From Alphaproteobacteria bacterium (GTDB taxonomy: Bacteria > Pseudomonadota > Alphaproteobacteria > Rickettsiales > SXRF01): a stretch of DNA of 64,000 nt. This document shows, piece after piece, positions 1-64,000 of this stretch (positions are counted from its first letter, which is position 1; every line of letters begins with the position of its first letter). The stretch spans positions 372,001 to 436,000 of the forward strand of contig JANYES010000019.1 in NCBI GenBank assembly GCA_025362975.1. Direction: 5' to 3'. A model generated the notes under the pieces. It was given only the letters and a program-made list of their open reading frames with translations, was not told where the DNA came from and ran no database searches. A program made the position numbers and the translations under genes.

Positions 1-2
1 CA

Positions 3-386
3 ACCGTCCGGCGCTGGATACGAGAGGATGGGCTGCAACGCATCCCCCATACCCGTCCCCATTTAATTCATAGCAGTGAACTGAAAGCCTTTGCCGACCG
101 TCAGCAGGTCAAGCGTAAAAAGCCATGCGCCTGTAACGAGGTATTTTGCTTTTCTTGCCAATCACCCCGCACGCCGAAAATCGGAAGCGCAACCACTGCA
201 CCCCTCCCGAATCGTTGCATCGTGTATAAGGCAAAATGTTCCGAATGTGGGGGCGTTATGAACCGGAATATCCGAGCCGCAGAATGGGGACAAAATCACC
301 CCCTCGCCATTTATTTAAGTGATGCCACGGGAGAACATAAGGGTGTGCAAGGAACGCACCGTGAATGTTCACTTCAGAAGGGATGA
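3..386 (+). CDS. HTH / zinc-ribbon DNA-binding protein, 5'-truncated
   Basis: This open frame enters from the left edge and has no start in the window. The visible part begins with a helix-turn-helix recognition-helix-like stretch (TVRRWIREDGLQRI...TRPHLIHSSELKAF), as in MerR/excisionase-type proteins. It is followed by a cysteine-rich segment with CAC, CFSC and CSEC motifs that should bind zinc. Its TGA overlaps an ATG of the next gene (ATGA at 383-386), so the two are probably translationally coupled. Coupling to a recombinase suggests a directionality or accessory factor for the mobile element, which is inference. The frame, the cysteine spacing and the coupling are seen directly; the family is not identified. 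Confidence 0.6.
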   Translation, partial: TVRRWIREDGLQRIPHTRPHLIHSSELKAFADRQQVKRKKPCACNEVFCFSCQSPRTPKIGSATTAPLPNRCIVYKAKCSECGGVMNRNIRAAEWGQNHPLAIYLSDATGEHKGVQGTHRECSLQKG

Positions 387-391
387 TAGCT

Positions 392-1477
392 ATGCCTGAA
401 TATAACCCACTAAACGAGCGCCTGAAAAAGCAGTATGAAGACACATTGCTGCATGAAAATTACCGTGAGGAACGCACTGCTGATGCCGTCTGGAAAGCCA
501 TAAATCTGTTTGAAAACTTTACAGGCAGGAAGGACTTTACCACCTTTGACATGGAACAGGCGAAGGCATTTAAACGCTGGCTGATTAAACAGCAAAACGC
601 TAAAGGGGAATTACTCAGCCTGTCCACGGTGCGCTCCACCTTAAAAATTCTGAGGGATTTTTTCTGCTGGGTGGCAATACACCCGAAATATATCCGCAAG
701 GTGGACGGGCGGGCAGCGGCATACCTGCGCCTTTCCAACAATGCCGAACGCGCAGGCCGCGCCACCAAGGAATTGCCTGCCCCCACGATGGGGGAAGTGC
801 ATAAAGTGCTGGAAACCATGCCCAACGTCACAGCCATAGAAAAGCGCGATAGGGCGATTATTGCGTTCATGGCGCTTACGGGGGTGCGGGATGCCGCCCT
901 GATTAGCCTGAAAATGAAGGATGTGGACAGAGCGAACATGGAAGTGTGGCAAGACCCAAAGCATGTGAAAACCAAAAACCGCAAGGCGATTTCCACCTTC
1001 TTCATGCCGTTCGACCCGCTTTGGCAGGATATTGTCATGGACTGGCTAGATTATACCGAGCAGGAGGGCTTCCTGCCTAACAACCCGTTATTCCCCAAGC
1101 TGGAACTGAAAAGCAACCCTACAACACTGCAATTTGAAGTGACCGGGCTTTCCCGTGAACATTGGGCAAACGCCACGCCCGTACGCCAGATATTCCGCGA
1201 GGCATTTACACGGGCAGGCTTGCCTTATTACAATCCGCACTCCTTCCGCAAACTGCTGGCACACTGGGCGCTGGAAAACTGCACCCAAATGGAGTTTAAG
1301 GCCATCAGCCAGAATATTGGGCATGAACACGCTGGCACTACTTATAATGCCTATGCGGTAATGCCTGATCACAAGCGCCGCAGCGTGATACGCGCTATCG
1401 GCACGGGAAAAACGGACATAAGCCATGTGCCTGACACCATTATGATGGCGGAAATGCAGCGCAGGATGCAGCGTTAA
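392..1477 (+). CDS. Tyrosine recombinase / phage-type integrase
   Basis: A 361-residue tyrosine recombinase. An N-terminal SAM-like core-binding domain is followed by the catalytic domain. The catalytic set is visible: Arg in TGVRDAALISL (about residue 166), H-x-x-R in NPHSFRK (283/286), His in IGHEH (311), and a nucleophile Tyr in TTYNAY (318 or 321). I chose the ATG at 392 because AGAAGGG lies 9 nt upstream; ATGs at 365 and 383 lack a spaced ribosome site, although 383 overlaps the upstream stop. It lies directly before the type I restriction operon and could move this island. The exact family (Xer-like or integrase) and the recombination site are not known. Confidence 0.88.
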   Translation: MPEYNPLNERLKKQYEDTLLHENYREERTADAVWKAINLFENFTGRKDFTTFDMEQAKAFKRWLIKQQNAKGELLSLSTVRSTLKILRDFFCWVAIHPKYIRKVDGRAAAYLRLSNNAERAGRATKELPAPTMGEVHKVLETMPNVTAIEKRDRAIIAFMALTGVRDAALISLKMKDVDRANMEVWQDPKHVKTKNRKAISTFFMPFDPLWQDIVMDWLDYTEQEGFLPNNPLFPKLELKSNPTTLQFEVTGLSREHWANATPVRQIFREAFTRAGLPYYNPHSFRKLLAHWALENCTQMEFKAISQNIGHEHAGTTYNAYAVMPDHKRRSVIRAIGTGKTDISHVPDTIMMAEMQRRMQR

Positions 1478-1573
1478 GTATTGTAATAAAATAATTTTTT
1501 ATGTTCTATTCGGTGCGTGCAATTAATTCTCAGCCCTTTATATTGATTAAATTGATATTTCAAGAGGGCGCAC

Positions 1574-3138
<1,565 letters not shown>

Positions 3139-3142
<4 letters not shown>

Positions 3143-4378
3143 GCAAATTATCATTAGATGATCTATGTATATTTGTTAATGGAGGTGCCTGGAGTGAAAG
3201 TGAGTATGTGTCGTCTGGCCATCCCGTACTTAAGGTATCAAATATAAAAGGCTCGTCTGTAGATGTAGATAATCTAAGCTACCTTTCGGATGAGGGCTTA
3301 AAAAAGTATGAGAGGAATGTTCTTCAAGAAAATGACCTAGTCATAGCAACGGTAGGTTCACACCAAGGCCTTATTCAATCTGCTGCAGGTAGAACGATTG
3401 TTATTAAAAAAAATGTAGCAGCTTATTTGCTAAATCAAAATGCAGTTTGCCTTAGAACCAAGCGCCCTGACTTATTAGATCAAAGATATTTAGGTTACAT
3501 GGGCGAAAGCGAGCTGTTCAAGAATTATATCCAAGTTAGAGGCCGTGGTGCCGCCAATCAAATGCGTATTGCGGTTGGCGAAATAAAGAAGTTCATTCCT
3601 ATATTACCGCCGCTTCCAATACAGAAGAAAATTGCTGGGATTTTGGCGGCGTATGATGATTTGATCGAGAACAACCTGAAGCGGATTAAGCTGCTCGAAG
3701 AAATGGCGCTGATCACCTATGAAGAGTGGTTTGTGCGCCTGCGCTTCCCCGGTCACGAACCCACCCCCCATCAATCCTGAAACCGGCCTGCCGGAAGGGT
3801 GGACGAAAGAACCACTGGGTAAGCATCTCAAGTTCATTAAGGGGAAAAAAGTCGATGAACTGTTCACTGAATATGCTGAAGGACTGGTAAGAATTATGCT
3901 CCTTGATTCACTAGAATCAGGGAACTTCAAATTCACCACGCCAGATAAACACGTTTCAACAAAGCGCGGCGATCTGGTGATGTGCATGGACGGAGCCAGA
4001 AGTTCTTACGTTTTTTATGCTGAAGACGGCATTGTAGGATCAACTATGGCCAAAATCGAGGCTAATGCCTTGCCTGTTTCGCTTCTTTATTTGTTTTTCA
4101 AATCAATTCTTGAATCATTGCAAACAAATAATACGGGTGCTGCAATACCTCACGCTAATAAGGCCTTTATAAATAATATTGAGTTCCCAATCCCATCGGT
4201 ATCAGTGCTGCAACAATGGGATTCGGCAGTTTCAAAATTAAATTCACAGGTTTGGAATCTAAGGGATCAAAACCAACGCCTGCGCGAAGCACGCGACATT
4301 TTGCTGCCACGCCTGATGACCGGCGTGATCGACGTAGAAAATTATGACCCCGCCCAACTGCTGAAGGAAGCCGCATGA
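3139..4378 (+). pseudogene. hsdS: Type I specificity subunit HsdS, split by a +1 frameshift in a C6 tract
   Basis: Two half-length frames together make one HsdS. Frame one (3139-3780, 213 aa) contains the first target-recognition domain and the first conserved helix (PPLPIQKKIAGILAAYDDLIENN...). It ends at a TGA after a run of six C (3764-3769). Frame two resumes the expected protein (INPETGLPEGW..., second recognition domain, C-terminal helix LRDQNQRLREARDILLPRLMTG). Removing one C joins them into 412 residues, normal for HsdS. The cause may be a sequencing or assembly length error, a true inactivating mutation, or phase variation between full-length and half-HsdS forms. The sequence alone cannot decide. 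Confidence 0.85.
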
Positions 4379-4920
4379 GTTGGTGGGAAAGCACGAACGA
4401 TATATTCAAAACATACGCACCAACACTGGAGGCGGCTGATAAGCTAATTGGCCTTGCTATCAGCGCAGGCTTATTCTGGCTTGCTCACCGCGCAAATGGA
4501 ATTGCGAAAAGTAACCTTGAGCTTGCAAAACAAGAAAAGCAGTCTCGCAAATACCGAATTGATAAGGACGAAAGGGAAATTTTCCGATCCGTATATCGTA
4601 ATCTTTCTGATGCCTTAGCATTAGTGCTTCGGGAAGGCCGTGTGGAACATGAAGCCTTGGCCTTATTTTGGCAAGCACGCGATCAGGCGCGACTGGAACT
4701 TCCCGATGATATTCAAGAATACTCAGAGAAGCTGCGCGTTGCTGCAAACAAAGCCTTCTCTATCAACGAGTCTTATTTGTACCCTAAGAATGGCGAAGGC
4801 CTACCCGTTGGTGAGGAGCGGAGCAAAAGAGTGGACGAGCATGAGGAGCATCTTTCAATTCTTTTGGACGCAAAACCACATGAGCATTTTGCAAAATATA
4901 TGAAGGTGGAGGCCGCATGA
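4375..4920 (+). CDS. Small membrane-anchored protein in the type I R-M operon
   Basis: A 181-residue protein I do not recognise. It has a probable transmembrane helix near residues 24-41 (KLIGLAISAGLFWLAHRA), then a charged, likely helical cytoplasmic part. It overlaps the hsdS stop by 4 nt and the next gene by 4 nt (ATGA junctions), so it is co-translated with the restriction genes and the TIR-like gene. The position between hsdS and a TIR-like effector suggests it partners the effector, for example as a membrane anchor or toxin partner; that is inference. An unrelated passenger gene remains possible. Confidence 0.72.
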   Translation: MSWWESTNDIFKTYAPTLEAADKLIGLAISAGLFWLAHRANGIAKSNLELAKQEKQSRKYRIDKDEREIFRSVYRNLSDALALVLREGRVEHEALALFWQARDQARLELPDDIQEYSEKLRVAANKAFSINESYLYPKNGEGLPVGEERSKRVDEHEEHLSILLDAKPHEHFAKYMKVEAA

Positions 4921-5630
4921 CAAAGTTTTTAGGAAGTTGTGAAGTCCTGAAAGAAAAAGTAGGCCAACTGGGAATGGCGGGTGAGTGGAAAGAACTCCCC
5001 AATGGGCAGAAACAATATAAGGCTCGAAATGGCGCAAATTTCAGTTGGTACGAGACAACTGGAAAACTTGTATTCGGTGGGTCTTCTCCAGAAAAAGAAA
5101 AGCTCCAGACAAGTCTTGTTCCGCTACTTGAGGCAGCGGATGGTGAATTCGTCGCTCCAGTAACAAATGGAAAGAATAACAAAGTTTTTGTTGTTTACGG
5201 TCATGACGAAAACAGCCGCAATCAGTTGGATGCGATGTTGCGCCGTTGGGGGCTAGAGCCTTTGATTCTGGATCAGCTGCCCTCTAAAGGGCAGACCATC
5301 ATTGAGAAGCTGGAAGAATATACGCAAAATGTTGGGTTTGCAGTGGTACTAGCAACACCTGACGATGAAGGATATAGGACGGGTCATGAAGATGAAAAAG
5401 CATTTCGTGCGCGGCAGAATGTGGTTCTAGAGCTAGGGATGCTTTTAGCTAAATTGGGTCGTGAAAAAGTCGCTATTCTTCTGAAAGATCAAAAGCAGAT
5501 GGAGCGACCATCTGATATTCAAGGCTTGGTTTATATTCCTTTTAAAGACAATTTGCAGAAAGATGCCGGTCCCAATCTTGCCAAGGAAATGAGGGCGCAG
5601 GGATATAATATAGATATTAGGGATCTTTAG
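4917..5630 (+). CDS. TIR-like nucleotide-binding effector (CAP12/Pycsar-effector TIR family)
   Basis: A 237-residue protein. Its C-terminal domain (about 88-237) matches the TIR-like family seen in CBASS/Pycsar effectors: VFVVYGHDE (90-98), a GLEPLILDQ...GQTIIEKLEEY segment, FAVVLATPDD (141-150), and RQNVVLELG (166-174) with the conserved glutamate at 172. Family members typically hydrolyse NAD+ on activation during phage defence. The N-terminal 75 residues are an unrecognised small domain. It lies inside the type I R-M operon with 4-nt overlap upstream and only 2 nt before hsdR, so it may be a back-up suicide arm linked to restriction. The NADase activity and the link are inferred. Confidence 0.82.
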   Translation: MTKFLGSCEVLKEKVGQLGMAGEWKELPNGQKQYKARNGANFSWYETTGKLVFGGSSPEKEKLQTSLVPLLEAADGEFVAPVTNGKNNKVFVVYGHDENSRNQLDAMLRRWGLEPLILDQLPSKGQTIIEKLEEYTQNVGFAVVLATPDDEGYRTGHEDEKAFRARQNVVLELGMLLAKLGREKVAILLKDQKQMERPSDIQGLVYIPFKDNLQKDAGPNLAKEMRAQGYNIDIRDL

Positions 5631-5632
5631 GT

Positions 5633-8600
5633 ATGAGTTACGAATACTCCGAAGACGGTCTGGTAGAAGCCGCTACGCAGGAAGTGCTAGAGGCCTTGAA
5701 CTGGAAAGTTGTCTATGCGTGGAAAAAGAGACCTTCGGCGATGATGGGCTGCTGGGGCGTGCCAATAAATCGGAAGTTATCCTGAAACGTCATCTCCGTG
5801 CCGCCCTAAAAAAGCTGAACCCCAACCTACCGGATGTAGCCTATACCCATGCTATTGAGCAAATTACCGAGAAAGCAGCTAATAAAACCCTTGGGCAGAT
5901 TAACAAGGAGAAGCACGCACTCCTAACCAAAGGTGTGCAGATAAGCTTCCGCAATGCCAAGGGCGATATGGAATCCAAGCGCTTGCGCGTGTTTGATTTT
6001 GAGAAGCCGCTGGAAAATGAATTCCTTGCTGTGCGCCAGTTTGAGGTGGTAGGCGATCTCTACAATCGCCGCCCGGACGTGGTGGGGTTCGTCAATGGCA
6101 TCCCGCTAGTATTCTTTGAGCTGAAAGCCCACCACACGGATCTTGCTGCCGCCTATAACGACAATCTGCGCGACTACAAAGACACCATACCTGTCATTTT
6201 CCACTGCAACGGTTTTATCATTCTCAGCAATGGCACGGATGCCAAGCTAGGAACTATCACCAGCCCTTATAAGTTCTTCCTCGACTGGAAACGCATTGAG
6301 GAAGAGGAAGAAGGCGTGGTTAGCTTAGATACCATGCTGCGCGGTACTTGCGACCGCGCACGACTGCTGGATTTGTTCGAGAACTTCCTGCTTTTCGATG
6401 GCGAAGGCGGCGATGTGGTCAAAATCATGGCCAAAAACCACCAATTCATCGGCGTGAACAAGGTGGTGGCGCAGGCACGGAATATCGAAGAACTGAAAGG
6501 AAAGCTGGGCGTATTCTGGCATACCCAAGGCTCCGGCAAATCCTATTCAATGGTGTTTCTGTGCCAGAAAATCCACCGCAAGTTTGGCGGCTCTTACACC
6601 TTCCTTATCGTGGTTGACCGCACGGAGTTTGAGAATCAGCTTTATGATACCTTCACCGGCTGCGGTGCAGTGACGGAAGAAAACATTCGCGCTAAAAGCC
6701 GCGACGATCTGCGCCGGTTGCTATCCGAGAACCACCGCTATGTGTTCACACTGATTCATAAGTTTTCCATCGATCCTAAACTGGAAAGCGAATATCCGCT
6801 GATTACTGACCGTAGCAATATCATCGTGATTTCGGATGAAGCCCACCGCACCCAAGGCGGCAAATTCGCGCAAAATATGCGCTTCCACGGCATCCCTAAT
6901 GCCTCGTATCTCGGTTTTACCGGCACGCCTATTATTAAGGAAGAACTGGAACTGACCAAAAATATCTTCGGGGAATATGTTTCCGTGTACGACTTCAAAC
7001 GGGCGATTGAGGACGGTGCAACGCTGCCGCTGCGCTATCTGAACCGTGGGGAGAAGCTAGGTATTGAGAACCCGCAGCTGGATGAGCGCATGGCAGAAAT
7101 CATCGAGAGCGAAGACCTCGACGACGACCAACGCGCCAAGCTGCAACGTGAGTTTGCGCGGGATTACCCCATCCTGACATCCGAAGCCCGGCTGGATGCG
7201 ATTGCCAAGGATTTAGTGTGGCATTTCAACGAGCGCGGCTATCAGGGCAAAGCGATGTTCGTTGCGCTGGATAAACCAACTGCTGTGCGGATGTATGATC
7301 TGGTGATGAAGCATTGGCCGGGCTATGTAGCCGAACTGAAAAAGCGCATTGCACAGTGCCAAGACCAGCAGGAGGAATTGAAGCTCCGCCACCACCTAAA
7401 GCGCGTCGAAGAAACCGAAGTGTGCGTGGTGGTGAGTAGCGAGCAGAATGAGGTGGCCAAATTCCGCGCTATGGGGCTAGAGATTGAGCCCCACCGCAAG
7501 AAAATGGTCGAGCGCGATCTGGAAACGGAATTCAAGGATGATGATAATCCGTTCCGCCTTGCCATCGTGTGCGCCATGTGGATCACCGGCTTCGATGCGC
7601 CGTGCGTTTCGACTGTATATCTTGATAAGCCTATCAAAGGCCACACGCTGATGCAGACCATTGCCCGTGCAAACAGGGTGTATGATGATGAAAAAGAGAA
7701 TGGCCTGATTGTTGATTACGGCAATGTGTACCGTAAACTGGAAGAAGCTTATGCCGTTTATGGTGAAGGCGAGAATAAAGGTGGGAAGAACAAGGGAGAT
7801 GATGGAGAAGCACACGACAACCCAGCGGAACGGTTAGAGGGGCTTGCGGTAGAACTAGCGGCCTCCATCGGAGTGGTGAAACAGTGTCTGCTTGGCTTGG
7901 AATTTGAATTGGATAGGCTAGTCAACGCTCAAAGCGCAATGGAAAAATTGGGGCTTATCCAAAAAGCCATGAACTGCATCTGTCTGAATGAGAAAACACG
8001 CACAGAATTTGAATTCTCGGCGCGGGATGTGTTCCGTAAATACAAAGCTCTTTATCCTGAAGAACAGATTAAGCCCTTCATAAAAGAGCATAATGCCATA
8101 GAAGCTATCTATGAGCAACTGAACCAAAAGGTCAAAGGCGCTGATATTACCGCTGTGATCCGCCGCCTTCAGCAAGAAGTAAATATGAGCATTACGGTGG
8201 AAGGCTCATCTGGCAGTGATGATGATTATGTGGATTTGAGCAAGCTCGACTTCGGGAAGCTGCGTCAAGCATTCCAAAAATCAGAGAACAAAAACCTAAT
8301 AGTATTTGATCTTCAGGAAGCCATCGAACGCAAGCTGGAGAAAATGGTACAGCAAAACCCGTTGCGTCTTGAATTCTACGAGAAATATAAGGCGATCATT
8401 GATGATTATAACAACGGAAAAGACCTGCAAGCAGTGCAAAAGGCCTTCGATGAACTTCAGGGCTTTATGCAGGAGCTTTCCGAGGAAGAGTCCCGTGCTC
8501 TTGCTGAAGGGCTGGATCAGGAAACGCTGGCTATTTTCGACTTGTTGAAGAAACCTGAGCTTTCAAAGAAAGAAGTGGAAGAGGTTAAACAAGTGGCAGT

Positions 8601-8817
8601 AAAGACCCTTTCAACACTTAAAGATAAAAAGCTTAAGATTGAGCAATGGCGGGAGAGCACACAGGTAGCAGCACAAGTTAAAACCATTATTTTCGATAGC
8701 CTGCAATGGCTTCCCCGCGAAGCGTATAAAGATGAAGAGGTTACAAGTAAATCTGATCTTGTATATCAGCATATTTATTCAACTTATCGTGACGGTACGC
8801 TAAATCCCTATCACTGA
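5633..8817 (+). pseudogene. hsdR: Type I restriction subunit HsdR, frameshifted near the N-terminus
   Basis: The motor and nuclease subunit of type I restriction. The natural start is ATG 5633 (MSYEYSEDGLVEAATQEVLE, the classic HsdR N-terminus). After WKK the frame is lost in an A5 run (5723-5727); one extra A restores WKKETFGDDGLLGR and a 1061-residue protein. A long frame beginning GTG at 5719 covers the remainder (1032 aa). In it one sees the PD-(D/E)xK site (D120, ELK 134-136), Walker A HTQGSGKS (268-275) and DEAH (373-376). If the shift is real, only an N-truncated HsdR could be made. The 3' end overlaps the convergent integrase gene by 7 bp. Confidence 0.88.
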
Positions 8818-10033
8818 TATTTTTTATTTTCGGACTCGAATTGCAAAACTTTATTTTTGCTGTTGGATAACATTTCATCCAGAAAATTGGCATATTCCTG
8901 CATCATTTTTTTGCGTTCAAGCAGGTATTCAGCGCGGTTATAGGCAGACCTGATTTTGTCCTCATCCTCATGGGCAAGCTGGCGTTCAATAATATCAGGG
9001 GGGTAGCCTTTTTCATTCAGGATGGTACTGGCAAGGGTGCGGAAACCGTGGCCTGTCATTTTGTTCTGGTAGCCCATGCGCCGAAGCCCCATAAGCACCG
9101 TGCCGTTGCTGATATGCTTGGACGCGCTGGCTGCGCTATGGAAGATATGGGTTTTATTGCCTGTGTAAGCCTGCAGCTGCTTGAGAATGGCAAGGGTTTG
9201 GCTCGATAGTGGTACGACATGCGGGCGCTTCATTTTCATGCGCTCCTTCGGTATATACCATTCTTCTTTATCCCAGTTGATTTCTTCCCATTTCGCGCCG
9301 ATCAACTCGCCAGTACGCACAAAGGTAAGCATGAGTAACTTCATGGCGTATTTGCCAAAGTTATTGCTCTGGGCTTCGATTTTAGCCATTAAGTCCGGCA
9401 ATTCGCTGGGATGGATGCAGGCATGGTGCTTGTCTTCCTGCGAGGGCAATATATCCCGCAAATCAGCGGCGGGGTTATGCTGGCATAGGCCGCGCTGGGC
9501 AGCATAGCGGAATATCTGCCCCATAAGCTGCTTCATGCGCTTGGCTGTTTCAACCGTGCCACGCTTGCCGATGGCCTCCACCACTTCCACCACGTCAGGA
9601 ATGGTAATATCAGTAATGGGCAAATCACCTATGCGGGGGAATACATGCTGTTCCATCCTGACAAGGCATTGCTTGGAGTATTTGGGGTTTAGCCCGCCTT
9701 CTTTCATTTCCAGCCAGCGGCGGGCAATTTTTCAAAACTGTTTTCACCCTCATGGGCTTTACGCAATTTCTGGATTTTCTTTTCGCGGGTAGGGTGTTTG
9801 CCAGATTCTAAAACTTGCCTTGCTTCATCCCGGCGTTTCCGGGCATCGGATAATGATACGGCAGGATATTTTCCCAAAGCCAGAATCTGCGCTTTGCCCT
9901 GATAGCGATAACGCCAGCGCCATAGCTTTCCGCCTGCGGGCGATACTTCCAACACAAGGCCTCCGGTATCAGAAACCTGATAAGACTTGTTTTTAGGTTT
10001 GAAATTTTTGATTGCGAGTTCAGTGAGTGCCAT
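8811..10033 (-). pseudogene. P4-type tyrosine integrase (DUF4102 + catalytic domain), frameshifted
   Basis: The N-terminal half (MALTELAIKNFKPKNKSYQV..., DUF4102 arm-binding domain) and the C-terminal half (TFVRTGE Arg, GHGFRT H-x-x-R, LAHED His, nucleophile Tyr near the C-terminus) are in different frames. One extra A in the A5 run (T5 at 9728-9732 on the plus strand) joins them as ...SFEKIARRWLEMKEGG..., giving 407 residues, the normal P4-integrase length. Its start faces a tRNA-3'-end-like fragment about 160 bp away, the usual arrangement for this integrase type. It is convergent with hsdR and shares 7 bp of coding sequence with it. It probably carried the restriction island into the chromosome. 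Confidence 0.87.
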
Positions 10034-10192
10034 GTGTACCGCCGCCTGCGTATATAAAATTCTATACACAAATCTATACACATTATTTTTGGCTTATAGC
10101 AAGTCGCTTTGGACAGCAAAGACCATTTCTATTGTTTAATATAGGTAATTTTCTTTGTTTTGGATGAAGCTGGACTGTATGAAAACAGTAAA

Positions 10193-10218
10193 TGGCGGTG
10201 CTAGAGGGATACGAACGC
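10193..10218 (-). other. tRNA 3'-end-like remnant, probable attachment site
   Basis: Read on the minus strand this segment resembles the T-loop to CCA end of a tRNA with G73, such as tRNA-Ser (TTCGTATCCC...GCACCGCCA). The 5' side of the T-stem does not pair, so it is not a full tRNA. Such a stub about 160 bp upstream of a P4-type integrase start fits an attL/attR core left by integration into a tRNA gene. The matching copy was not found in the window. Confidence 0.4.
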
Positions 10219-10370
10219 CACCGTCCTTATTTATGCTAATCCGCAGCCACATTCAATTACAGAATACGCCCCAACTTTAAGGATTTTTTCCACAGGCGAT
10301 TTTTCAATTTAGAGTTGGCGATTTTCAGCGTTTTTCACGGCCTGTTTTCAATATCCGGTTCCCAGCGGTA

Positions 10371-10487
10371 TTAGCGGCCTGTTGGCTTGGGCTTACTCAG
10401 TCCGGCATTCGAACCGGCGGGCGGTTTCGGCGGTGCCGCTTTTTTGGGTTTTTTTGCTTCCCTGTTCGACTTCTGTCCTTTGGCCAT
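10371..10487 (-). CDS. Small basic lysine-rich protein
   Basis: A 38-residue frame, MAKGQKSNREAKKPKKAA... ending ...KPKPTGR. It is preceded by a strong ribosome site (AGGAG, 6 nt before ATG 10487). Short, highly basic proteins starting MAKGQ(x)RSNREAKKPK are widespread in Proteobacteria, but I know of no assigned function. The composition (Lys, Pro, Ala) suggests an unstructured protein that may bind nucleic acid; this is inference. It stands alone between the integrase remnant and the candidate ncRNA. Confidence 0.65.
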   Translation of the reverse strand: MAKGQKSNREAKKPKKAAPPKPPAGSNAGLSKPKPTGR

Positions 10488-10600
10488 GATCATCTCCTGT
10501 TATGGTTAGTAGCATTATTATGAGCGTATTGATATTAGCCGCAACAGTTCATTTGCATTTATTGCATAGTCATCATTGAATGTTTTCTGCCAAACGCCCA

Positions 10601-10636
10601 ATAAAAAAGTGCGCTGGGATTTCTCCCAGCGCACTT
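10601..10636 (-). terminator. Rho-independent terminator of the candidate ncRNA
   Basis: A perfect 13-bp stem (10607-10619 with 10624-10636) closes a 4-nt loop. On the minus strand it is followed by a T-rich run. It lies just 3' of the structured RNA region and faces away from its promoter. Confidence 0.85.
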
Positions 10637-10820
10637 AGAAAATAATTACTCCGCAGCACTGGTGCCGGGAATTGTAATCGCCTAATAACGGGCGCAGACC
10701 TATTCCCCCCTTTCGGAAGTATTCTATTCAGCCTACTCCCGACGCATGAGCGTGCGGAAGCAGGGCTTGCTGAAACGAGCCTACAAAATCGCTGTTATTA
10801 GGGGATTACAGCCCCCTCAG
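10637..10820 (-). ncRNA. Candidate structured non-coding RNA (6S-like rod?)
   Basis: No frame covers this segment, yet it has a good promoter upstream and a strong terminator downstream. The ends are complementary: TGTAATC and TAATAAC near the 5' end pair with GTTATTA and GATTACA near the 3' end, forming a long terminal stem with an internal mismatch. The middle can form an apical hairpin around ACGC-TCAT-GCGT extended by CTTCCG/CGGGAG. A rod with a central open region and length near 180 nt recalls 6S RNA, which sequesters RNA polymerase, but I cannot confirm the consensus. Another regulatory RNA is equally possible. Confidence 0.5.
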
Positions 10821-10825
10821 GGAAT

Positions 10826-10854
10826 AAGATAAGAGTCTATGCTCTTGATGTCAA
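10826..10854 (-). promoter_or_regulatory. Sigma70-type promoter of the candidate ncRNA
   Basis: Minus strand TTGACA (10849-10854), 17-nt spacer, TATCTT (10826-10831). Predicted RNA start is near 10819, at the base of the long stem. It lies immediately after the stop of the 95-aa gene, so the RNA has its own transcription unit. Confidence 0.75.
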
Positions 10855-10861
10855 AACAAAC

Positions 10862-11149
10862 TCAGGCTGCGACCCTCGGCGACACAAACATCATGGCCTT
10901 CGCCTGATTCAATTTGGCATGTTCTTCGGATATTTCACGCTCGTGCAATTCCAGTGATATGTCGCGCATGCCATCCGTCAGAGCGGACTTTATATCCTTC
11001 TCCGATAACGCGGTTTTTCTATGAGGGCTGTAAAGTTTAGTGGCGAATCCGGATTCCAATTTACACAACAGAACCTCACTCAGATGATTTAGTTCGTATG
11101 GATTAAGTCTGCTGAATAATACAGCGAATTCACTATATGATTTATTCAT
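10862..11149 (-). CDS. Hypothetical 95-aa protein, paralogue of the next gene
   Basis: Start chosen at ATG 11149 (MNKSYSEFAVLFSRL...), with AGGAG 7 nt upstream; the ATG further upstream has no ribosome site. It shares the motif F..LNPYEL.H.S..... with the 88-aa protein encoded at 11266-11532, and both end in a helical, charged region, so they look like an ancient tandem duplication. No known domain is recognised. The gene is followed directly by the promoter of the candidate ncRNA. Predicted soluble and mostly helical; function unknown. Confidence 0.65.
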   Translation of the reverse strand: MNKSYSEFAVLFSRLNPYELNHLSEVLLCKLESGFATKLYSPHRKTALSEKDIKSALTDGMRDISLELHEREISEEHAKLNQAKAMMFVSPRVAA

Positions 11150-11265
11150 AACACTCTCCTGTTTATGGTTTCTATAATTCCCCAAAAAGGGAATGTATTA
11201 TAAAAAATCAATCATGGATTGCAATAAATATTATCTATAACAACCAAGGAGCGTTAGCTTTTATG

Positions 11266-11532
11266 TTAACGTTTATATATTCTGGATTTCACATAGGAAA
11301 GATGCAGCCTTGCTTCATCCAGGCGCTGCTCGGCGAATTCGATCTGCAGATCTTGCATGGTAGCGATGATAACATCCTTCAGGTCTTTTTTGTTACGCGA
11401 CTTTTTTTTCTTAACCGCTTTGTATCTTTTGTGTATCGCGCGGCTGAAGTGATCCAGTTCGTAGGGATTCAATCCTTCAAATTTCTCTAGAAAATCGACA
11501 TACACTTGGCGGATCATAAATTGCACTTTCAT
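11266..11532 (-). CDS. Hypothetical 88-aa protein, paralogue of the 95-aa gene
   Basis: MKVQFMIRQVYVDFLEKFEGLNPYELDHFSRAIHKRY... has the same FxxLNPYELxHxS core as the 95-aa gene downstream. It also has a lysine-rich central stretch (KAVKKKKSRNKK) and a second helix ending in ...ARLHLSYVKSRIYKR. A weak AGAG lies before the ATG. It is soluble, basic, and possibly nucleic-acid or protein binding. The shared core suggests a small family with a common partner; nothing more can be said from sequence. Confidence 0.6.
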   Translation of the reverse strand: MKVQFMIRQVYVDFLEKFEGLNPYELDHFSRAIHKRYKAVKKKKSRNKKDLKDVIIATMQDLQIEFAEQRLDEARLHLSYVKSRIYKR

Positions 11533-11667
11533 TCTCTTGTACTTGCAGCATTTTTTTTAAGATAGCACAAACTAATACGCAAACCCTTTATATACCGTTA
11601 TATTTTCCGACCTCGTCATCTATAGACAAAAACCTGTTCGCGGCGTTAATATTGAGGGATGCTCTCC

Positions 11668-12948
11668 ATGCCCCTTGATAACGCTTTTCCCGCCTCCGGC
11701 CTGCGCTGGTTGTATGTGGATTTCAACAGCTATTTCGCCAGCGTCGAGCAGCAGATGCGGCCGGAACTGCGCGGCAAGCCCATAGCGGTGGTGCCGGTGG
11801 AAACAGACGCCACCTGTGCTATCGCCGCCAGTTATGAGGCGAAGGCCTTCGGCATCAAGACCGGCACGCCTATTTGGGAAGCCAAGAAAATTTGTCCAGG
11901 CATTATCTGCGTGCTGGCGCAGCATGAACGCTATGTTGAATACCACCATCGCATTCTCGAAGAGGTCGATCATCATATTCCTGTAACGGCGGTATGCTCC
12001 ATCGACGAAGTAGCCTGTCGGTTGATGGATAATGAAACATCGGTGGAGCGCGCCACGGCGATTGCCCATTCCATTAAGCGCGGGCTGGCAAAAAATGTCG
12101 GTGAATATGTGCGCTGCTCGGTCGGTATCGCGCAGAACCGTTACCTAGCCAAAGTCGCCACCGACCTGCAAAAGCCCGATGGCCTGACTTTGCTGCGGCC
12201 CGGCGATCTGCCGGAACGCCTGTTTAGCCTTAAACTACGCGACCTGCCGGGCATAGGGCGTAATATGGAGCGTAGACTTGATATGGCTGGTATCAGGGAT
12301 ATGCGCGCCCTTATGGCGCTGGACGCGCAACATATGCGCAAGGCCTGGGGCAGCGTATGGGGTGAGCGCATGTGGCATCTGCTGCGCGGCGCTGACTTGC
12401 CGGAAGAGGAAACCTCGCGGCGCACGGTCGGCCACAGCCATGTCCTTGCGCCGGAAATGCGCGAACCGGCCAAAGCCAAGTACGTCGCCCGCCGCCTTAC
12501 GCTTAAAGCCGCCAGCCGCTTGCGCCGCATGGAATATTACGCCGGTGCTCTTTCGCTGTCGGCGCGTATTGAAAACGGCGCCCGGCTGGAAGGCGGCATG
12601 CGCTGCTACCGAGCGCAGGATTCCATGACGTTCCTGCATCTGCTAGACAAGCTGTGGGACGGGCTTATGCGCGAAGCGCGCGGCGCTCGTATCAAAAAGG
12701 TATCGATCACCCTGCACGAGCTTGTTCCTGCCAATGGCCTGCAGCCGGAACTGTTCGACGCGCTGCCGGATTCCGATATGCTCGAACGCGCCAAATCTGA
12801 GAAAATCTCGCGTGCGCTCGATAAAATCAATCACCGGTTCGGGCGCGATTCTGTATCGGTCGGCATGCTGCCATCCCAAGGCCGGAGCTTTTCCGGCACT
12901 AAAATCGCTTTTACCCGCATTCCGGATGTGGAGGAATTTCTGGAATAG
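11668..12948 (+). CDS. Y-family DNA polymerase (UmuC/DinB type)
   Basis: Translesion polymerase of 426 residues. The palm domain shows YVDFNSYFASVEQQ (first catalytic Asp) and CSIDEVACRL, which corresponds to the SIDE catalytic pair of Y-family enzymes. Helix-hairpin-helix residues follow at LRDLPGIGRNMERRL, then a little-finger domain from about residue 240. Start ATG 11668 is favoured over 11659 because GAGGG sits 9 nt upstream of the former and abuts the latter. UmuC-like length (about 420) fits. No umuD or lexA-type neighbour is present and I see no obvious LexA box, so damage control is not shown. It stands alone on the plus strand between minus-strand genes. Confidence 0.92.
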   Translation: MPLDNAFPASGLRWLYVDFNSYFASVEQQMRPELRGKPIAVVPVETDATCAIAASYEAKAFGIKTGTPIWEAKKICPGIICVLAQHERYVEYHHRILEEVDHHIPVTAVCSIDEVACRLMDNETSVERATAIAHSIKRGLAKNVGEYVRCSVGIAQNRYLAKVATDLQKPDGLTLLRPGDLPERLFSLKLRDLPGIGRNMERRLDMAGIRDMRALMALDAQHMRKAWGSVWGERMWHLLRGADLPEEETSRRTVGHSHVLAPEMREPAKAKYVARRLTLKAASRLRRMEYYAGALSLSARIENGARLEGGMRCYRAQDSMTFLHLLDKLWDGLMREARGARIKKVSITLHELVPANGLQPELFDALPDSDMLERAKSEKISRALDKINHRFGRDSVSVGMLPSQGRSFSGTKIAFTRIPDVEEFLE

Positions 12949-12962
12949 GCAGCGTTTACCTT

Positions 12963-13208
12963 TTACGGGAGTTCATACCTGCGCTGTTTCGCATGTTTAA
13001 CGCAATGAATCAGGCCTGCTTCTTGTAACCCTTTTACATCGCGTCCAGCCGTTTTGCTATGGACACGCCACATATTTACCAATTCCTCGGAGCTTATCTT
13101 ATAGCCCTGCTGCAATTGTCCCAAGAACCATAACTGACGCTGGTTTAATTGAACGGCGATATGCGCATCGACCCGCACATAAATAAGGACAGATTTGTCC
13201 ACTATCAT
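12963..13208 (-). CDS. Small winged-helix / HTH protein
   Basis: 81 residues. Residues 20-80 (VQLNQRQLWFLGQLQQGYKISSEELVNMW...RDVKGLQEAGLIHCVK...RRYEL) read as a winged helix-turn-helix: three helices and a short wing. The start is uncertain. ATG 13208 has no clear ribosome site, and a GTG at 13178 is an alternative. An inverted repeat GGACA-GATT-TGTCC (13187-13200) lies in the first codons and could be an operator if the later start is used. It is probably a small transcription factor; its target is unknown. Confidence 0.55.
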   Translation of the reverse strand: MIVDKSVLIYVRVDAHIAVQLNQRQLWFLGQLQQGYKISSEELVNMWRVHSKTAGRDVKGLQEAGLIHCVKHAKQRRYELP

Positions 13209-13442
13209 CGATGTTTTTTTCCATTTTTCCGCTTAACTTCCAGCCTTGCGCGCATATTTTCCTCCACGCGTAGGCTTATCACTTCCTGCCATAAGCGCAG
13301 TGGTGGGAACGGCGGCGATCCCGTCTTCGCCCACTAGGTCGGTTGTCTTTTCGCTGACTGGGTGCGCGTTGCATTTGGCCGCGTAGCATGGCTTGACATA
13401 TCGGCGGAGCAGGAAAGCCGTAAGACTTCTCCGGTATGCATT

Positions 13443-13601
13443 TTAGTGCTTATTGCGTTTTGCTTCTTTTTTGCGGCGCACACTGTCATAGGCCAGCTTC
13501 GCGCCAATTAATATCCCCAAGGAGATGCATATCACCAGCATGGCATTCGGCGCTATCCAGCTCAGCGACACCAATACCCAGGCACCGCCGCCATAGATAT
13601 T
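13443..13601 (-). other. In-frame downstream extension of the PLD gene with one membrane helix
   Basis: After the TGA of the PLD nuclease (13602-13604) the same frame stays open for 52 codons. It encodes a hydrophobic helix (AWVLVSLSWIAPNAMLVICISLGILIGAKLAY) and a basic tail ending in TAA. It could be a separate small membrane protein starting at an internal ATG or GTG, a read-through extension, or the remnant of a longer gene. No strong ribosome site was found. Confidence 0.35.
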
Positions 13602-14126
13602 TCAAGGCTGATATTCCTCGCCTTCATCCCACAGCTTTTGCCAATTATTAATAAATTCTTTCGCCAGCTTTTTATTATTCTTAATGACGATGACATTCTC
13701 CGCGTTGTGCTTTTCTGCATTGGCAGTGTAGTTAAAGCTGCCCGTTTCAACGGTGCTGTCATCAACAATCAGATATTTATCGTGCATGATCGCATAATGC
13801 CGATTGATGCGGATCGGGATACCAGCGTCCTGCAATTCTTTAATCGCTTTATAGTGACGTTTGCCCTGCGCCTTATCCAAAAGCACACGCACTTCAACAC
13901 CGCGCTGCTTGGCCTCGATCAGTGCATCAGCGATCTTGTAGGATGTGAAGGAATAAGCAGCCAGATCGATGCTATGTTCCGCATGGCCGATGGTGGCTTG
14001 CACCAGCGTTATGGCCTCCGGCGATGGTGAAAATGCCGCCTGCGTCGATTCGCGTGCGGACGCTTGCGGAGCTGATAATGCAGCCGAAATTAGCAGAGAA
14101 ATGGCTAGAAAACGCAGTCCTATCAT
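13602..14126 (-). CDS. PLD-family nuclease with signal peptide
   Basis: 174 residues. Residues 1-24 are a Sec-type signal peptide (LRFLAISLLISAALSAPQASA). The rest is a single phospholipase-D fold with one HKD motif: H115-D-K117 with DD and the GSFNYT segment. It resembles the Nuc/EDTA-resistant endonucleases, which dimerise to complete the active site and cut DNA without metal. The gene overlaps the upstream nuclease gene by 4 nt and is the last clear gene of the WYL-headed operon. A periplasmic DNA nuclease in a helicase/nuclease operon could act on incoming DNA; that role is inference. Confidence 0.85.
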   Translation of the reverse strand: MIGLRFLAISLLISAALSAPQASARESTQAAFSPSPEAITLVQATIGHAEHSIDLAAYSFTSYKIADALIEAKQRGVEVRVLLDKAQGKRHYKAIKELQDAGIPIRINRHYAIMHDKYLIVDDSTVETGSFNYTANAEKHNAENVIVIKNNKKLAKEFINNWQKLWDEGEEYQP

Positions 14127-14680
14127 TCGATTTTGCCTCGTAGCAATAGTTTGGCGACCACGGCAGAAACCTGATTCTCATAGCCCATCTCCGACATGCA
14201 TTGCAGGCGTTCCTGTAGCCATTTCTCGTCCCATAATTGCCAGCCCTTGGCGTCAAAATGCTTATGCAAGCCCTCTCGATCCTTGTTGGAAGCTATGCGC
14301 CCACACGCCAAGCATAATTGCATTTTCGCATCGGGCGGACACAGGCCGGATTCGGTCATTTGAATTTTTAGTCGGTTAAAAACTACATCCTGCAGGTTTT
14401 TATCATCACTGAATAATTTGAACCGTTCCGCGAACTTCTGATCGTTGCCGTCAAAGGCGCGCAGGGACACGCCTCGTGAATCCAAATAGCTCTTACATTC
14501 AACCACTCGAATAAGATTTTCCCGCCCGCTATAGGCGACCACATCGATCTCCCAACGTGGCGATGATGGCTTTCCGATCTGGCGTTTTTCCTCTTTGGTC
14601 AATTCGACCTTAAAGGAAGTGCGCACCCAATAGCCTTCCATCCACAGGATTTCACTGACCAACTGTTCAAATGCGTCCAT
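14123..14680 (-). CDS. PD-(D/E)xK restriction-endonuclease-like protein
   Basis: 185 residues from ATG 14680, chosen for the AAAGGAA 7 nt upstream. The core shows an Mrr-like layout: E10 in the first helix, GYWVRT, D46 in EIDVVAY and E61-C-K63 in VVECKSY. This is the standard metal-binding pattern of PD-(D/E)xK nucleases. Two cysteines (LCLACGR) lie in the C-terminal half. It is the fifth gene after the WYL regulator, 20 nt after a tiny membrane-protein gene, and overlaps the PLD gene by 4 nt. DNA cleavage is predicted from the fold; specificity is unknown. Confidence 0.75.
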   Translation of the reverse strand: MDAFEQLVSEILWMEGYWVRTSFKVELTKEEKRQIGKPSSPRWEIDVVAYSGRENLIRVVECKSYLDSRGVSLRAFDGNDQKFAERFKLFSDDKNLQDVVFNRLKIQMTESGLCPPDAKMQLCLACGRIASNKDREGLHKHFDAKGWQLWDEKWLQERLQCMSEMGYENQVSAVVAKLLLRGKIE

Positions 14681-14700
14681 GTTATTTCCTTTCGTAATTG

Positions 14701-14808
14701 CTAATCGTCGTCGCACCTATGGTTATGGTGCCGATGGTTGCCGCCCAAAATCAGCCAAACCCAAAATGCGGTGGGGCTGACTAAATAGAGTAGGATTCCT
14801 GTAAGCAT
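14701..14808 (-). CDS. Tiny single-helix membrane protein
   Basis: 35 residues: MLTGILLYLVSPTAFWVWLILGG, then a His/Asp-rich tail (NHRHHNHRCDDD). A perfect GGAGG lies 7 nt before ATG 14808, inside the end of the clamp-like gene, and the gap to that gene is only 2 nt. The spacing and ribosome site make it likely to be real. The His/Asp tail might bind metal. Its function in the operon is unknown. Confidence 0.6.
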   Translation of the reverse strand: MLTGILLYLVSPTAFWVWLILGGNHRHHNHRCDDD

Positions 14809-14810
14809 AG

Positions 14811-15131
14811 CTATGCCTCCTGTGCTGCTATCGAGAATTTTTCAATGAATAGTCTGCCGTCTTTAAACCGAATGTGCTGTGTCTCTGAATCGGTCAGCAC
14901 TTTCTCAAAATTCTTAGCAATCTGCGCAGGAAGACTAACGGTAATCGGCCAGTTTCCCTCGGCCGGAACGACCGTTTCCGCAACAGGGCCGCGCAGCGTA
15001 AGCTGACCTTTTGCAAAGAGCAGCGAAAAGTTGCCGGTGGTTTTTTTCTTAATGCCAAACACCGCAGTTTTGATGCCTTTTGCGAGATCATCACGATTTA
15101 CGGTAAGCACATATTCGTTGGATTTTGTCAT
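14811..15131 (-). CDS. 106-aa protein, possibly sliding-clamp-like
   Basis: MTKSNEYVLTVNRDDLAKGIKTAVFGI... is all-beta/alpha with the pattern FSLLFAKGQLTLRGPVAETVVPAEGNWPITVSLPAQIAKNFEKVL...IRFKDGRLFIEKFSI. This repeats the kind of strand-helix-strand layout seen in one domain of the DNA polymerase III beta clamp. The similarity is by eye only, and the protein is about a third of a clamp. It overlaps the helicase-nuclease gene by 4 nt (ATGA), which suggests they work together, perhaps as a processivity or specificity factor (inference). It could also be an unrelated fold. Confidence 0.6.
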   Translation of the reverse strand: MTKSNEYVLTVNRDDLAKGIKTAVFGIKKKTTGNFSLLFAKGQLTLRGPVAETVVPAEGNWPITVSLPAQIAKNFEKVLTDSETQHIRFKDGRLFIEKFSIAAQEA

Positions 15132-18100
15132 GCGGCGCCTCCTGTCTTTGGTTTAGATGCATAATCATCGAGCCAGCAGAAGGTGTTCACAAGCTTCATC
15201 TGGTCGATATTTCCGCATGGAATTTCGAGCAGCTTTGGATTGGCGACGACCACGGCCACGCATTGCGCACGGGAAATTGCGACATTGAGGCGGTTTTTGC
15301 TGTATAGGAATTCGATATTGCGCGGCAGGTCTTCGGCGCTCGACGTGACCATCGAGACCAGCACTACAGGCGCTTCCTGCCCTTGGAATTTATCGACGGT
15401 GCCTACTTTCGCGCCTGGCGGCAATATCCCGCGCAGGTGATTGACCTGCACGTTGTAGGGACTGACGACAAGAATATCATCTAAGCCCAATGTTCTGACC
15501 GTGCCGTCCTTGTCGTGAAACTGCTGCCGCAGCAGTGATTCGTAGCACTCCTTGATCACAGCGCCTTCCTCGGTGCTTTTCTGTGAGCATACTGTGTGGT
15601 CTACCGGCAGGAGATAAATGCCGTCACTGGCAATGCCTTTTACTGGCTTATCAAATATTATGTACCGTTTGCTGTTTCCCGCGTCGGCTTCAAGACGGCC
15701 TTCGTAAAAGGCACTGGATATGAATTGGCAGATCGAGGGATGAAGACGGCGTGTATTGTGCAGGAAGATGCCGCGATCGGGCGGAATCGTCGCATAATCA
15801 CCCAGTAGGAATTCGAGGATGGATTTACCGGCTTCGCCAGGATGCACACCCTGTATAGGCTGTCCCAGCTGCATCTGGTCGCCGACCATGATGATGTTTT
15901 TTGCCGCCGCGCCCATCGCCACCACGTTGGCAACCGACACCTGTCCGGCTTCCTCGATGATCAGGTAGTCAAGCTGCTGGTCAAACTGTTCGTCGGCAAA
16001 GAGCCACGCGGTACCGGCGAGAAACTGTGTCGCAGAGGTAATGCCGTCATTTTTATCGATGCTGCGGATATTCTGACCGTCATAATAGGACTCCTCGTTT
16101 CCGGCGGAACACTTCTTGGCGCCGCGAAACGTAAAAGATTCCTCTGCCGCCACCGACTCTACCCTATCAAGCAGGTTATGGATGGCCTTGTGTGAATTGG
16201 CGGTAACGCCGACCCTTTTGCCAAGCCGCAGCAATGCAATGATGACGTATGCGCTGGTGTAAGTTTTTCCTGCTCCTGGCGGCCCCTGAATGAATAGGTA
16301 GCTATTATCGAGCGCCGTGATTGCCTTGATGGTTTCCGCCAGCAGATCACCATCGCCGACAATATTCTCGCCAGCGTTTTTGCCCTTAATGCGCGGGATA
16401 GAATTATTAAGCACATCAATAACGGCGGCATAGTCATTTTTGCCAGAGGCTATGCTTTCGGCGACACGATAAACCGCCGACCGGATAACCTTTGTAGCGA
16501 TGGGCGTTGGTGGCCCTAAATTGAGCGTCGCCGGTAACTCTCCTTGTGAATTGCCGCGCTTAATCCTGATAATGCAGCGATCCTCGTCCAGTTCCACGAT
16601 CGTGCCAACGCTATCCATCGTCTCGATATTGATCGGTTTATCGCCAGGCTTCATCTTATATTCCTGCGCGGGAAAACGGTAGGTGTAGATCTGCGACCGC
16701 TTCTCTGCCTCCGGTTTGCCGACCATCGTCAGACCGCCGAGGCATTCCGTATCAGCGATCAGTTCATCCTCGAATTTATCCTGACGCTCATAACTCGCCC
16801 ACCATTGCGGCTTGGCTTCACGATTGTGGAATTCAAGAAGATGCACGATGCGTTCGCGCATGCGACGATCCTCTTTTTTGGCTTCGTCCAGTAAGCGGCG
16901 TGAATAGGCTTCGTACTCGATTTCCCATTCCTTACGCTCCGGCTTCTGGTCGTCATTTGCGGCTGCTGGCGAGAACCACTCTATCTCAGGTGGCCGGAGA
17001 CCGAGCAGCCATTCCCGCAGCTTGTAGGTCGAGATGCAGTCGATCTCGTTGTATTCAGCGATCTGGCGCAATAGCTCGTCGTTACGCGTTTCACGCCATT
17101 CGTTGTAAACGACGATACTGTCACCGGCGGTCGCCACCGCGCCGCTGCGCTTATCCATGTAGAAGGTTTCAAAATTTTTGATGGAGTATGCCGGTTCCGA
17201 TATGCGCAGACATTCACGCACGACCTTGAACAGATCAACGAATTTATGCTGGCGCAATAGATTGTCTAACTGCTCCTCTGCCACGCCATAGCGACAGGCC
17301 AGCCGTTTAAGAGCGGTCGTTTCATAGTGATTGTAGTGGTAGATGTAAGCGTTCGGAAATTCCTTCAGGTGGTTTTCGAGGAATTGCATGAATTGCCCAA
17401 AGGCGACGCGCTCTTCATCGTGACTGTGCGCCCAGAATGGCACGAATATGCGGTCATTTTTTTTCGCAAAATAAAGGCCGAACAGATATTCGAGGCCATT
17501 CGGGTGCAGAGGATCGCCCTCCATGTCAAAGAACAGGTCACCGATGTCCGGCTCCGGCAGGCGGTGGAAACCTTTGCTTTCAGGGAATGGGATGATTTCG
17601 CATTTATCTTCACCAGTCGTGCGCTTGTGCATCTGCAGTGCCGCCTGTGCACGCAGCCGGTCAAACACATCGGGATTCATGTCGGGGATTTTACTGGCGG
17701 CAGGAAACGCGGCCAACGCCGCAAGGGTGTTGATTCCTTCGCTCTGCAGCTTATCGATCTGTGTGCGCTGCATGTTGGCGACCAAGCTCAGGTGGTCGTC
17801 GCTTTCCCATTGCGCCTCGCACCTGTCTTTCCATTTGCAGAATTGGCAATACTGACATGGTTCAGGGTATGATCCTGCTGGCTGGCTGCTCACAAAGGCT
17901 TCAAACCGGCGCTTGGCATGGCCGTAATAGTAAAAGAAATCATCTGCCTTAAAGCTCTCCAGCCGCTGATCGCCAAGGAATACATGCATCTGCTTAGGCC
18001 GGACGCCTTGAAGATCGGCCAGCAGATCGTTGTAAACGGACAGTTGTACTATGTGCTTCGGCTCGGCGTTCCTTGCCAGCTTGGTATCGAGCACCTCATA

Positions 18101-18484
18101 GCTGAAATCACCCAGCGCCGATGGCAAATCCACTTTGAGCAAAAAGTCGGCATCGCCCCGCCAGTTATACTTGAAAAGCACTCCCTGGTACACTACATCG
18201 GCGCCGGATTGCAGCGCCTGACGTGTCATCTCCACACGCTCCGGCAGTTTAGGCTCCTTTGGGATTTCGACGATGCGTTTGCCTTCCTGTCGCAGCTTTG
18301 CCAGGTATGCCGCCTCGTGCTCGAAGCCTTTTTTCTGCAGCAGCTTATTGTTTGCCGACTCTTCGGCCTTTTCCATTTTCTCGGAAAAACTCTGCAGGTC
18401 GAGCACAGTGCTATGGTGGCAGCTGAGGAAATGCACCAGATCGGAGGGGGAATACAAATACTGTGCGTCGCCGATTTTCTGCAT
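15128..18484 (-). CDS. TM0106-type RecB nuclease / RNase-H-like exonuclease / SF1 helicase fusion
   Basis: 1118 residues with three modules. First, a RecB/Cas4-like nuclease: D111/D113, D133-x-K135 and a cysteine cluster C210, C213, C216, C222 likely to hold an Fe-S centre. Second, a DEDD-type exonuclease: FDMEGD at 319-324, YHYNHYE, and YNEIDC near 480. Third, a superfamily 1 helicase: GPPGAGKT 734-741, IIEEAG 842-847, GDQMQLGQ 868-875, VDKFQGQE 1030-1037, NVAISRAQ 1067-1074. This is the TM0106-family layout. It starts directly after the upstream gene ends and overlaps the next by 4 nt. It is the central DNA-processing enzyme of this operon. Confidence 0.9.
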   Translation of the reverse strand: MQKIGDAQYLYSPSDLVHFLSCHHSTVLDLQSFSEKMEKAEESANNKLLQKKGFEHEAAYLAKLRQEGKRIVEIPKEPKLPERVEMTRQALQSGADVVYQGVLFKYNWRGDADFLLKVDLPSALGDFSYEVLDTKLARNAEPKHIVQLSVYNDLLADLQGVRPKQMHVFLGDQRLESFKADDFFYYYGHAKRRFEAFVSSQPAGSYPEPCQYCQFCKWKDRCEAQWESDDHLSLVANMQRTQIDKLQSEGINTLAALAAFPAASKIPDMNPDVFDRLRAQAALQMHKRTTGEDKCEIIPFPESKGFHRLPEPDIGDLFFDMEGDPLHPNGLEYLFGLYFAKKNDRIFVPFWAHSHDEERVAFGQFMQFLENHLKEFPNAYIYHYNHYETTALKRLACRYGVAEEQLDNLLRQHKFVDLFKVVRECLRISEPAYSIKNFETFYMDKRSGAVATAGDSIVVYNEWRETRNDELLRQIAEYNEIDCISTYKLREWLLGLRPPEIEWFSPAAANDDQKPERKEWEIEYEAYSRRLLDEAKKEDRRMRERIVHLLEFHNREAKPQWWASYERQDKFEDELIADTECLGGLTMVGKPEAEKRSQIYTYRFPAQEYKMKPGDKPINIETMDSVGTIVELDEDRCIIRIKRGNSQGELPATLNLGPPTPIATKVIRSAVYRVAESIASGKNDYAAVIDVLNNSIPRIKGKNAGENIVGDGDLLAETIKAITALDNSYLFIQGPPGAGKTYTSAYVIIALLRLGKRVGVTANSHKAIHNLLDRVESVAAEESFTFRGAKKCSAGNEESYYDGQNIRSIDKNDGITSATQFLAGTAWLFADEQFDQQLDYLIIEEAGQVSVANVVAMGAAAKNIIMVGDQMQLGQPIQGVHPGEAGKSILEFLLGDYATIPPDRGIFLHNTRRLHPSICQFISSAFYEGRLEADAGNSKRYIIFDKPVKGIASDGIYLLPVDHTVCSQKSTEEGAVIKECYESLLRQQFHDKDGTVRTLGLDDILVVSPYNVQVNHLRGILPPGAKVGTVDKFQGQEAPVVLVSMVTSSAEDLPRNIEFLYSKNRLNVAISRAQCVAVVVANPKLLEIPCGNIDQMKLVNTFCWLDDYASKPKTGGAA

Positions 18485-19210
18485 TCAAACAAGTTCCTCT
18501 CTATTCACATGCGCTTCAAAATACGGGAGCAGTTTGGCCTCAAAGAAATCATGACCTAATCGTGCGCGTAGCTCAGTGATAATATCTGCGATAGGATCAG
18601 CGGGTTTGCCGTCCCTGGATTGGAAATGTAGGAATGTACCGTTGGAATCGAGTCGATATTGTTTGCTTAAAAGATGCTTTGTAACAGTAGCGTCTTGTTC
18701 GGATTCGCTGCGGACGACTGCAAATTTCACAGGATTAAAGCTGACATGCAGATAGGCATTATCGACTCTAGACAGGCTGATATGCTCAGGTTTATGCATG
18801 TCCACGCGATAAAGTGGTGCCTCGTACTCGACGGCAATAGGTTCATGCTCAACGCTGTAAGTGCATTTATTGCTGAATAAGCGCTGCGTGATGTCCTCTG
18901 TTTTTTGATCAAGGGCGGCTGTAAGTTCCGGCACCTCACGTAGTAAGGAGCAAAAATCCAATACCTCCTGCACCGCACGCATAATCACTTCATTCTTGCG
19001 CGCCACCAGTTGTTCCGCCTCTCGCAGAATGGTTCGTTCTTTCTCTTCATCTGCGGTAAATCGCGCATGGATAGCGCGGGCTATTTGAAGGAAACGCGGG
19101 ACTTTTGGCGCATTTACTTCCTCATCATCATCCTCAAAGGCGGATATCGGAATTTCGCCATGCTGCCCTTGCTCTTTGTTTTTACCGGTATTTCTGCATA
19201 ATGAAATCAT
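18485..19210 (-). CDS. Unknown 241-aa protein of the WYL operon
   Basis: Start chosen at ATG 19210, 7 nt after AAAGGA; an ATG 6 nt earlier is too close to it. The N-terminus is acidic (AFEDDDEEVNAPKVP), followed by a helical region rich in Glu and Arg (about 45-100) and a beta-rich C-terminal half. There is no signal peptide, membrane segment or recognised catalytic motif. It begins 12 nt after the WYL gene and abuts the helicase-nuclease gene without a gap. Strict coupling suggests it is a subunit or regulator of the large enzyme; that is inference. Confidence 0.7.
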   Translation of the reverse strand: MISLCRNTGKNKEQGQHGEIPISAFEDDDEEVNAPKVPRFLQIARAIHARFTADEEKERTILREAEQLVARKNEVIMRAVQEVLDFCSLLREVPELTAALDQKTEDITQRLFSNKCTYSVEHEPIAVEYEAPLYRVDMHKPEHISLSRVDNAYLHVSFNPVKFAVVRSESEQDATVTKHLLSKQYRLDSNGTFLHFQSRDGKPADPIADIITELRARLGHDFFEAKLLPYFEAHVNREELV

Positions 19211-19222
19211 GGTCATTCCTTT

Positions 19223-20209
19223 CTATTTTTTTAAATTGTTATAGAGTGTTTGCACCATTTCATTGTAGGTTTTGCGTAAGTGGGCGGGTTCAAGAATTTC
19301 CGCGTGTCCCTCCCATGTCATGACGTACCAGCACATCTCCTTAACGCCGCCCGCCTTGAAACGCACTATGATCGAGCCATCAGGCTGATCCTCGATCTTC
19401 TGCGACGGATGGAAATGATGATCCCTCACGCCGTCAGCGACTTCGGCTGAAAACCGCCATGCGACATCGTATGGTTCTTCCTGGAAAACACCGAAGGAAC
19501 GCTCGGCATATTCTATGAGGTCAAAACTAGGGTCTTTGCGGAATGGCGCGTGAATCAAGGTGATATCGGAGATGTTCGGCAGGCTGAATGAACGCAGGCC
19601 TTTTCCGTCCTCGCACCAGGCTATCAGATAATGGCGCAAGCCATACACGAAGCCATAAGGATGCACCACGCGCTCGGTGACATCGCCTTTGACACGGCCA
19701 TGATAGGTAATGCGGACTTTGCAAAATCCTTTAATAGCCTCGCGCAGGATATAAAGTACATGCGGGTTGATACGCGGGCGCGGCCCTGGGCGCATAGCGT
19801 GACCTTCCGCCTCCAGCAATGCCTCTAGGTCGGTTTCTATGCTGGCGGCACTCTCCGGCCGCAAACGGCCTTTGATTTTCAGCCAGAGCCGGTCAAGGTT
19901 TTCGGCGTGCTGCGTCAGCCCTTCTTTTTTCAGCAGTTCGATGCCGGTTTTCATCTCGGTGAGATCTTCGGCGGAAATCTGAATAAGCCCAGCCATCGCA
20001 CTCGGCGGCAACTTCCACCGTTTGGTTTTTCCGTCATGGCGTATCTCTTCAACGTGCGGGAAAAGCTGCAATAACGCATCGCGCATCCGTTCCGCCGTCC
20101 GGCGGCCGACTTCGAATTCCTCTTGAATCTCCTGCAGGCCGACACCCTCCGTTGATGCCTGCATCATGAGGGCAAGTTTCAGTAACTGTTCAGTTCGTTC
20201 CATTCTCAT
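19223..20209 (-). CDS. WYL-domain transcriptional regulator
   Basis: 328 residues. There is an N-terminal winged HTH (about 1-60: LLKLALMMQASTEGVGLQEIQEEFEVGRRTAERMRDAL), then a linker and a WYL domain (about 140-240: NPHVLYILREAIKGFCKVRITYHGR...HPYGFVYGLRHYLIAWCEDGKGLRSFSL). A C-terminal WCX-like extension follows. The namesake tripeptide is HYL here. AAGGAG lies 9 nt before the ATG. It heads a minus-strand operon of DNA-processing enzymes. WYL proteins often control defence operons by sensing nucleic acid or nucleotide ligands. Two copies of a 17-bp palindrome sit just upstream and are good candidates for its operator. Confidence 0.9.
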   Translation of the reverse strand: MRMERTEQLLKLALMMQASTEGVGLQEIQEEFEVGRRTAERMRDALLQLFPHVEEIRHDGKTKRWKLPPSAMAGLIQISAEDLTEMKTGIELLKKEGLTQHAENLDRLWLKIKGRLRPESAASIETDLEALLEAEGHAMRPGPRPRINPHVLYILREAIKGFCKVRITYHGRVKGDVTERVVHPYGFVYGLRHYLIAWCEDGKGLRSFSLPNISDITLIHAPFRKDPSFDLIEYAERSFGVFQEEPYDVAWRFSAEVADGVRDHHFHPSQKIEDQPDGSIIVRFKAGGVKEMCWYVMTWEGHAEILEPAHLRKTYNEMVQTLYNNLKK

Positions 20210-20248
20210 GTGGCTAACTCCTTATGTTTGCCACGTTATACCATACAC

Positions 20249-20265
20249 ACGTCAAATGTGGACGC
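20249..20265. promoter_or_regulatory. 17-bp palindromic operator candidate, copy 1
   Basis: ACGTC-AAATGTG-GACGC; on the opposite strand GCGTCCACATTTGACGT. It lies 40 bp upstream of the WYL start and matches copies at 20290 and 20865 in the frame RCGTCC-N5-WGACGT. It overlaps the region expected for the WYL promoter. Confidence 0.6.
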
Positions 20266-20289
20266 ATATCTTTCCAGCCATTTTCTGAT

Positions 20290-20306
20290 ACGTCCGATTT
20301 TGACGT
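20290..20306. promoter_or_regulatory. 17-bp palindromic operator candidate, copy 2
   Basis: ACGTCCGATTTTGACGT. Its start is 41 bp from the start of copy 1, about four helical turns, so both copies face the same side of the DNA. It lies 46 bp upstream of the ankyrin gene and could control both divergent genes. Confidence 0.6.
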
Positions 20307-20351
20307 ACATCTCCTGTATTGAGAGAATCCAATCATAAATGGGAGAAACAT

Positions 20352-20861
20352 ATGCAAAGCAATAAATTAGCCGATAAGTGGGGCTGGACGCCGCTTCATC
20401 AAGCAGCAAACACAGGTGATGTGCAGGCTGTGTCCGCATTCATAGAGGAAGGCGCTGACATAAATGCCATGACTGACCTGGGAGAAACACCGCTCCATAG
20501 GGCAGCAACCAAAAGCCATAAGGCAATAGTGGAGCAGCTGATCAAGGCGGGATGCACCGTTGATGCCCACGCGATTTATAAAGAAACCGCCCTGCATCGT
20601 GCTGCCTATGAACCATATCCTGAAATTGTAAAAATGCTATTGGACGCGGGTGCGAATATCCTTGAAGTAGATGACCAGCTAAAAACGCCATTGCACTGTG
20701 CAGCCGGTTTTGCAAATGCCGAGGTCTTGGAGCTATTGCTCAAATCTGGCGCAGACGTTTTTGCAAAAAATATCGATGATGAAACGCCCAGGGACTATGC
20801 GGAACGCAATGGCAACCTTGAAAACGCTGCTCTCCTGCAAGCATGTGAGATTGTAAAATGA
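20352..20861 (+). CDS. Ankyrin-repeat protein
   Basis: 169 residues made almost wholly of ankyrin repeats: GWTPLHQAANTGD, GETPLHRAATKSH, KETALHRAAYEPY, LKTPLHCAAGFAN and a degenerate last repeat DETPRDYAERNGN. ATG 20352 has GGGAG 6 nt upstream; an upstream TTG is not needed. There is no signal peptide or membrane segment, so it is a cytoplasmic protein-binding scaffold. It is divergent from the WYL regulator, and the two genes share an intergenic region with two palindromes; a third copy lies just past its stop. That layout suggests common control with the nuclease operon. Confidence 0.88.
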   Translation: MQSNKLADKWGWTPLHQAANTGDVQAVSAFIEEGADINAMTDLGETPLHRAATKSHKAIVEQLIKAGCTVDAHAIYKETALHRAAYEPYPEIVKMLLDAGANILEVDDQLKTPLHCAAGFANAEVLELLLKSGADVFAKNIDDETPRDYAERNGNLENAALLQACEIVK

Positions 20862-20864
20862 TGC

Positions 20865-20881
20865 ACGTCTAAAATGGACGT
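20865..20881. promoter_or_regulatory. 17-bp palindromic operator candidate, copy 3
   Basis: ACGTCTAAAATGGACGT, the reverse of the ACGTCC-N5-WGACGT form. It starts 4 bp after the ankyrin stop codon and 88 bp before the first lipoprotein gene, so it could extend control to that cluster. Confidence 0.5.
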
Positions 20882-20968
20882 ATTCGGATTTACGCAATTT
20901 TAAGCACGACCACATTTGGCGTGTGACTCGTTTATGGGTTGATGACTAACCCTAACCACGAGGAATTT

Positions 20969-21427
20969 ATGAAAAACACAAAATTGCTTTATACTGCCGC
21001 GCTGTGCTTAAGTTTATCTGCCTGCATATCAGCACAGGATCACCGCAAGGCTGTCAGTGATGACAGTGGCGACAAGCTAACAGTAGGCACTGTTCAGAAA
21101 GAAATCCGCGTCGGCATGTCAGGCGCCGATGTAGCAGGTGTCCTCGGATCACCGAATATCGTGACGACCGACGAGAATCACCGCGAATCATGGATTTACG
21201 ACAAGATATCGACCGAAAAAGCCTATTCCACCAGCTCGGCTGGCGTGAGTGCGCTGATACTCGGTGGCGCACCTATAGGCGCTACGGTGGCGGGTGGTGG
21301 GCTTGGTGGCGGATACTCCAGCGGCGCAGGTGCCAGCTCAACTACACAGAAAACGCTTACCGTCATTATCAAGTTCGATAAATCTGGCAAGGTGCGCGAT
21401 TTTGCATACCACACATCTACTTTCTGA
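20969..21427 (+). CDS. SmpA/OmlA-like (BamE-fold) lipoprotein
   Basis: 152 residues from ATG 20969 (GAGG 6 nt upstream). It has a lipoprotein signal with lipobox LSAC (residues 13-16 region). It is followed by an SmpA/OmlA-like segment, QKEIRVGMSGADVAGVLGSPNIVTTDENHRESWIYDK, where the GM...V...LG.P pattern is characteristic. Next comes a Gly/Ala-rich hydrophobic stretch resembling a glycine-zipper, then a beta strand (LTVIIKFDKSGKVRDFAY). It is probably an outer-membrane-attached protein. It is the first of three lipoprotein genes in a row with ribosome sites of their own. Confidence 0.82.
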   Translation: MKNTKLLYTAALCLSLSACISAQDHRKAVSDDSGDKLTVGTVQKEIRVGMSGADVAGVLGSPNIVTTDENHRESWIYDKISTEKAYSTSSAGVSALILGGAPIGATVAGGGLGGGYSSGAGASSTTQKTLTVIIKFDKSGKVRDFAYHTSTF

Positions 21428-21437
21428 GGAGAAAATT

Positions 21438-21962
21438 ATGTTAAGGAAATCCCTCTGCTTACTCCTAGCCACCTCAATGGTGGTTTCCGGATGTGCTCAA
21501 AAAATTCCGAAAGAAGCGCTGGAGCTTAAGCCGGAGAGCATGCAGCTTCGGCTATTGCAAACACGATCCTTCGAAACGAAAGACGAAAAAAAACTGCTTA
21601 ATGCCGGTGCCGGTGTGCTGCAAGATTTGGGATTTAACATTGACGAGTCGGAGACCAAGCTCGGCGTGATCGTGGGGTCGAAGGATCGTGATGCCGTCGA
21701 AGCTGGTCAGGTTGCTGGTGCCGTGGTTATGGCGGTTTTATTCCGAGTGAATATGTCGGTCGATAAGAACCAGAAAATCCGAGCATCAGTGGTCACAAGA
21801 CCGAACGGTAATAAAACTAATCTGCGTGTGACCTTCCAGCGCATTGTCTGGAATACGCAAGGCCAAGTTTCCAAAACGGAAAGCATCGAAGATGCCAAAA
21901 TTTATCAGCAGTTCTTTGAAAAACTTTCCAAATCCGTCTTCCTCGAAGCCAACGAAATTTAA
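21438..21962 (+). CDS. Lipoprotein, paralogue of the next gene
   Basis: 174 residues from ATG 21438, behind GAGGAG and 10 nt after the previous stop. The signal peptide has lipobox VSGC. The mature part shares LQTRSFETKDEKKLL...VLQDLGFNIDESETKLGVIVGSK with the following protein (IQTRAFDTTDQKK...LQDLGFVIDKADENLGTVSGTK). The two are tandem duplicates; this one has an extra middle section with a hydrophobic stretch (GQVAGAVVMAVLF). The family is uncharacterised to my knowledge. Confidence 0.78.
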   Translation: MLRKSLCLLLATSMVVSGCAQKIPKEALELKPESMQLRLLQTRSFETKDEKKLLNAGAGVLQDLGFNIDESETKLGVIVGSKDRDAVEAGQVAGAVVMAVLFRVNMSVDKNQKIRASVVTRPNGNKTNLRVTFQRIVWNTQGQVSKTESIEDAKIYQQFFEKLSKSVFLEANEI

Positions 21963-21976
21963 CTCGGAGCAAAAAT

Positions 21977-22399
21977 ATGAAAAAGATAATTGTAATGGCA
22001 CTACTCGCGTTGTCACTGACTGCCTGCAACGCACAGATGAACTCAAAAAGCCAGGTGATGGGCGCGGACACATCGCAGGTAGCGTTGCGGTCGATCCAGA
22101 CCAGGGCGTTTGATACCACCGATCAAAAGAAAACCATACGCACGGTCATCGCCACGCTGCAGGATTTGGGATTCGTCATCGATAAGGCAGACGAAAACCT
22201 CGGTACGGTTAGTGGCACCAAGCTCAATGGCTATGCCCTTCGTATGAGCGTCACCGTCCGCCCTCATGGACAGAAACAGACCTCGGTGCGCGCCAATGCG
22301 CAATACAACGTCACCGCCGTGGAAGACCCAGAGCCATACCAGCAGTTCTTCACCGCTTTGGAAAAGTCCATGTTTTTAACAGCCCACGATGTTGACTAA
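21977..22399 (+). CDS. Lipoprotein, shorter paralogue
   Basis: 140 residues: lipoprotein signal MKKIIVMALLALSLTAC, then the LQDLGF core shared with the upstream gene. Both proteins end with EDxxxYQQFFxxLxKSxFL and an acidic tail. The start follows CTCGGAGCAAAAAT, with a good GGAG. It lies 14 nt after the previous stop, so the three lipoprotein genes are likely one transcript. Envelope location is predicted; role unknown. Confidence 0.78.
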   Translation: MKKIIVMALLALSLTACNAQMNSKSQVMGADTSQVALRSIQTRAFDTTDQKKTIRTVIATLQDLGFVIDKADENLGTVSGTKLNGYALRMSVTVRPHGQKQTSVRANAQYNVTAVEDPEPYQQFFTALEKSMFLTAHDVD

Positions 22400-22415
22400 T
22401 CAGCTCAGAGTTTCT

Positions 22416-22443
22416 TTGACTTTCCCTTAAATTCCTTTATTTT
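22416..22443 (+). promoter_or_regulatory. Putative promoter of the helicase/methylase operon
   Basis: TTGACT (22416-22421), 16-nt spacer, TATTTT (22438-22443). It lies 35 bp before the excisionase-like gene that opens the operon. Good -35, fair -10; not tested by comparison. Confidence 0.45.
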
Positions 22444-22477
22444 CGCACCATAAATTAAGCATGGCCGCAGACAATTT

Positions 22478-22657
22478 ATGGAATCAGATATTCTTACAAT
22501 CCGGGAAGTTGCTGAATATCTAAAGCTCAATGAAAAAACCGCCTATCGCTTTGCAGCCGAAGGTAAGATACCAGGCTTCAAGGTAGGCGGCGCATGGCGT
22601 TTTCGCAAACGCGATATCGATAAATGGATAGAGAAACAGGGAAATAAAAAGAAGTGA
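22478..22657 (+). CDS. Excisionase-family helix-turn-helix protein
   Basis: 59 residues: MESDILTIREVAEYLKLNEKTAYRFAAEGKIPGFKVGGAWRFRKRDIDKWIEKQ. This is the compact HTH_17/excisionase fold with its usual G-x-W-R-F wing. Such proteins often sit at the head of restriction or defence operons, and some act as recombination directionality factors. The stop overlaps the GTG/ATG start region of the next gene (GTGA at 22654-22657), so translation is coupled. It probably regulates this operon. Confidence 0.85.
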   Translation: MESDILTIREVAEYLKLNEKTAYRFAAEGKIPGFKVGGAWRFRKRDIDKWIEKQGNKKK

Positions 22658-25600
22658 GTATGGCAAAATCCAGCGATCTAAGATTTTTTACAAATACTGA
22701 GAGTGATTCACTCTATCAGCGCTTTCTCTCCACAATGAAGGATGCGCAGAACTTTGATATATTAGTTGGCTATTTCCGTACCAGCGGCTTTTTCCGTCTG
22801 TACAAGCAGATCGAAAAAATTGAAAAGGTGAGAATTTTAATTGGCCTTAATACTGACCGTAAAAGTTTTGAACTGTTCGATGAAGCAACCCACCAAGGTG
22901 CTCTCGATCTGGAATCGCATAAAAAATGTAGGGAAATTTATGCTCATACCCTAATCGACGAAATGGAAACAACCGAAGACTCTCATGCGGTGGAGATAGC
23001 TGCTCAAAAATTTATTGAGTTTATCCAATCAAAGAAATTGGAACTTCGCGCCCATCCCAGCCGTAATCTGCATGCGAAAGTATATATCACTCGTTTTCAT
23101 GACGATGATCGTGATTTTGGCCGTGTTGTTACCGGCTCAAGTAATTTTTCTGAAAATGGGCTTATTGCCCAGCGCGAGTTCAATGTGGAACTTAAAGACC
23201 GGCCCGATGTTGAATATGCCCTAGAGCGATTTGAGGAGTTGTGGGCAGAAGGTGTCGATATCTCCGATGAATATATTGACACGATCCGCGACAAAACCTG
23301 GCTTAATGACCGTATCACACCCTACCAGATATACTTAAAGTTTCTTTACGAGTATTTTAAAGAAGATATCAACATTGAGGAAGAGCTGGAGTTTAGTTTA
23401 CCCGACGGCTTCATGGATCTGGCCTACCAAAAACAGGCGGTGGTATCGGCCAGGAAAATTCTCGATACCTATAACGGCGTTTTTCTCTCGGATGTGGTAG
23501 GTCTCGGCAAAACCTTTATTACAGCGCTATTACTTCAAAAACTGCCCGCAGGCCGAAAGCTGGTCATATGCCCTCCGGTGCTGGCGGATTACTGGCGTGA
23601 AACCCTCCACCAGTTTTATGTGCCTGGCTTTGATATTGAGTCGCTTGGAAAGCTAGATCGCATCCTTGAGCGCGGGGTTGATAAATATACATACATTATT
23701 GTTGACGAGGCTCACCGTTTCCGGAACGAGCTAACCAGCGGCTATGAGACGCTACACAAAATCTGCCGCAATAAAAAAGTTATCCTCGTCTCTGCGACAC
23801 CGCTGAATAACAAACTGGAAGATATAAAAACACAAATTAAATTATTCCAGCCTGCAAAAAACAGCACCATACCCGGCGTACAGAACATAGATAATTTCTT
23901 TAAAGCCCAGCAGAAAGAGCTGGATCAATATGAGAAGGGAACACCTGAATATCTCGATGCCGTAAAAAGAACATCTGAGAGAGTGCGAGACAAAGTGCTC
24001 AAACACATAATGGTACGCCGTACCCGGTCAGAAATTAGAAACTTCTTTAGTGAAGATATTTCTAAACAGGGATTGAAGTTCCCTGATATGGCGGAACCAC
24101 AGCGCATTGTCTATGAATTCGACAGCAAAACGGAACAGGCATTTAACCAAACTATCGACCTGCTTAAAAACTTCTCATATGCCCGCTATACACCTCTGCT
24201 TTATCTTAAGAAACAGCTGAGTGAATTTGATTTGCAGTCGCAGCGCAACGTTGGCGGGTTTATGAAGGGCATTTTGGTAAAACGTCTGGAAAGCAGCTTT
24301 TATGCATTTAAAAAATCGCTTGATCGCTTTATCCGCTCCTATGAGCGGTTCATCGGTATGTATGATGACGGCACCGTTTGGATAAGTAATAAAGTAGATG
24401 TTTTTGAGTTATTAGATGCTGATGATGAAGGAAAGCTGCAATCTTTAGTCGAAGAAGATAGAGCGCAAAAATATCAATCCGCAGATTTCCTTCCTGACTA
24501 TAAAACCAAATTGCAACATGATCTCGAAATACTGAAGCGCATTGCAAAATTGTGGCAAGCTATAGACGCAGACCCAAAGGCCGACTACTTCATAAATGAA
24601 CTGAAGAATAATCGCATACTTGCCGGTCAGAAGGTTCTGGTATTTAGCGAATCCAAAGAAACGGTGGATTATTTGCAGGATAGGCTAAATAAGCATTTTC
24701 CCGGTACGGTGCTATCCTATTCAAGCCAGGGAGGTGCTTATGATGGCACTGCCCACCAGGGCGAATTCCTGCGTGAATTAATCAAAGCCAATTATCAACC
24801 CAAATATCCCAATCCCAAGGACAACGTGCATATCCTGCTGACTACGGACGTGCTGGCTGAAGGCATTAACCTTCATCGCTCTAATATTATCATAAATTAT
24901 GACCTTCCTTGGAATCCCACACGAGTCCTGCAGCGCGTCGGCCGCGTTAATCGTATCGGCACGGCGCATGACAAGGTATTTGTTTTTAATATTTTCCCCA
25001 CCGCCCATTCCGAAGCGCATTTAGGCCTGGAAAACAATATTAAAGGAAAAATTCAAGCCTTTCATAATACGCTTGGCGAGGATGCAAAATATCTCAGTGA
25101 CGACGAAGAATTATCCACACACGAGCTTTTCGGAGAACGGCTCTATCGCAAATTAAATGATAAGCAAACTTTTGAGGGCGAAGAAGAAGTTGATTCGGAA
25201 CTCCGATACCTAAAGGTAATTCGGACAGTACGGGATAAAAATGCCGATCTCTTTGCCAAGATAAAGAGCCTACCAAAGAAAGCGCGCTCAGGACGTCTAT
25301 TGCCGGAGAACCTTGCGCAAAATGCTGATCGCTTGCTGACGTTTTTCCGCAAGGGTCGCCTGAAGAAATTTATCCTTGCGGATAAAACCAGCCCTATCGA
25401 ACTTACCTTTTTAGAGGCAGCCCACCTGTATGAATGTGCGCCCGATACTCCGGCGTATGCAATACCGAAGGAATATTTTGAGTTTTTGCAGGTCAACAAA
25501 GATTATCTCAGTGAAATTACGGGAGATGAGAGCATTGATATGCAGGCTGGCGGAGGTGGATCGTCTAACGAAGCTCAAATTCTTAAAACCATCAAAGCTG

Positions 25601-25866
25601 TCATCGGAAAATTCAAGGGATTTACTGACGATGACGAGGAATATCTCAAAATGGTGCGGGCAGCACTTGAGAACGGCACCATCCCGCGCAATACCAGCAA
25701 GCGCATCAAACAAGCTATGGAGAAAAACCTTACGCCATTAAATGTCCTGCAAGTATTACGCAATCATATTTCTTATGATGATCTCTACATTGATAGCCAC
25801 AAGCCAAAGGAACAGGCAATACGTGAGGTCATACTGTCCGAATATTTGGCAGGTAGTGAGGCATGA
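22654..25866 (+). CDS. PLD-nuclease / SNF2-type helicase fusion
   Basis: About 1070 residues. The N-terminal PLD-like domain shows LHAKVYI (139-145) and GSSNFSENGL (161-170). The superfamily 2 helicase of SNF2 type has DVVGLGKT (280-287), DEAH (351-354), SATPLNN, and C-terminal TDVLAEGINLHRSN and QRVGRVNRIG. Start is GTG 22654 or ATG 22660. It is coupled to the HTH gene upstream and overlaps the methylase by 4 nt. The helicase-plus-methylase pairing recalls DISARM and related systems, but no drmA, drmB or drmC is present. Likely role: ATP-driven scanning and nicking of unmodified DNA (inference). Confidence 0.88.
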   Translation: MSMAKSSDLRFFTNTESDSLYQRFLSTMKDAQNFDILVGYFRTSGFFRLYKQIEKIEKVRILIGLNTDRKSFELFDEATHQGALDLESHKKCREIYAHTLIDEMETTEDSHAVEIAAQKFIEFIQSKKLELRAHPSRNLHAKVYITRFHDDDRDFGRVVTGSSNFSENGLIAQREFNVELKDRPDVEYALERFEELWAEGVDISDEYIDTIRDKTWLNDRITPYQIYLKFLYEYFKEDINIEEELEFSLPDGFMDLAYQKQAVVSARKILDTYNGVFLSDVVGLGKTFITALLLQKLPAGRKLVICPPVLADYWRETLHQFYVPGFDIESLGKLDRILERGVDKYTYIIVDEAHRFRNELTSGYETLHKICRNKKVILVSATPLNNKLEDIKTQIKLFQPAKNSTIPGVQNIDNFFKAQQKELDQYEKGTPEYLDAVKRTSERVRDKVLKHIMVRRTRSEIRNFFSEDISKQGLKFPDMAEPQRIVYEFDSKTEQAFNQTIDLLKNFSYARYTPLLYLKKQLSEFDLQSQRNVGGFMKGILVKRLESSFYAFKKSLDRFIRSYERFIGMYDDGTVWISNKVDVFELLDADDEGKLQSLVEEDRAQKYQSADFLPDYKTKLQHDLEILKRIAKLWQAIDADPKADYFINELKNNRILAGQKVLVFSESKETVDYLQDRLNKHFPGTVLSYSSQGGAYDGTAHQGEFLRELIKANYQPKYPNPKDNVHILLTTDVLAEGINLHRSNIIINYDLPWNPTRVLQRVGRVNRIGTAHDKVFVFNIFPTAHSEAHLGLENNIKGKIQAFHNTLGEDAKYLSDDEELSTHELFGERLYRKLNDKQTFEGEEEVDSELRYLKVIRTVRDKNADLFAKIKSLPKKARSGRLLPENLAQNADRLLTFFRKGRLKKFILADKTSPIELTFLEAAHLYECAPDTPAYAIPKEYFEFLQVNKDYLSEITGDESIDMQAGGGGSSNEAQILKTIKAVIGKFKGFTDDDEEYLKMVRAALENGTIPRNTSKRIKQAMEKNLTPLNVLQVLRNHISYDDLYIDSHKPKEQAIREVILSEYLAGSEA

Positions 25867-28800
25867 AAAAGCCGGAAGCCGAGAAATTAGTTAATGATAC
25901 CTTCACACATCCCTATGATGAGGAACGCTTCCGGCTATTTATTAATAATCTATTTCATGATTATGAGCGACTGACTGAAAAAGCATCGAGCGGTCAATAT
26001 ATCCCCGAAGCGTTCCAGGACGGCATTTTATCTTATAAACGACTTGCTAAATTCAACGATCCAGAGGGTATGGAGGTAGATGTTCTGGCGGTTAAATTGC
26101 CTGGCCGCAGAACTTTGGAAAACGCGCGCACGATGCAGCGTAATTTTATAGCCCGCTATTTGAATGGTAGTCGCGGAGGCACTCTGAAAGATGCAGCCTT
26201 AGTTGCCTTCTATTCCGATGACTCTGAGGACTGGCGTTTTTCTCTGGTTCGGATGGATTATAAACTTGATGAGGAAAAACAAAAAGTTCACAAGGAATTG
26301 ACACCTGCCCGGCGCTATTCATTCCTAGTTGGTCGCAGCGAAGGCACGCATACGGCACGTCGTCAGCTGATCCCCGTTCTTGTTTCCTCCACGGAAACCA
26401 CACTGGCCGAGCTGGAGACGGCATTTAATATTGAAACCGTTACCAAAGAATTTTTTGAGAAATACAAGGCACTCTACCTAAGCCTTAAAAATGCGCTCGA
26501 CCAGCATCTAAAGAAAGATACAAAAACTAAAACTGAATTTGAAGCCAAAGCCATCAAAACGGAGGATTTCGCCAAGCGCCTACTTGGTCAAATCGTTTTC
26601 CTATATTTCTTACAAAAGAAAGGCTGGCTTGGCGTAGCTAAAGGCCAGGCGTGGGGTTCGGGGCCGAAAGATTTTTTGCAAACGCTCTACCGTGGCGAGT
26701 ATGGCAGCTATGATAATTTCTTTAATGATGTGCTAGAGCCGCTGTTTTACGAGGCCTTGGCCACCGAGCGCACTGATAACTTCTATCAGCGATTTAACTG
26801 CCGCATCCCTTTCTTGAACGGCGGCTTGTTTGAACCTATCCACTACTATGATTGGGTAAACACTGACATTTTGCTCGATAACGCCATTTTCAAAGAAATA
26901 TATGAGGTGTTTGACCTCTATAATTTCACGGTACGTGAGGACGAGCCACTCGATAAGGAAGTCGCAGTTGACCCTGAAATGTTGGGTAAAGTATTTGAGA
27001 ATCTGATTCCTGAGAATGAGCGCAAAGGTAGCGGCACTTACTACACCCCCCGCGAGATCGTTCATTATATGTGTCAGGAGAGCCTGATCAATTACCTGGA
27101 TGCCAAACTGAACATTGAAAGCCGTCCTGTAGAAGAGCGTGGCCAGCAAAGTCTAATACCTGATATGAGTAAAACTGATCTGCTCACCAAGTTTGAGGAT
27201 GTCTATGTGCCTGTGGTGCCGCATGAGGATTTGGCTGAGTTTATTTATCACGGTGACGTCGCGCAGGAGCATGATGCTACAGCAGAGATTAAAAATCAGC
27301 GGGAAAATTATAAGGGTGATTATCAGCACAAAATCCCTGAAAGCGTCCGCAATTATGCCCAGCAAATTGATGATGCGCTGGCCAGCGTAAAAATTTGCGA
27401 TCCGGCTATCGGTTCCGGCGCATTCCCCGTAGGCGTTATGAATGAGATTGTCCGTGCACGAAGGGCTCTTAATGCGTATTTGGGGCTTGATGGCCGCAGC
27501 CCTTACGACTTCAAACGTCATGCCATTCAGGAATCCATATATGGTGTGGATTTAGAGCCTTCTGCCGTCGATATTGCTAAGTTGCGGCTCTGGCTCTCGC
27601 TAGTGGTGGATGAAGATGATTTCGGTACCATTAAGCCGCTTCCTAACTTGGAATATAAAATTGTTTCTGGAAACTCATTATTAGGTGTCGAGAAAAACCT
27701 GCTTAACAATCACCATTTTGCCGAACTAGAAAAATTGAAAGACCAATATTTTGATGAAACTCGCCCATCAGAAAAAACAGACTAAAATTACGAATTGAGT
27801 CCATTATTGGTGAATTGTTAGAACAGAATAGCAGATTTAGTTTTGAAATTTGTTTCAGTGAAGTTTTTAGGAAACATGGAGGATTTGACATTTCCATTGC
27901 AAACCCACCCTATGTGTTTGCGCGAGAAAGTAAAGAAAAAGGTATAAGCTCTAAAGACAAAGAGCATTTTTATAAGCACTTCACACTCGCAGAATATCAA
28001 GTAAACTTGTACCCGCTATTTATTGAGCTATCTACAAATACACTGAAACGCAATGGTACATTGTGCTACATCACGCCTAATAATTGGATGACAATAAATA
28101 CCAATACTAAACTTCGTAAGTTAATATTGGATCAGTCTGATGTAACCATTGTCAATTTTTACGCGAAGGTATTTGAGTCTGCAAATGTTGATAGCTCGAT
28201 CATAATTTTTCGCAAAGGCGATGTAAATCCTCACGTTGATCTTTATGAATATCAGACTGGTTTCAACTTGATAGTGCGGCAGAAAACCCAGCATTTCAAG
28301 AACGATAGATTGATGATAATAAATATTGAATCTCTGAAAACTGCATCATCACTTCCTTTACTTAAAAAAATTGAGGCCTGCTCGGAACGACTATCAAATA
28401 TAGCCTTAGTAAAAGCAGGACTACAGGCTTATGAAATTGGAAAGGGTAACCCTGCTCAAACAAAGGCAATGAAAGATTCTAGGATTTATCACTCAAAATC
28501 AAAAGTGGATAATTCTTATTTAGAATATTTAGATGGGAAGGATGTCTGTAGATACTACTCTACATGGGGCGGAGAATTCCTGAAGTATGGTGATAATCTT
28601 GCTTCTCCGAGAAAAATGGGGCTTTTTGACACTAAACGCATTTTGGTGCGGCAAATACCCTCAAAACCTCCCTATTGTATAAATGCCTGCTATCTTGAGA
28701 ACAGCGTTCTTAATGATCGCAACTCAATGAATGTCGTAAACATCAGAGTCGATCCTCATTACCTGCTTGGAGTATTAAATTCAAAAGCTATATCGTATTG

Positions 28801-29080
28801 GTTCATTCATAAATTTGGTAAACTTCAACGAGGCCTTTTCCCTCAATTTAAAATCAATGAACTTCAAGATTTTCCTGTTCCCAAGGTAGATAATGCTTTG
28901 GTGAAGAATCAAATTTCTAAATTTGCCAAAAGCCTAAGAGGCATACTTGAAAAAAATGGAAGTAAAGCAAGTTCTGAGGCAGAGGCTCAATCCTTAAACA
29001 GAAAAATCGACCAACTCGTTTACCAATTATACGATCTTACGCCGGAAGAAATCGCCATCGTTGAGCAGGCTGTGCTGTAG
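25863..29080 (+). pseudogene. Class I adenine methylase (Eco57I/type IIG-like), split by a frameshift
   Basis: The first frame (25863-27785, 640 aa) carries the N-terminal helical region, a YTPREIVHYM segment and SAM motif I (DPAIGSGAFPVG). The second frame (27815-29080 as an ATG/TTG frame) begins just before the catalytic motif NPPY (ISIANPPYVF) and holds the target-recognition domain. One extra A in the A6 run (27772-27777) joins them through EKKNRLKLRIESIIGELLEQNSRF into 1072 residues, the usual size. If the shift is real, motif I and the NPPY motif fall on separate polypeptides. It overlaps the helicase gene by 4 nt. Confidence 0.87.
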
Positions 29081-29088
29081 GTCATCAT

Positions 29089-30063
29089 ATGAACGTCTAT
29101 ATCGCAAATTTTGGACGTGGGAATTATGAATGGCCGCTTTGCTATGAGCGCAACACTGTTGCAACAATGATTCATGCGGATACTAAGCCGTTTTATGATG
29201 CAGGTAATCGAAGAGGGTTTATCGACTGGTGCATCGCCTACCGCAAGGCCGCCAGCGGCTTAACACCCACCCGCGCCGTTGCCTCGCGCTGGTATGGTGC
29301 AATGGAAACCGTTGAAAATACCGCAGGTGATATTTGGCTTCACCGCGCCGATGACAAACTGTGGTGGACAACTTCCAGAAACGATGCTGCCCTATGGGAA
29401 CTAAAACCATCACAAGACCCCATGCAGCAAGGCGCAATGACCTATGTATGCCACAAGCCCTGTGATCCTTGGTCGAATCATAATCGCAAAGGCAATCGTC
29501 TTGAATGGAATGCGTTGCATCCCAAAGCCAAGCATTTTCTGTTCACCGAAGGAACGCTGCAAAAATTATCGGATGATAATGCAGCTTATGCGCTGGCTCT
29601 GTTAGAGGGTGATGATCTAATCGCTTGGGAATCAAAATCGGCTTGGAAAGCAAGCATAGAGCGCTCTAAACGCAATCCTGGTGTTATATATAATCCTTGG
29701 CAAAAAACCGTCTGGGCGATTGTGGAAGCGGTTAAAAACACCGTCAATAATTCAAATGGCCAGCTGGCTGAGCGCACAGTAAAAAATAAGGAATTGCGCT
29801 TTAATGAAGAGGAATTGAAAGCGCATATCGAGGCGCTACGGGAATCACAGGAAGGCCTGTGCGCTATCACAGGTATTGCGCTGCAATTTGTCGGAGAGGC
29901 AGAAGATAGCGAAATGATCTATTCGTTAGATAGGATTGATAGCGACGGCCATTATGAAGCTGGTAACCTGCAACTGGTTTGTCGCTTCATCAACCGCTGG
30001 AAAAACGATAGTGACGATGGTGAATTTCGCTGCCTTATAAATACAATAAAAGAGGCTGTGTGA
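29089..30063 (+). CDS. HNH-like endonuclease domain protein
   Basis: 324 residues. The C-terminal part (about 255-310) shows LCAITGIAL...YSLDRIDSDGHYEAGNLQLVCRFINRWKND, a variant HNH layout: CxxTG, a DRID core, GHY, and N-LQL-C. The first 240 residues contain no family I recognise, with a Trp-rich section (IWLHRADDKLWWTTS, YNPWQKTVWAI). The start is 8 nt after the methylase stop, and the stop overlaps the next start. With the helicase and methylase it forms a likely restriction-type operon; this may be the cutting subunit. Nuclease activity is inferred. Confidence 0.75.
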   Translation: MNVYIANFGRGNYEWPLCYERNTVATMIHADTKPFYDAGNRRGFIDWCIAYRKAASGLTPTRAVASRWYGAMETVENTAGDIWLHRADDKLWWTTSRNDAALWELKPSQDPMQQGAMTYVCHKPCDPWSNHNRKGNRLEWNALHPKAKHFLFTEGTLQKLSDDNAAYALALLEGDDLIAWESKSAWKASIERSKRNPGVIYNPWQKTVWAIVEAVKNTVNNSNGQLAERTVKNKELRFNEEELKAHIEALRESQEGLCAITGIALQFVGEAEDSEMIYSLDRIDSDGHYEAGNLQLVCRFINRWKNDSDDGEFRCLINTIKEAV

Positions 30064-31130
30064 TGGATAAAAAAGGCATCATCCAAGAGCACAGCAAAAT
30101 CAAACTAGAACTCTACCGACTTTACTTAGAGCTTTACCTAACAGTTTTGCTCAATTCAGGGCGTTTTAGTGAAGTTTTTGTGCATGACATATTTGCAGGT
30201 AGCGGAAAATCTGCAAATGATGAAAAAGGCAGTTCCTTGTTAGCGGCCGTAGAAATACAAAAAATTCGCGGCAAATTTCCTAACATTCCAGTTACTCTGA
30301 GACTGAATGAAAAATGCCAGGAAAAATTTACGCGTCTAAAAGACTTGCTAACGCCATTTGCTTTTGCGACATCCTTTAATTTGGATGCCAATGATTATAT
30401 TCAACAATGGAATATGCCAGCGGGGAGCCATAATTTATTCTTCATCGACCCTCATGGTTATACGCAGGTATCGATAGACAATCTGAAGAGTCTATTTTCG
30501 ATGGAGAGATGTGATTTTCTCATATTTGTCCCGATATACCATATTTATCGTTTTCTTAGAAAAGAGGAGGACGCGGAGCAGCTAAAGCCTATAGCAAATT
30601 TTCTGCATGATCTCAGTATTGGTGAAGCCGATGCTATAAAGGCAAACAGCGTGGAAGAATTTACGGAACTGGTAATGGATGCACTTCAGCATATCTCCGG
30701 TACCGAATGGATTTATAAGGAGATGATCGAGAATCGTACACACAACAGTAAATATTGTCTCATTTATATTACTCGGAACATCCTGGGAGCAGAAAAATTT
30801 CTGGAGGCGCAATATCAGCTAAAAGAAAAACTTAAAGCAAATGAAGCTCAAGCAGAATTTGATTTTGTCGAAGACTTGGAGAAACGTTCTATTCTTGATT
30901 TTATTGAACGTGAAAGACTATACGATAACGTTAATCTTTATAAGATCGGGATTCAGGTGGGGCTTCTCCCTAAACAATTAAATAATGAGCTGAAAAGCCT
31001 TGAAAATAATGCTATGGTGGCGATAACACCATATAAAGATAAAGAACGAAAGAAAAAGGGATTCTATATAAATTATAAAAATTATAAAGCTCAGGACAGC
31101 ATCGTGTCCATAATGTTCAAAAGAGGATAA
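30063..31130 (+). CDS. Three-Cys-motif partner protein (TcmP family)
   Basis: 355 residues from ATG 30063, which overlaps the upstream TGA (TGATG). The N-terminal half is Rossmann-like, with [11 protein letters not shown] and LFFIDPHGY; the DP(x)G(Y) motif is typical of TcmP and resembles a methyltransferase motif IV. The C-terminal part is helical. The family is named for co-occurring with a three-cysteine protein, and exactly such a gene follows immediately. This supports both calls. Biochemistry of the pair is not established; they occur in phages and defence islands. Confidence 0.85.
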
Positions 31131-31131
31131 C

Positions 31132-31851
31132 ATGGCACAATCTTCAATAGAATGGACAGAACAAACATGGAATCCGGTCACAGGATGCACTAAAATTAGT
31201 CCTGGCTGTAAGTTTTGTTACGCTGAAAAATTTGCAAAACGCCTACAGGCAATGGGTACAGAGAATTATAGAAATGGGTTCAAGCTTACACTTCATCCAC
31301 ATATGCTTAATAAGCCTTTGGAATGGAAAAAACCGTCAGTCATCTTTGTAAATTCCATGAGCGATCTATTTCATAATGATGTGCCAGAGGATTTTATCCT
31401 TGCCGTATTTAAAACTATGAATAAAGCGCACTGGCACCAATTTCAAATCCTCACTAAGCGGCCTGAAAGGGTCTTAGACATGAATAAAAAACTATGTTGG
31501 ACGTCAAATATCTGGATGGGTACTAGCGTCGAAAATTCGGATTATACGGATAGAATTGATGTGCTTCGGAAAACCTCGGCAAAAATTAAATTTCTATCGC
31601 TAGAGCCGTTGCTTGGTGCTTTGCCAAATCTTAATCTTAAGAAAATAAATTGGGTAATTGTCGGGGGAGAATCTGGATTAAAGGCACGTCCTATGAAGCC
31701 TGAATGGGTAGTTGAGATTCAAGAGCAATGTGATGAAGCCGACGTACCATTCTTTTTCAAGCAATGGGGTGGAAAGAATAAGAAACAAGCTGGCCGTACA
31801 CTTAACGGGCGCACTTGGGATGAAATGCCGCAAGCTATAGTGGCTGCTTAA
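31132..31851 (+). CDS. Phage Gp37/Gp68-like protein (DUF5131), three-Cys motif
   Basis: 239 residues. The N-terminus has [34 protein letters not shown], a C-x5-C-x2-C cluster that suggests a metal or Fe-S site as in radical-SAM-like proteins. The family signature continues with [30 protein letters not shown] and GGESG. It starts 1 nt after TcmP stops and ends the operon. It was first known from mycobacteriophage; the activity is not established to my knowledge. The predicted terminator beyond it points the other way, so its own transcript end is unclear. Confidence 0.88.
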
Positions 31852-31910
31852 GTAGTATGCGCGCCGATGTGCTATTGCAAATCGAAAGCTCCAATTCCTT
31901 ATAAGTGACA

Positions 31911-31945
31911 GCAATAAAAAAGCCCCGCCAAAACGACGGGGCTTT
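31911..31945 (-). terminator. Rho-independent terminator of the phage late operon
   Basis: AAAGCCCCG (31919-31927) pairs with CGGGGCTTT (31937-31945). On the minus strand the stem is followed by TTTTT. It sits just after the holin gene stop at 31971 and ends the late transcript. Confidence 0.85.
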
Positions 31946-31970
31946 GCAGGTTGATTCGCTGAATACTTCT

Positions 31971-32396
31971 TTATGATTTCTTCCCATTCATTTCCTGCAC
32001 CTTTTCAACGGTGCGCAACGTGCCAAGGCCAAGTAGCCCCATCAGCGTGGTATTAAGCGTCGCCGTGTCAAAATCCGGCAGCGGGAAACTATGTCCGCAG
32101 GCTGCCATGACAAAGGCCAGGAACGGCTGGAAAATAAGATGGTATGCGAAAGCCAAGCCGCACACCCAGCCAATGAACGGTCGCCAGCCTGAAACAAATA
32201 TATTCTCATTTCCCGCCTCCTGTTGATCAACGGCGATCTGTGCCTGCGCCAGCTGGTCGTCCAGCTGCGTCGCCTGCAGCATGTACTGTGCGCGCTCCTC
32301 TGCCTGCTTTTCCTTGTCGGGAAATGCGCGGTCGATCAGATCCGTCGCCAGCCCGGCGACGGCGCCGATGCCGGTATTTATGATGCTTGTGTCCAT
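31971..32396 (-). CDS. Holin, GTA-type three-helix family
   Basis: 141 residues. The N-terminal 70 residues are soluble and glutamine-rich. They are followed by SGWRPFIGWVCGLAFAYHLIFQPFLAFVM and a second hydrophobic segment (LMGLLGLGTLRTVEKV). The W-RPFIGW...LG-TLRTVEK pattern is that of the holin family found in alphaproteobacterial phages and gene-transfer agents. It forms the last step of the lysis cassette and overlaps the endolysin gene by 19 nt. Confidence 0.85.
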   Translation of the reverse strand: MDTSIINTGIGAVAGLATDLIDRAFPDKEKQAEERAQYMLQATQLDDQLAQAQIAVDQQEAGNENIFVSGWRPFIGWVCGLAFAYHLIFQPFLAFVMAACGHSFPLPDFDTATLNTTLMGLLGLGTLRTVEKVQEMNGKKS

Positions 32397-32887
32397 TGCA
32401 CTGCTCCTATCAAAGTATTAAGAAAGCGTTTCTTCCAGCCACGCTTGAAGGTCGGGTAATTGGAGAGCGTGGCGGAGAATTCATCGCGCGCGAGGGTGAT
32501 ATCGCGGGCGGCGCTTATCGGGTCGGAAACCCGCGCCACGGCGCCGAGGGTTTGCTGCCCCAGCACTCCGTCAGCCGGGAGTGACAACGCTCCCTGCAGC
32601 CATTTTATGGCCATATGCGCGCCGTGATTGACCGCGCAGTCAAAAAACACCCAGCCGACCGCCCACGGCATCGTGTCACATTGATGTGCACCCCAATAAT
32701 CCCGCTGGTAGATCGCCTTGGCATCGTCCTCGGTCAGCCCGGCGATATCGATATCGGGGTAAGCGCGCTTGCTGATGCCGTATTTGGTTTCACCGCCGGG
32801 ATCGTCCGGATTATTGACATAGCCGCCGCCCGGCATACCGTTCACCTCGTTGACCATCAGCAGTTCAAATGCTTTATCGAAGTTCAT
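32378..32887 (-). CDS. Endolysin, GH108-type lysozyme
   Basis: 169 residues from ATG 32887, preceded by AAGGAA; an upstream in-frame ATG would run far into the previous gene. The glycoside hydrolase 108 signature is clear: NEVNGMPGGGYVNNPDDPGGETKYGIS, with the likely catalytic Glu at the start. The C-terminal peptidoglycan-binding part has LPADGVLGQQTLGAV. It cleaves the murein glycan chain at lysis. No signal peptide is seen, so export relies on the holins. It overlaps the upstream coiled-coil membrane protein by 4 nt. Confidence 0.9.
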   Translation of the reverse strand: MNFDKAFELLMVNEVNGMPGGGYVNNPDDPGGETKYGISKRAYPDIDIAGLTEDDAKAIYQRDYWGAHQCDTMPWAVGWVFFDCAVNHGAHMAIKWLQGALSLPADGVLGQQTLGAVARVSDPISAARDITLARDEFSATLSNYPTFKRGWKKRFLNTLIGAVQWTQAS

Positions 32888-33072
32888 AGGACTTTCCTTC
32901 CCACCAGAATGAACATTTCCAGCAGCATCCCGCCCATCGCCATCACCAGCGTGGAGAGCATCCACCACATGACGCGCTCGATGCGGTCGAGGCGCAGCGA
33001 CAGCGATTTGTAACGCTCTGAGCAGACAGCAACATGCACTTCGAGTTTTTCAGCTTCGATTTCTTCAAGCAT
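32884..33072 (-). CDS. Coiled-coil membrane protein of the lysis cassette (XhlA-like)
   Basis: 62 residues. A charged coiled-coil half (EEIEAEKLEVHVAVCSERYKSLSLRLDRIERV) is followed by one transmembrane helix (WWMLSTLVMAMGGMLLEMFILVG). This is the layout of XhlA-type accessory holins. It is coupled to the endolysin by an ATGA overlap. It could instead be a spanin-like component, but no lipoprotein partner is visible. Confidence 0.7.
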   Translation of the reverse strand: MLEEIEAEKLEVHVAVCSERYKSLSLRLDRIERVMWWMLSTLVMAMGGMLLEMFILVGRKVL

Positions 33073-33135
33073 AACTTCTCCTTTTCCGGTGGTTGCCCAC
33101 AGGTTTGGTTAACGGGATTATCAATTGATTGATGA

Positions 33136-33405
33136 TCAGGTGGCGATGATCAGCAGGCCGCCGCCGACCGAGGGGCCGGAATCCAGCGCACCGCCGTTAT
33201 GCCTGATTACTTCGACTGCCATCTGGCTGAAACGCAAAGCCGCGCCCGATGGTCGCTGCACCACTTCGATGGCCAGCTGCGTAACCCGCTGCACCGGGCT
33301 GCTCGGCCTCTGCACCACTTCCACAGCCAGCTGCGTGACGCGCTGGGTCGGGTTATCGGGCTTCTGTAGCGCTTCGGTGGCGACTTGAGTAACGCGGATA
33401 CTCAT
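33136..33405 (-). CDS. 18-residue-repeat phage structural protein
   Basis: 89 residues that contain four 18-residue repeats with consensus RVTQLAVEVVQRPSSPVQ (residues 4-75), then a Gly-rich tail. The DNA shows the matching 54-bp tandem repeat. It overlaps the fibre gene by 4 nt. Short proteins with this repeat occur in tail regions of phages; a tail or fibre accessory role is likely. The repeats may expand or contract. Confidence 0.7.
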   Translation of the reverse strand: MSIRVTQVATEALQKPDNPTQRVTQLAVEVVQRPSSPVQRVTQLAIEVVQRPSGAALRFSQMAVEVIRHNGGALDSGPSVGGGLLIIAT

Positions 33406-34421
33406 GAGATTACCTTATAGCCGAATTCAGAGCCGTTGATCTGCGATGTTGTCCAGGCGGCTGAAGTATTGGGATTCTGCTCCCATATCTGCCGGTAATC
33501 GAAATAGCTGTTTCCGATGGGCATCGTCGCGCCGACAAAGTCGGTGGCGCTTATCCGCGCCAAGCCAGCCATAGAGCGCGCACCGGCATCGTCTTTTCGC
33601 GCCAGAAGATTTTCCTGAACACCTAAAATTGAACCCGATATGGCGCCGAGAGTGGCGCAGCCGAACGAGTCGATATTTCCCGCCGTGGCGCTGTAATTGT
33701 AACTGGAATCGCTATCGAAAGGCGTTTCATCGACATTGATATAATTATGGGAATCACCCTGCGTGGTAAACTGCGCGTAATTACCGGCCGCATTGGGCAT
33801 GACGGTATCGACCCGGCAATCTCCAAGATAGGTGTTGTTCAATGAACCGTTGCCATCGCAGATATAAACGTCATGGAAGGCGCTACCCGTTGTCCGACCA
33901 GTTATTTTGAAGCTATTGGCGCTGGCCACTCCCGTATTATTCGTATTGCCGGTATAAGTCGCCCATACCGCTTCGTTCACCCGCAGTTCAAACAAGCCTC
34001 CGCTGGAGGCTATCGTCATTTTGAATTCGAGATAATACCAGGTGTTTAGAGAAAGCGCCGCCGAAGATGTGGCGAGCACCGTCCCGTATTGACCGCCGCG
34101 TAAAAGCTGCAGATTACTGCCGCTCGTAATAACGGCTGTCAGCTGATTGCTTCCGCTTCCGTCATTAACGTTAAGAATTGGCCCTGACTCGGTGCCGAGG
34201 ATTTGAAACGCAAAGCCCAAAATCCAGGTCGATTGGGTATCCAGCGTCATCGTCACCGAATCGAAAGCTGTGCGGAATTTCAGCGCCGTGGTTCCCGAAC
34301 GGCGACCGGTCATGGTCGTGATGCCGCTGGAACCGCCGCTGTCGCTATAGGCGGTATATTTGCTGCCGAGCTGAGAGGGAATCGTATAGTGCTGCATGCC
34401 GTCGATGAAACGTAAAGTCAT
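33402..34421 (-). CDS. Tail fibre / adsorption protein with lectin-like domain
   Basis: 339 residues. The middle (about 45-200) has the strand pattern of a concanavalin/LamG-like lectin fold (LGFAFQIL...NTWYYLEFKMTIASSGGLFELRVNEAVWATY). The C-terminal part is rich in Ser, Thr, Asn and Gly. It sits downstream of the host-specificity gene in the late operon. Binding to surface glycans is inferred. No collagen-like repeats are seen. Confidence 0.72.
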   Translation of the reverse strand: MTLRFIDGMQHYTIPSQLGSKYTAYSDSGGSSGITTMTGRRSGTTALKFRTAFDSVTMTLDTQSTWILGFAFQILGTESGPILNVNDGSGSNQLTAVITSGSNLQLLRGGQYGTVLATSSAALSLNTWYYLEFKMTIASSGGLFELRVNEAVWATYTGNTNNTGVASANSFKITGRTTGSAFHDVYICDGNGSLNNTYLGDCRVDTVMPNAAGNYAQFTTQGDSHNYINVDETPFDSDSSYNYSATAGNIDSFGCATLGAISGSILGVQENLLARKDDAGARSMAGLARISATDFVGATMPIGNSYFDYRQIWEQNPNTSAAWTTSQINGSEFGYKVIS

Positions 34422-34434
34422 AATTTTCTCCTAT

Positions 34435-35163
34435 TTAACGTGTACCGGCCAGAACGAGAGCGATATCCGCCAAGGTTGTGTCAGCGGTGGCTGGCGCGAC
34501 AACGGTCAGAACATCGCCTGGCGAAAAGCTCATCGCCGCAACCGCCGTAAAGGTCGCTGAACTGGCTGCCGCTGCGAATACGAATGTGCCGAATAGCGTC
34601 CCGTTTTTTTTCAGCGAAAAGGTGGTGCTGGCCGTTGCGGCCGTATTGGCTATGGCGCGGCTGTTGGTCATCCCAACCGGGAAACCGACCGCGCGCGGCA
34701 TGGGATAGCGCAGCAGCACGGCATTCGCAGCCGGTATTCCGGCCACGTTGCATCCTATGTCGTAAGGACTGCTGGAAGTCGTTGACGCCGCCGCCACGAT
34801 TTTTAAATGCGTGCCGTCGCAATATAACAGCTTAAGATCGCCGGGATTAAACACGATCGGCGTGCCGGACGGCACATACACATTGAGCGCGAAGCCGCCG
34901 GAGGTATCGTTTTCGATCAGAATCAGCTTGGCATGTACCGGCACGATGATCGCGCGCGCCGCCGTGAGCGTGCCGGTAAAGCTCAGATACATATTACCGA
35001 GCATTTGCGCATCGGTGAGCGTCGTATCGGCATCCGTCATGGCAATGGTAGTGGGCTGGCACAGGGCTTGATCAAGCCCATCGAAAGCGTCATTCGCCGT
35101 TACTTACTTCTGCGATTGGCTGGCGACGATGTGGGTAAGTAAAAGATTGGGAGTACTTGTCAT
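34435..35163 (-). pseudogene. Tail protein gene interrupted by an in-frame TAA
   Basis: The frame starts at ATG 35163 (overlapping the previous stop as ATGA) with MTSTPNLLLTHIVASQSQK. It then meets TAA at 35104-35106 and continues in the same frame as VTANDAFDGLDQALCQPTTIAMTDADTTLTD... for 223 codons. Phage proteins of this kind read QKEVTxNxAFDALD, so the TAA replaces a Glu codon by a single base change. Reinitiation at ATG 35040 could still give a 201-residue product (34435-35040). A true nonsense mutation and a base error are both possible. Confidence 0.75.
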
Positions 35164-38100
35164 AGTGTCACTTTCGCTGGTTCGCCCCGCCCGATGACGG
35201 AGTTAAGCTGATAGATGGCCACCGCTAACGAAGATTGCGGTGAACCGAAATCGGTTGTCTGCTGGGCGGCGCTATAGGCAACGGTGGGCGATGATGCCGG
35301 AAACGTGCGCACCACCGTGGTGCCGTTCAGGATATCGATGGAGTAGGCTTCAGTATCCTCAAACAGCGGTACATCGGTATTATCGACCCATTCGCCGTAC
35401 CAGCGCGTGCGCCGGAACCAGTTGATGGTGAGGTTATGGCTGCCATCGCGCGTACCAGTGACCTGCACCGGTGAAAAACAACGCATGCTGCGGCCTTGAA
35501 ATGCCAACGGCAGCGAGGGCGCGTCATCGAAATTACCGCCAGCAGGCACACCCTTGTAATAAGAGGTATGGCTGATCTCCGTCGAAGGCAGCGGCATGCG
35601 GTATAGGCCGGTGGATGACAGCACCACGAATGATTCGCCGATCTGATGCCCTGCTGTGGCGGATTCGGTGCCGCGCCTACCGCGCAGCAGCCCTGATAAC
35701 TGGTACAGATTGCTTGAAATCATGGTGGCGGTCTGCCACTGGATCATTTCATCGCCCAGCATCGCCACGTTATTCCAGTTCAGCACATCCAGCGCCGATA
35801 TGCTGCTCAATGTTCCTTGGCCAAGCGCGATCTGCACCGTATTGGCATTATCCCATACAGTCGGGCGTGCGCAATCGCCGAGGACGGTTTCCGCCCAGCC
35901 GAAAGCCGGGCCTTCCGTGCCGGTGCCGACCGTCACCCATGCCAGTTCATCCGGCGCGCGGTAAAGCGTGGCGCTGGCCACGCCGTTACGCAGGCCGAAG
36001 GCATAATAAAGCCCAACGCTGTCATCGCCCAGCACCAGCATCGGCAAATCTAGCAGAAACAGGCTGAGCGGCCCGTTAAGCGTTATCGGAATGGCGGGGA
36101 GCGCCACGCTGGTGCCGGTCGCGCTCGAAGCATAGGCATAATCATCTTCGGCCACAGCCTGACAGGCGACGATATTGTTGGCGCCGAAATCGACCTGGTT
36201 CAGCCGCACCGTGAATACCGCATCGGTGGTATCGACAAGGATCACATCGGTTGGATCGAGCCGCAAATGCGACGGCGGCAGGTTGAAACTGAAACTGTTG
36301 CGCTCGATCCATGCGTTTTTAAGGGTGCGTTGCGCCACCTGCGCAGCTTCCGCAGCGGAGAGTACGATGGAAAGCTGTACGGTTTGCAAATCCTTGGTGC
36401 CGACGGCGGTTGCGATGCGCGTGGCGTGCTGCGTGTTGGCCTCGTAATAGCGGGCGGGATCGATATAGGTAAGATCAATGCGCAGCGGCAGTTCGATGTC
36501 CTGTTTACGGGTTTCGTCGCAGCGCAGCGGCAGGTTGCCGCTGTTCATGTTATCCAGAGCGCCGAGATCGTCCGATGGAATGGTGGCGACCGGGCTTTGG
36601 CCGCGCTGCACGAAATTCAGTATGCCGTCGATTTCCACTGCGTCGATGAAGAAGGTGCCGAGCAGCGGCGCTATCGCATCGCGCGCCGTCATGCGGCTAT
36701 TGACGATATAGCCCCGCAACGCCTGGCTGACGCCGCTGGTTACGATATCGGTCGACTCCAGCCCGGCTTTAAGGCACAGATCGGAAAGCACATTGGCAAG
36801 ATCCGCCGTATCGTTTCCGTAGCGTTCCAGCGGATATTTAATATCACCGGCATCGCTGATGACGATCATGCTGTTGGTGAATTTATCGTACACGCCGCCG
36901 AAATGCGTAGCATAGGTCGGCAGAAATGGGCCGAAATCGACGTCTTGTTCAACCCGCATGGCAACAAGATCGACTTTTGTCGCCGTGGTGCCTCCTCCTA
37001 TCCATAATCTGCCATTGATCGGCAGATTATAATCGGCCTGCGCTCCGAACCCGCCTGGAATCGAAACACCATCGACATAGGCGACGAAACCGCTGTTCAC
37101 GTCCCACTTGACGATGCGCTGCGATCCACCGAGCGTAAAATAAAGGTAGCCGGTATAATCGTCCCAAAATATCGTGCGCGGCACATCGAGTCCGCCTGTC
37201 CAGGCGGTAATGCTCCATGAGGTGAGATTGCCATTGGAATCAAGTCGGCGTATATGATCGCTGCCCGCCTGCCAGTAATTACCGTAAGGGTCGTCGCACA
37301 TCGGCGCGCCGCCAGCCGGATAAAAGGGAAAAGAAGCGGTAAGGTCGATGATCAGATTGAAATCCAGATCGAAGACCTGGCGTGAATAATAGCAGAAGAT
37401 TTTGTCCCGCCGCACCACGCCCGTCGTGCTGTAATTGATATCGCGCGGGGTCTGCGCGACCACCGCCAGGGTTTCCGGATGGCGTTTCACCAGCCGCACG
37501 CTGACGGCGTAGCTATCGGCCATGTGGTAGAAATAGCCCTGACTGTCGATGCCCTGCAGATTGGCGTAGGCCGCCGGAGCGACGGGCGCGGTAAGGAGCA
37601 GCTGGTCACTCACCAGATCGTATTTGTAAATAGTGGCGCCATCGGCGGTCAGGCCGATAAGCGTACCCCGCGCCGGATCGATCACCCCGCCATTGCGGTT
37701 CATACCGGTCAATGGCGGGAGAATCACGGCGTTGCATTGCAAACCGCCCGTCGCCACCACCTCGGCGCCGATATTGGGGATGCGGTTGGCGAAATCCGCC
37801 AGCTGCAGATCGGTGAATACCAGATAGACCATCCCGCGATACGCCGGAACATTGCCAGTGCCCAGGGCGATTTCCATCGTGCTGTCCGGTTCCTGGGTTT
37901 CCGTACCGGTATAGATGCGGATGACGCCGGGATATTTCTCGACGCTGCTGGTATTCGTGGCCGTGGCGTCGTAAATCAGCTTGGTATCCGCCCATATCCG
38001 GCGCACGGTGGAGGCAGGGCCGACGCAAAGCCCCACGGCGAACGATACCGAATAGCTGTAGGTCACCGATGTTCCGCCGCCGCCACCGCCGCCTTTTCCG

Positions 38101-38375
38101 CCGCGCTGGTGCTGCACATGCCGGGTTTCTTTAAGTGAAGTCGACCAGATGACGTTACCGGCGAAGCGCATCGTGCCGTAGACTATGGGTATCGCTTTGC
38201 CATAAGTTGAACTTTGCACCGACAGATCGCCTTGGCGCGCCCCTTCCTGGGTCGGCCCTTTCTGGCCGAAAAGAAGATTGCCGATAATGACGCCGCCCAG
38301 CCACCCCGCAGTGGCGCCGATGCCGATGGAGGACGTAAGCGCGGCACCGGCAAGGCCAAGGGCAAGTATCGCCAT
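35160..38375 (-). CDS. Host-specificity / baseplate hub protein (GTA gp15-like)
   Basis: 1071 residues. The hydrophobic, Gly-rich N-terminus (LGLAGAALTSSIGIGATAGWLGGVIIGNLLFG) and the segment QGDLSVQSSTYGKAIPIVYGTMRFAGNVIWS match the phage-tail_3/GTA host-specificity family. A run of Gly (residues 93-101 area) follows. The centre contains beta-propeller-like repeats, and the C-terminal half is the tail-tip domain (RCDETRKQDIELPLRIDLTYIDPARYYEANTQHATR). It is the tail tip that contacts the host. It abuts the NlpC/P60 gene, in the order seen in gene-transfer agents. Confidence 0.86.
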   Translation of the reverse strand: MAILALGLAGAALTSSIGIGATAGWLGGVIIGNLLFGQKGPTQEGARQGDLSVQSSTYGKAIPIVYGTMRFAGNVIWSTSLKETRHVQHQRGGKGGGGGGGTSVTYSYSVSFAVGLCVGPASTVRRIWADTKLIYDATATNTSSVEKYPGVIRIYTGTETQEPDSTMEIALGTGNVPAYRGMVYLVFTDLQLADFANRIPNIGAEVVATGGLQCNAVILPPLTGMNRNGGVIDPARGTLIGLTADGATIYKYDLVSDQLLLTAPVAPAAYANLQGIDSQGYFYHMADSYAVSVRLVKRHPETLAVVAQTPRDINYSTTGVVRRDKIFCYYSRQVFDLDFNLIIDLTASFPFYPAGGAPMCDDPYGNYWQAGSDHIRRLDSNGNLTSWSITAWTGGLDVPRTIFWDDYTGYLYFTLGGSQRIVKWDVNSGFVAYVDGVSIPGGFGAQADYNLPINGRLWIGGGTTATKVDLVAMRVEQDVDFGPFLPTYATHFGGVYDKFTNSMIVISDAGDIKYPLERYGNDTADLANVLSDLCLKAGLESTDIVTSGVSQALRGYIVNSRMTARDAIAPLLGTFFIDAVEIDGILNFVQRGQSPVATIPSDDLGALDNMNSGNLPLRCDETRKQDIELPLRIDLTYIDPARYYEANTQHATRIATAVGTKDLQTVQLSIVLSAAEAAQVAQRTLKNAWIERNSFSFNLPPSHLRLDPTDVILVDTTDAVFTVRLNQVDFGANNIVACQAVAEDDYAYASSATGTSVALPAIPITLNGPLSLFLLDLPMLVLGDDSVGLYYAFGLRNGVASATLYRAPDELAWVTVGTGTEGPAFGWAETVLGDCARPTVWDNANTVQIALGQGTLSSISALDVLNWNNVAMLGDEMIQWQTATMISSNLYQLSGLLRGRRGTESATAGHQIGESFVVLSSTGLYRMPLPSTEISHTSYYKGVPAGGNFDDAPSLPLAFQGRSMRCFSPVQVTGTRDGSHNLTINWFRRTRWYGEWVDNTDVPLFEDTEAYSIDILNGTTVVRTFPASSPTVAYSAAQQTTDFGSPQSSLAVAIYQLNSVIGRGEPAKVTL

Positions 38376-38822
38376 TTAGGGATTCTCCATAAAATAAGGA
38401 TAGCGATACGCCGCGGTGATATGTTTCTGCCAGCGCTCGTCACAACGATGCTCAACGACTTTACCGACGCCGGAATAGCTGTGTATGATGCCGCGGTCAG
38501 TGATCAGCGCCACATGCTGCGGTTCCTTCGTCCAGGCCAGATACAGAATGTCGGCCAGCGTCGCCTCGTTCACCGATATCGGCACCAGATACGCCGCCAG
38601 CCCTTCGCGCATCTTTTTGCTGTCGGGCATGATGCGGTAATTAAGGAATGGCTGCGCCTTGGCGGATGTTTCGTCGTAATCGACCAGTTTCAGCGCCACG
38701 CCGACGCCTTTGATCAGTCCGATGCAATCGCAGGCGACGCCTTTCAGCGACGCCTGATGCTGAAAGGGCGTGCCTATCCATCCGCGGGCTTCCGCCACGG
38801 CGTCCATGCGTGTGATCGTCAT
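38376..38822 (-). CDS. NlpC/P60 tail peptidase
   Basis: 148 residues of the C40 peptidase fold: GTPFQHQ...GVACDCIGL with the nucleophile Cys, and PQHVALITDRGIIH with the catalytic His. Tail-tip peptidases of this type open peptidoglycan during DNA entry. It is located between the DUF2163 gene (4-nt overlap) and the host-specificity gene, the conserved GTA-like position. Confidence 0.88.
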   Translation of the reverse strand: MTITRMDAVAEARGWIGTPFQHQASLKGVACDCIGLIKGVGVALKLVDYDETSAKAQPFLNYRIMPDSKKMREGLAAYLVPISVNEATLADILYLAWTKEPQHVALITDRGIIHSYSGVGKVVEHRCDERWQKHITAAYRYPYFMENP

Positions 38823-39661
38823 TTTGAATCCGGGTAATTATAAACGATGTTGGTGCCGGGGATGTAAGGCTCCCCGCGAAAATTATCCCCGTTGGCGTAG
38901 CGGTTTTTGCAGGTGGCGAAGCTTTTGTCGCAGCCCGGCTGCAGGCTATAGGTATCGCCCACGGCGATGATACCCGGCACCGGCAGATAAAGCGTGAATG
39001 CTCCGCCCGTAAATGTGCCGACCTCAATTTTTCGCCCCACATTGGCGCCTCCTGTCCAGGTCACGAGGCCGCCATCCCAATAATCGGCGATTTCCGTGCG
39101 CGCGCTATCCGTGAAGCCATATCGGTTCGTTGCGGCGGTTACGGTGCCGGTTACGGTCAGGGCGGTAAGGTCGACCTTGCAGCGGGCATCGCCGAGATCG
39201 GCGCGGCAATCGGGCGTGAAAAGTTCCACGATCTGCTGCTGCAGCGCCTGCGTCATGCCGCGTAGTTCCGCCTTGAACACGGTATCCCGCAATTCGACAT
39301 GGCCGATGGTGCCGCGCTTTAAAATGATCTGGCCTTGCGTTAAGTCCTGCCAGTTGACGAAGAAGATTTCGATTTCTGAGCCGTCCCACAGCCCGGCGCG
39401 CAGATCGTCCGCCGCCAGTGTATCACTATTGAGCGCGCTTTCGATATCGAGGTTATCGACCGATAGATCGGAAATGGTATGAATCGCCGAACGCGTATAA
39501 CCGGTGCTGGCCTGATAAAGCTGGCCGCTGAACGTGATGTCCTGATCGTGATCGGTAAAACCGAGCACGACACCATCGCGGCGCGACACTTTCCAGCAGG
39601 TGGCAAGCGTGGTCGTCTCGCCTGCTATATGCCCGGCCATTGCTGTCGATGCGGATTTCAT
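38819..39661 (-). CDS. DUF2163 / baseplate protein (GTA gp13-like)
   Basis: 280 residues from ATG 39661 (MKSASTAMAGHIAGETTTLATCWKVSRRDGVVLGFTDHDQDI). The D-G-xxLGFTDHD motif and the C-terminal cysteines (PDCRADLGDARCKVDL, GCDKSFATCKNRYANGDNFRGEPYIPG) define DUF2163/gp28-beta-barrel proteins. A longer frame exists upstream, but it lies inside the DUF2460 gene and is a shadow. It forms part of the tail-tip hub. Confidence 0.9.
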   Translation of the reverse strand: MKSASTAMAGHIAGETTTLATCWKVSRRDGVVLGFTDHDQDITFSGQLYQASTGYTRSAIHTISDLSVDNLDIESALNSDTLAADDLRAGLWDGSEIEIFFVNWQDLTQGQIILKRGTIGHVELRDTVFKAELRGMTQALQQQIVELFTPDCRADLGDARCKVDLTALTVTGTVTAATNRYGFTDSARTEIADYWDGGLVTWTGGANVGRKIEVGTFTGGAFTLYLPVPGIIAVGDTYSLQPGCDKSFATCKNRYANGDNFRGEPYIPGTNIVYNYPDSK

Positions 39662-39662
39662 A

Positions 39663-40262
39663 TCATACCCTGATTTCGATAATCGGAAGGTTTTGCCAAT
39701 CGCTCTGGCTGACGTTCTGCAGCGTTGCGGCCATGCTGTCGGTATCGAAGCGCACCGGCACGTCGAACTGAAAATCGGCGGTGACGACGATGCCCACGCC
39801 GGGAGCGATGACGAAGGATAGAATGCCGGTAGTGGTATCGACCGACCAGCCGGAGGTTTGCACCACACCCGCCAGATAAGGCACCACGGTTCCGATAACC
39901 GGCTTTTTGATAATGCGTACTTCGCTTGCGGGGCCGGAGATATAACTTTTAACCAGCTGAAAATTTTTATTCGCGCCATCGCCGGTGCCGAGCGCCTGCG
40001 CAGTCGCCTGGTAATCCGACCAGTCCTTGAAACGGAAACCGTAAGCACGGCCTTTGCGCGCGCGGAAGAAGGCGATCAGCGTATCCAGCTGCGCCTGCTT
40101 TTTAAGGCCGGTCGCCACGTTCCATGCCAGGCGTGCCGCCGCCCACATCGAATTGCGCTGCTCGTAACCGGATGCCGTTCCCACCACGGCTGTGGAATAT
40201 TGCGGCCCGCCCTGCGCGCCATAAGCGATATCGGTCGGAAACTGCACTTCGTGAAAGGTCAT
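39663..40262 (-). CDS. DUF2460 / tail protein (GTA gp12-like)
   Basis: 199 residues: FHEVQFPTDIAYGAQGGPQYSTAV..., GYEQRNSMWAAARLAWNV, RKGRAYGFRFKDWSDY and a beta-rich C-terminus. This is the DUF2460 (phage distal tail) signature. Start overlaps the tape-measure stop by 1 nt. It joins the tail tube to the hub. Confidence 0.9.
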   Translation of the reverse strand: MTFHEVQFPTDIAYGAQGGPQYSTAVVGTASGYEQRNSMWAAARLAWNVATGLKKQAQLDTLIAFFRARKGRAYGFRFKDWSDYQATAQALGTGDGANKNFQLVKSYISGPASEVRIIKKPVIGTVVPYLAGVVQTSGWSVDTTTGILSFVIAPGVGIVVTADFQFDVPVRFDTDSMAATLQNVSQSDWQNLPIIEIRV

Positions 40263-42658
40263 TACATATTCCTGCGTGCGCGGTGAATGTTACGCGCCGC
40301 TTCCGCGGCGATCTGCGCCTGGCTGGCGCGGAAGCCGCTGGCGTCGGGCGTGGTGATATTCATGATGACGTTGACAGGAGTGCTCGACTGGCTGCTGTTT
40401 TTCGGCAGCACCGTTTCGCCTTTCTGCAGGATGGCCGGGAATTCATCCGGCGCCAGCCCGTCATGGAAACGCGGCGCGCCCGCAAATAGCCATGACGGCA
40501 TGGCGCGGTGGGGCGCGCCGGTTTCGCCCACCACGCCGCCATCGTGAAAGATGCTGGAGAAGATGCTGCTAAAGCCACTAAAAATACCACCGCCGCCGCT
40601 GTCCGAACGGCCACTCAGCGAATCGGAAAGCCAGCCGGTGAGCGGGCCGGTGATATTCTGCTTGATAAGGCTGCGGGTGATATCCTGCACTACCGATTGC
40701 ACCACATTGTCCAGCTTTTGCATATTGATGCTGCCGGTCGTCACCAGATCGGTCAGTGAATCCTCGATACCTTTAGCGGCGGTTGTGAACACCTGCTGGG
40801 CGGCCTTGGAAGTGTTGGTGGCCTCGTCCGAATATTTATGCAGGGCGCTGATCGCCCCATCCGACCAGTCCTTGCTGTCCTGCAGGGATTTATAATAAAT
40901 ATCCTTGAGCTTGACGGCGTAAATCTGATTGACGACGTCGATATATTGCTGATTGGCATCGGTCGCCCCGCCGAGGCTGGCGATGGTCTGATCGCGCCAT
41001 GCATCCAGCCCTTGCTTGGCAAGAGTATAATTATCCTTGAGATGCTCCATCTCCTGGTTAAGTTTCTGGACGGTGGCGTCGTGTTTTTTATGCGCTTCAT
41101 CGGCGGCTTTCGTCGCCTGCTCTAAATCATATGCCGCGGCAGCCGCTTTCTTTGTTTCATCGATCTGCTGCTGCGTGGCGCTGTCATTGAGCTTGTCCAC
41201 TTCGCCGGTGATAAATTTCTGCCGGGGGTTTCCCGCTAAGGAATCCAATTTGATGCGTTCCTGCAGCGTGTCGATCACCTTTTGATTGGCTTCGGCCAGC
41301 TTTTCCGCCGCTTTTGCATCTTTTTCATTGGCTTTATCGAGGCCGACTTTCTGAAACTGATCGGCGAGCGCCAGCGTCTTTTCGATATCGGCCAGATTAC
41401 TCTTGTCCGGCAACAGTTCGTTCTGGATTTTCTGTTTGAACGAGGTGGTTTCGGCGATGATTTTATCCTGCTCGGTCTGCGTGTCCTTCAGGATTTTGCC
41501 GTTTAAATCCTTATCGATTTCCAGAAGCGCATCTGCGTGCTCCTGGCGTATTTTAATCTGTTCATTGTTCTTCGCGTCTTCCGCCGCTTTCTGCTTGGCG
41601 GCGACCTGCTGCATCAGCTCGGCCTGCTGTTCCTGCAGGCGGCTGTAAAACGGGTTCGCCACCGCGCCGTCGAAAAAGCTATCAGTACCCGCGCTCTGCA
41701 TCAGCTGCATGCGGGCGCTTACTTCTTTCAATTCCTCTTCCGCGGTGGGGCGGATTTGCTCGCGCAATTTACTGAAGGCCGTGGCCAGCCCGTTCACCGC
41801 TCCCTGCATGATGCCGGATTGCTCGATATTTTCGCCGAGCGCGATCTTTAATTCCCTAAGCGATTCCGAAAGATTATGCGAAGCGCCCGTCAAGCCCTGA
41901 TCCTGGGCCGCGGCTTGACCGCCCACGGCATGTGCCAGCGCATCGAGAATGACCTGCTGCGCTGCGGCCTCCTGACCGGTCGCCACCAGGTTCTTGATGT
42001 TTTCCTTCATTATCGGATCGAGCTGCACGCCGACGCGCTGCAGCGCCGTCATGCCTTTGACCGGATCTTCCAGCGCACGGCCAACCGCGCGCGCGGATGA
42101 CGTCAAATCCTTATCGAATAACGTCGATACGTTAAGCGTAGCCTGCAGCGCCTGATCGAAAATGTTGCTGTGGATTTTCTGATAGGTGAGCAGAATCGCT
42201 TCCGATTGCTGCACCTGCTCGGCGGTATATAGTGTTGTATGGGCGTAGGCTTCTGCCAGTTCTGTAAGCTGATCTTTCGATTTGCCCGCCGATCCGCCGG
42301 TTGCCTGCAGCACGGCGTCGAGCTTACGCTGTGCCTGATTGAATAGCTCCGCTTCCTCGACGGCGCTATGGATGGCCAGCGCTATGGCGCCTATACCGGC
42401 CGCGGCGATAAGACCGGCTGGCCCCATTTCCGTCAGTACGCGCCCGACCGATCCTGCGCTTTGAGCGAAATTCTCGAATGCGCCTTTCGCTTCGTCGACG
42501 GTGCTGTTGATCAGCTTGAGATTATCGTTGGCCGGTTTAGTGGCCTCGTTGATCATCTGCAGCGCCTTCTGGCCCTGTTCGCCGGTGAGCGTCAATTCGC
42601 TCCTGGCTTTGTCGCCATCGATCACCGATATGCGTACCGATACGTCATGTGTCGCCAT
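40262..42658 (-). CDS. Tail tape-measure protein
   Basis: 798 residues. The N-terminal segment begins MATHDVSVRISVIDGDKARSELTLTGEQGQKALQMI. A hydrophobic stretch follows (GPAGLIAAAGIGAIALAIHSAV), then long coiled coils (residues 330-600), and a TMP C-terminal domain with VQDITRSLIKQNITGPL and a Gly-rich tail (FHDGGVVGETGAPHRAMPSWLFAGAPRFHDGL). It sets tail length and helps DNA ejection. It overlaps the upstream chaperone extension by 14 nt. Confidence 0.9.
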   Translation of the reverse strand: MATHDVSVRISVIDGDKARSELTLTGEQGQKALQMINEATKPANDNLKLINSTVDEAKGAFENFAQSAGSVGRVLTEMGPAGLIAAAGIGAIALAIHSAVEEAELFNQAQRKLDAVLQATGGSAGKSKDQLTELAEAYAHTTLYTAEQVQQSEAILLTYQKIHSNIFDQALQATLNVSTLFDKDLTSSARAVGRALEDPVKGMTALQRVGVQLDPIMKENIKNLVATGQEAAAQQVILDALAHAVGGQAAAQDQGLTGASHNLSESLRELKIALGENIEQSGIMQGAVNGLATAFSKLREQIRPTAEEELKEVSARMQLMQSAGTDSFFDGAVANPFYSRLQEQQAELMQQVAAKQKAAEDAKNNEQIKIRQEHADALLEIDKDLNGKILKDTQTEQDKIIAETTSFKQKIQNELLPDKSNLADIEKTLALADQFQKVGLDKANEKDAKAAEKLAEANQKVIDTLQERIKLDSLAGNPRQKFITGEVDKLNDSATQQQIDETKKAAAAAYDLEQATKAADEAHKKHDATVQKLNQEMEHLKDNYTLAKQGLDAWRDQTIASLGGATDANQQYIDVVNQIYAVKLKDIYYKSLQDSKDWSDGAISALHKYSDEATNTSKAAQQVFTTAAKGIEDSLTDLVTTGSINMQKLDNVVQSVVQDITRSLIKQNITGPLTGWLSDSLSGRSDSGGGGIFSGFSSIFSSIFHDGGVVGETGAPHRAMPSWLFAGAPRFHDGLAPDEFPAILQKGETVLPKNSSQSSTPVNVIMNITTPDASGFRASQAQIAAEAARNIHRARRNM

Positions 42659-43387
42659 TGTCTATTTCCCTTATGCCCTGCAACATGCCCGATTCGGCGG
42701 CATTGATTAACGAAAGGAAGGATTTTCTGCAGTAGCCCAGGCCATCGACTATCTGCAGCATGGTGGCGAGGTTGAAGCCCAGCACGACGCCGGAATAGGC
42801 GATATGCATCTGCGTCGTGCTTCTTTGAATCACGTCCCATACCTCATGCCCTTCCATCGTCTGCAGGGTGTTGACGAAATACGGGCATTGTTCGCCGTTC
42901 GTATTTTCTCCCCCGCTGGCGCAGGGCAGATCGTTTATCCGGCACTCCCGGCAGTAAGCGCTTCCGCCGCCGAAATGCCATTTGCAGCGGGCGCTGAGAC
43001 GTTTCCCTCCGTCACCATCAGGGTAAATTGCGTGACATAAATTTTGAGGAATTCCTGTGCCACCAGCCAGATATTCATAAGACTTTCCACGGTCTGATCA
43101 TTGACTGGCGCCGGATCATCGTTTTCAGCGGCAAGCACGCCCTCCCATTCGAGTATGGAAAGCCGCGCCAGCGATTTGATCAGCAGGCTTTCGCTGGTGC
43201 CTTTTCGCAGGGCGTCGTTGCCGGGATCGAGCGCGCCGCCATCGACCATGCCGCGGTATTCTTCCAGCGCCATCGCCTGCGCCGCGCTCATGATGGCGGT
43301 GGATACCGGCGTGACCTTGAGTCTGACCTTGCCCGGCAGATCAATCCAGTAAGGTTCGTTCTTGATATTCAGTTTAAGCATAAGCAC
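42645..43387 (-). CDS. Tail-assembly chaperone GT fusion made by -1 frameshift
   Basis: Reading frame zero gives the 150-residue G product (42935-43387). A -1 slip at 43001-43007 continues as RLSARCKWHFGGGSAYCRECRINDLPCASGG...CPYFVNTLQTMEGHEVWDVIQR... to a stop at 42645, giving about 247 residues. The extension has a CxxC/CRxC cysteine set. It matches the position and logic of lambda G and G-T: both forms are needed to load the tail tube on the tape measure. An independent start at ATG 42857 (70 aa) is possible but would lose the cysteine region. Confidence 0.75.
42935..43387 (-). CDS. Tail-assembly chaperone, G form
   Basis: 150 residues: MLMLKLNIKNEPYWIDLPGKVRLKVTPVSTAIMSAAQAMALEEY... with a helical C-terminus. 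It lies between the tail tube and the tape measure, the fixed place of the siphophage tail chaperone. Start overlaps the tail tube stop by 14 nt. Frame zero stops at 42935; part of the ribosomes are expected to shift at 43001-43007. Confidence 0.78.
   Translation of the reverse strand: MLMLKLNIKNEPYWIDLPGKVRLKVTPVSTAIMSAAQAMALEEYRGMVDGGALDPGNDALRKGTSESLLIKSLARLSILEWEGVLAAENDDPAPVNDQTVESLMNIWLVAQEFLKIYVTQFTLMVTEGNVSAPAANGISAAEALTAGSAG
43001..43007 (-). promoter_or_regulatory. Programmed -1 frameshift slippery site GGGAAAC
   Basis: In frame zero the codons are GAG GGA AAC, so the heptamer reads G GGA AAC, a canonical X XXY YYZ site in correct phase (codons 127-129 of G). Lambda uses GGGAAAG at the same point. 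The -1 frame is open from here to 42645 with a plausible Cys-rich continuation. Confidence 0.8.
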
Positions 43388-44648
43388 TCACATCATTTTT
43401 AAGGGTTACGGTAACGGATTTCTGCAATGAATCATTGTATGCGGCCTGCCAGTTGATCGCCGCCTGCACGCCTCCCGGCCCGCTGATCTGCAGCTTGGGC
43501 TTCGGCAGGTAAACGGAATGGAACGTCCAGTTGAGCGAGAAGTTATTGCCGTCGAGACCGGGAAACTGATATTGCAGCTGCAATTCGATGGCGTTGCCGT
43601 TGATGGCGTCACCCAGCAGCGTCATATCGGCGAAGCGCAGATCAATACTGCCGGTGGCGGTGATGGAAGTGGGATCGATGGCGTCGATCAGCGCGTCGGG
43701 ACGGATATTCGGCACCGCCTGCAGCCCGTTGGCATAAGTCATTTTCGCGCCGGTGATATTGGCCAGCGCCACGCCGTTACGCAGGATCGAGCCGTTGAAC
43801 TGGCTGAACGGTTTGTAATTGCGCGTGGTCGGCGTACCGCCACCGGAGGTGGTATTGATGACTTCACCCTGCGCCATGACTTTAAGCGTCGCCTTCGCGC
43901 CGCCCTTGCGCTGGAAGTCGAGAGCCATCGATTCCAACATGCAGCCCGTATTGACGCCGTAAGCTGGCACGTTCAAATGACCGACTTCCGCCGTAAAGGA
44001 AGGAAGAACGGCGGCACCGCTGGTATACACATGGGTGTAACCGCCGCCCGACAATGTCGCGCCGCTGACTACGCCATTAACATTGCCGGAGGCCAGCGTA
44101 TAGGCATTGCCCGCCGCGCCGACTGTATCGTAGGTGATATTGAGCTTGGTGCCGCCGCCATTGGCGTAGCTCGCCGGGGTCAGGCTGACATTGCTCGATG
44201 CTTCGAGATCGGTTGCCAGTTGCGTCAGCGTGGCGGTTAATGAAATGCCGATATTGCTCTGGTTACCCGATGCGCCGCTGGCGACGAACGTCCATACGAT
44301 GCCGTTGAGCGTAATAGTATGCCCAGCGCTCGGATTGACGGTAAAGGTGATAGAGCCGGTGGCGGCAACGCCGGTATCGGTGGATGATCCCATCAGGAAT
44401 TGCAGCCAGCGCCCGAAATCGCGCGGCTCGACGGACACGACCACATCGCCGTCATCCTTCATGATATCGCGGAACGGCGTGCGCGGTTCACGGCCAATCC
44501 CCAGCAGGGGATCGTTGATCAGCGGCTGATCGGCGCTGATCGTCGTTGAAAAGAAAGACATTTTTTCATAATTGCCACTGGGCGCTACGCCATAGGTGGA
44601 TTCTTTGAGGATAAGCAGCTGCGCTGCCGTTCCATAGGAACGTGACAT
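43374..44648 (-). CDS. Major tail tube protein with an inserted domain
   Basis: 424 residues, longer than a minimal tube protein. The N-terminal part (SYGTAAQLLILKESTYGVAPSGNYEKMSFFST...GREPRTPFRDI...DVVVSVEPRDFGRWLQFLMG) and the C-terminal part (LESMALDFQRKGGAKATLKVMAQG...) are tube-like. Between them (about 95-205) lies a Ser/Thr/Gly-rich section (ITFTVNPSAGHTITLNGIVWTFV...) that reads as an extra Ig-like or phage-decoration domain. It forms the hexameric tail tube. Confidence 0.82.
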   Translation of the reverse strand: MSRSYGTAAQLLILKESTYGVAPSGNYEKMSFFSTTISADQPLINDPLLGIGREPRTPFRDIMKDDGDVVVSVEPRDFGRWLQFLMGSSTDTGVAATGSITFTVNPSAGHTITLNGIVWTFVASGASGNQSNIGISLTATLTQLATDLEASSNVSLTPASYANGGGTKLNITYDTVGAAGNAYTLASGNVNGVVSGATLSGGGYTHVYTSGAAVLPSFTAEVGHLNVPAYGVNTGCMLESMALDFQRKGGAKATLKVMAQGEVINTTSGGGTPTTRNYKPFSQFNGSILRNGVALANITGAKMTYANGLQAVPNIRPDALIDAIDPTSITATGSIDLRFADMTLLGDAINGNAIELQLQYQFPGLDGNNFSLNWTFHSVYLPKPKLQISGPGGVQAAINWQAAYNDSLQKSVTVTLKNDVSAYA

Positions 44649-44678
44649 AGGTTTCTCCTTGACGATTAGAGGTTATGG

Positions 44679-45113
44679 TTAATTAAGCGGGTCGTTCGTT
44701 ATGAAGCGCGCCATGACGGCAACCTGCGCCATCTTTACACTGGCCGCGCCTTCGATTGGCTCCTCGACGAAAGCGGGCGCTTCGGCTTCCACCCATTCGG
44801 CAATACCTCCCAGTGAACGGTCGGCGATAATGACGCCGCCGATGCCGACCAGCAGTGCATCCAGCTGGTTCTCGCGCGCGCTTGCATCGCTGTTCTGCAC
44901 CAGCACTTCGACACTCACCAGATGCTGGTAAATATAGGTGAGCGGCGATAGCAGCACTTCCGGCTGCTCACTGGCACCGTCGCGCATGATGATCATGCCG
45001 CCATCCACCTTCTGCGGCTTGTCCAGGTTGCGGTAGACTTTGACCGTGGAGGTTCCCAGCGCCTGCAGATTGGCAAACAGCGCCGATAATACTTGTTCGC
45101 GTACACTGGACAT
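44679..45113 (-). CDS. Tail terminator / completion protein (gpU-like)
   Basis: 144 residues from ATG 45113 (MSSVREQVLSALFANLQALG...), with AAGG about 10 nt upstream. It is an alpha/beta protein with the pattern ...IMRDGASEQPEVLLSPLTYIYQHLVSVEVLVQ... typical of phage tail-terminator proteins placed between the head-tail and tail tube genes. It caps the tail for joining to the head. The exact family is assigned mostly from position. Confidence 0.68.
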   Translation of the reverse strand: MSSVREQVLSALFANLQALGTSTVKVYRNLDKPQKVDGGMIIMRDGASEQPEVLLSPLTYIYQHLVSVEVLVQNSDASARENQLDALLVGIGGVIIADRSLGGIAEWVEAEAPAFVEEPIEGAASVKMAQVAVMARFITNDPLN

Positions 45114-45115
45114 GA

Positions 45116-45772
45116 TCAATTCTTACCTTCCTGCCAGTTGGCGATGATTCTATCCGCGAGCGCGCCATCCCATTTGCCGACCGCCGCGTCGATATCGAGT
45201 TTCTTTTTCATGGATACCTGCGGCACGAGGAAAAACATCACCACCGTGGTAATACCGCGCCCTTTGCCCAGCGCGCTTGCGGATGCCTGCCTGAAGCCGC
45301 CGCGTGCGCCGGTGCGGGCGCTCAGATTATCGACAACGAGCAGCGATATTTTGCCAGGGCGATACACGAAGCGAAGTTTTCCGAGGCCACTTTCGGGAAA
45401 ATTCGTGGGGTTGATGCGTTTGCCATCCGTTCCGCGTTTGGGAGCTTCAGGTGTTGGTATCGCCAGAAATGTGCCTTTACTGCTTTTAATCACCACGCCA
45501 TAATTAAAAGCGTAGATGATCTCCGGCGCTTTACTGAAAATAAAGCCAGCGGCGTTGATCGACTTTTTTCCTTGCGGATATTGCTTCGACTGCCATGCCC
45601 TGGCTACGCCCTGGCCTAACCCGGCGGACACCACCTGATCGCGCAGGTCGGCTTTGACGCCATCGGTGACTTCTTTAACCCCGGCGGTAACGGCGGATTC
45701 CGCCGCCGCTATCTCCTGCTTCATATATTCGGTAAGATTACCGGTGAGTGCCGCTTCAAGACGCATAGACAT
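45116..45772 (-). CDS. DUF6441 phage structural protein
   Basis: 218 residues from ATG 45772 (MSMRLEAALTGNLTEYMKQEIAAAESAVTAGVKEVTDGVKADLRDQVVSAGLGQGVARAWQSKQYPQG). This is the DUF6441 family of alphaproteobacterial phages, equivalent in place to the gpZ-like neck protein. The preceding open frame back to 45844 is a shadow of the upstream gene. Start overlaps that gene by 17 nt. Confidence 0.8.
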   Translation of the reverse strand: MSMRLEAALTGNLTEYMKQEIAAAESAVTAGVKEVTDGVKADLRDQVVSAGLGQGVARAWQSKQYPQGKKSINAAGFIFSKAPEIIYAFNYGVVIKSSKGTFLAIPTPEAPKRGTDGKRINPTNFPESGLGKLRFVYRPGKISLLVVDNLSARTGARGGFRQASASALGKGRGITTVVMFFLVPQVSMKKKLDIDAAVGKWDGALADRIIANWQEGKN

Positions 45773-46067
45773 CCACCAGCCACATAAGTTTGAATTCATC
45801 GCGCCGGGGTTGGCCCTGCACGGTATAGTTATTGCCGCCGACAATAAATTGATCGCCCGGTGCCAGGGATGGGCAGTCGCTAACCCTCACTTCCAATATG
45901 GTGGTTGGAGTTTCGATCGTCGAACTGCCCATCTTCTGAAACGCATCCGGCGCGCGGACAATAACGCGCACCGGTACGGTCGCGCCGATTTGCGGAACGA
46001 ACGTGGCATCTTGCGCCACGTTCGGATCGGCAAACAGCGTGGCAATGGCTGTATCGAACACGTTCAT
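45756..46067 (-). CDS. Head-tail joining protein
   Basis: 103 residues: MNVFDTAIATLFADPNVAQDATFVPQIG...VRVIVRAPDAF...ILEVRVSDCPSLAPGDQFIVGGNNYTVQGQPRRDEFKLMWLVDV. This is a small beta-barrel of the FII/head-tail attachment type, between the decoration and neck genes. Its start overlaps the stop of the decoration gene. It seals the portal to the tail. Confidence 0.75.
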   Translation of the reverse strand: MNVFDTAIATLFADPNVAQDATFVPQIGATVPVRVIVRAPDAFQKMGSSTIETPTTILEVRVSDCPSLAPGDQFIVGGNNYTVQGQPRRDEFKLMWLVDVYAS

Positions 46068-46402
46068 TAAGAAATGAACGCGCCGTTAAGCCGCACCTGG
46101 CCGGTGCTGCTCGGATTGGCGGCCACGGCATAGGCGATGCCGATCAGCTTATTGGAAGTTGAGGTGGCGGTGACCACCTTAGCGGTGTTATCCCAATAAA
46201 GCAGTTCGCCCACCGTCCAGGCTTCCGCGCTGTTTTTTGCCAGCGTGAATATGCCTTCGACCATCGCTTCGACTGCTGCGCCGCTGCTGGCATCGTTTGC
46301 GGCGACCCCGAAAACGGAGCCGACCTCAAGCCCGCTACCGGAAGTGACGGTATAGGGAGCGATCAGATCGAGGGTTTTTCCTTCTTTAATGTAGTTTTTC
46401 AT
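46067..46402 (-). CDS. DUF2190 capsid decoration protein
   Basis: 111 residues from ATG 46402, with AAGGAG 8 nt upstream (MKNYIKEGKTLDLIAPYTVTSGSGLEVGSVFGVAANDASSG...). This is a clear DUF2190 protein: a small beta-barrel fused to the capsid outside in several phages. It lies directly after the capsid gene, behind a terminator hairpin. Confidence 0.88.
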   Translation of the reverse strand: MKNYIKEGKTLDLIAPYTVTSGSGLEVGSVFGVAANDASSGAAVEAMVEGIFTLAKNSAEAWTVGELLYWDNTAKVVTATSTSNKLIGIAYAVAANPSSTGQVRLNGAFIS

Positions 46403-46422
46403 AATGAGTCTCCTTAAAATGA

Positions 46423-46450
46423 TTAATAAAAAAGCGGCCCTAAGCCGCTT
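46423..46450 (-). terminator. Intra-operon terminator after the capsid gene
   Basis: AAGCGGC (46432-46438) pairs with GCCGCTT (46444-46450). On the minus strand the stem is followed by TTTTTTATT. It lies between the capsid and DUF2190 genes and should make capsid mRNA more abundant than downstream mRNA. Confidence 0.75.
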
Positions 46451-46474
46451 GGTGACAACGTCCACTGCTTAAAT

Positions 46475-48631
46475 TTAAGCGCCGGGATTTTTGTAGAAAC
46501 CGCGCCAGTCTATGGCTTTGGCCGCGAAATCAAGGCGCGCCTTGAGTTCAAGACCATCGACATCGAATCCGATTCGGCTTTCGAGATACACGCCTTCCTG
46601 ACCTTCGAGATAAGCGTACTCGATGGTGTCGATCTGGCCTGGGTCGCCGGAAAGATACCAGGCGGTCGTGGAGTTGCCGTCAAGCCTTGGCTCGGCCAGC
46701 ACCTGCAATGTTCCGGCGAAGGGGTTTACATCCGGATTCTTGGTGTAAACGATATTGGTCACCGTCACGAACTGCTGCGCCGAGGTTTCCTGTGCCGAAG
46801 GTACGATCAGGAACTTAGGCATGATATTGATGAATCGCCCGTTCAATCCCTTCTGCTGGCGCAGCGCCTGACGTCCGGCGCCGAGCGCGGCGACCGAAAT
46901 CACCGAGCCGCTGCCAGCCAGATTGCCATGCCCGGCATCGAACAGGTTGATGGAATCACCCATAGCGGCGTTGGCCATGATGATGCCCCATACCGTATCG
47001 CTTTCCAGATCGGCGGCGGCGCGACCGAACATGGCGGGCAGTCGGGTGAAAGCGTCCAGATCATCGTTGATGATAACCTGGCGGTTGATAGCGACTACTT
47101 TACCGTAGGTGGCGAGCTGGTATTGTTCGCGCGCATCGCTCATCGAGCCTCGTGCGAATTCCCCGCTCTCATTCACCTTGTCCAGCGACGGCGCATCACC
47201 CAGCTGGGTACGCGACATCAGCTTGAAGTCCGGCAGGATGGTTTGGCGGCAGAAAGGCTTGAAGGTCTGCGGCGCCGCTTCATAAGCATCACGCAGCGTC
47301 TTATTCGCCACGTTCGCCAGAATGAAAGGAAAGTCGCTGGTTCCCATCATGCCACCGGCGTCACGTTGCTCCAGGCCGAGCACCATACCGGCCAGCTGCA
47401 CCCGCGAGAAGCCGCGCGTGCGGATACCGCGACGTTCCAGCATATCGCGCCCGATATCCATCAGGCTCATACCGCGGAACTCGCGCGCCGCGGATTCCAG
47501 CTTGAATTTGTCGGGATTGAAGCGGTTGAGCAGCGCGTTTTCCACGACCGAGCGGCAGCTATCCATCTCGTCGCGGGTGATGGTCACCTGCGTGCGGATT
47601 TCGCCGCCCTCGCTGGACTTCTTCGCCAGTTCATCCAGCACGATCTTGCGCGCTTTTTTCAGCGGCGTGCCGTCATTGATCATGCGCGTGGCATGGACGT
47701 CCGGCAATTTCGCGGCATGCACGATTTTCTGGATTTCAAGCACCCTCTGGCGCTCCATGCGCACACCTTCGGCTTGCGCGGTTTCGTTGGCGGCACTGGC
47801 AGTCGCATTTTCACTATCAGCATCGGTATCAGCGGCCGCAGCCGCGCTAGCGGCAGTGGTGGCTGTTTGCGAATCCGCCGCAGTGGTAATGGTAGCGGAA
47901 TTGGCCACCTCGGTTCGCTTGGCGGCGAAAACCGCAGCGGCATTGGGGTCGGTGGTGGTGTCATTGTCGTGCATAGCATTCTCCTTTGGTTGGTGGGTGG
48001 GTGGTTGAAAAAGTTCGCAAGGGTAAGTGTTGGAATGAGAGCGGACGCCTGCGCCCGCGTCGGCGCCGATGGGAACCAGCGATACCTCGTAAGGTTCCCA
48101 ATCCACGGCGCGATAGAGCGGAACCGTATCGTCGCCGCGAATGACTTCAAACCGGTGGACGCGATATCCGACGCTTACGTTTCGGATAATGCCGTCCTTG
48201 ATTTTACGGATGATGCCGGAGTTTTCGTCGCCCGCATCGAGCTTTATAGCGGCGCGGCCTAAGCCCTTTTCCATGCGCGCGCTGCCAGGAACGACCACGC
48301 CGATCACGTTATCAAGCGACATCTGCTCGTGCGTATCGAGCACCGGCGCGCCGCCATTGAGCCTGCCCATGCGCACGGTGGAAGGATCAGCCACCAGTTC
48401 CTCGTCATAGGCTTCGTCATTCATGAAATCGTAGCGCCGCACTGTAGCCCCGGTAGTGAACACCACGTTGAAGGTGCGCTCGGCGTTATCCATACCGACC
48501 ATTTCCTCCAGCGACGCCAGCCGCGTCTGCAGCGGCAGGTTCACGCGCCGGTTATGGATTTGGTTTAGGTTTTGCTCCGATTTTTGGTTTGATTGCCGGT
48601 TGGGCTGTGCTTGGTGCTGATTGGCCGTCAT
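46475..48631 (-). CDS. Prohead protease / major capsid protein fusion
   Basis: 718 residues from ATG 48631, 6 nt after AAGGAG. The N-terminal S78-type protease (about 50-215: GRLNGGAPVLDTHEQMSLDNVIGVVV...GDENSGIIRKIKDGIIRNVSVGY, ...YEVSLVPIGADAGAGV) is followed by a low-complexity Ala/Thr linker. The capsid part has HK97 fold features from about 340 on (RGMSLMDIGRDMLERRGIRTRG, FPFILANVANKTLRDAYEAAP). Such fusions are known in alphaproteobacterial phages. The protease normally cuts itself free. Protease and shell are made in one chain at equal amounts. Confidence 0.9.
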   Translation of the reverse strand: MTANQHQAQPNRQSNQKSEQNLNQIHNRRVNLPLQTRLASLEEMVGMDNAERTFNVVFTTGATVRRYDFMNDEAYDEELVADPSTVRMGRLNGGAPVLDTHEQMSLDNVIGVVVPGSARMEKGLGRAAIKLDAGDENSGIIRKIKDGIIRNVSVGYRVHRFEVIRGDDTVPLYRAVDWEPYEVSLVPIGADAGAGVRSHSNTYPCELFQPPTHQPKENAMHDNDTTTDPNAAAVFAAKRTEVANSATITTAADSQTATTAASAAAAADTDADSENATASAANETAQAEGVRMERQRVLEIQKIVHAAKLPDVHATRMINDGTPLKKARKIVLDELAKKSSEGGEIRTQVTITRDEMDSCRSVVENALLNRFNPDKFKLESAAREFRGMSLMDIGRDMLERRGIRTRGFSRVQLAGMVLGLEQRDAGGMMGTSDFPFILANVANKTLRDAYEAAPQTFKPFCRQTILPDFKLMSRTQLGDAPSLDKVNESGEFARGSMSDAREQYQLATYGKVVAINRQVIINDDLDAFTRLPAMFGRAAADLESDTVWGIIMANAAMGDSINLFDAGHGNLAGSGSVISVAALGAGRQALRQQKGLNGRFINIMPKFLIVPSAQETSAQQFVTVTNIVYTKNPDVNPFAGTLQVLAEPRLDGNSTTAWYLSGDPGQIDTIEYAYLEGQEGVYLESRIGFDVDGLELKARLDFAAKAIDWRGFYKNPGA

Positions 48632-50129
48632 TTTCATCTCCTTCAGGGGTTGTTATCTGGGCGTAACCATTCTGCGCCGTGTGGCGCGGGTCCATATCGA
48701 GGACAACGTTCTTCTCATCGAGCAATGCGAAGATTTCCGCGATTTCATCAATCTGGTCGTCGGGGTCGTAGCCGTGGTTGGCGATGGCTTCGCGCAGTGT
48801 GAGCGTGCCGTTGCGCATCATCAGCGTGTCGGCCTGGGCGTCCTTCAGCGGATCGATCATTTCGAATTTAGGCGCCGTCCAGTTGACGCCGTAATCCACT
48901 TTACTGATCAGCCCGGCGATATAGGCGCGGTCGATGAAGCGCCGCCATACCGGCATGCAGAACATCGGAATGAACACCTGGCCGCGCAGCGTTTCTATCA
49001 TGCGGCGAAATTCCAGCAGGCCAGCGCGCAGTGAACTGTAATTGACCTGACTCAGATCGCCGGTCAGCTGCTCGTAGGTAATGCCAAGGCCAGCCGCCAC
49101 CGCGTGCAGCTGGATGCGCTGATAATTGGCGTAGTTGGCGTCGCTGTTGGGATTGCCGAAGCGCACGTCTTCACCGGGTTTGAGATATTCGATCATGCCG
49201 GGCCGGAAAGCTTCGATACGCCCCGGCACCCCATTAACATTAGCCTGAGCAGGAGTCTGCGCGATGGTGCCGAGCGTCGGCCCCTCGCTGCCGCTATTTT
49301 GAATGACGAAAGCGGCGAAGCAGGATTCGATTTTCTTACGCCACAGTTCGGCGTCGTCGTAATCATCCAGGTCTTTCATGCGCATGATGACCGAGGCATA
49401 AGCGCTCACGCCGCGAATCTGCCCTGGACGGTCTTTCTCGAAAACATGCATGACCTGATCGGCGGGTATGCGCACGCTCTGCAGGCGCGGCATGATCAGC
49501 ATGTTTTCGCCGGGGTGCTGCGGCCACATCCAGTAAGCCACGCGCCTGCCCATCTTGTCGAACTCGATGCCCTGGCGGATATAATTGCCCGGCGTCGGCG
49601 CTTCGAAATTGCGGGTGAGATCGAGATAATCAGCCTCCAGCACCTGCAGTTGGAAAGGAACGGTTTCACCGTCGAAAGGCATATCGCGGAAGCGCACGAA
49701 GCATTCTCCGCTTTCGAAGACGCTGCGCACAATGACGGCCTGCAGGCCGTAGAAATCATAGTCACCTTCAAGATTGCACTTAGGCACCCAGGCTTGCCAT
49801 GCTTCCATGATCTGCTTATTAAGCCGGTCTGAGCCGGTGGCGGCACGCGGCTTGATGCCGTCGCTTACGAAATTGTCGGCGAATACCCGGCGCGCTTTGC
49901 GACCGTAAGGATTATTGCGCACGATATCGCGGGCGCGGTCGCGCAACCGCGGGCCAGCGGCGTAGATTTCCGCGTTGGCGGAACTGCCGCTGGTGTACCA
50001 GCCATCGGTGCGCCGCCCGATTTTCGCGCCATCGTAAGTGCGCGTCATCATATCCAGCGCCAGGCGCGCCTGCTTGCGTTTCAGCGCCTGGAGAGGAGAA
50101 AAATAGCTGACCAGATTATCGATGAACAT
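48552..50129 (-). CDS. Phage portal protein, lambda family
   Basis: 525 residues. Features: RARDIVRNNPYGRKARRVFADNFVSDGIKPRA near the N-terminus, FVRFRDMPFDGETVPFQLQVLEADYLD, MHVFEKDRPGQIRGVSAYASVI, and GLGITYEQLTGDLSQVNYSSLRAGLLEFRRM. This is the lambda gpB-type portal signature. AAGGG lies 7 nt before the start. It shares 80 nt with the start of the protease gene, in another frame. Confidence 0.93.
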   Translation of the reverse strand: MFIDNLVSYFSPLQALKRKQARLALDMMTRTYDGAKIGRRTDGWYTSGSSANAEIYAAGPRLRDRARDIVRNNPYGRKARRVFADNFVSDGIKPRAATGSDRLNKQIMEAWQAWVPKCNLEGDYDFYGLQAVIVRSVFESGECFVRFRDMPFDGETVPFQLQVLEADYLDLTRNFEAPTPGNYIRQGIEFDKMGRRVAYWMWPQHPGENMLIMPRLQSVRIPADQVMHVFEKDRPGQIRGVSAYASVIMRMKDLDDYDDAELWRKKIESCFAAFVIQNSGSEGPTLGTIAQTPAQANVNGVPGRIEAFRPGMIEYLKPGEDVRFGNPNSDANYANYQRIQLHAVAAGLGITYEQLTGDLSQVNYSSLRAGLLEFRRMIETLRGQVFIPMFCMPVWRRFIDRAYIAGLISKVDYGVNWTAPKFEMIDPLKDAQADTLMMRNGTLTLREAIANHGYDPDDQIDEIAEIFALLDEKNVVLDMDPRHTAQNGYAQITTPEGDENDGQSAPSTAQPAIKPKIGAKPKPNP

Positions 50130-50131
50130 AT

Positions 50132-50329
50132 TCAGCCCTTACAGAATGAGGAAAAGCTGGCGCGGCTTGTGGGAGGCTGGCCGTTCAACTGGTCGCGCAG
50201 CAGATCGCGCGCCTTGATCATGTCGGCGGTGGTCTGGTAACGGATATATTTGTCGCCGTAATGCACGATGAGCGCGCCGGTGGCGATCGCCGCGTCCAGC
50301 GCGTCGAGTTGTGTTTGCGTGAAAGCCAT
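50132..50329 (-). CDS. gpW-like head-tail connector
   Basis: 65 residues: MAFTQTQLDALDAAIATGALIVHYGDKYIRYQTTADMIKARDLLRDQL. The pattern of an initial helix, a beta turn (GDKYIRYQT) and a second helix is gpW. It is located between terminase and portal, as in lambda. Confidence 0.85.
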   Translation of the reverse strand: MAFTQTQLDALDAAIATGALIVHYGDKYIRYQTTADMIKARDLLRDQLNGQPPTSRASFSSFCKG

Positions 50330-50331
50330 AA

Positions 50332-52224
50332 TTACCTCTTCATCCAGTTATCCATTTTTGGAATCCATGCGCCCGGCTGCGGTTTCTGCTGCTCCAACGC
50401 TTTTGATAGCTTCGGTTCCGGTTTCGGCAGCGCCTGCATATCCGCGGCCAGCTGTTCCAGATCCGGGCTGAGCAGTTTCAGCGCTGCCAGCGCGTACACA
50501 TTGCAGTCGAGCACCTCGTTGCGGGCGCGTATCTTCATCCACTCGCGGCGCGCAACGCCTTTATTGAAGCGCGTCACCTGTTTTTCGCCGGTCAGCTGCA
50601 GGAAATATTCGCGGTCGCGCTCGATCGGGAAGTGGTAATAACCATGCCCCGGCTCGGTGATGCGCAAGCGGCCATAGATCACTTCCTTGGCCGTATCGAC
50701 GCCGATAGGATAGAAGCGCAGTTTGTGTCGGTTGTTGCGGCTCGGCCTGCCGATGATCGGTTTGGCTGGCTGATTCATGCCCTTGATGGCGAATACGCCG
50801 CGCACGGCTCTGGTTTTGCAGAATTCATAGACCGCCTGCGTATGATGACCGCCGGAGTCGATGCAGGTGCAGGCGATATTAAGAAACAGGCCGGTTTTGC
50901 TTTTGACCGGGCGCTGCAGGTAAGCGTCCAGTTCCTGCCACACCGCTTCCTGCGCCGGATCGCCGAAAAACTGTTTGTAATCCAGCGACCAGCTTTCCTC
51001 CCCGACGCCCCAGCCTTTGACTTCTATCTCAAGCCGGTCACCCTGTACGTCAACACCCGCCGTAATCGCCACCACTTCTTCCGGCGCCTCATTGCCCCAG
51101 CTTTCCTTGCGCGCCAGCAGCGAATCGGCTTCCACCGTTTCACCGCTTTCCTCCCATGCTTCGCCGAGGCTGGTGTTCACCCAGGTCTTCAGCGTTTCCG
51201 GCAGCTTTTTCGCCTTCAGGAATTCCGCGGCAATCTGCGCAAAGCTTACCCACGGCGAATAAAGCTCGTTGATATGGAAACCGGCGATGCCGTCGAACGG
51301 CTGGTCGGCGACCCATTTTCCTGACCTCAGCATGCCGACCTTATCGCCGTCGCTTACGATGCAGCCATTATGTTCGCATATGTAATGCGCCGTTTCCGGC
51401 TGGTGCCGGTCGTCGCCTTCTTTGGTCGCATCGCTCTCCCATTTCACCTGCTGCCATTTCAGCGTCTGGTAATCGCCGCAATGCGGACACGGCACATGGT
51501 AATGGCGCTGATCACTCTGCTCATATGCCGATTCGATGCGGCTGGCGCCTTTAATGGTCGGCGTTGACGTCAAAACCAGTTTGCGGTTCCAGAACGTGGT
51601 GCTGCGCTTTTTCGCTAAATTGACCGGATCGCCTTCTGTTCCGGCCGATATCGGATAACGGTCGACCTCATCGCATAGCACCAGCCGGATCGGGCGCGAG
51701 GCCAGCGACGCCGGTGAATTCGCGCCCGACATGGTGATATGCCCGCCGGGAAAGCGTTTATGTAAGAGCGTATTGCCGGAATCGCGTGCGCGCGGGTCTT
51801 TCACCAAGCCGTGCAGCACTTTCGTATCGCGCAGCATCGGCGCGAAGCGATCCTTGCTCCAGCTCTCCGCCATTTCAAGTGTCGGCTGCAGCAGCAGTAC
51901 CGGCGCCGGATCGAGATGGATATGATAGCCGATTATATTATTGACGATTTCGGTTTTGCCGATCTGCGCCGAGGACATGATGACCACGGTTTCGGTATTG
52001 GCATCGCCCGCCGCATCCATCATCTCCTGCTGGTACGGCGCGCGCGAGGTCAGCCATTTGCCGGGTTCGGCTGCGGATTCACTGCTCAAATAGCGGTAGC
52101 TGTCCGCCCACTCGCTGATCCGGAGTGTCGGCGGCGGCGCGCTCAAGCTCGCCGCCTTCTTCAATAACGATATCGCCTTGCTCTGGCCCGCCGGTATCGA
52201 TGGGTTCGCCGTGTTCAGGGTCAT
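50332..52224 (-). CDS. Terminase large subunit (GpA family)
   Basis: 630 residues. The ATPase part has VVIMSSAQIGKTEIVNN (Walker A variant) and RLVLCDEVDRYP (Walker B-like). A nuclease part follows in the C-terminal half (TAGVDVQGDRLEIEVKGWG, IDSGGHHTQAVYEFC). This is the lambda gpA-type packaging motor and endonuclease, which cuts cos DNA. Its start lies 146 nt inside the small-subunit gene; no later ATG gives a complete N-terminus. Confidence 0.94.
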   Translation of the reverse strand: MTLNTANPSIPAGQSKAISLLKKAASLSAPPPTLRISEWADSYRYLSSESAAEPGKWLTSRAPYQQEMMDAAGDANTETVVIMSSAQIGKTEIVNNIIGYHIHLDPAPVLLLQPTLEMAESWSKDRFAPMLRDTKVLHGLVKDPRARDSGNTLLHKRFPGGHITMSGANSPASLASRPIRLVLCDEVDRYPISAGTEGDPVNLAKKRSTTFWNRKLVLTSTPTIKGASRIESAYEQSDQRHYHVPCPHCGDYQTLKWQQVKWESDATKEGDDRHQPETAHYICEHNGCIVSDGDKVGMLRSGKWVADQPFDGIAGFHINELYSPWVSFAQIAAEFLKAKKLPETLKTWVNTSLGEAWEESGETVEADSLLARKESWGNEAPEEVVAITAGVDVQGDRLEIEVKGWGVGEESWSLDYKQFFGDPAQEAVWQELDAYLQRPVKSKTGLFLNIACTCIDSGGHHTQAVYEFCKTRAVRGVFAIKGMNQPAKPIIGRPSRNNRHKLRFYPIGVDTAKEVIYGRLRITEPGHGYYHFPIERDREYFLQLTGEKQVTRFNKGVARREWMKIRARNEVLDCNVYALAALKLLSPDLEQLAADMQALPKPEPKLSKALEQQKPQPGAWIPKMDNWMKR

Positions 52225-52678
52225 AGCGCGACAGCTCGTTCAGGGCTTCATACACCTGCGCACGCAGGCAGGCTTCGATTTCGGCGTAAGCTTTCAGTGA
52301 CATCACCAGCTGGGCGCAGCGCACCGGCAGCGCCAGCAGTCGCGCGCGGAACGATGCCACCAGTCCCGACCACAGCAATTCCACCTGCTCGGCGGGCAGC
52401 ACTTCGCCGGTCATGGCTTTGACTTCCAGTTCGGTTTTATCGGCCTGCGCTTTCAGCAGCCGCGCGCGTTCCGCGTAAGTATCCTGCGGTTCGATATCGC
52501 CGCGCCCGGTGGCGCGATCCTGCAGGTATTTGATATAGGCCTGCACGCAGGCGATCAGGTCGTAACGGCCTTTTTCCGGTTTAGGGATAACGCCGTCGCG
52601 CGCCAGCTGCTGCACGCGGCGTTCGGTAAGGTTGAACAGCCGCGCAAGCGTGGTGACTGGAACCCTGGGATTAGCCAT
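52079..52678 (-). CDS. Terminase small subunit (Nu1-like)
   Basis: 199 residues. The N-terminal winged HTH is ANPRVPVTTLARLFNLTERRVQQLARDGVIPKPEKGRYDLIACVQAYIKYLQ. The central helical region is EPQDTYAERARLLKAQADKTELEVKAMTGEVLPAEQV. It recognises the packaging site. It is the first gene of the late operon; its C-terminal end overlaps the large-subunit gene. Confidence 0.9.
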   Translation of the reverse strand: MANPRVPVTTLARLFNLTERRVQQLARDGVIPKPEKGRYDLIACVQAYIKYLQDRATGRGDIEPQDTYAERARLLKAQADKTELEVKAMTGEVLPAEQVELLWSGLVASFRARLLALPVRCAQLVMSLKAYAEIEACLRAQVYEALNELSRYDPEHGEPIDTGGPEQGDIVIEEGGELERAAADTPDQRVGGQLPLFEQ

Positions 52679-52722
52679 GAAAAGGACACACTTCGAGTCA
52701 AGTTAATAATCGCCATAATACA

Positions 52723-52751
52723 TTGATTAATAATGCTATTATGTCTATTTT
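52723..52751 (+). promoter_or_regulatory. Putative promoter of the small-gene cluster
   Basis: TTGATT, 17-nt spacer, TATTTT. It lies in the AT-rich gap upstream of the plus-strand cluster that begins at 52826. An inverted GTTCCC/GGGAAC pair follows it. Confidence 0.4.
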
Positions 52752-52825
52752 TTGGTTGATTAAGTTCCCGTTTGGAGCGTTAATGAAGCTACAGGGAACG
52801 ACACAATCAGCGAAAGGAAACAGCC

Positions 52826-53059
52826 ATGAAAAGCCAGCAACTAGCGACCAGGATTTATGTCGCCCATGTGGCTGGCCTTATGACCTTGCTGCAGCGCCTG
52901 AACACCCCCATTGAAAGCGGCTTTTTCATCGATCCCGCCCTAGCGAATTGGTCGCATGTCAGCACAATTGAAAGCTTTACCAGAACCGTAAGGGACATCT
53001 GCGACATGACATTCTGCGAAGGCAAATACACCCACCATTCACAAAGGAGAAAGCCATGA
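52826..53059 (+). CDS. Hypothetical 77-aa phage protein
   Basis: MKSQQLATRIYVAHVAGLMTLLQRLNTPIESGFFIDPALANWSHVSTIESFTRTVRDICDMTFCEG... is preceded by AAAGGAA. It is soluble, helical and not recognised. First of six small plus-strand genes with short gaps or 4-nt overlaps; this one overlaps the next by 4 nt. Clusters like this in prophages often hold anti-defence or host-takeover genes, which is only a suggestion. Confidence 0.62.
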   Translation: MKSQQLATRIYVAHVAGLMTLLQRLNTPIESGFFIDPALANWSHVSTIESFTRTVRDICDMTFCEGKYTHHSQRRKP

Positions 53060-53583
53060 AAAACTTTACGCCAATGCCTACCAAAAACCAGGAATGGGGC
53101 TTTTGGGGAACCAGCATTCTCAACGGCTACGATGCCGAACTTACGTGGGATACCACAAGCCACTTCCTGGCGGAAAACTTTGACCTTACACCTGAACAAA
53201 CCCGCGAGGTTTTAGATAGTCGCTTCGGCCGCCATCTTGCCGACGAACTCAGCTTTATCAAAAGCGAAGAGCGCGGCATTGCCAAAGGCCCGTCCTCGGC
53301 GAAGGCGATCAGCAAGCATCTTATCGCACTCATTGCTGATAAGGGCTGGCACGATTGTTTTATAAACGCCATCCACCAAGAAACCGACAAAACCTATCCA
53401 CGTAAAACGCCGCCTACGAAGGATGAGCTTTTCACACAAATCGCACAGCGTCACCTTCTTGTCGAAACACTGGTGGTAAGAAAATCAGACAGTCTCGATT
53501 TCCACAGTGTCGGTGTCTGGGGAATTAAAGATGCGCTTGAAGCCGCTTACGAAGCTGGCCGTGCGGCTAAATCCAAAAAATAA
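53056..53583 (+). CDS. DUF6900-type phage protein
   Basis: 175 residues. The C-terminal 45 residues (FTQIAQRHLLVETLVVRKSDSLDFHSVGVWGIKDALEAAYEAGRA) match the small DUF6900 domain known from phages and plasmids. The N-terminal 125 residues are not recognised (NGYDAELTWDTTSHFLAENFDLTPEQTREVLDSRFG). Coupled to the upstream gene. Function unknown. Confidence 0.7.
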   Translation: MKNFTPMPTKNQEWGFWGTSILNGYDAELTWDTTSHFLAENFDLTPEQTREVLDSRFGRHLADELSFIKSEERGIAKGPSSAKAISKHLIALIADKGWHDCFINAIHQETDKTYPRKTPPTKDELFTQIAQRHLLVETLVVRKSDSLDFHSVGVWGIKDALEAAYEAGRAAKSKK

Positions 53584-53594
53584 GGAGCGAAGCC

Positions 53595-53777
53595 ATGACC
53601 GAGCAACAGCGATTTGAACAATTTGTACGGGAACTCACCGCGATATCGAAAAAGCACGGTGTCGGCATCATAAGCATCGGCGGTGTGTTTGTCGCGGAAG
53701 GCGCCAACGACATGCAGGACATTTCCTATACCTGCGATTCCACCAGCGGTGATCTTGAATTCAAACTCAGCCATTAA
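53595..53777 (+). CDS. Hypothetical 60-aa phage protein
   Basis: MTEQQRFEQFVRELTAISKKHGVGIISIGGVFVAEGANDMQDISYTCDSTSGDLEFKLSH. It has a helix, then beta strands; AAGGAG lies upstream. The KKHGVGIxxxGGV pattern is common in small phage proteins of unknown role. Gaps of 11 nt on each side support one transcript. Confidence 0.6.
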   Translation: MTEQQRFEQFVRELTAISKKHGVGIISIGGVFVAEGANDMQDISYTCDSTSGDLEFKLSH

Positions 53778-53788
53778 GGAGATCAGCC

Positions 53789-54109
53789 ATGTCCAATAAT
53801 GTTTCAGTACGCTTCGCCCGCAAGCCCTGTGATTTAAACGAGGTGAAAGCTTCCCTGCGTTCCAGCGAAGTGCGCACATATGAATGCGAAATCGAGGAAA
53901 CAGCCGAACTCTCCACCGAAGAATATGATGCCTTCACCCGATTAATGTACAAAAATTGCCACTGGCTTGAAGGCAGAGGCGGATTCAAAAAAGATGTGAG
54001 GCAAGTTGTCGCCGTCAGCGCGCCGGAACGCGAAACGCTTTATGTCGATCCTTCCGGTTATTCCTATGCCCGCTATGTCGGCATAAAAGCGGAAGGAGAA
54101 CAACCATGA
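53789..54109 (+). CDS. Hypothetical 106-aa phage protein
   Basis: MSNNVSVRFARKPCDLNEVKASLRSSEVRTYECEIEETAELSTEEYDAFTRLMYKNCHWLEGRGG...TLYVDPSGYSYARYVGI. It is preceded by AAGGAG. It has a pattern of a small alpha/beta protein with an acidic centre. I have no family for it. It overlaps the next gene by 4 nt. Confidence 0.6.
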   Translation: MSNNVSVRFARKPCDLNEVKASLRSSEVRTYECEIEETAELSTEEYDAFTRLMYKNCHWLEGRGGFKKDVRQVVAVSAPERETLYVDPSGYSYARYVGIKAEGEQP

Positions 54110-54342
54110 CCCGCACAACCCTCAGCAAGAAAACATATGGCTGGGGCGACCTGATCGTCCTGACCGAAGGCCACAGCTACACCTGCATAATTCATCCGGA
54201 GCATCTGGTGGCAATCAACCGCGAGGAAGCTTTCACCGATGAACAGGGATTGAACTGGCAGCCGCAAATCACCGATGGCATCGTCACTCTGCAGAGCGGC
54301 AGCTACAGCTTCACCATTCCATTAGCCCAACTCAATGCATAG
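54106..54342 (+). CDS. Hypothetical 78-aa phage protein
   Basis: MTRTTLSKKTYGWGDLIVLTEGHSYTCIIHPEHLVAINREEAFTDEQGLNWQPQITDGIVTLQSGSYSFTIPLAQ. All-beta composition; no recognised family. It is coupled by ATGA to the gene before it, and followed 9 nt later by the next. Confidence 0.58.
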   Translation: MTRTTLSKKTYGWGDLIVLTEGHSYTCIIHPEHLVAINREEAFTDEQGLNWQPQITDGIVTLQSGSYSFTIPLAQLNA

Positions 54343-54351
54343 GAGCGTATT

Positions 54352-54570
54352 ATGACAACCGATGTTTTAGAAAAGCCTAAATATCCCAACGTCAAAGTCC
54401 GGCTGGTCGGCAAGGATGGCAATGCTTTCACCATCCTTGGCCTCTGCCAGCGCGCGGCGGTAAAAGCCGGGCTATCAAGGGAGGAGATTCACGAATTTTT
54501 CGTTGAGGCTAAAGCCGGTGATTACGATCATCTGCTGCAGACCTGCATGAAATGGTTCGTGGTCGATTAG
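54352..54570 (+). CDS. Small phage/plasmid protein (NVKVRLVGxDGNAF family)
   Basis: 72 residues: PNVKVRLVGKDGNAFTILGLCQRAAVKAGLSREEIHEFFVEAKAGDYDHLLQTCMKWFVV. Proteins with this VxLVGxDGNAF...AGxSxEEI...SGDYDHLL pattern are common in phages and plasmids, without a known role. AGGAG lies upstream. It ends overlapping the convergent cytosine methylase gene by 4 bp. Confidence 0.7.
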   Translation: MTTDVLEKPKYPNVKVRLVGKDGNAFTILGLCQRAAVKAGLSREEIHEFFVEAKAGDYDHLLQTCMKWFVVD

Positions 54571-56153
54571 CTGTTATCCGCATCCATTGTTTCATCGATC
54601 AGTTTGATTCTCTCACCTAGCCAGCGCATCACCGGCACGGCCATGCTGTTACCCAGTGCCTTATACCTGTTGCCGTCCGCAGCCGGTTTGCCGCGAAAAG
54701 GTATCAGGGTATAATCGTCGGGAAATCCCTGCAGACGTTCGCATTCGCGCGGTGTCAGGCGGCGCACCGCCATATGCTGAAGCAGCGCCGGTTTGTTATT
54801 CCCGCCACCGCCGCCTTCCAGCGAGGGAGACAATTCACTTTCAAAGCCTATGCCACCGGATTGCGCCGACTGGCCTGGCTTGAATGCCGCCACGCCGTGC
54901 TGCGCCGCTGCCTGTAGTGTGAACATAGCATCACCTTCCTGTCCGATGCCTATTCCTATACCGGCATCGTCGGCTGATCTGCCGGTACGTTTTCCCACTT
55001 CCTGCAGCGGGATGGCCACCGCCAGCTGCCCGCCGCCATTCTGATGGCTGCCGTTATGATTCATGGCGCGCAGTGTCGGCGCGCTTTCACCCGCATCGGC
55101 GCCGCAGTCTTTTGCGGAGAACGCTATATAGGTCGATAGATCGCCGCCCGATGTAACGGTTTTCGCCTGTTCGGTTTCATTGACGTAGAGCCCGCCGCCC
55201 GGCCGATCCTTGCGCCTGCCGTTGGCATCGCAGAAGGTCACGTTGAAAGCGACGGCGTGGCCGCGCTCCGCCTGCAGCGTAAACGCCGGATCGCTGTCAT
55301 CGCCGATACCGAGGCCGGTACTTTCGCCCAGCGCGTTATGCCGGGTGGCCAGCTGCGTATTGATCGGGATCGTCACCAGGTTCTGGCATTCGTCGCCCGC
55401 TGGCCCGCCGCTGCCTTTCGCCCATTTCCGGCTCACTGTTCCGGCTATGAGCGGAGTTCCGCGCCCTGTGCCGTCCTCGCTGGCGTCAAAGCCATCACCG
55501 CGAAGAGTGTGTGCTATTTCATCGCTGCTTCCAGTGCAGCCTTTAAGGGTGGCGGCAATGCCCTGCCGCGCTTTTCCGCGCGGCGTAATATCCCCGCGCA
55601 GGCTTTCATGCTCAAATAAAACCGCCGCGGCAGGTCGCCAATCTCCAAGATATCCGACAACGAACACACGCCGCCTGCGCTGTGGCACTCCGAAATACTG
55701 AGCGTCAAGAATCCGGTAGGCGAACCCATACCCGCATTCCGCCAGCCCTCCGAGGAAGGTTCCAAATGTCCGGCCTCCGTCAATGGACAATACGCCGGGG
55801 ACATTTTCCCAAACCAGCCATCGGGGGCGAGCCGCCTGAGCCAGCCGTATAAATTCAAGGGTGAGATTCCCTCTATCGTCATCAAGCCCTCTGCGAAGTC
55901 CGGCGACGCTGAAAGACTGGCAGGGTGTTCCTCCGACAAGAAGGTCAACTGCTCCATAAAAATGTTCTTTCAGCTTCGTGAAATCCCCGTGTAACGGCAC
56001 CTGCGGGTAATGGTGTTTCAGAATGGCGCAGGCGAACGGATCAATTTCAGCGAAGCCCTGCGCCTGCCAGCCAAGCTGGTGCCAGGCCACCGTCGCCGCC
56101 TCGATGCCGGAGCAGATCGAGAGGTAGGAAAACGGCTTGTGTTCGGCATTCAT
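54567..56153 (-). CDS. Phage DNA (cytosine-5-) methyltransferase with long insertion
   Basis: 528 residues. Motifs: FSYLSICSGIEAATVAWHQLGW (I), PCQSFSVAG with Cys78 (IV), WENVPG (VI), FGVPQRRRRVF (VIII), and RECERLQGFPDDYTLIP...YKALGNSMAVPVMRWL (IX-X). Between VIII and IX is an insertion of about 250 residues. It contains repeats of G-x-GIGxxxDxxFTLQAxxxHAVA type plus Gly-rich linkers, where a simple methylase has a short target domain. It methylates C5 of cytosine, probably against host restriction. There is no cognate restriction gene next to it. Confidence 0.93.
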   Translation of the reverse strand: MNAEHKPFSYLSICSGIEAATVAWHQLGWQAQGFAEIDPFACAILKHHYPQVPLHGDFTKLKEHFYGAVDLLVGGTPCQSFSVAGLRRGLDDDRGNLTLEFIRLAQAARPRWLVWENVPGVLSIDGGRTFGTFLGGLAECGYGFAYRILDAQYFGVPQRRRRVFVVGYLGDWRPAAAVLFEHESLRGDITPRGKARQGIAATLKGCTGSSDEIAHTLRGDGFDASEDGTGRGTPLIAGTVSRKWAKGSGGPAGDECQNLVTIPINTQLATRHNALGESTGLGIGDDSDPAFTLQAERGHAVAFNVTFCDANGRRKDRPGGGLYVNETEQAKTVTSGGDLSTYIAFSAKDCGADAGESAPTLRAMNHNGSHQNGGGQLAVAIPLQEVGKRTGRSADDAGIGIGIGQEGDAMFTLQAAAQHGVAAFKPGQSAQSGGIGFESELSPSLEGGGGGNNKPALLQHMAVRRLTPRECERLQGFPDDYTLIPFRGKPAADGNRYKALGNSMAVPVMRWLGERIKLIDETMDADNS

Positions 56154-56300
56154 GGAAGAGCATTCCAGTCAATTGGTTAATCTGCATAATCATATGAAAA
56201 ACAATGCGATATTTGCTCTGATTGACTTGCTTATAAGCTGTGGCGACGCATCATGGTAGTGTCCGCCAGGGCATTGTAAAACAACAGCAAAGGAGTTTTT

Positions 56301-56870
56301 ATGAACAAGCTTTCCGATAATCAGCGCCGCATTCTGAAGGCGGCAAGCAAGCAGCCCGAAACCGATGTGCGCGTGCATATGCAGGATCTGAATTCGCATA
56401 TCCGCGATAAGGTCGTCACTTCCATGCTCAAGCAGGGATTGATTATTGAAGATCCCGATGCAGAGGGCATCGTTTATGTTATTTCCGATGCGGGTTTCGC
56501 GGCTATCGGCAAAACGAAGCCGAAATCATCGGCGGAAGATAGTAATGCCGGGGAACAGCAGCATGCAGTCGCGGTGGTGATCGACGAAACTCCCGCGAAA
56601 ACTCCCGCACCGAAAGCAAAACGCGAAGGCAAATCGAAAAAACAGATTATGATCGACATGCTTTCGCAGGAGGACGGCGTTACACACAAGCAGCTTATGG
56701 ATGCGACCGGCTGGCAGAAGCATTCGGTTCATGGCGGCATGGCCAACCTGAATAAACAACTTATCGCCACACAGGGACTGACCATCGCCAGCAGCAAAAC
56801 CGAAGGCGAAGAGCGTATTTACAGAATTATCAAGCACGAACCGGCGAGAGAAGCTGAACTTGCCGAATAG
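56301..56870 (+). CDS. DUF3489 domain protein
   Basis: 189 residues. The N-terminal winged-helix-like part (LSDNQRRILKAASKQPETDV...DKVVTSMLKQGLIIEDPDAEGIVYVISDAGFAAI) is followed by a basic Lys/Ala linker and DUF3489 (SKKQIMIDMLSQEDGVTHKQLMDATGWQKHSVHGGMANLNKQ). Two DNA-binding-type folds in one chain suggest a transcription regulator. AAGGAG lies 7 nt before the start. The gene is divergent from the methylase. Confidence 0.85.
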   Translation: MNKLSDNQRRILKAASKQPETDVRVHMQDLNSHIRDKVVTSMLKQGLIIEDPDAEGIVYVISDAGFAAIGKTKPKSSAEDSNAGEQQHAVAVVIDETPAKTPAPKAKREGKSKKQIMIDMLSQEDGVTHKQLMDATGWQKHSVHGGMANLNKQLIATQGLTIASSKTEGEERIYRIIKHEPAREAELAE

Positions 56871-56921
56871 CCATCTCAGGTATAATCCCGCGCGATCAGA
56901 TGACCGCGCGGGATTTTCCCG

Positions 56922-57410
56922 TTATGCGCCCGTCGACGCGCCGCCCGTTGCCGTACCGGCAGCGGTACCGCTACCGCCCGTTGGTGCGCCGGTGGAAGCG
57001 GTGCCTGTAAGGCCTGTGGTGAGCACATTCAGACCGGCCTGAATATCGGCGATATGCGCGGCATCGGTCGCTTCGCCATCGCTGAGGGTTTTAATGGAAG
57101 CGTCGATCGAGGAGATATGCGCCGGATCGATTGCGGTTTGGCTGGCTTTGATGGTGGCCACAACAGCGGCCATAGCGTCGGTAAATGCAGACATGGTTTT
57201 ACTCCATAGTTGGTTGATGATATCCCCGGCTCCTAAATCGAAACCGGACGGAGAGGCTTCTCCTATCCGCTGACAGTAAAGTTCAGCGAATTCCTTTGTG
57301 CCTACCGCCTTGACGAGGCGGCGGGCGATTATTTCTGTTTTTAGCTCGTCCTCGCACGCACCGATTTCCTGATCGGTCGCCTGCAAAACGCTTCTGAAAA
57401 AATTCTGCAT
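56922..57410 (-). CDS. Hypothetical 162-aa protein with Gly/Thr-rich tail
   Basis: MQNFFRSVLQATDQEIGACEDELKTEIIARRLVKAVGTKEFAELYCQRIGEASPSGF... has a helical N-terminus. A second ATG at 57194 has its own GGAG, so a shorter form (MSAFTDAMAAVVATIKASQTAIDPAHISSIDASIKTL..., helical) may be made from the same frame. The tail is low-complexity (GTASTGAPTGGSGTAAGTATGG). Unknown function; phage structural or assembly protein is a guess. Confidence 0.55.
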   Translation of the reverse strand: MQNFFRSVLQATDQEIGACEDELKTEIIARRLVKAVGTKEFAELYCQRIGEASPSGFDLGAGDIINQLWSKTMSAFTDAMAAVVATIKASQTAIDPAHISSIDASIKTLSDGEATDAAHIADIQAGLNVLTTGLTGTASTGAPTGGSGTAAGTATGGASTGA

Positions 57411-57436
57411 GGTGATTACTCCTGTGAGGTTGGCGT

Positions 57437-57513
57437 TGGTTGCGGGAGCCGGATTTGCACCGAGCGCCTCATGGTGAATGAACCCATGCGAGCTACTGCT
57501 GCTCTATCCCGCT
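57437..57513 (-). tRNA. Initiator-like tRNA-Met (CAT), degenerate
   Basis: 77 nt with encoded CCA. The sequence tracks E. coli initiator tRNA-fMet: AGCGGGATAGAGCAGC...AGTAGCTCG, and CAAATCCGGCTCCCGCAACCA at the 3' end. Acceptor bases 2-7 pair (GCGGGA/TCCCGC), and A1 faces A72, an unpaired end as in initiators. Anticodon CAT sits in loop TTCATTC. Odd points: D-loop lacks GG, T-loop is TGCAAAT instead of TTCAAAT, and the anticodon stem is ATGG/CCAT with a G-A mismatch instead of three G-C pairs. It may be a phage tRNA or a decaying copy. Confidence 0.7.
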
Positions 57514-57522
57514 GTTAAATCT

Positions 57523-58725
57523 TTAGTCGGGTGTGCGCTCGGTAAAGGGAGCGCCGTTGCTTTCCAGCGTTGCGGTCTTGCCGGTGTATTCCTGCCAGCG
57601 CCGCACGATGACATCGCAATATTTGGGATCAAGTTCGAGCAGCCGCGCGCTGCGGGCGGTTTTTTCACAGGCGATCATGGTGGTGCCGGAGCCGCCAAAA
57701 CTATCCAGCACGATATCGCGGCTCTTGCTGCTGTTGGCAATGGCGCGTTCGACTAGCGCCACCGGCTTCATGGTCGGATGAATATCGTTGGAAGTCGGCT
57801 TATCGACGAACCACACATCGCCCTGGTCGCGCGCGCCGCACCAGAAATGCTTGTTGCCTTCTTTCCAGCCGTAAAGAATCGGTTCATACTGGCGTTGGTA
57901 ATCGCTGCGCCCAAGGGAAAAACTGTTTTTCGCCCAGATGACGAAGGTCGACCAGTGGCCACCGGCATCGCGGAAAGCTTTCTGCAGCGTATCGAGTTCC
58001 GAAGAACTCATGCAGATATATACCGCGCCCTTGCATACCATCAGCATATTGCCGCTGGCATCACATAGGAAACGGTAGAAATCCTTACCCAGCTTATCAT
58101 TCTTAATGGTCAGATTCTTTGCCGTCTTGCCGACATAATCCACATTGTACGGCGGATCGGTGAACACCATGTCGGCCAGCGCGCCCGCCATAAGCTTTTC
58201 CATATCGGTGACGATAGTGGCATCGCCGCAGAGCAGCCGGTGATCGCCGCATATCCATACATCGCCGGGCTGCGTGATTGGATCTTCCGGTGCTTCCGGC
58301 ACATCGTCATCATCGGTCAGACCTTCGCCATCGCCAGCCAGCAGCTTTTCCAGTTCATCGGGATCGAAGCCGGTGATATCGAGATCGAAATCAAATTCTT
58401 TTAGCTCGCCAAGTTCCAATGCCAGCAGACCTTCATCCCATTCCGCTTCCTCATGGGTACGATTATCCGCCAGGCGGTACGCTTTAATCTGCGCGGGCGT
58501 CAGTCCTTCGGCGATATGCACCGGCACTTTCTTCATACCCAGCTGCTGCGCGGCCAGCAGTCGCGTGTGGCCGACGATAATCACCATCTCGGTATCGACC
58601 ACGATGGGCTGGCGGAAGCCGAACTCTTTTATGCTGCCCGCCACCTTCGCCACCGCGTGTTCATTGCGGCGCGGATTGCGTGCGTAAGGGATGATTTTAT
58701 CGGTTGGAAGCACTTCAATTTTCAT
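57523..58725 (-). CDS. ParB-domain / beta-class DNA adenine methylase
   Basis: 400 residues from ATG 58725 (AAAGG upstream). Residues 1-90 are a ParB-like domain (LPTDKIIPYARNPRRNEHAVAKVAGSIKEFGFRQPIVVD..., VGHTRLLAAQQLG). The methylase follows: catalytic TDPPYNV (189-195), then the SAM site DSFGGSGTT (341-349), the order of the beta group. The fusion is common in phages of alphaproteobacteria. A CcrM-like GANTC activity is possible, not shown. It lies 9 nt from the tRNA-like gene, upstream of it in transcription. Confidence 0.92.
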   Translation of the reverse strand: MKIEVLPTDKIIPYARNPRRNEHAVAKVAGSIKEFGFRQPIVVDTEMVIIVGHTRLLAAQQLGMKKVPVHIAEGLTPAQIKAYRLADNRTHEEAEWDEGLLALELGELKEFDFDLDITGFDPDELEKLLAGDGEGLTDDDDVPEAPEDPITQPGDVWICGDHRLLCGDATIVTDMEKLMAGALADMVFTDPPYNVDYVGKTAKNLTIKNDKLGKDFYRFLCDASGNMLMVCKGAVYICMSSSELDTLQKAFRDAGGHWSTFVIWAKNSFSLGRSDYQRQYEPILYGWKEGNKHFWCGARDQGDVWFVDKPTSNDIHPTMKPVALVERAIANSSKSRDIVLDSFGGSGTTMIACEKTARSARLLELDPKYCDVIVRRWQEYTGKTATLESNGAPFTERTPD

Positions 58726-59261
58726 AATAATTGCCTTTCTGCATAAGCGTTTCGCATCCATTTCGTTTTTCAAAATGGCTTTATGCTTATGCATCAATCG
58801 TTTGCACTGAAAAAAGCGAAACGAAATCGAATGTTAAAATCTGTGGCTAGGAAACTTTCGGGCGTTGCATTCCCGCATAGCGCTTTGGCAGGAAGGAACC
58901 AAAGGGGGTATGGCAACATTGGCGGTGGCTGCGGCTTAGCGGGTGGTAGGCCCAGGCATTGCCGAGCCGAACAACCGAAAGCCAAGGATATCCGCGGCTC
59001 GGCGCAGGATTCTGGCAAAAACGTGCAGTGTTTATGGCAAAAGGTGCACCGATTGTGGCAACCGGTGCAAAGCGGGGAGGAAAGACCAGGCGGTTATGCT
59101 TTGAAACCGCAGTGCGGTCGTAAGCGCGATTCACCTATCCTGCCAAAATGGATAGCATGTAGGTGCACCTACTGTCAACAGAAAATATATATGTAACAGT
59201 AGGTTGTAACTCATATACCGTGTTGAGCGCACTGGTTGGAATCACCTAAGGGAAAGGGCGG
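58726..59261. other. Non-coding gap with palindromes
   Basis: 536 bases in which I find no convincing gene. It contains TGCACCG/CGGTGCA (59045-59051 with 59063-59069), the perfect 14-bp palindrome GTAGGTGCACCTAC (59159-59172), and CCTACTGT/ACAGTAGG (59168-59175 with 59196-59203) around an AT-rich loop. The octamer GGTGCACC occurs twice (59043, 59162). It is upstream of the ParB-methylase and downstream of the DUF6456 gene, so it may hold the control site for the former. Confidence 0.5.
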
Positions 59262-59852
59262 CTAACGGTCACGGCGCTGCCTGCCCAGCGACTGAAAAAC
59301 CGCCGCCAGTTCCTCCAGCGCTTCGCAAAGCCGAATCATTCCGTAGCCCTTCCGCCAGCCTTTGCGCGCTTCGTATTCCATCAAGGTTTTTTCCTGGCAG
59401 CAGATCTCCTGCAGGATATCCTGCGACCCGCGCCCTAGCTCCTTCAGCACGCGCGTATGCTGGTGGATGGCGTTCATGATGCTCTCCATCGGGTACATCG
59501 CCACGTTGACGCTGGTCTGCACGCGAATGTTATCCAGCGGCTTGCACAGCGTATGGCTGGTGCGTTCGTAGTTGCAGGAAAAGCGGTCGCCAGCGCGGAA
59601 TTGCTCCTCGTTGATGCCGCGCCGGTACATCTCCCCGATACCACGCTCCAGGTCGATGCAATACAGGCGGTGATATTTGTCGATAGGGCGTTTGTCCTTC
59701 ACCCGCGCCGCATAGCAATCCTGATCGGTTTTCACCCGCTCCAGATCGTGTTTCCGCTGGAATTCCGCCGTGCCGCGATCCGCAGCCTGGAGGTTAGCCG
59801 ATGCGGGCGTCACATCCTTCCTGAATGCATTCTTACGTTTTCCTTTTGCCAT
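59262..59852 (-). CDS. DUF6456-like phage regulator
   Basis: 196 residues from ATG 59852, behind GAGGAGG. The first part is basic (MAKGKRKNAFRKDVTPASANLQAADRGTAEFQRKH). The C-terminal part (GRGSQDILQEICCQEKTLMEYEARKGWRKGYGMIRLCEALEELAAVF) fits DUF6456: helix-C, helix, then E...GW...K..R...AL..LA. Such proteins occupy the late-regulator place in alphaproteobacterial phages. Start overlaps the upstream replication gene by 20 nt. Regulatory role is inferred. Confidence 0.68.
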   Translation of the reverse strand: MAKGKRKNAFRKDVTPASANLQAADRGTAEFQRKHDLERVKTDQDCYAARVKDKRPIDKYHRLYCIDLERGIGEMYRRGINEEQFRAGDRFSCNYERTSHTLCKPLDNIRVQTSVNVAMYPMESIMNAIHQHTRVLKELGRGSQDILQEICCQEKTLMEYEARKGWRKGYGMIRLCEALEELAAVFQSLGRQRRDR

Positions 59853-60645
59853 AACTTCCTCCTCGTTGATGTTGAAAAACTTCCTTGGCGAAATACTTCC
59901 AGCTTTGCGGCGGCGGCGCGTTGCCACCGGCGAGCCGCGCGAGTATTTTTCTGACCGTGGGCAGGATATGCCGGTAGGGATGAATGCCGTCATCGAGCCA
60001 GCCGCGCATGATGTGGTAATCGTTGGGAATAGACATCCGTTGCTCGCGGAACAATTCCTCGATATCGTGGATAAACATTTCGGCCACCGCTTCAGGCACA
60101 AGTTTTCCACAGGCGGGCATGCTCTCTTCATCTAGTCTATTTTTAATATTAGTATTAGTTTCAGATCTAGATGATCTCTCTAAGTCTAAGGCGCTCCGCG
60201 CGGTTTTTTGCGTTTCTGAAAAGTCTACCGACTGATTTTCCTTCGTAATTCCATTTTGAACCTGGGGGGTATCTAGGGGGGTTACCCCATAGGTATCCAG
60301 GGGGGTATCCCTATAGGTATCCTGGGTAGTATCCAGGGGGGTATGGTCGCTGATTTTCAGCTTATCCACAGAGTGCCGGAATTCTTTGAGAAGCCGTTTC
60401 TGCGTGATATAGCCATTGGATTCCAGCGTCAAAAACGCCGCCAGCTTCGGCTTTATTTTCGACCATTTATTGGGATGGATGCCGAGCATCCGGGCGATCA
60501 GTTTGTCGTCGTGGCGCAAGCGTCCGCCATTTGTCCACATCAGGCATAAAAGCCGCATGTACACGCCTTGCTCTTCCATGCTGAGCGGCATGGTGTCCTC
60601 CAGATAATCATCCGGATAAAAGCGCATATATTTCGGCTTGACCAT
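59833..60645 (-). CDS. DUF1376 phage replication protein carrying iterons
   Basis: 270 residues. DUF1376 is at the N-terminus (KYMRFYPDDYLEDTMPLSMEEQGVYMRLLCLMWTNGGRLRHDDKLIARMLGI...KPKLAAFL, about 5-75), a winged-helix domain seen in phage replication initiators. The middle (about 100-130) consists of four-residue repeats TPLD/TYRD/TPQV encoded by tandem 12-bp iterons. The C-terminal part is helical and basic. Lambda O likewise has origin iterons inside its gene. The comparison is by analogy. Confidence 0.82.
   Translation of the reverse strand: MVKPKYMRFYPDDYLEDTMPLSMEEQGVYMRLLCLMWTNGGRLRHDDKLIARMLGIHPNKWSKIKPKLAAFLTLESNGYITQKRLLKEFRHSVDKLKISDHTPLDTTQDTYRDTPLDTYGVTPLDTPQVQNGITKENQSVDFSETQKTARSALDLERSSRSETNTNIKNRLDEESMPACGKLVPEAVAEMFIHDIEELFREQRMSIPNDYHIMRGWLDDGIHPYRHILPTVRKILARLAGGNAPPPQSWKYFAKEVFQHQRGGSYGKRKT
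60261..60344. repeat. Seven tandem 12-bp iterons, candidate phage origin
   Basis: Units start at 60261, 273, 285, 297, 309, 321 and 333. Types: CCNGGGGGGTAT (five copies, two of them diverged) and CCCNATAGGTAT (two). The spacing is exactly 12 bp throughout. They lie inside the DUF1376 gene. A poly-A/T-rich stretch lies nearby (60120-60175). Confidence 0.7.
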
Positions 60646-60697
60646 TCAGCGCCCCGCATGACGTAGGCGCGTTATCCGCACTGCGATATGGCACGGA

Positions 60698-61066
60698 TCA
60701 AGCATTCGGTTCCTCGCGGGTCATTTCAGCGACCGTTTCCACGATTTCAAGCGCGATAGCACCGATGAGAGAAGCCGGGCCGCCATCGTCCTTACGGTGC
60801 GTCAATTCCAGCATCGCTTCCGGCGAAACGAATCGCTGCAGAAGCGCGGAAATGAGCGCGCAGGCATCCTCCATCAATAAACCCACGTTAGAGCCGTGCT
60901 TCAGGCCGGAAACCTGAACTTCGCCCACGCGGTCACCGGGATAGAAACCCAGCGTCAGATGAAAGGTCATGCCTTCGAATTTACATTCGACTGTCTCGAT
61001 AATACGGCGGTGGGGAAGGGATTCGTCGGCCATATGCTTGTTTGAACCCCTTTGATTTTTATCCAT
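60698..61066 (-). CDS. TSCPD-domain phage protein
   Basis: 122 residues. The segment ETVECKFEGMTFHLTLGFYPGDRVGEVQVSGLKHGSNVGLLMEDACALISALLQRFVSPEAML...DGGPASLIGAIALEIV matches the TSCPD domain, related to the C-terminus of B12-dependent ribonucleotide reductase. Stand-alone copies are common in phages of this class. The start may be ATG 61066 (MDKNQRG) or 61033 (MADES). It is first in the replication operon, directly behind a promoter. Confidence 0.8.
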   Translation of the reverse strand: MDKNQRGSNKHMADESLPHRRIIETVECKFEGMTFHLTLGFYPGDRVGEVQVSGLKHGSNVGLLMEDACALISALLQRFVSPEAMLELTHRKDDGGPASLIGAIALEIVETVAEMTREEPNA

Positions 61067-61087
61067 TCTGAAGCTTTGTAATGCCGC

Positions 61088-61116
61088 AGCATCTTGAAAG
61101 TGGGAAAAAATGTCAA
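61088..61116 (-). promoter_or_regulatory. Early phage promoter with shared operator
   Basis: Minus strand TTGACA (61111-61116), 17-nt spacer, GATGCT (61088-61093). The spacer contains TTTCCCACTTTCA, also present in the promoter at 61850. It drives the TSCPD-DUF1376 operon. Confidence 0.6.
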
Positions 61117-61177
61117 CGACTATTTTCCGTTAATAGGCATGGACTCGTTTCCAGCTATGCGGTAAATTCGGGAAATT

Positions 61178-61765
61178 ATGAAAATAAAGAAAACCAATAA
61201 TATAACGTTCCTGCGCTTGCGCCGTAATTTCACAATCCCCAGGTTGTCGGAGATGACGGGCATACCAGTGGCGACGCTTCACCGTATCGAATCGGGCGGG
61301 AATCTGAAGATTGAGAAATACCGCAAAATCATCGCTAAGGCGCTGAATTGCAAACCCGAAGACCTGGACAGCGTGGATCTGGACATGCCGACCGTGCCGG
61401 TTATCGGAGAATCCAAATTCAAATCCTATGTAAAGCTCCTGCCTGAAGATAAGCGCTGGGGCATAGATTTCGTTGAAGGGCTGCCATCGAGCGCGCAAGC
61501 CGTGCGTATCGTCGGAACCCAGCTTGTGCCTTACCACGGCAAGAACGATATACTTTACTTCGACGGTAAGCCGGAGAAAAAGGAGAAGCTGTTTCTGGAT
61601 AAGAAATGCTTCGTACAACTGGCCAAGGGCAATTACCTGATCGCCTGGGTGGCGAGAAGTTCGCAGGAAGGCCATTACAACCTCTCTCCTTACGGCACTA
61701 CTCAAGTGATGGTCGACCAGAAAGTCGCCAAGGTTCATCCCATCCTGCATACCAAAAGCGGATAA
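61178..61765 (+). CDS. CI/LexA-like phage repressor, non-cleavable type
   Basis: 195 residues. The XRE helix-turn-helix is at about 8-65 (FLRLRRNFTIPRLSEMTGIPVATLHRIESGGNLKIEKYRKIIAKALNC). The C-terminal domain resembles the S24 peptidase fold (AVRIVGTQLVPYHGKNDILYFDG...VHPIL). The catalytic G-D-S-M motif is G-T-Q-L here, so the nucleophile Ser is missing and self-cleavage is not expected. It is divergent from the early operon. Its likely operator is the sequence shared by the two promoters. Induction may need an antirepressor (inference). Confidence 0.75.
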   Translation: MKIKKTNNITFLRLRRNFTIPRLSEMTGIPVATLHRIESGGNLKIEKYRKIIAKALNCKPEDLDSVDLDMPTVPVIGESKFKSYVKLLPEDKRWGIDFVEGLPSSAQAVRIVGTQLVPYHGKNDILYFDGKPEKKEKLFLDKKCFVQLAKGNYLIAWVARSSQEGHYNLSPYGTTQVMVDQKVAKVHPILHTKSG

Positions 61766-61849
61766 TTTTTTTCCCTTTATAGCACCAGGATTTTCAATAC
61801 CTTCACGCGGGTAGACGGCATCGCTTTGCCGAAAACTAGAAAATTCCTG

Positions 61850-61906
61850 TTTACAAAATTTCCCACTATCATTATGCATATGAAACTATCGCTTGCATGA
61901 TGCAAG
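61850..61906 (+). promoter_or_regulatory. Promoter with shared TTTCCCACT element and palindrome
   Basis: TTTACA (61850-61855), 17-nt spacer, TATGCA (61873-61878). The spacer holds TTTCCCACTATCA, matching the promoter at 61088 on the other strand. The perfect palindrome CTTGCAT-G-ATGCAAG (61892-61906) lies across the expected start of transcription. It controls the small membrane gene and the XRE gene beyond it. Confidence 0.6.
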
Positions 61907-61936
61907 TCGAATTACACCTAAAAGCGGAGTAAACAC

Positions 61937-62101
61937 ATGAGGAAATTTTTTCATAAATTACTGCGCTGGCTGGTGCTGGGAACATGCATGTTGGTGTTCA
62001 GCCTGTTTATCGATTGGCTGATTCTCAACGCTTATACGGGCTGTTGTGAAGGCGGCTACTGCGTTCCCCAATGGCTTTATCCGCAATGCATCAACGATTA
62101 A
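61937..62101 (+). CDS. Small membrane protein, 54 aa
   Basis: MRKFFHKLLRWLVLGTCMLVFSLFIDWLIL, then a cysteine-rich end (NAYTGCCEGGYCVPQWLYPQC). One transmembrane helix; the five cysteines after it would face the periplasm. GGAG lies 8 nt before the ATG. It is the first gene behind the operator-bearing promoter. Function unknown; superinfection exclusion would be a guess. Confidence 0.6.
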   Translation: MRKFFHKLLRWLVLGTCMLVFSLFIDWLILNAYTGCCEGGYCVPQWLYPQCIND

Positions 62102-62114
62102 ACGGGAGGATTTC

Positions 62115-62492
62115 GTGAACAAAGATCACAACGTCAACCAATACGCCGGAGCGAAACTGCACGCACTGCGTATCACACAAGGCATATCGCAGGCGACACT
62201 CGGCAGGGAGATCGGCGTCACCGGCCAGCAAGTGCAGAAATACGAGAGCGGAGCCAATCGCCTCAGTATCGATAAGCTTTACGCGCTGGCCAAGATTTTC
62301 GAAGTATCTACCATCGTGTTCTTCCCTATGGAAAATGCTGAGCACGGCGATAACGCATTGCCACCGGCCAGTGCCAGGCTCATCAGGCTCATGAATAAAA
62401 TCTCGGAGGAGCATCACGATTCCCTCTATGCGATTCTGCGCGAATTACTGCGAATGATTCACAAGGCCGACGAATTGGAATCGCAGTCATGA
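62115..62492 (+). CDS. XRE-family transcription regulator
   Basis: 125 residues from GTG 62115, 5 nt after GGGAGG. The HTH is GAKLHALRITQGISQATLGREIGVTGQQVQKYESGANRLSIDKLYALAKIFEV (about 11-63), as in alphaproteobacterial XRE repressors. The C-terminal part is helical. It is coupled by ATGA to the next gene. Probably a second immunity or lysogeny regulator that binds the palindrome at 61892. Confidence 0.85.
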   Translation: MNKDHNVNQYAGAKLHALRITQGISQATLGREIGVTGQQVQKYESGANRLSIDKLYALAKIFEVSTIVFFPMENAEHGDNALPPASARLIRLMNKISEEHHDSLYAILRELLRMIHKADELESQS

Positions 62493-62659
62493 ATGCGCCG
62501 TCCACGCCGGAGGAAATGACCGAAGCTGAGCGCATGCAGGAGATCGGTCGATTGCTCGCCACCGCCATTGAACGCTTGCGGAAACCCAAGTCGAAAACGT
62601 CAGGCGCAATCGTCGAAAATTCGCTGGACTCCGTTGATGAAGAGAGCGTGTATGCGTGA
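62489..62659 (+). CDS. Small acidic protein of the recombinase operon
   Basis: 56 residues: MNAPSTPEEMTEAERMQEIGRLLATAIERLRKPKSKTSGAIVENSLDSVDEESVYA. It overlaps the XRE stop by 4 nt. Short proteins with EMTxxERxxEIxxLLAxAIxRLR occur directly before DUF2924 genes in prophages, so it is a regular part of this module. Role unknown. Confidence 0.7.
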   Translation: MNAPSTPEEMTEAERMQEIGRLLATAIERLRKPKSKTSGAIVENSLDSVDEESVYA

Positions 62660-62680
62660 AAACGCTGAGGAAACAAACGC

Positions 62681-63103
62681 ATGCAAGAGAATAAGCTATT
62701 GTCGCGCATCGCGGCTCTGACAACCATGCCGACGCCGGATTTAAAGAAAATGTGGCGGGAGCTTTATGAATCCGAGCCGCCCGCTTTTAATCGCGCACAC
62801 CTGGAACAACGCCTGACCTACCGCCTGCAGGAAATCGCCTATGGCGGCCTGACTGAAAAAACCATCGAAAAACTCAAAAGGCTGCGCGACGGCAAAAAGG
62901 CCTCCACGTATAGGCAGGTCGTCAAACCTCCGGCCGGAACGATACTAGTAAAAGAATACGAAGGCATCGAACACCGTGTGCTCGTTTTGCATGACGGCTT
63001 CGATTACGACGGCCAGAAATTCAAATCTCTGACCGCCTTAGCCTTCCGTATCACCGGCACACGTTGGAACGGGCCGATGTTTTTTGGATTAAGAAAAAAA
63101 TAA
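62681..63103 (+). CDS. DUF2924 protein of the recombinase module
   Basis: 140 residues: LLSRIAALTTMPTPDLKKMWRELYESEPPAFNRAHLEQRLTYRLQEIAYGGL...PPAGTILVKEYEGIEHRVLVLHDGFDYDGQKFKSLTALAFRITGTRWNGPMFFGL. This is full-length DUF2924. The family is almost always found next to large serine recombinases in alphaproteobacterial elements, and may aid recombination. GAGGAAA lies upstream. Confidence 0.92.
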   Translation: MQENKLLSRIAALTTMPTPDLKKMWRELYESEPPAFNRAHLEQRLTYRLQEIAYGGLTEKTIEKLKRLRDGKKASTYRQVVKPPAGTILVKEYEGIEHRVLVLHDGFDYDGQKFKSLTALAFRITGTRWNGPMFFGLRKK

Positions 63104-63114
63104 AGGAGGAACGA

Positions 63115-63483
63115 ATGTCGGAAAAAAGCACAATCAAAAGGATCGCGCTCTATATGCGAAAAGCCTGTGATGAAGGAGATAAAACTTACTGTGAAACGGC
63201 CAAACTCGGCGCCGCATTCAGCAAAGCATGCATGAAGAGGTTCGGCGAATCCGTCGAGGTGATCGTATATCACGATATCGGTTTCAGCGGCATGCATATC
63301 GAACGGCCAGCCTTGCAGCGGCTATTACAGGATGTGCAGGGTAAACGTATCGATATCGTCGCTTATCCGGATCATCACCACTTATCTCGTGATTTCAACG
63401 ATCACTCTATGCTTACCCGTTACTTCGCCACCTATGCCGTGCCGGTTATAAATGGCACTGCATTTATGAGGGAACAGGCATGA
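63115..63483 (+). CDS. Stand-alone serine-recombinase domain lacking the catalytic Ser
   Basis: 122 residues from ATG 63115 (AAAGGAGG upstream). It matches only the N-terminal catalytic domain of serine recombinases: RIALYMRKACDEG...VEVIVYHDIGFSGMHIERPALQRLLQDVQGKRIDIVAYPDHHHLSRD. The nucleophile Ser is Ala17 (YMRKA, against YTRKS in the next gene), and the DR-LSR arginine pair is reduced to HHLSR. It has no DNA-binding domain. It overlaps the full recombinase gene by 3 nt. Likely a regulator or heterodimer partner; a decaying duplicate is the alternative. Confidence 0.75.
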   Translation: MSEKSTIKRIALYMRKACDEGDKTYCETAKLGAAFSKACMKRFGESVEVIVYHDIGFSGMHIERPALQRLLQDVQGKRIDIVAYPDHHHLSRDFNDHSMLTRYFATYAVPVINGTAFMREQA

Positions 63484-64000
63484 ATGCGAAAGCAAAAATC
63501 CGCTGCGCCATCTATACCCGCAAATCCCATGAGGAAGGGCTGGAACAGGAATTCAACTCTCTCGACGCGCAGCGCGACGCATGTGGTAATTACATACAAA
63601 GCCAGCGCGGCGAAGGCTGGATCGCCATGCACGACCATTACGATGACGGCGGATTCACAGGCGGCAATACCGATCGTCCGGCACTGAAACGGCTATTCAA
63701 GGATATCGAAGACGGGCTGATCGATGTGGTGGTGGTCTATAAAATCGACCGGCTATCGCGTTCGCTGCTGGATTTCCTGAATATGGTGCGGCTGTTCGAT
63801 AAGCACGGCGTTTCCTTCGTTTCGGTGACGCAGCAATTCAACACCAGCACGCCGATGGGTAAGCTGATGATCAATGTGCTGATGAGCTTCGCCGAATACG
63901 AACGGGAAGTGACCGGCGAACGCATCCGCGACAAAATTGCCGCATCGAAAGCCAAGGGCATGTGGATGGGAGGCGTGGTGCCGCTGGGTTACGATGTCAG
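63481..64000 (+). CDS. Large serine recombinase, 3'-truncated by the window edge
   Basis: 173 codons are visible. The catalytic domain is intact: IYTRKSHEEG with Ser16, DDGGFTGGNTDRPALKRLF, VVVYKIDRLSRSLLDFLNM, FNTSTPMGKLMINVLMSFAEYEREVTGERIRDK. A recombinase-domain start follows (KGMWMGGVVPLGYDV). It starts on the ATGA of the partial recombinase gene. It is the probable integrase of this prophage; the DNA-binding half lies beyond the window. Confidence 0.93.

Follow-up and report, generated by a model that had tools for sequence, protein, structure and literature searches.

The operon at positions 13602-20209 of the window (the whole 64,000-nt stretch of DNA analysed) is best explained as a two-gene core, a DriD-type WYL transcription factor and a TM0106/COG2251 nuclease-helicase, whose most likely role is defence against phages or plasmids; this reading is held with moderate confidence. 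The cassette is predicted to be triggered by single-stranded DNA (ssDNA); it probably serves defence, and the island in which it lies has further defence genes. ssDNA is the presumed ligand of the window regulator because DriD is ssDNA-activated, and we infer activation rather than repression, DNA as the substrate and defence as the purpose.

The signals to which WYL regulators at defence loci respond are a standing question. For the subfamily to which the window regulator belongs, the ligand (ssDNA) and the operator are known and structures have been solved; the regulator is tied to one uncharacterised nuclease-helicase by linkage, co-divergence and helix/box agreement. It is therefore possible to test directly whether ssDNA switches on an immune enzyme outside SOS.

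Layout of the operon

Seven tightly packed open reading frames (ORFs), all on the minus strand, were found where the sequence-only reading had placed them (Table 1). Its four junctions that overlap or lie within 2 nt were borne out by the measured spacings (in order from the WYL gene: +6, 0, -4, +2, -16 or +20, and -4 nt). The fifth spacing, between the 35-aa and 197-aa genes, is -16 with a GTG start and +20 with an ATG start at 14680; the latter gives 185 aa, has an AGGAAAT-like ribosome site in front and is, from the sequence, the likely start. The WYL, nuclease-helicase and PLD identities proposed earlier were all backed by profile E-values, and the second protein, given there as 241 aa, is a 243-aa ORF.

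Table 1. Coordinates of the operon genes and DriD-style boxes in the window
Feature	Position	Strand	Remarks
DriD-type WYL transcription factor	19223..20209	-	328 aa; first operon gene; Pfam WYL/WCX; phmmer against DriD
243-aa protein, no known family	18485..19216	-	241 aa only from second ATG
TM0106/COG2251 enzyme	15128..18484	-	1118 aa; TIGR03491, RNase_H_2, AAA_11/AAA_12
106-aa protein, no family assigned	14811..15131	-	one plasmid homologue (Microvirga)
35-aa putative membrane peptide	14701..14808	-	read by eye; AGGAGG-like site in front
PD-(D/E)XK-like protein	14123..14716	-	197 aa from GTG; EID...ECK by eye
PLD-family nuclease (NucT-like)	13602..14126	-	174 aa; PLDc_2; apparent signal peptide
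Perfect DriD-style box TACGTC-N7-GACGTA	20289..20307		79 bp upstream of WYL start
Weaker box	20248..20266		2 mismatches; between perfect box and WYL start
Box with 1 mismatch	20864..20882		after ankyrin gene, before BamE-like gene

The enzyme combines a RecB-like PD-(D/E)XK domain carrying a Cys cluster, a DnaQ-like domain of RNase H fold and an SF1 helicase. It matched TIGR03491 at E 1e-90 (304.9 bits, against a curated cut-off of 97.45), RNase_H_2 at E 2e-29, AAA_11 at E 1e-11 and AAA_12 at E 7e-26. In a comparison of 41 sequences, the nuclease residues and most helicase motifs of the window enzyme were intact; in motif II it carries Glu844 (codon 15953-15955) where the other 40 of 41 have Asp, so its SF1 motor may be weakened.

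The WYL-enzyme pair and its companions across loci

The comparison set consisted of 44 fetched loci with the enzyme (plasmid batches of 10 and 10, genome batches of 8 and 16). In 20 of the 44, a strong relative of the window WYL was encoded no more than about 1.1 kb from the enzyme (3/10 and 8/10 of the plasmid loci, 3/8 and 6/16 of the genome loci), and no strong WYL relative was found elsewhere in the same 44 stretches. The two proteins co-diverge (Mantel r 0.825 over 21 pairs; none of 2000 permutations as high). Reciprocally, among 15 listed plasmid records with a WYL relative (19 in all), 10 had it about 1.1 kb or less from an enzyme match. The remaining 24 of the 44 loci were without a strong DriD-like WYL, including that of the closest enzyme relative (59% identical), which by eye lies among unrelated metabolic genes (L029). 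Both plasmids and chromosomes of Alphaproteobacteria carry the pair, which may already be described in literature beyond the open-access search.

The 243-, 106-, 35-, 197- and 174-aa proteins had no significant match in the 44 enzyme loci (best tblastn E 0.063). That best match, of the 243-aa protein in L061, was put down to chance, as it sits inside another gene on the opposite strand. Homology of the 243-aa protein to 11 chosen enzyme-neighbour proteins was likewise rejected (best hhalign probability 2.9%), and its profile, run against every ORF of 50 aa or more in these 44 loci, gave a best E of 4.2. Profile searches placed it in no known family. Its model (pLDDT 70, three-sequence alignment) shows a long helical hairpin, a beta domain and two C-terminal helices, with no PDB or viral match to the fold at E 0.001. 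It was present in 2 of 90 relatives and 1 of 385 class genomes (own genome counted in both) and at two loci in the search of genome contigs; its three other homologues (L003, which is C7 of the own genome; L007; L008/L004) all lie in stretches without the enzyme.

For the 106-aa protein, the 'clamp-like' fold proposed earlier found no support: profiles gave no family, the PDB gave no relative and the single-sequence model reached a pLDDT of 37. Its homologue on a Microvirga plasmid (36.7%) has mutagenesis-type polymerase genes at a distance of 3 to 9 kb. Viral contigs yielded no relative of the 106-aa or 243-aa protein. The earlier assignment of the 197-aa protein as a PD-(D/E)xK nuclease is tentative: it draws on the motif read by eye, and the profiles were weak (PADLOC REase_II E 0.0033, Pfam Mrr_cat E 0.19); a homologue (54.6%) is encoded on R. 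rhizogenes pC6.5e beside an integrase. In a search of 81 genomes, the 197-aa and 106-aa proteins were each found in the own genome only (1 of 81). The 174-aa protein matched PLDc_2 (E 1.5e-31), phrog_12711 (E 1e-47) and, below the cut-off of that model, NucT (E 2e-16); with a signal peptide read by eye, it appears to be exported.

The enzyme was present in 9 of 385 genomes of the class and in 17 of 398 of the phylum, both counts including the own genome, and it matched 69 plasmid records; in 59 of these the match spanned 80% or more of the query. Judged by product name and with no null, 14 of 20 annotated plasmid loci had genes of defence or toxin-antitoxin type nearby (for example BREX, McrC, ThiF/multiubiquitin, TIR and Abi); L019 and L058 were without defence neighbours, and L022, L023, L061 and L064 were left out of the count as not clear enough.

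The DriD-type regulator and its boxes

The window regulator contains WYL (E 3e-13) and WCX (E 2e-16) domains. Caulobacter DriD (9pfq) matched it across residues 1-313 (phmmer E 1.8e-54), with the wHTH stretch vgrrtaermrda identical in both; by sequence, it is an end-to-end DriD homologue from wHTH to WCX. According to a preprint (PMC12340889), DriD of Caulobacter crescentus is a WYL activator with ssDNA as effector, which binds ATACGAC-N7-GTCGTAT around -35, and the targets listed there include the promoters of didA, bapE, dnaG and recJ, in a damage response. Neither the DriD type of the regulator nor the DriD-style box before its gene was mentioned in the sequence-only reading.

The candidate box at the WYL promoter carries GWC-N7-GWC with a TACG flank. 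Five DriD-style sites with up to two mismatches were found in the window, against 0.78 expected, and one was perfect; the box at 20864..20882 also scores as a terminator-like stem. The 3.26-Mb genome has two perfect TACGTC-N7-GACGTA sites, that of the window being one and the second falling inside a relaxase ORF. A genome-wide regulon based on the pattern was rejected because the reversed control had more sites at up to two mismatches (137, against 38 for the real pattern); sites with two mismatches are common by chance across the genome.

The type of recognition helix matched the type of box in 21 of 22 WYL genes, with two helix/box pairs; L071 is the exception, and L063 has, in addition, a box of the other type with one mismatch. 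The box TGWCAGN3TTGWC, noticed and counted in the same sequences, was present in the 1.1 kb upstream of the enzyme at 12/20 WYL-linked and 0/20 tested unlinked loci, with 6 matches elsewhere in 620,674 bp. One-mismatch cases were only modestly rare (2-5% of shuffles).

A second DriD-like WYL of the same genome is 72% identical to that of the window. A DriD box lies between its gene and type IV secretion (T4SS) genes (VirB11-type ATPase, VirB2-type pilin), and a relaxase and a VirD4-type gene are located about 15 kb away on the same contig.

Proposed mechanism, alternatives and known systems

In the proposed mechanism, damage or an invading replicon would generate ssDNA, which would bind the WYL domain; the WYL dimer would then bind the upstream GWC-N7-GWC box and turn the operon on. 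The enzyme would load on abnormal ends or forks, the SF1 motor would unwind them, and the RecB-like and DnaQ-like sites would degrade the strands, with the 243-aa gene and the four genes that follow the enzyme as accessories of this island. More tentatively, and less likely than not, the pair may represent a widespread unnamed immune module outside SOS. In that reading, an ssDNA sensor of the DriD family would serve a single nuclease-helicase, regulator and operator would co-evolve as two helix/box pairs, and the module would be plugged in beside interchangeable effectors (McrBC-, SbcCD-like, ubiquitin-like, TrlF); the window sensor, being first in its operon and preceded by its own box, would then amplify itself on sensing ssDNA.

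A single new multi-nuclease defence system made up of all seven genes, as the sequence-only reading had it, is now very doubtful. The single strand, the overlapping junctions and the shared promoter region with its boxes speak for it, but the neighbours were not conserved together in the 44 enzyme loci, the 243-, 106- and 197-aa proteins have homologues in stretches that lack the enzyme, and the PLD protein looks exported. The recurring unit is the WYL-enzyme pair only, and the five other genes look like local additions. What survives of the WYL-controlled defence locus is the regulator, the nuclease-helicase and the defence-rich setting, without the seven-gene set.

The main rival to defence is a DNA-damage repair or end-processing operon, in which a DriD-type switch would induce a resection-type enzyme beside SOS with no specific anti-phage role. 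The damage response driven by DriD (PMC12340889), the Y-family polymerase gene adjoining the operon (11659-12948), the setting of L019 beside AlkB, DinB, another Y-family polymerase and an error-prone polymerase, and the polymerase genes near the Microvirga homologue are consistent with it. An accessory gene nevertheless fits better than a housekeeping one, because the enzyme is patchy in distribution, plasmid-borne and often near defence-type genes, and we consider the repair explanation unlikely, though to be taken seriously. Still less probable is competition between mobile elements or control of transfer, in which the switch would serve mobile elements and the enzyme would attack rival plasmids or protect its own element: the second DriD-like WYL near T4SS genes and the plasmid records point this way, but nothing was seen that links the window enzyme directly to transfer genes.

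Set against known systems, the cassette is nearest on the regulator side to DriD, which it resembles in the end-to-end alignment, the identical wHTH stretch and an upstream box of the same geometry. It differs in heading an operon behind a box, whereas DriD is reported (PMC12340889) not to regulate its own gene. BrxR is described as a WYL-type repressor of defence loci (PMC9122601); the window WYL likewise adjoins defence genes but is closest to an activator. Fusions of WYL to nucleases and to an SF1 helicase are listed in PMC4012209. PMC3985635 assigns COG2251 to PF13482, with a PD-(D/E)XK-like domain that is often accompanied by AAA domains, and presumes 3'-5' exonuclease activity; no phage assay of a TM0106/COG2251 enzyme was found in the open-access literature. 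The window enzyme shares the domain set and conserved residues of the TM0106/COG2251/TIGR03491 family, and differs in Glu844 and in five companion genes that were not seen near the 44 other members examined. The top PADLOC match was MkoA of Mokosh (E 2.5e-44 to the SF1 part, three stretches), whose best stretch (890-1080, 191 of 1112 positions) falls in the helicase part; among the PADLOC models listed for the enzyme, none had a best stretch extending beyond part of it. Mokosh is matched in the SF1 part and in the presence of a PLD protein in the operon, itself similar to the PLD parts of MkoB (E 5e-7) and MkoC (E 1e-9), but the N-terminal half of the window enzyme is a TIGR03491 module, and the PLD protein of the operon, apparently an exported one, shows no linkage to the enzyme at other loci.

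Layout of the operon and residues of the nuclease-helicase

The minus strand carries seven ORFs in a head-to-tail array, with spacings of +6, 0, -4, +2, -16 and -4 (the fifth is +20 when the 197-aa frame begins at ATG 14680), and these coordinates and spacings bear out the compact one-strand arrangement described in the sequence-only reading. The domain assignments made there were firm for the WYL regulator, the 1118-aa enzyme and the 174-aa PLD protein; the nuclease call on the 197-aa protein had weak domain support, and the searches gave no backing for the "clamp-like" label of the 106-aa protein.

The enzyme scored above the TIGR03491 cut-off (304.9 bits vs 97.45) and contains RNase_H_2 and AAA_11/AAA_12 domains. 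The PDB sequence relatives of its helicase part were SMUBP-2, UPF1/NAM7, SEN1 and DNA2, and a passage on COG2251 presumes 3'-5' exonuclease activity (PMC3985635). Residue conservation was read from 41 sequences (the window enzyme and 40 near-full-length ORFs). The RecB-type residues D133, K135 and Q147 were kept in 41/41 and D113 in 40/41, with Cys 22, 213, 216 and 222 in 37/41 each and Cys210 in 26/41. D320, E322, D417, Y478 and D482 were invariant (41/41), as were the helicase residues K740 (Walker A), G868, D869 and Q872 (motif III), D1031 and Q1034 (motif V) and R1072 (motif VI). Motif II reads EE in the window copy vs DE in the 40 aligned relatives, a change that may weaken the motor of the window enzyme.

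Features of the window (positions in the 64,000-nt stretch)
Position	Strand	Feature	Basis
8811-10081		Integrase as two overlapping ORFs (one Arm-DNA-bind_3, the other central and catalytic domains)	
13602-20209	-	Seven-ORF operon	ORF coordinates
15128-18484	-	1118-aa TM0106/COG2251 nuclease-helicase (the enzyme)	TIGR03491
15953-15955		Codon of the helicase motif II change	
19223-20209	-	328-aa WYL regulator	
20248-20266		Weaker box	
20289-20307		DriD-style box TACGTC-N7-GACGTA, upstream of the WYL start (20209)	
20864-20882		Weaker box	
22654-29080		HKD-SNF2 helicase, then two ORFs (25863-27785, 27815-29080) of a type IIG-like methylase, possibly one split gene	PADLOC models
30060-31851		Gene pair matching candidates PDC-M30A and PDC-M41B/M30B	PADLOC models

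Conservation of the WYL and enzyme pair

The enzyme was found in 9/385 genomes of the class and 17/398 of the phylum (E 1e-40; own genome counted in both), and matched 69 plasmid records (tblastn, E 1e-20), 59 of these reaching a query coverage of 80% or more. Beside the window, 44 enzyme loci (L numbers) were retrieved: 20 from plasmids (the author's choice among the 40 matches listed) and 8 + 16 from genomes, with two loci apiece from genomes G475 and G802. The enzyme gene is interrupted by an insertion in L028 and L067, and partial in L082 and L083.

In 20/44 loci (3/10, 8/10, 3/8 and 6/16 per batch) the enzyme is accompanied, at about 1.1 kb or less, by a strong WYL relative (E <1e-100 to the window's), encoded on the opposite strand in 17 and co-directional, as in the window, in 3. 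All 20 are alphaproteobacterial (plasmids according to their records, genomes as members of the window's class). No strong relative was seen away from the enzyme within the 44 stretches, and none was found in the other 24 loci; a different WYL, with a weak match, lies upstream in L068 and L069, and two genes annotated as WYL in L023 escaped the profile search. The reverse search returned 19 plasmid records with a WYL relative (E 1e-50). Among the 15 matches listed, 10 were separated from an enzyme match by about 1.1 kb or less; in a Leisingera plasmid the best WYL match was about 10 kb from the enzyme, with another WYL gene close to it, and the enzyme was not found in the stretches of the remaining four. 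Pairwise identities of WYL and enzyme were correlated (Mantel r 0.825, 21 pairs, 0/2000 permutations as high), to which host kinship can contribute.

The accessory genes did not accompany this pair. The 243-aa profile reached a best E of 4.2 against ORFs of at least 50 aa in all 44 loci, and the 106-, 197- and 174-aa proteins gave no match below E 0.5. When the DNA of these loci was searched by tblastn with the five accessory proteins, five matches came up at E <=1, the best (0.063) being the 243-aa protein in L061, within a different gene; the 35-aa peptide had no significant match, its shortness making a miss weak. The seven genes, proposed earlier as one system, were not recovered as a conserved set, and the 243-aa (then 241-aa) and 106-aa proteins, sought beside TM0106-type enzymes, gave no significant match in the 44 loci. 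As for other homologues of the 243-aa protein, the window's own genome carries one on contig C7 (L003), where the island also contains an integrase and a primase; another is in L007, close to a gene judged HsdR-like by eye; and in L008/L004, an integrase-bearing stretch, the homologue precedes a helicase-like ORF of a different kind. The enzyme was not found in these stretches, apart from a 64-residue helicase match in L008. A homologue of the 197-aa protein (54.6%) adjoins an integrase on R. rhizogenes pC6.5e and one of the 106-aa protein (36.7%) is on a Microvirga plasmid; the enzyme was found in neither stretch. The conserved unit is the WYL + enzyme pair, not the seven genes.

DriD-type regulator and DriD-style boxes

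The window WYL aligned over residues 1-313 with Caulobacter DriD (E 1.8e-54), the matched structure being named via the PDB codes in PMC12340889. Passages of that preprint describe DriD as ssDNA-activated, with a site ATACGAC-N7-GTCGTAT that brackets the -35 element and whose core guanines are contacted by arginines (PMC12340889). Five boxes with <=2 mismatches occur in the window vs 0.78 expected (two in the polymerase and prophage parts), and three W-form boxes with 1 mismatch vs 0.14 expected (one in the prophage part). Genome-wide, two boxes are perfect: the one upstream of the WYL start and one within a relaxase ORF on contig C16. Weak sites carry no weight, because the genome has fewer places with <=2 mismatches than the reversed control (38 vs 137).

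Recognition helices and boxes were compared for 22 WYL genes (window, C16 and 20 enzyme-linked), over a region reaching 350 bp upstream of the gene and 60 bp into it, with starts estimated for L075 and L077. With 0-1 mismatch, the four genes of the 22 with the helix RRTAER[ML]RDA all had a TACGWC-N7-GWCGTA box and 17 of the others a TGWCA-N5-TGWCA box, a form spotted in the same sequences before being counted there; one-mismatch TGWCA boxes were matched by 2 to 5% of shuffles. L071 is the exception (SRSTAERMRDA helix, yet a TGWCA box), and L063 has an additional one-mismatch box of the other type. GWC-N7-GWC is common to both box types. In 12/20 WYL-linked vs 0/20 unlinked loci (20 of 24; L028, L081, L082 and L083 left out), the longer TGWCAGN3TTGWC preceded the enzyme by <=1.1 kb; elsewhere it matched 6 times over 620,674 bp.

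A second DriD-like WYL of the same genome (C16:18247-19318; L101:3233-4319, also L102) is 72% identical to the window's. A canonical box, TACGAC-N7-GTCGTA, lies between it and T4SS genes, with a distance of about 15 kb to relaxase and VirD4-type genes; this arrangement suggests conjugation under ssDNA-responsive control.

Proposed role and comparison with known systems

Most likely, damage, resection or an invading replicon would supply ssDNA to load the WYL dimer, the dimer would activate the operon, and the enzyme would then unwind and degrade DNA; here we infer the ligand, the direction of control and the purpose. The main rival is repair. As to setting, PADLOC models in the window also matched both methylase and nuclease of type I R-M kind and a TIR-type gene (candidate PDC-S35), and the part past about 32 kb was read by eye as prophage. 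By product names, a judgement made without a null, defence or toxin-antitoxin type neighbours were present in 14/20 annotated plasmid loci (L020, L021, L024-L028, L059, L060, L062, L063, L065-L067) and absent from L019 and L058; L022, L023, L061 and L064 were counted as neither.

In L024, L025, L027, L059, L060 and L063 the enzyme gene adjoins varied modules (SbcCD-like, TrlF, McrBC-like, multiubiquitin/ThiF), as if it were a plug-in to varied systems. In genome G037, two DriD-like WYL genes (within L117:6115-9495 and L118:6061-9614) are in convergent orientation with a small gene and with the gene of a DUF2779 protein that has a weak Cas4-like match and no helicase, one of the two loci adjoining an HsdR gene; these are possibly a helicase-less cousin of the WYL + enzyme pairing. 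We rate the WYL + enzyme pair as a variant of the WYL-controlled nuclease-helicase, an already known kind, and not as a new seven-gene system.
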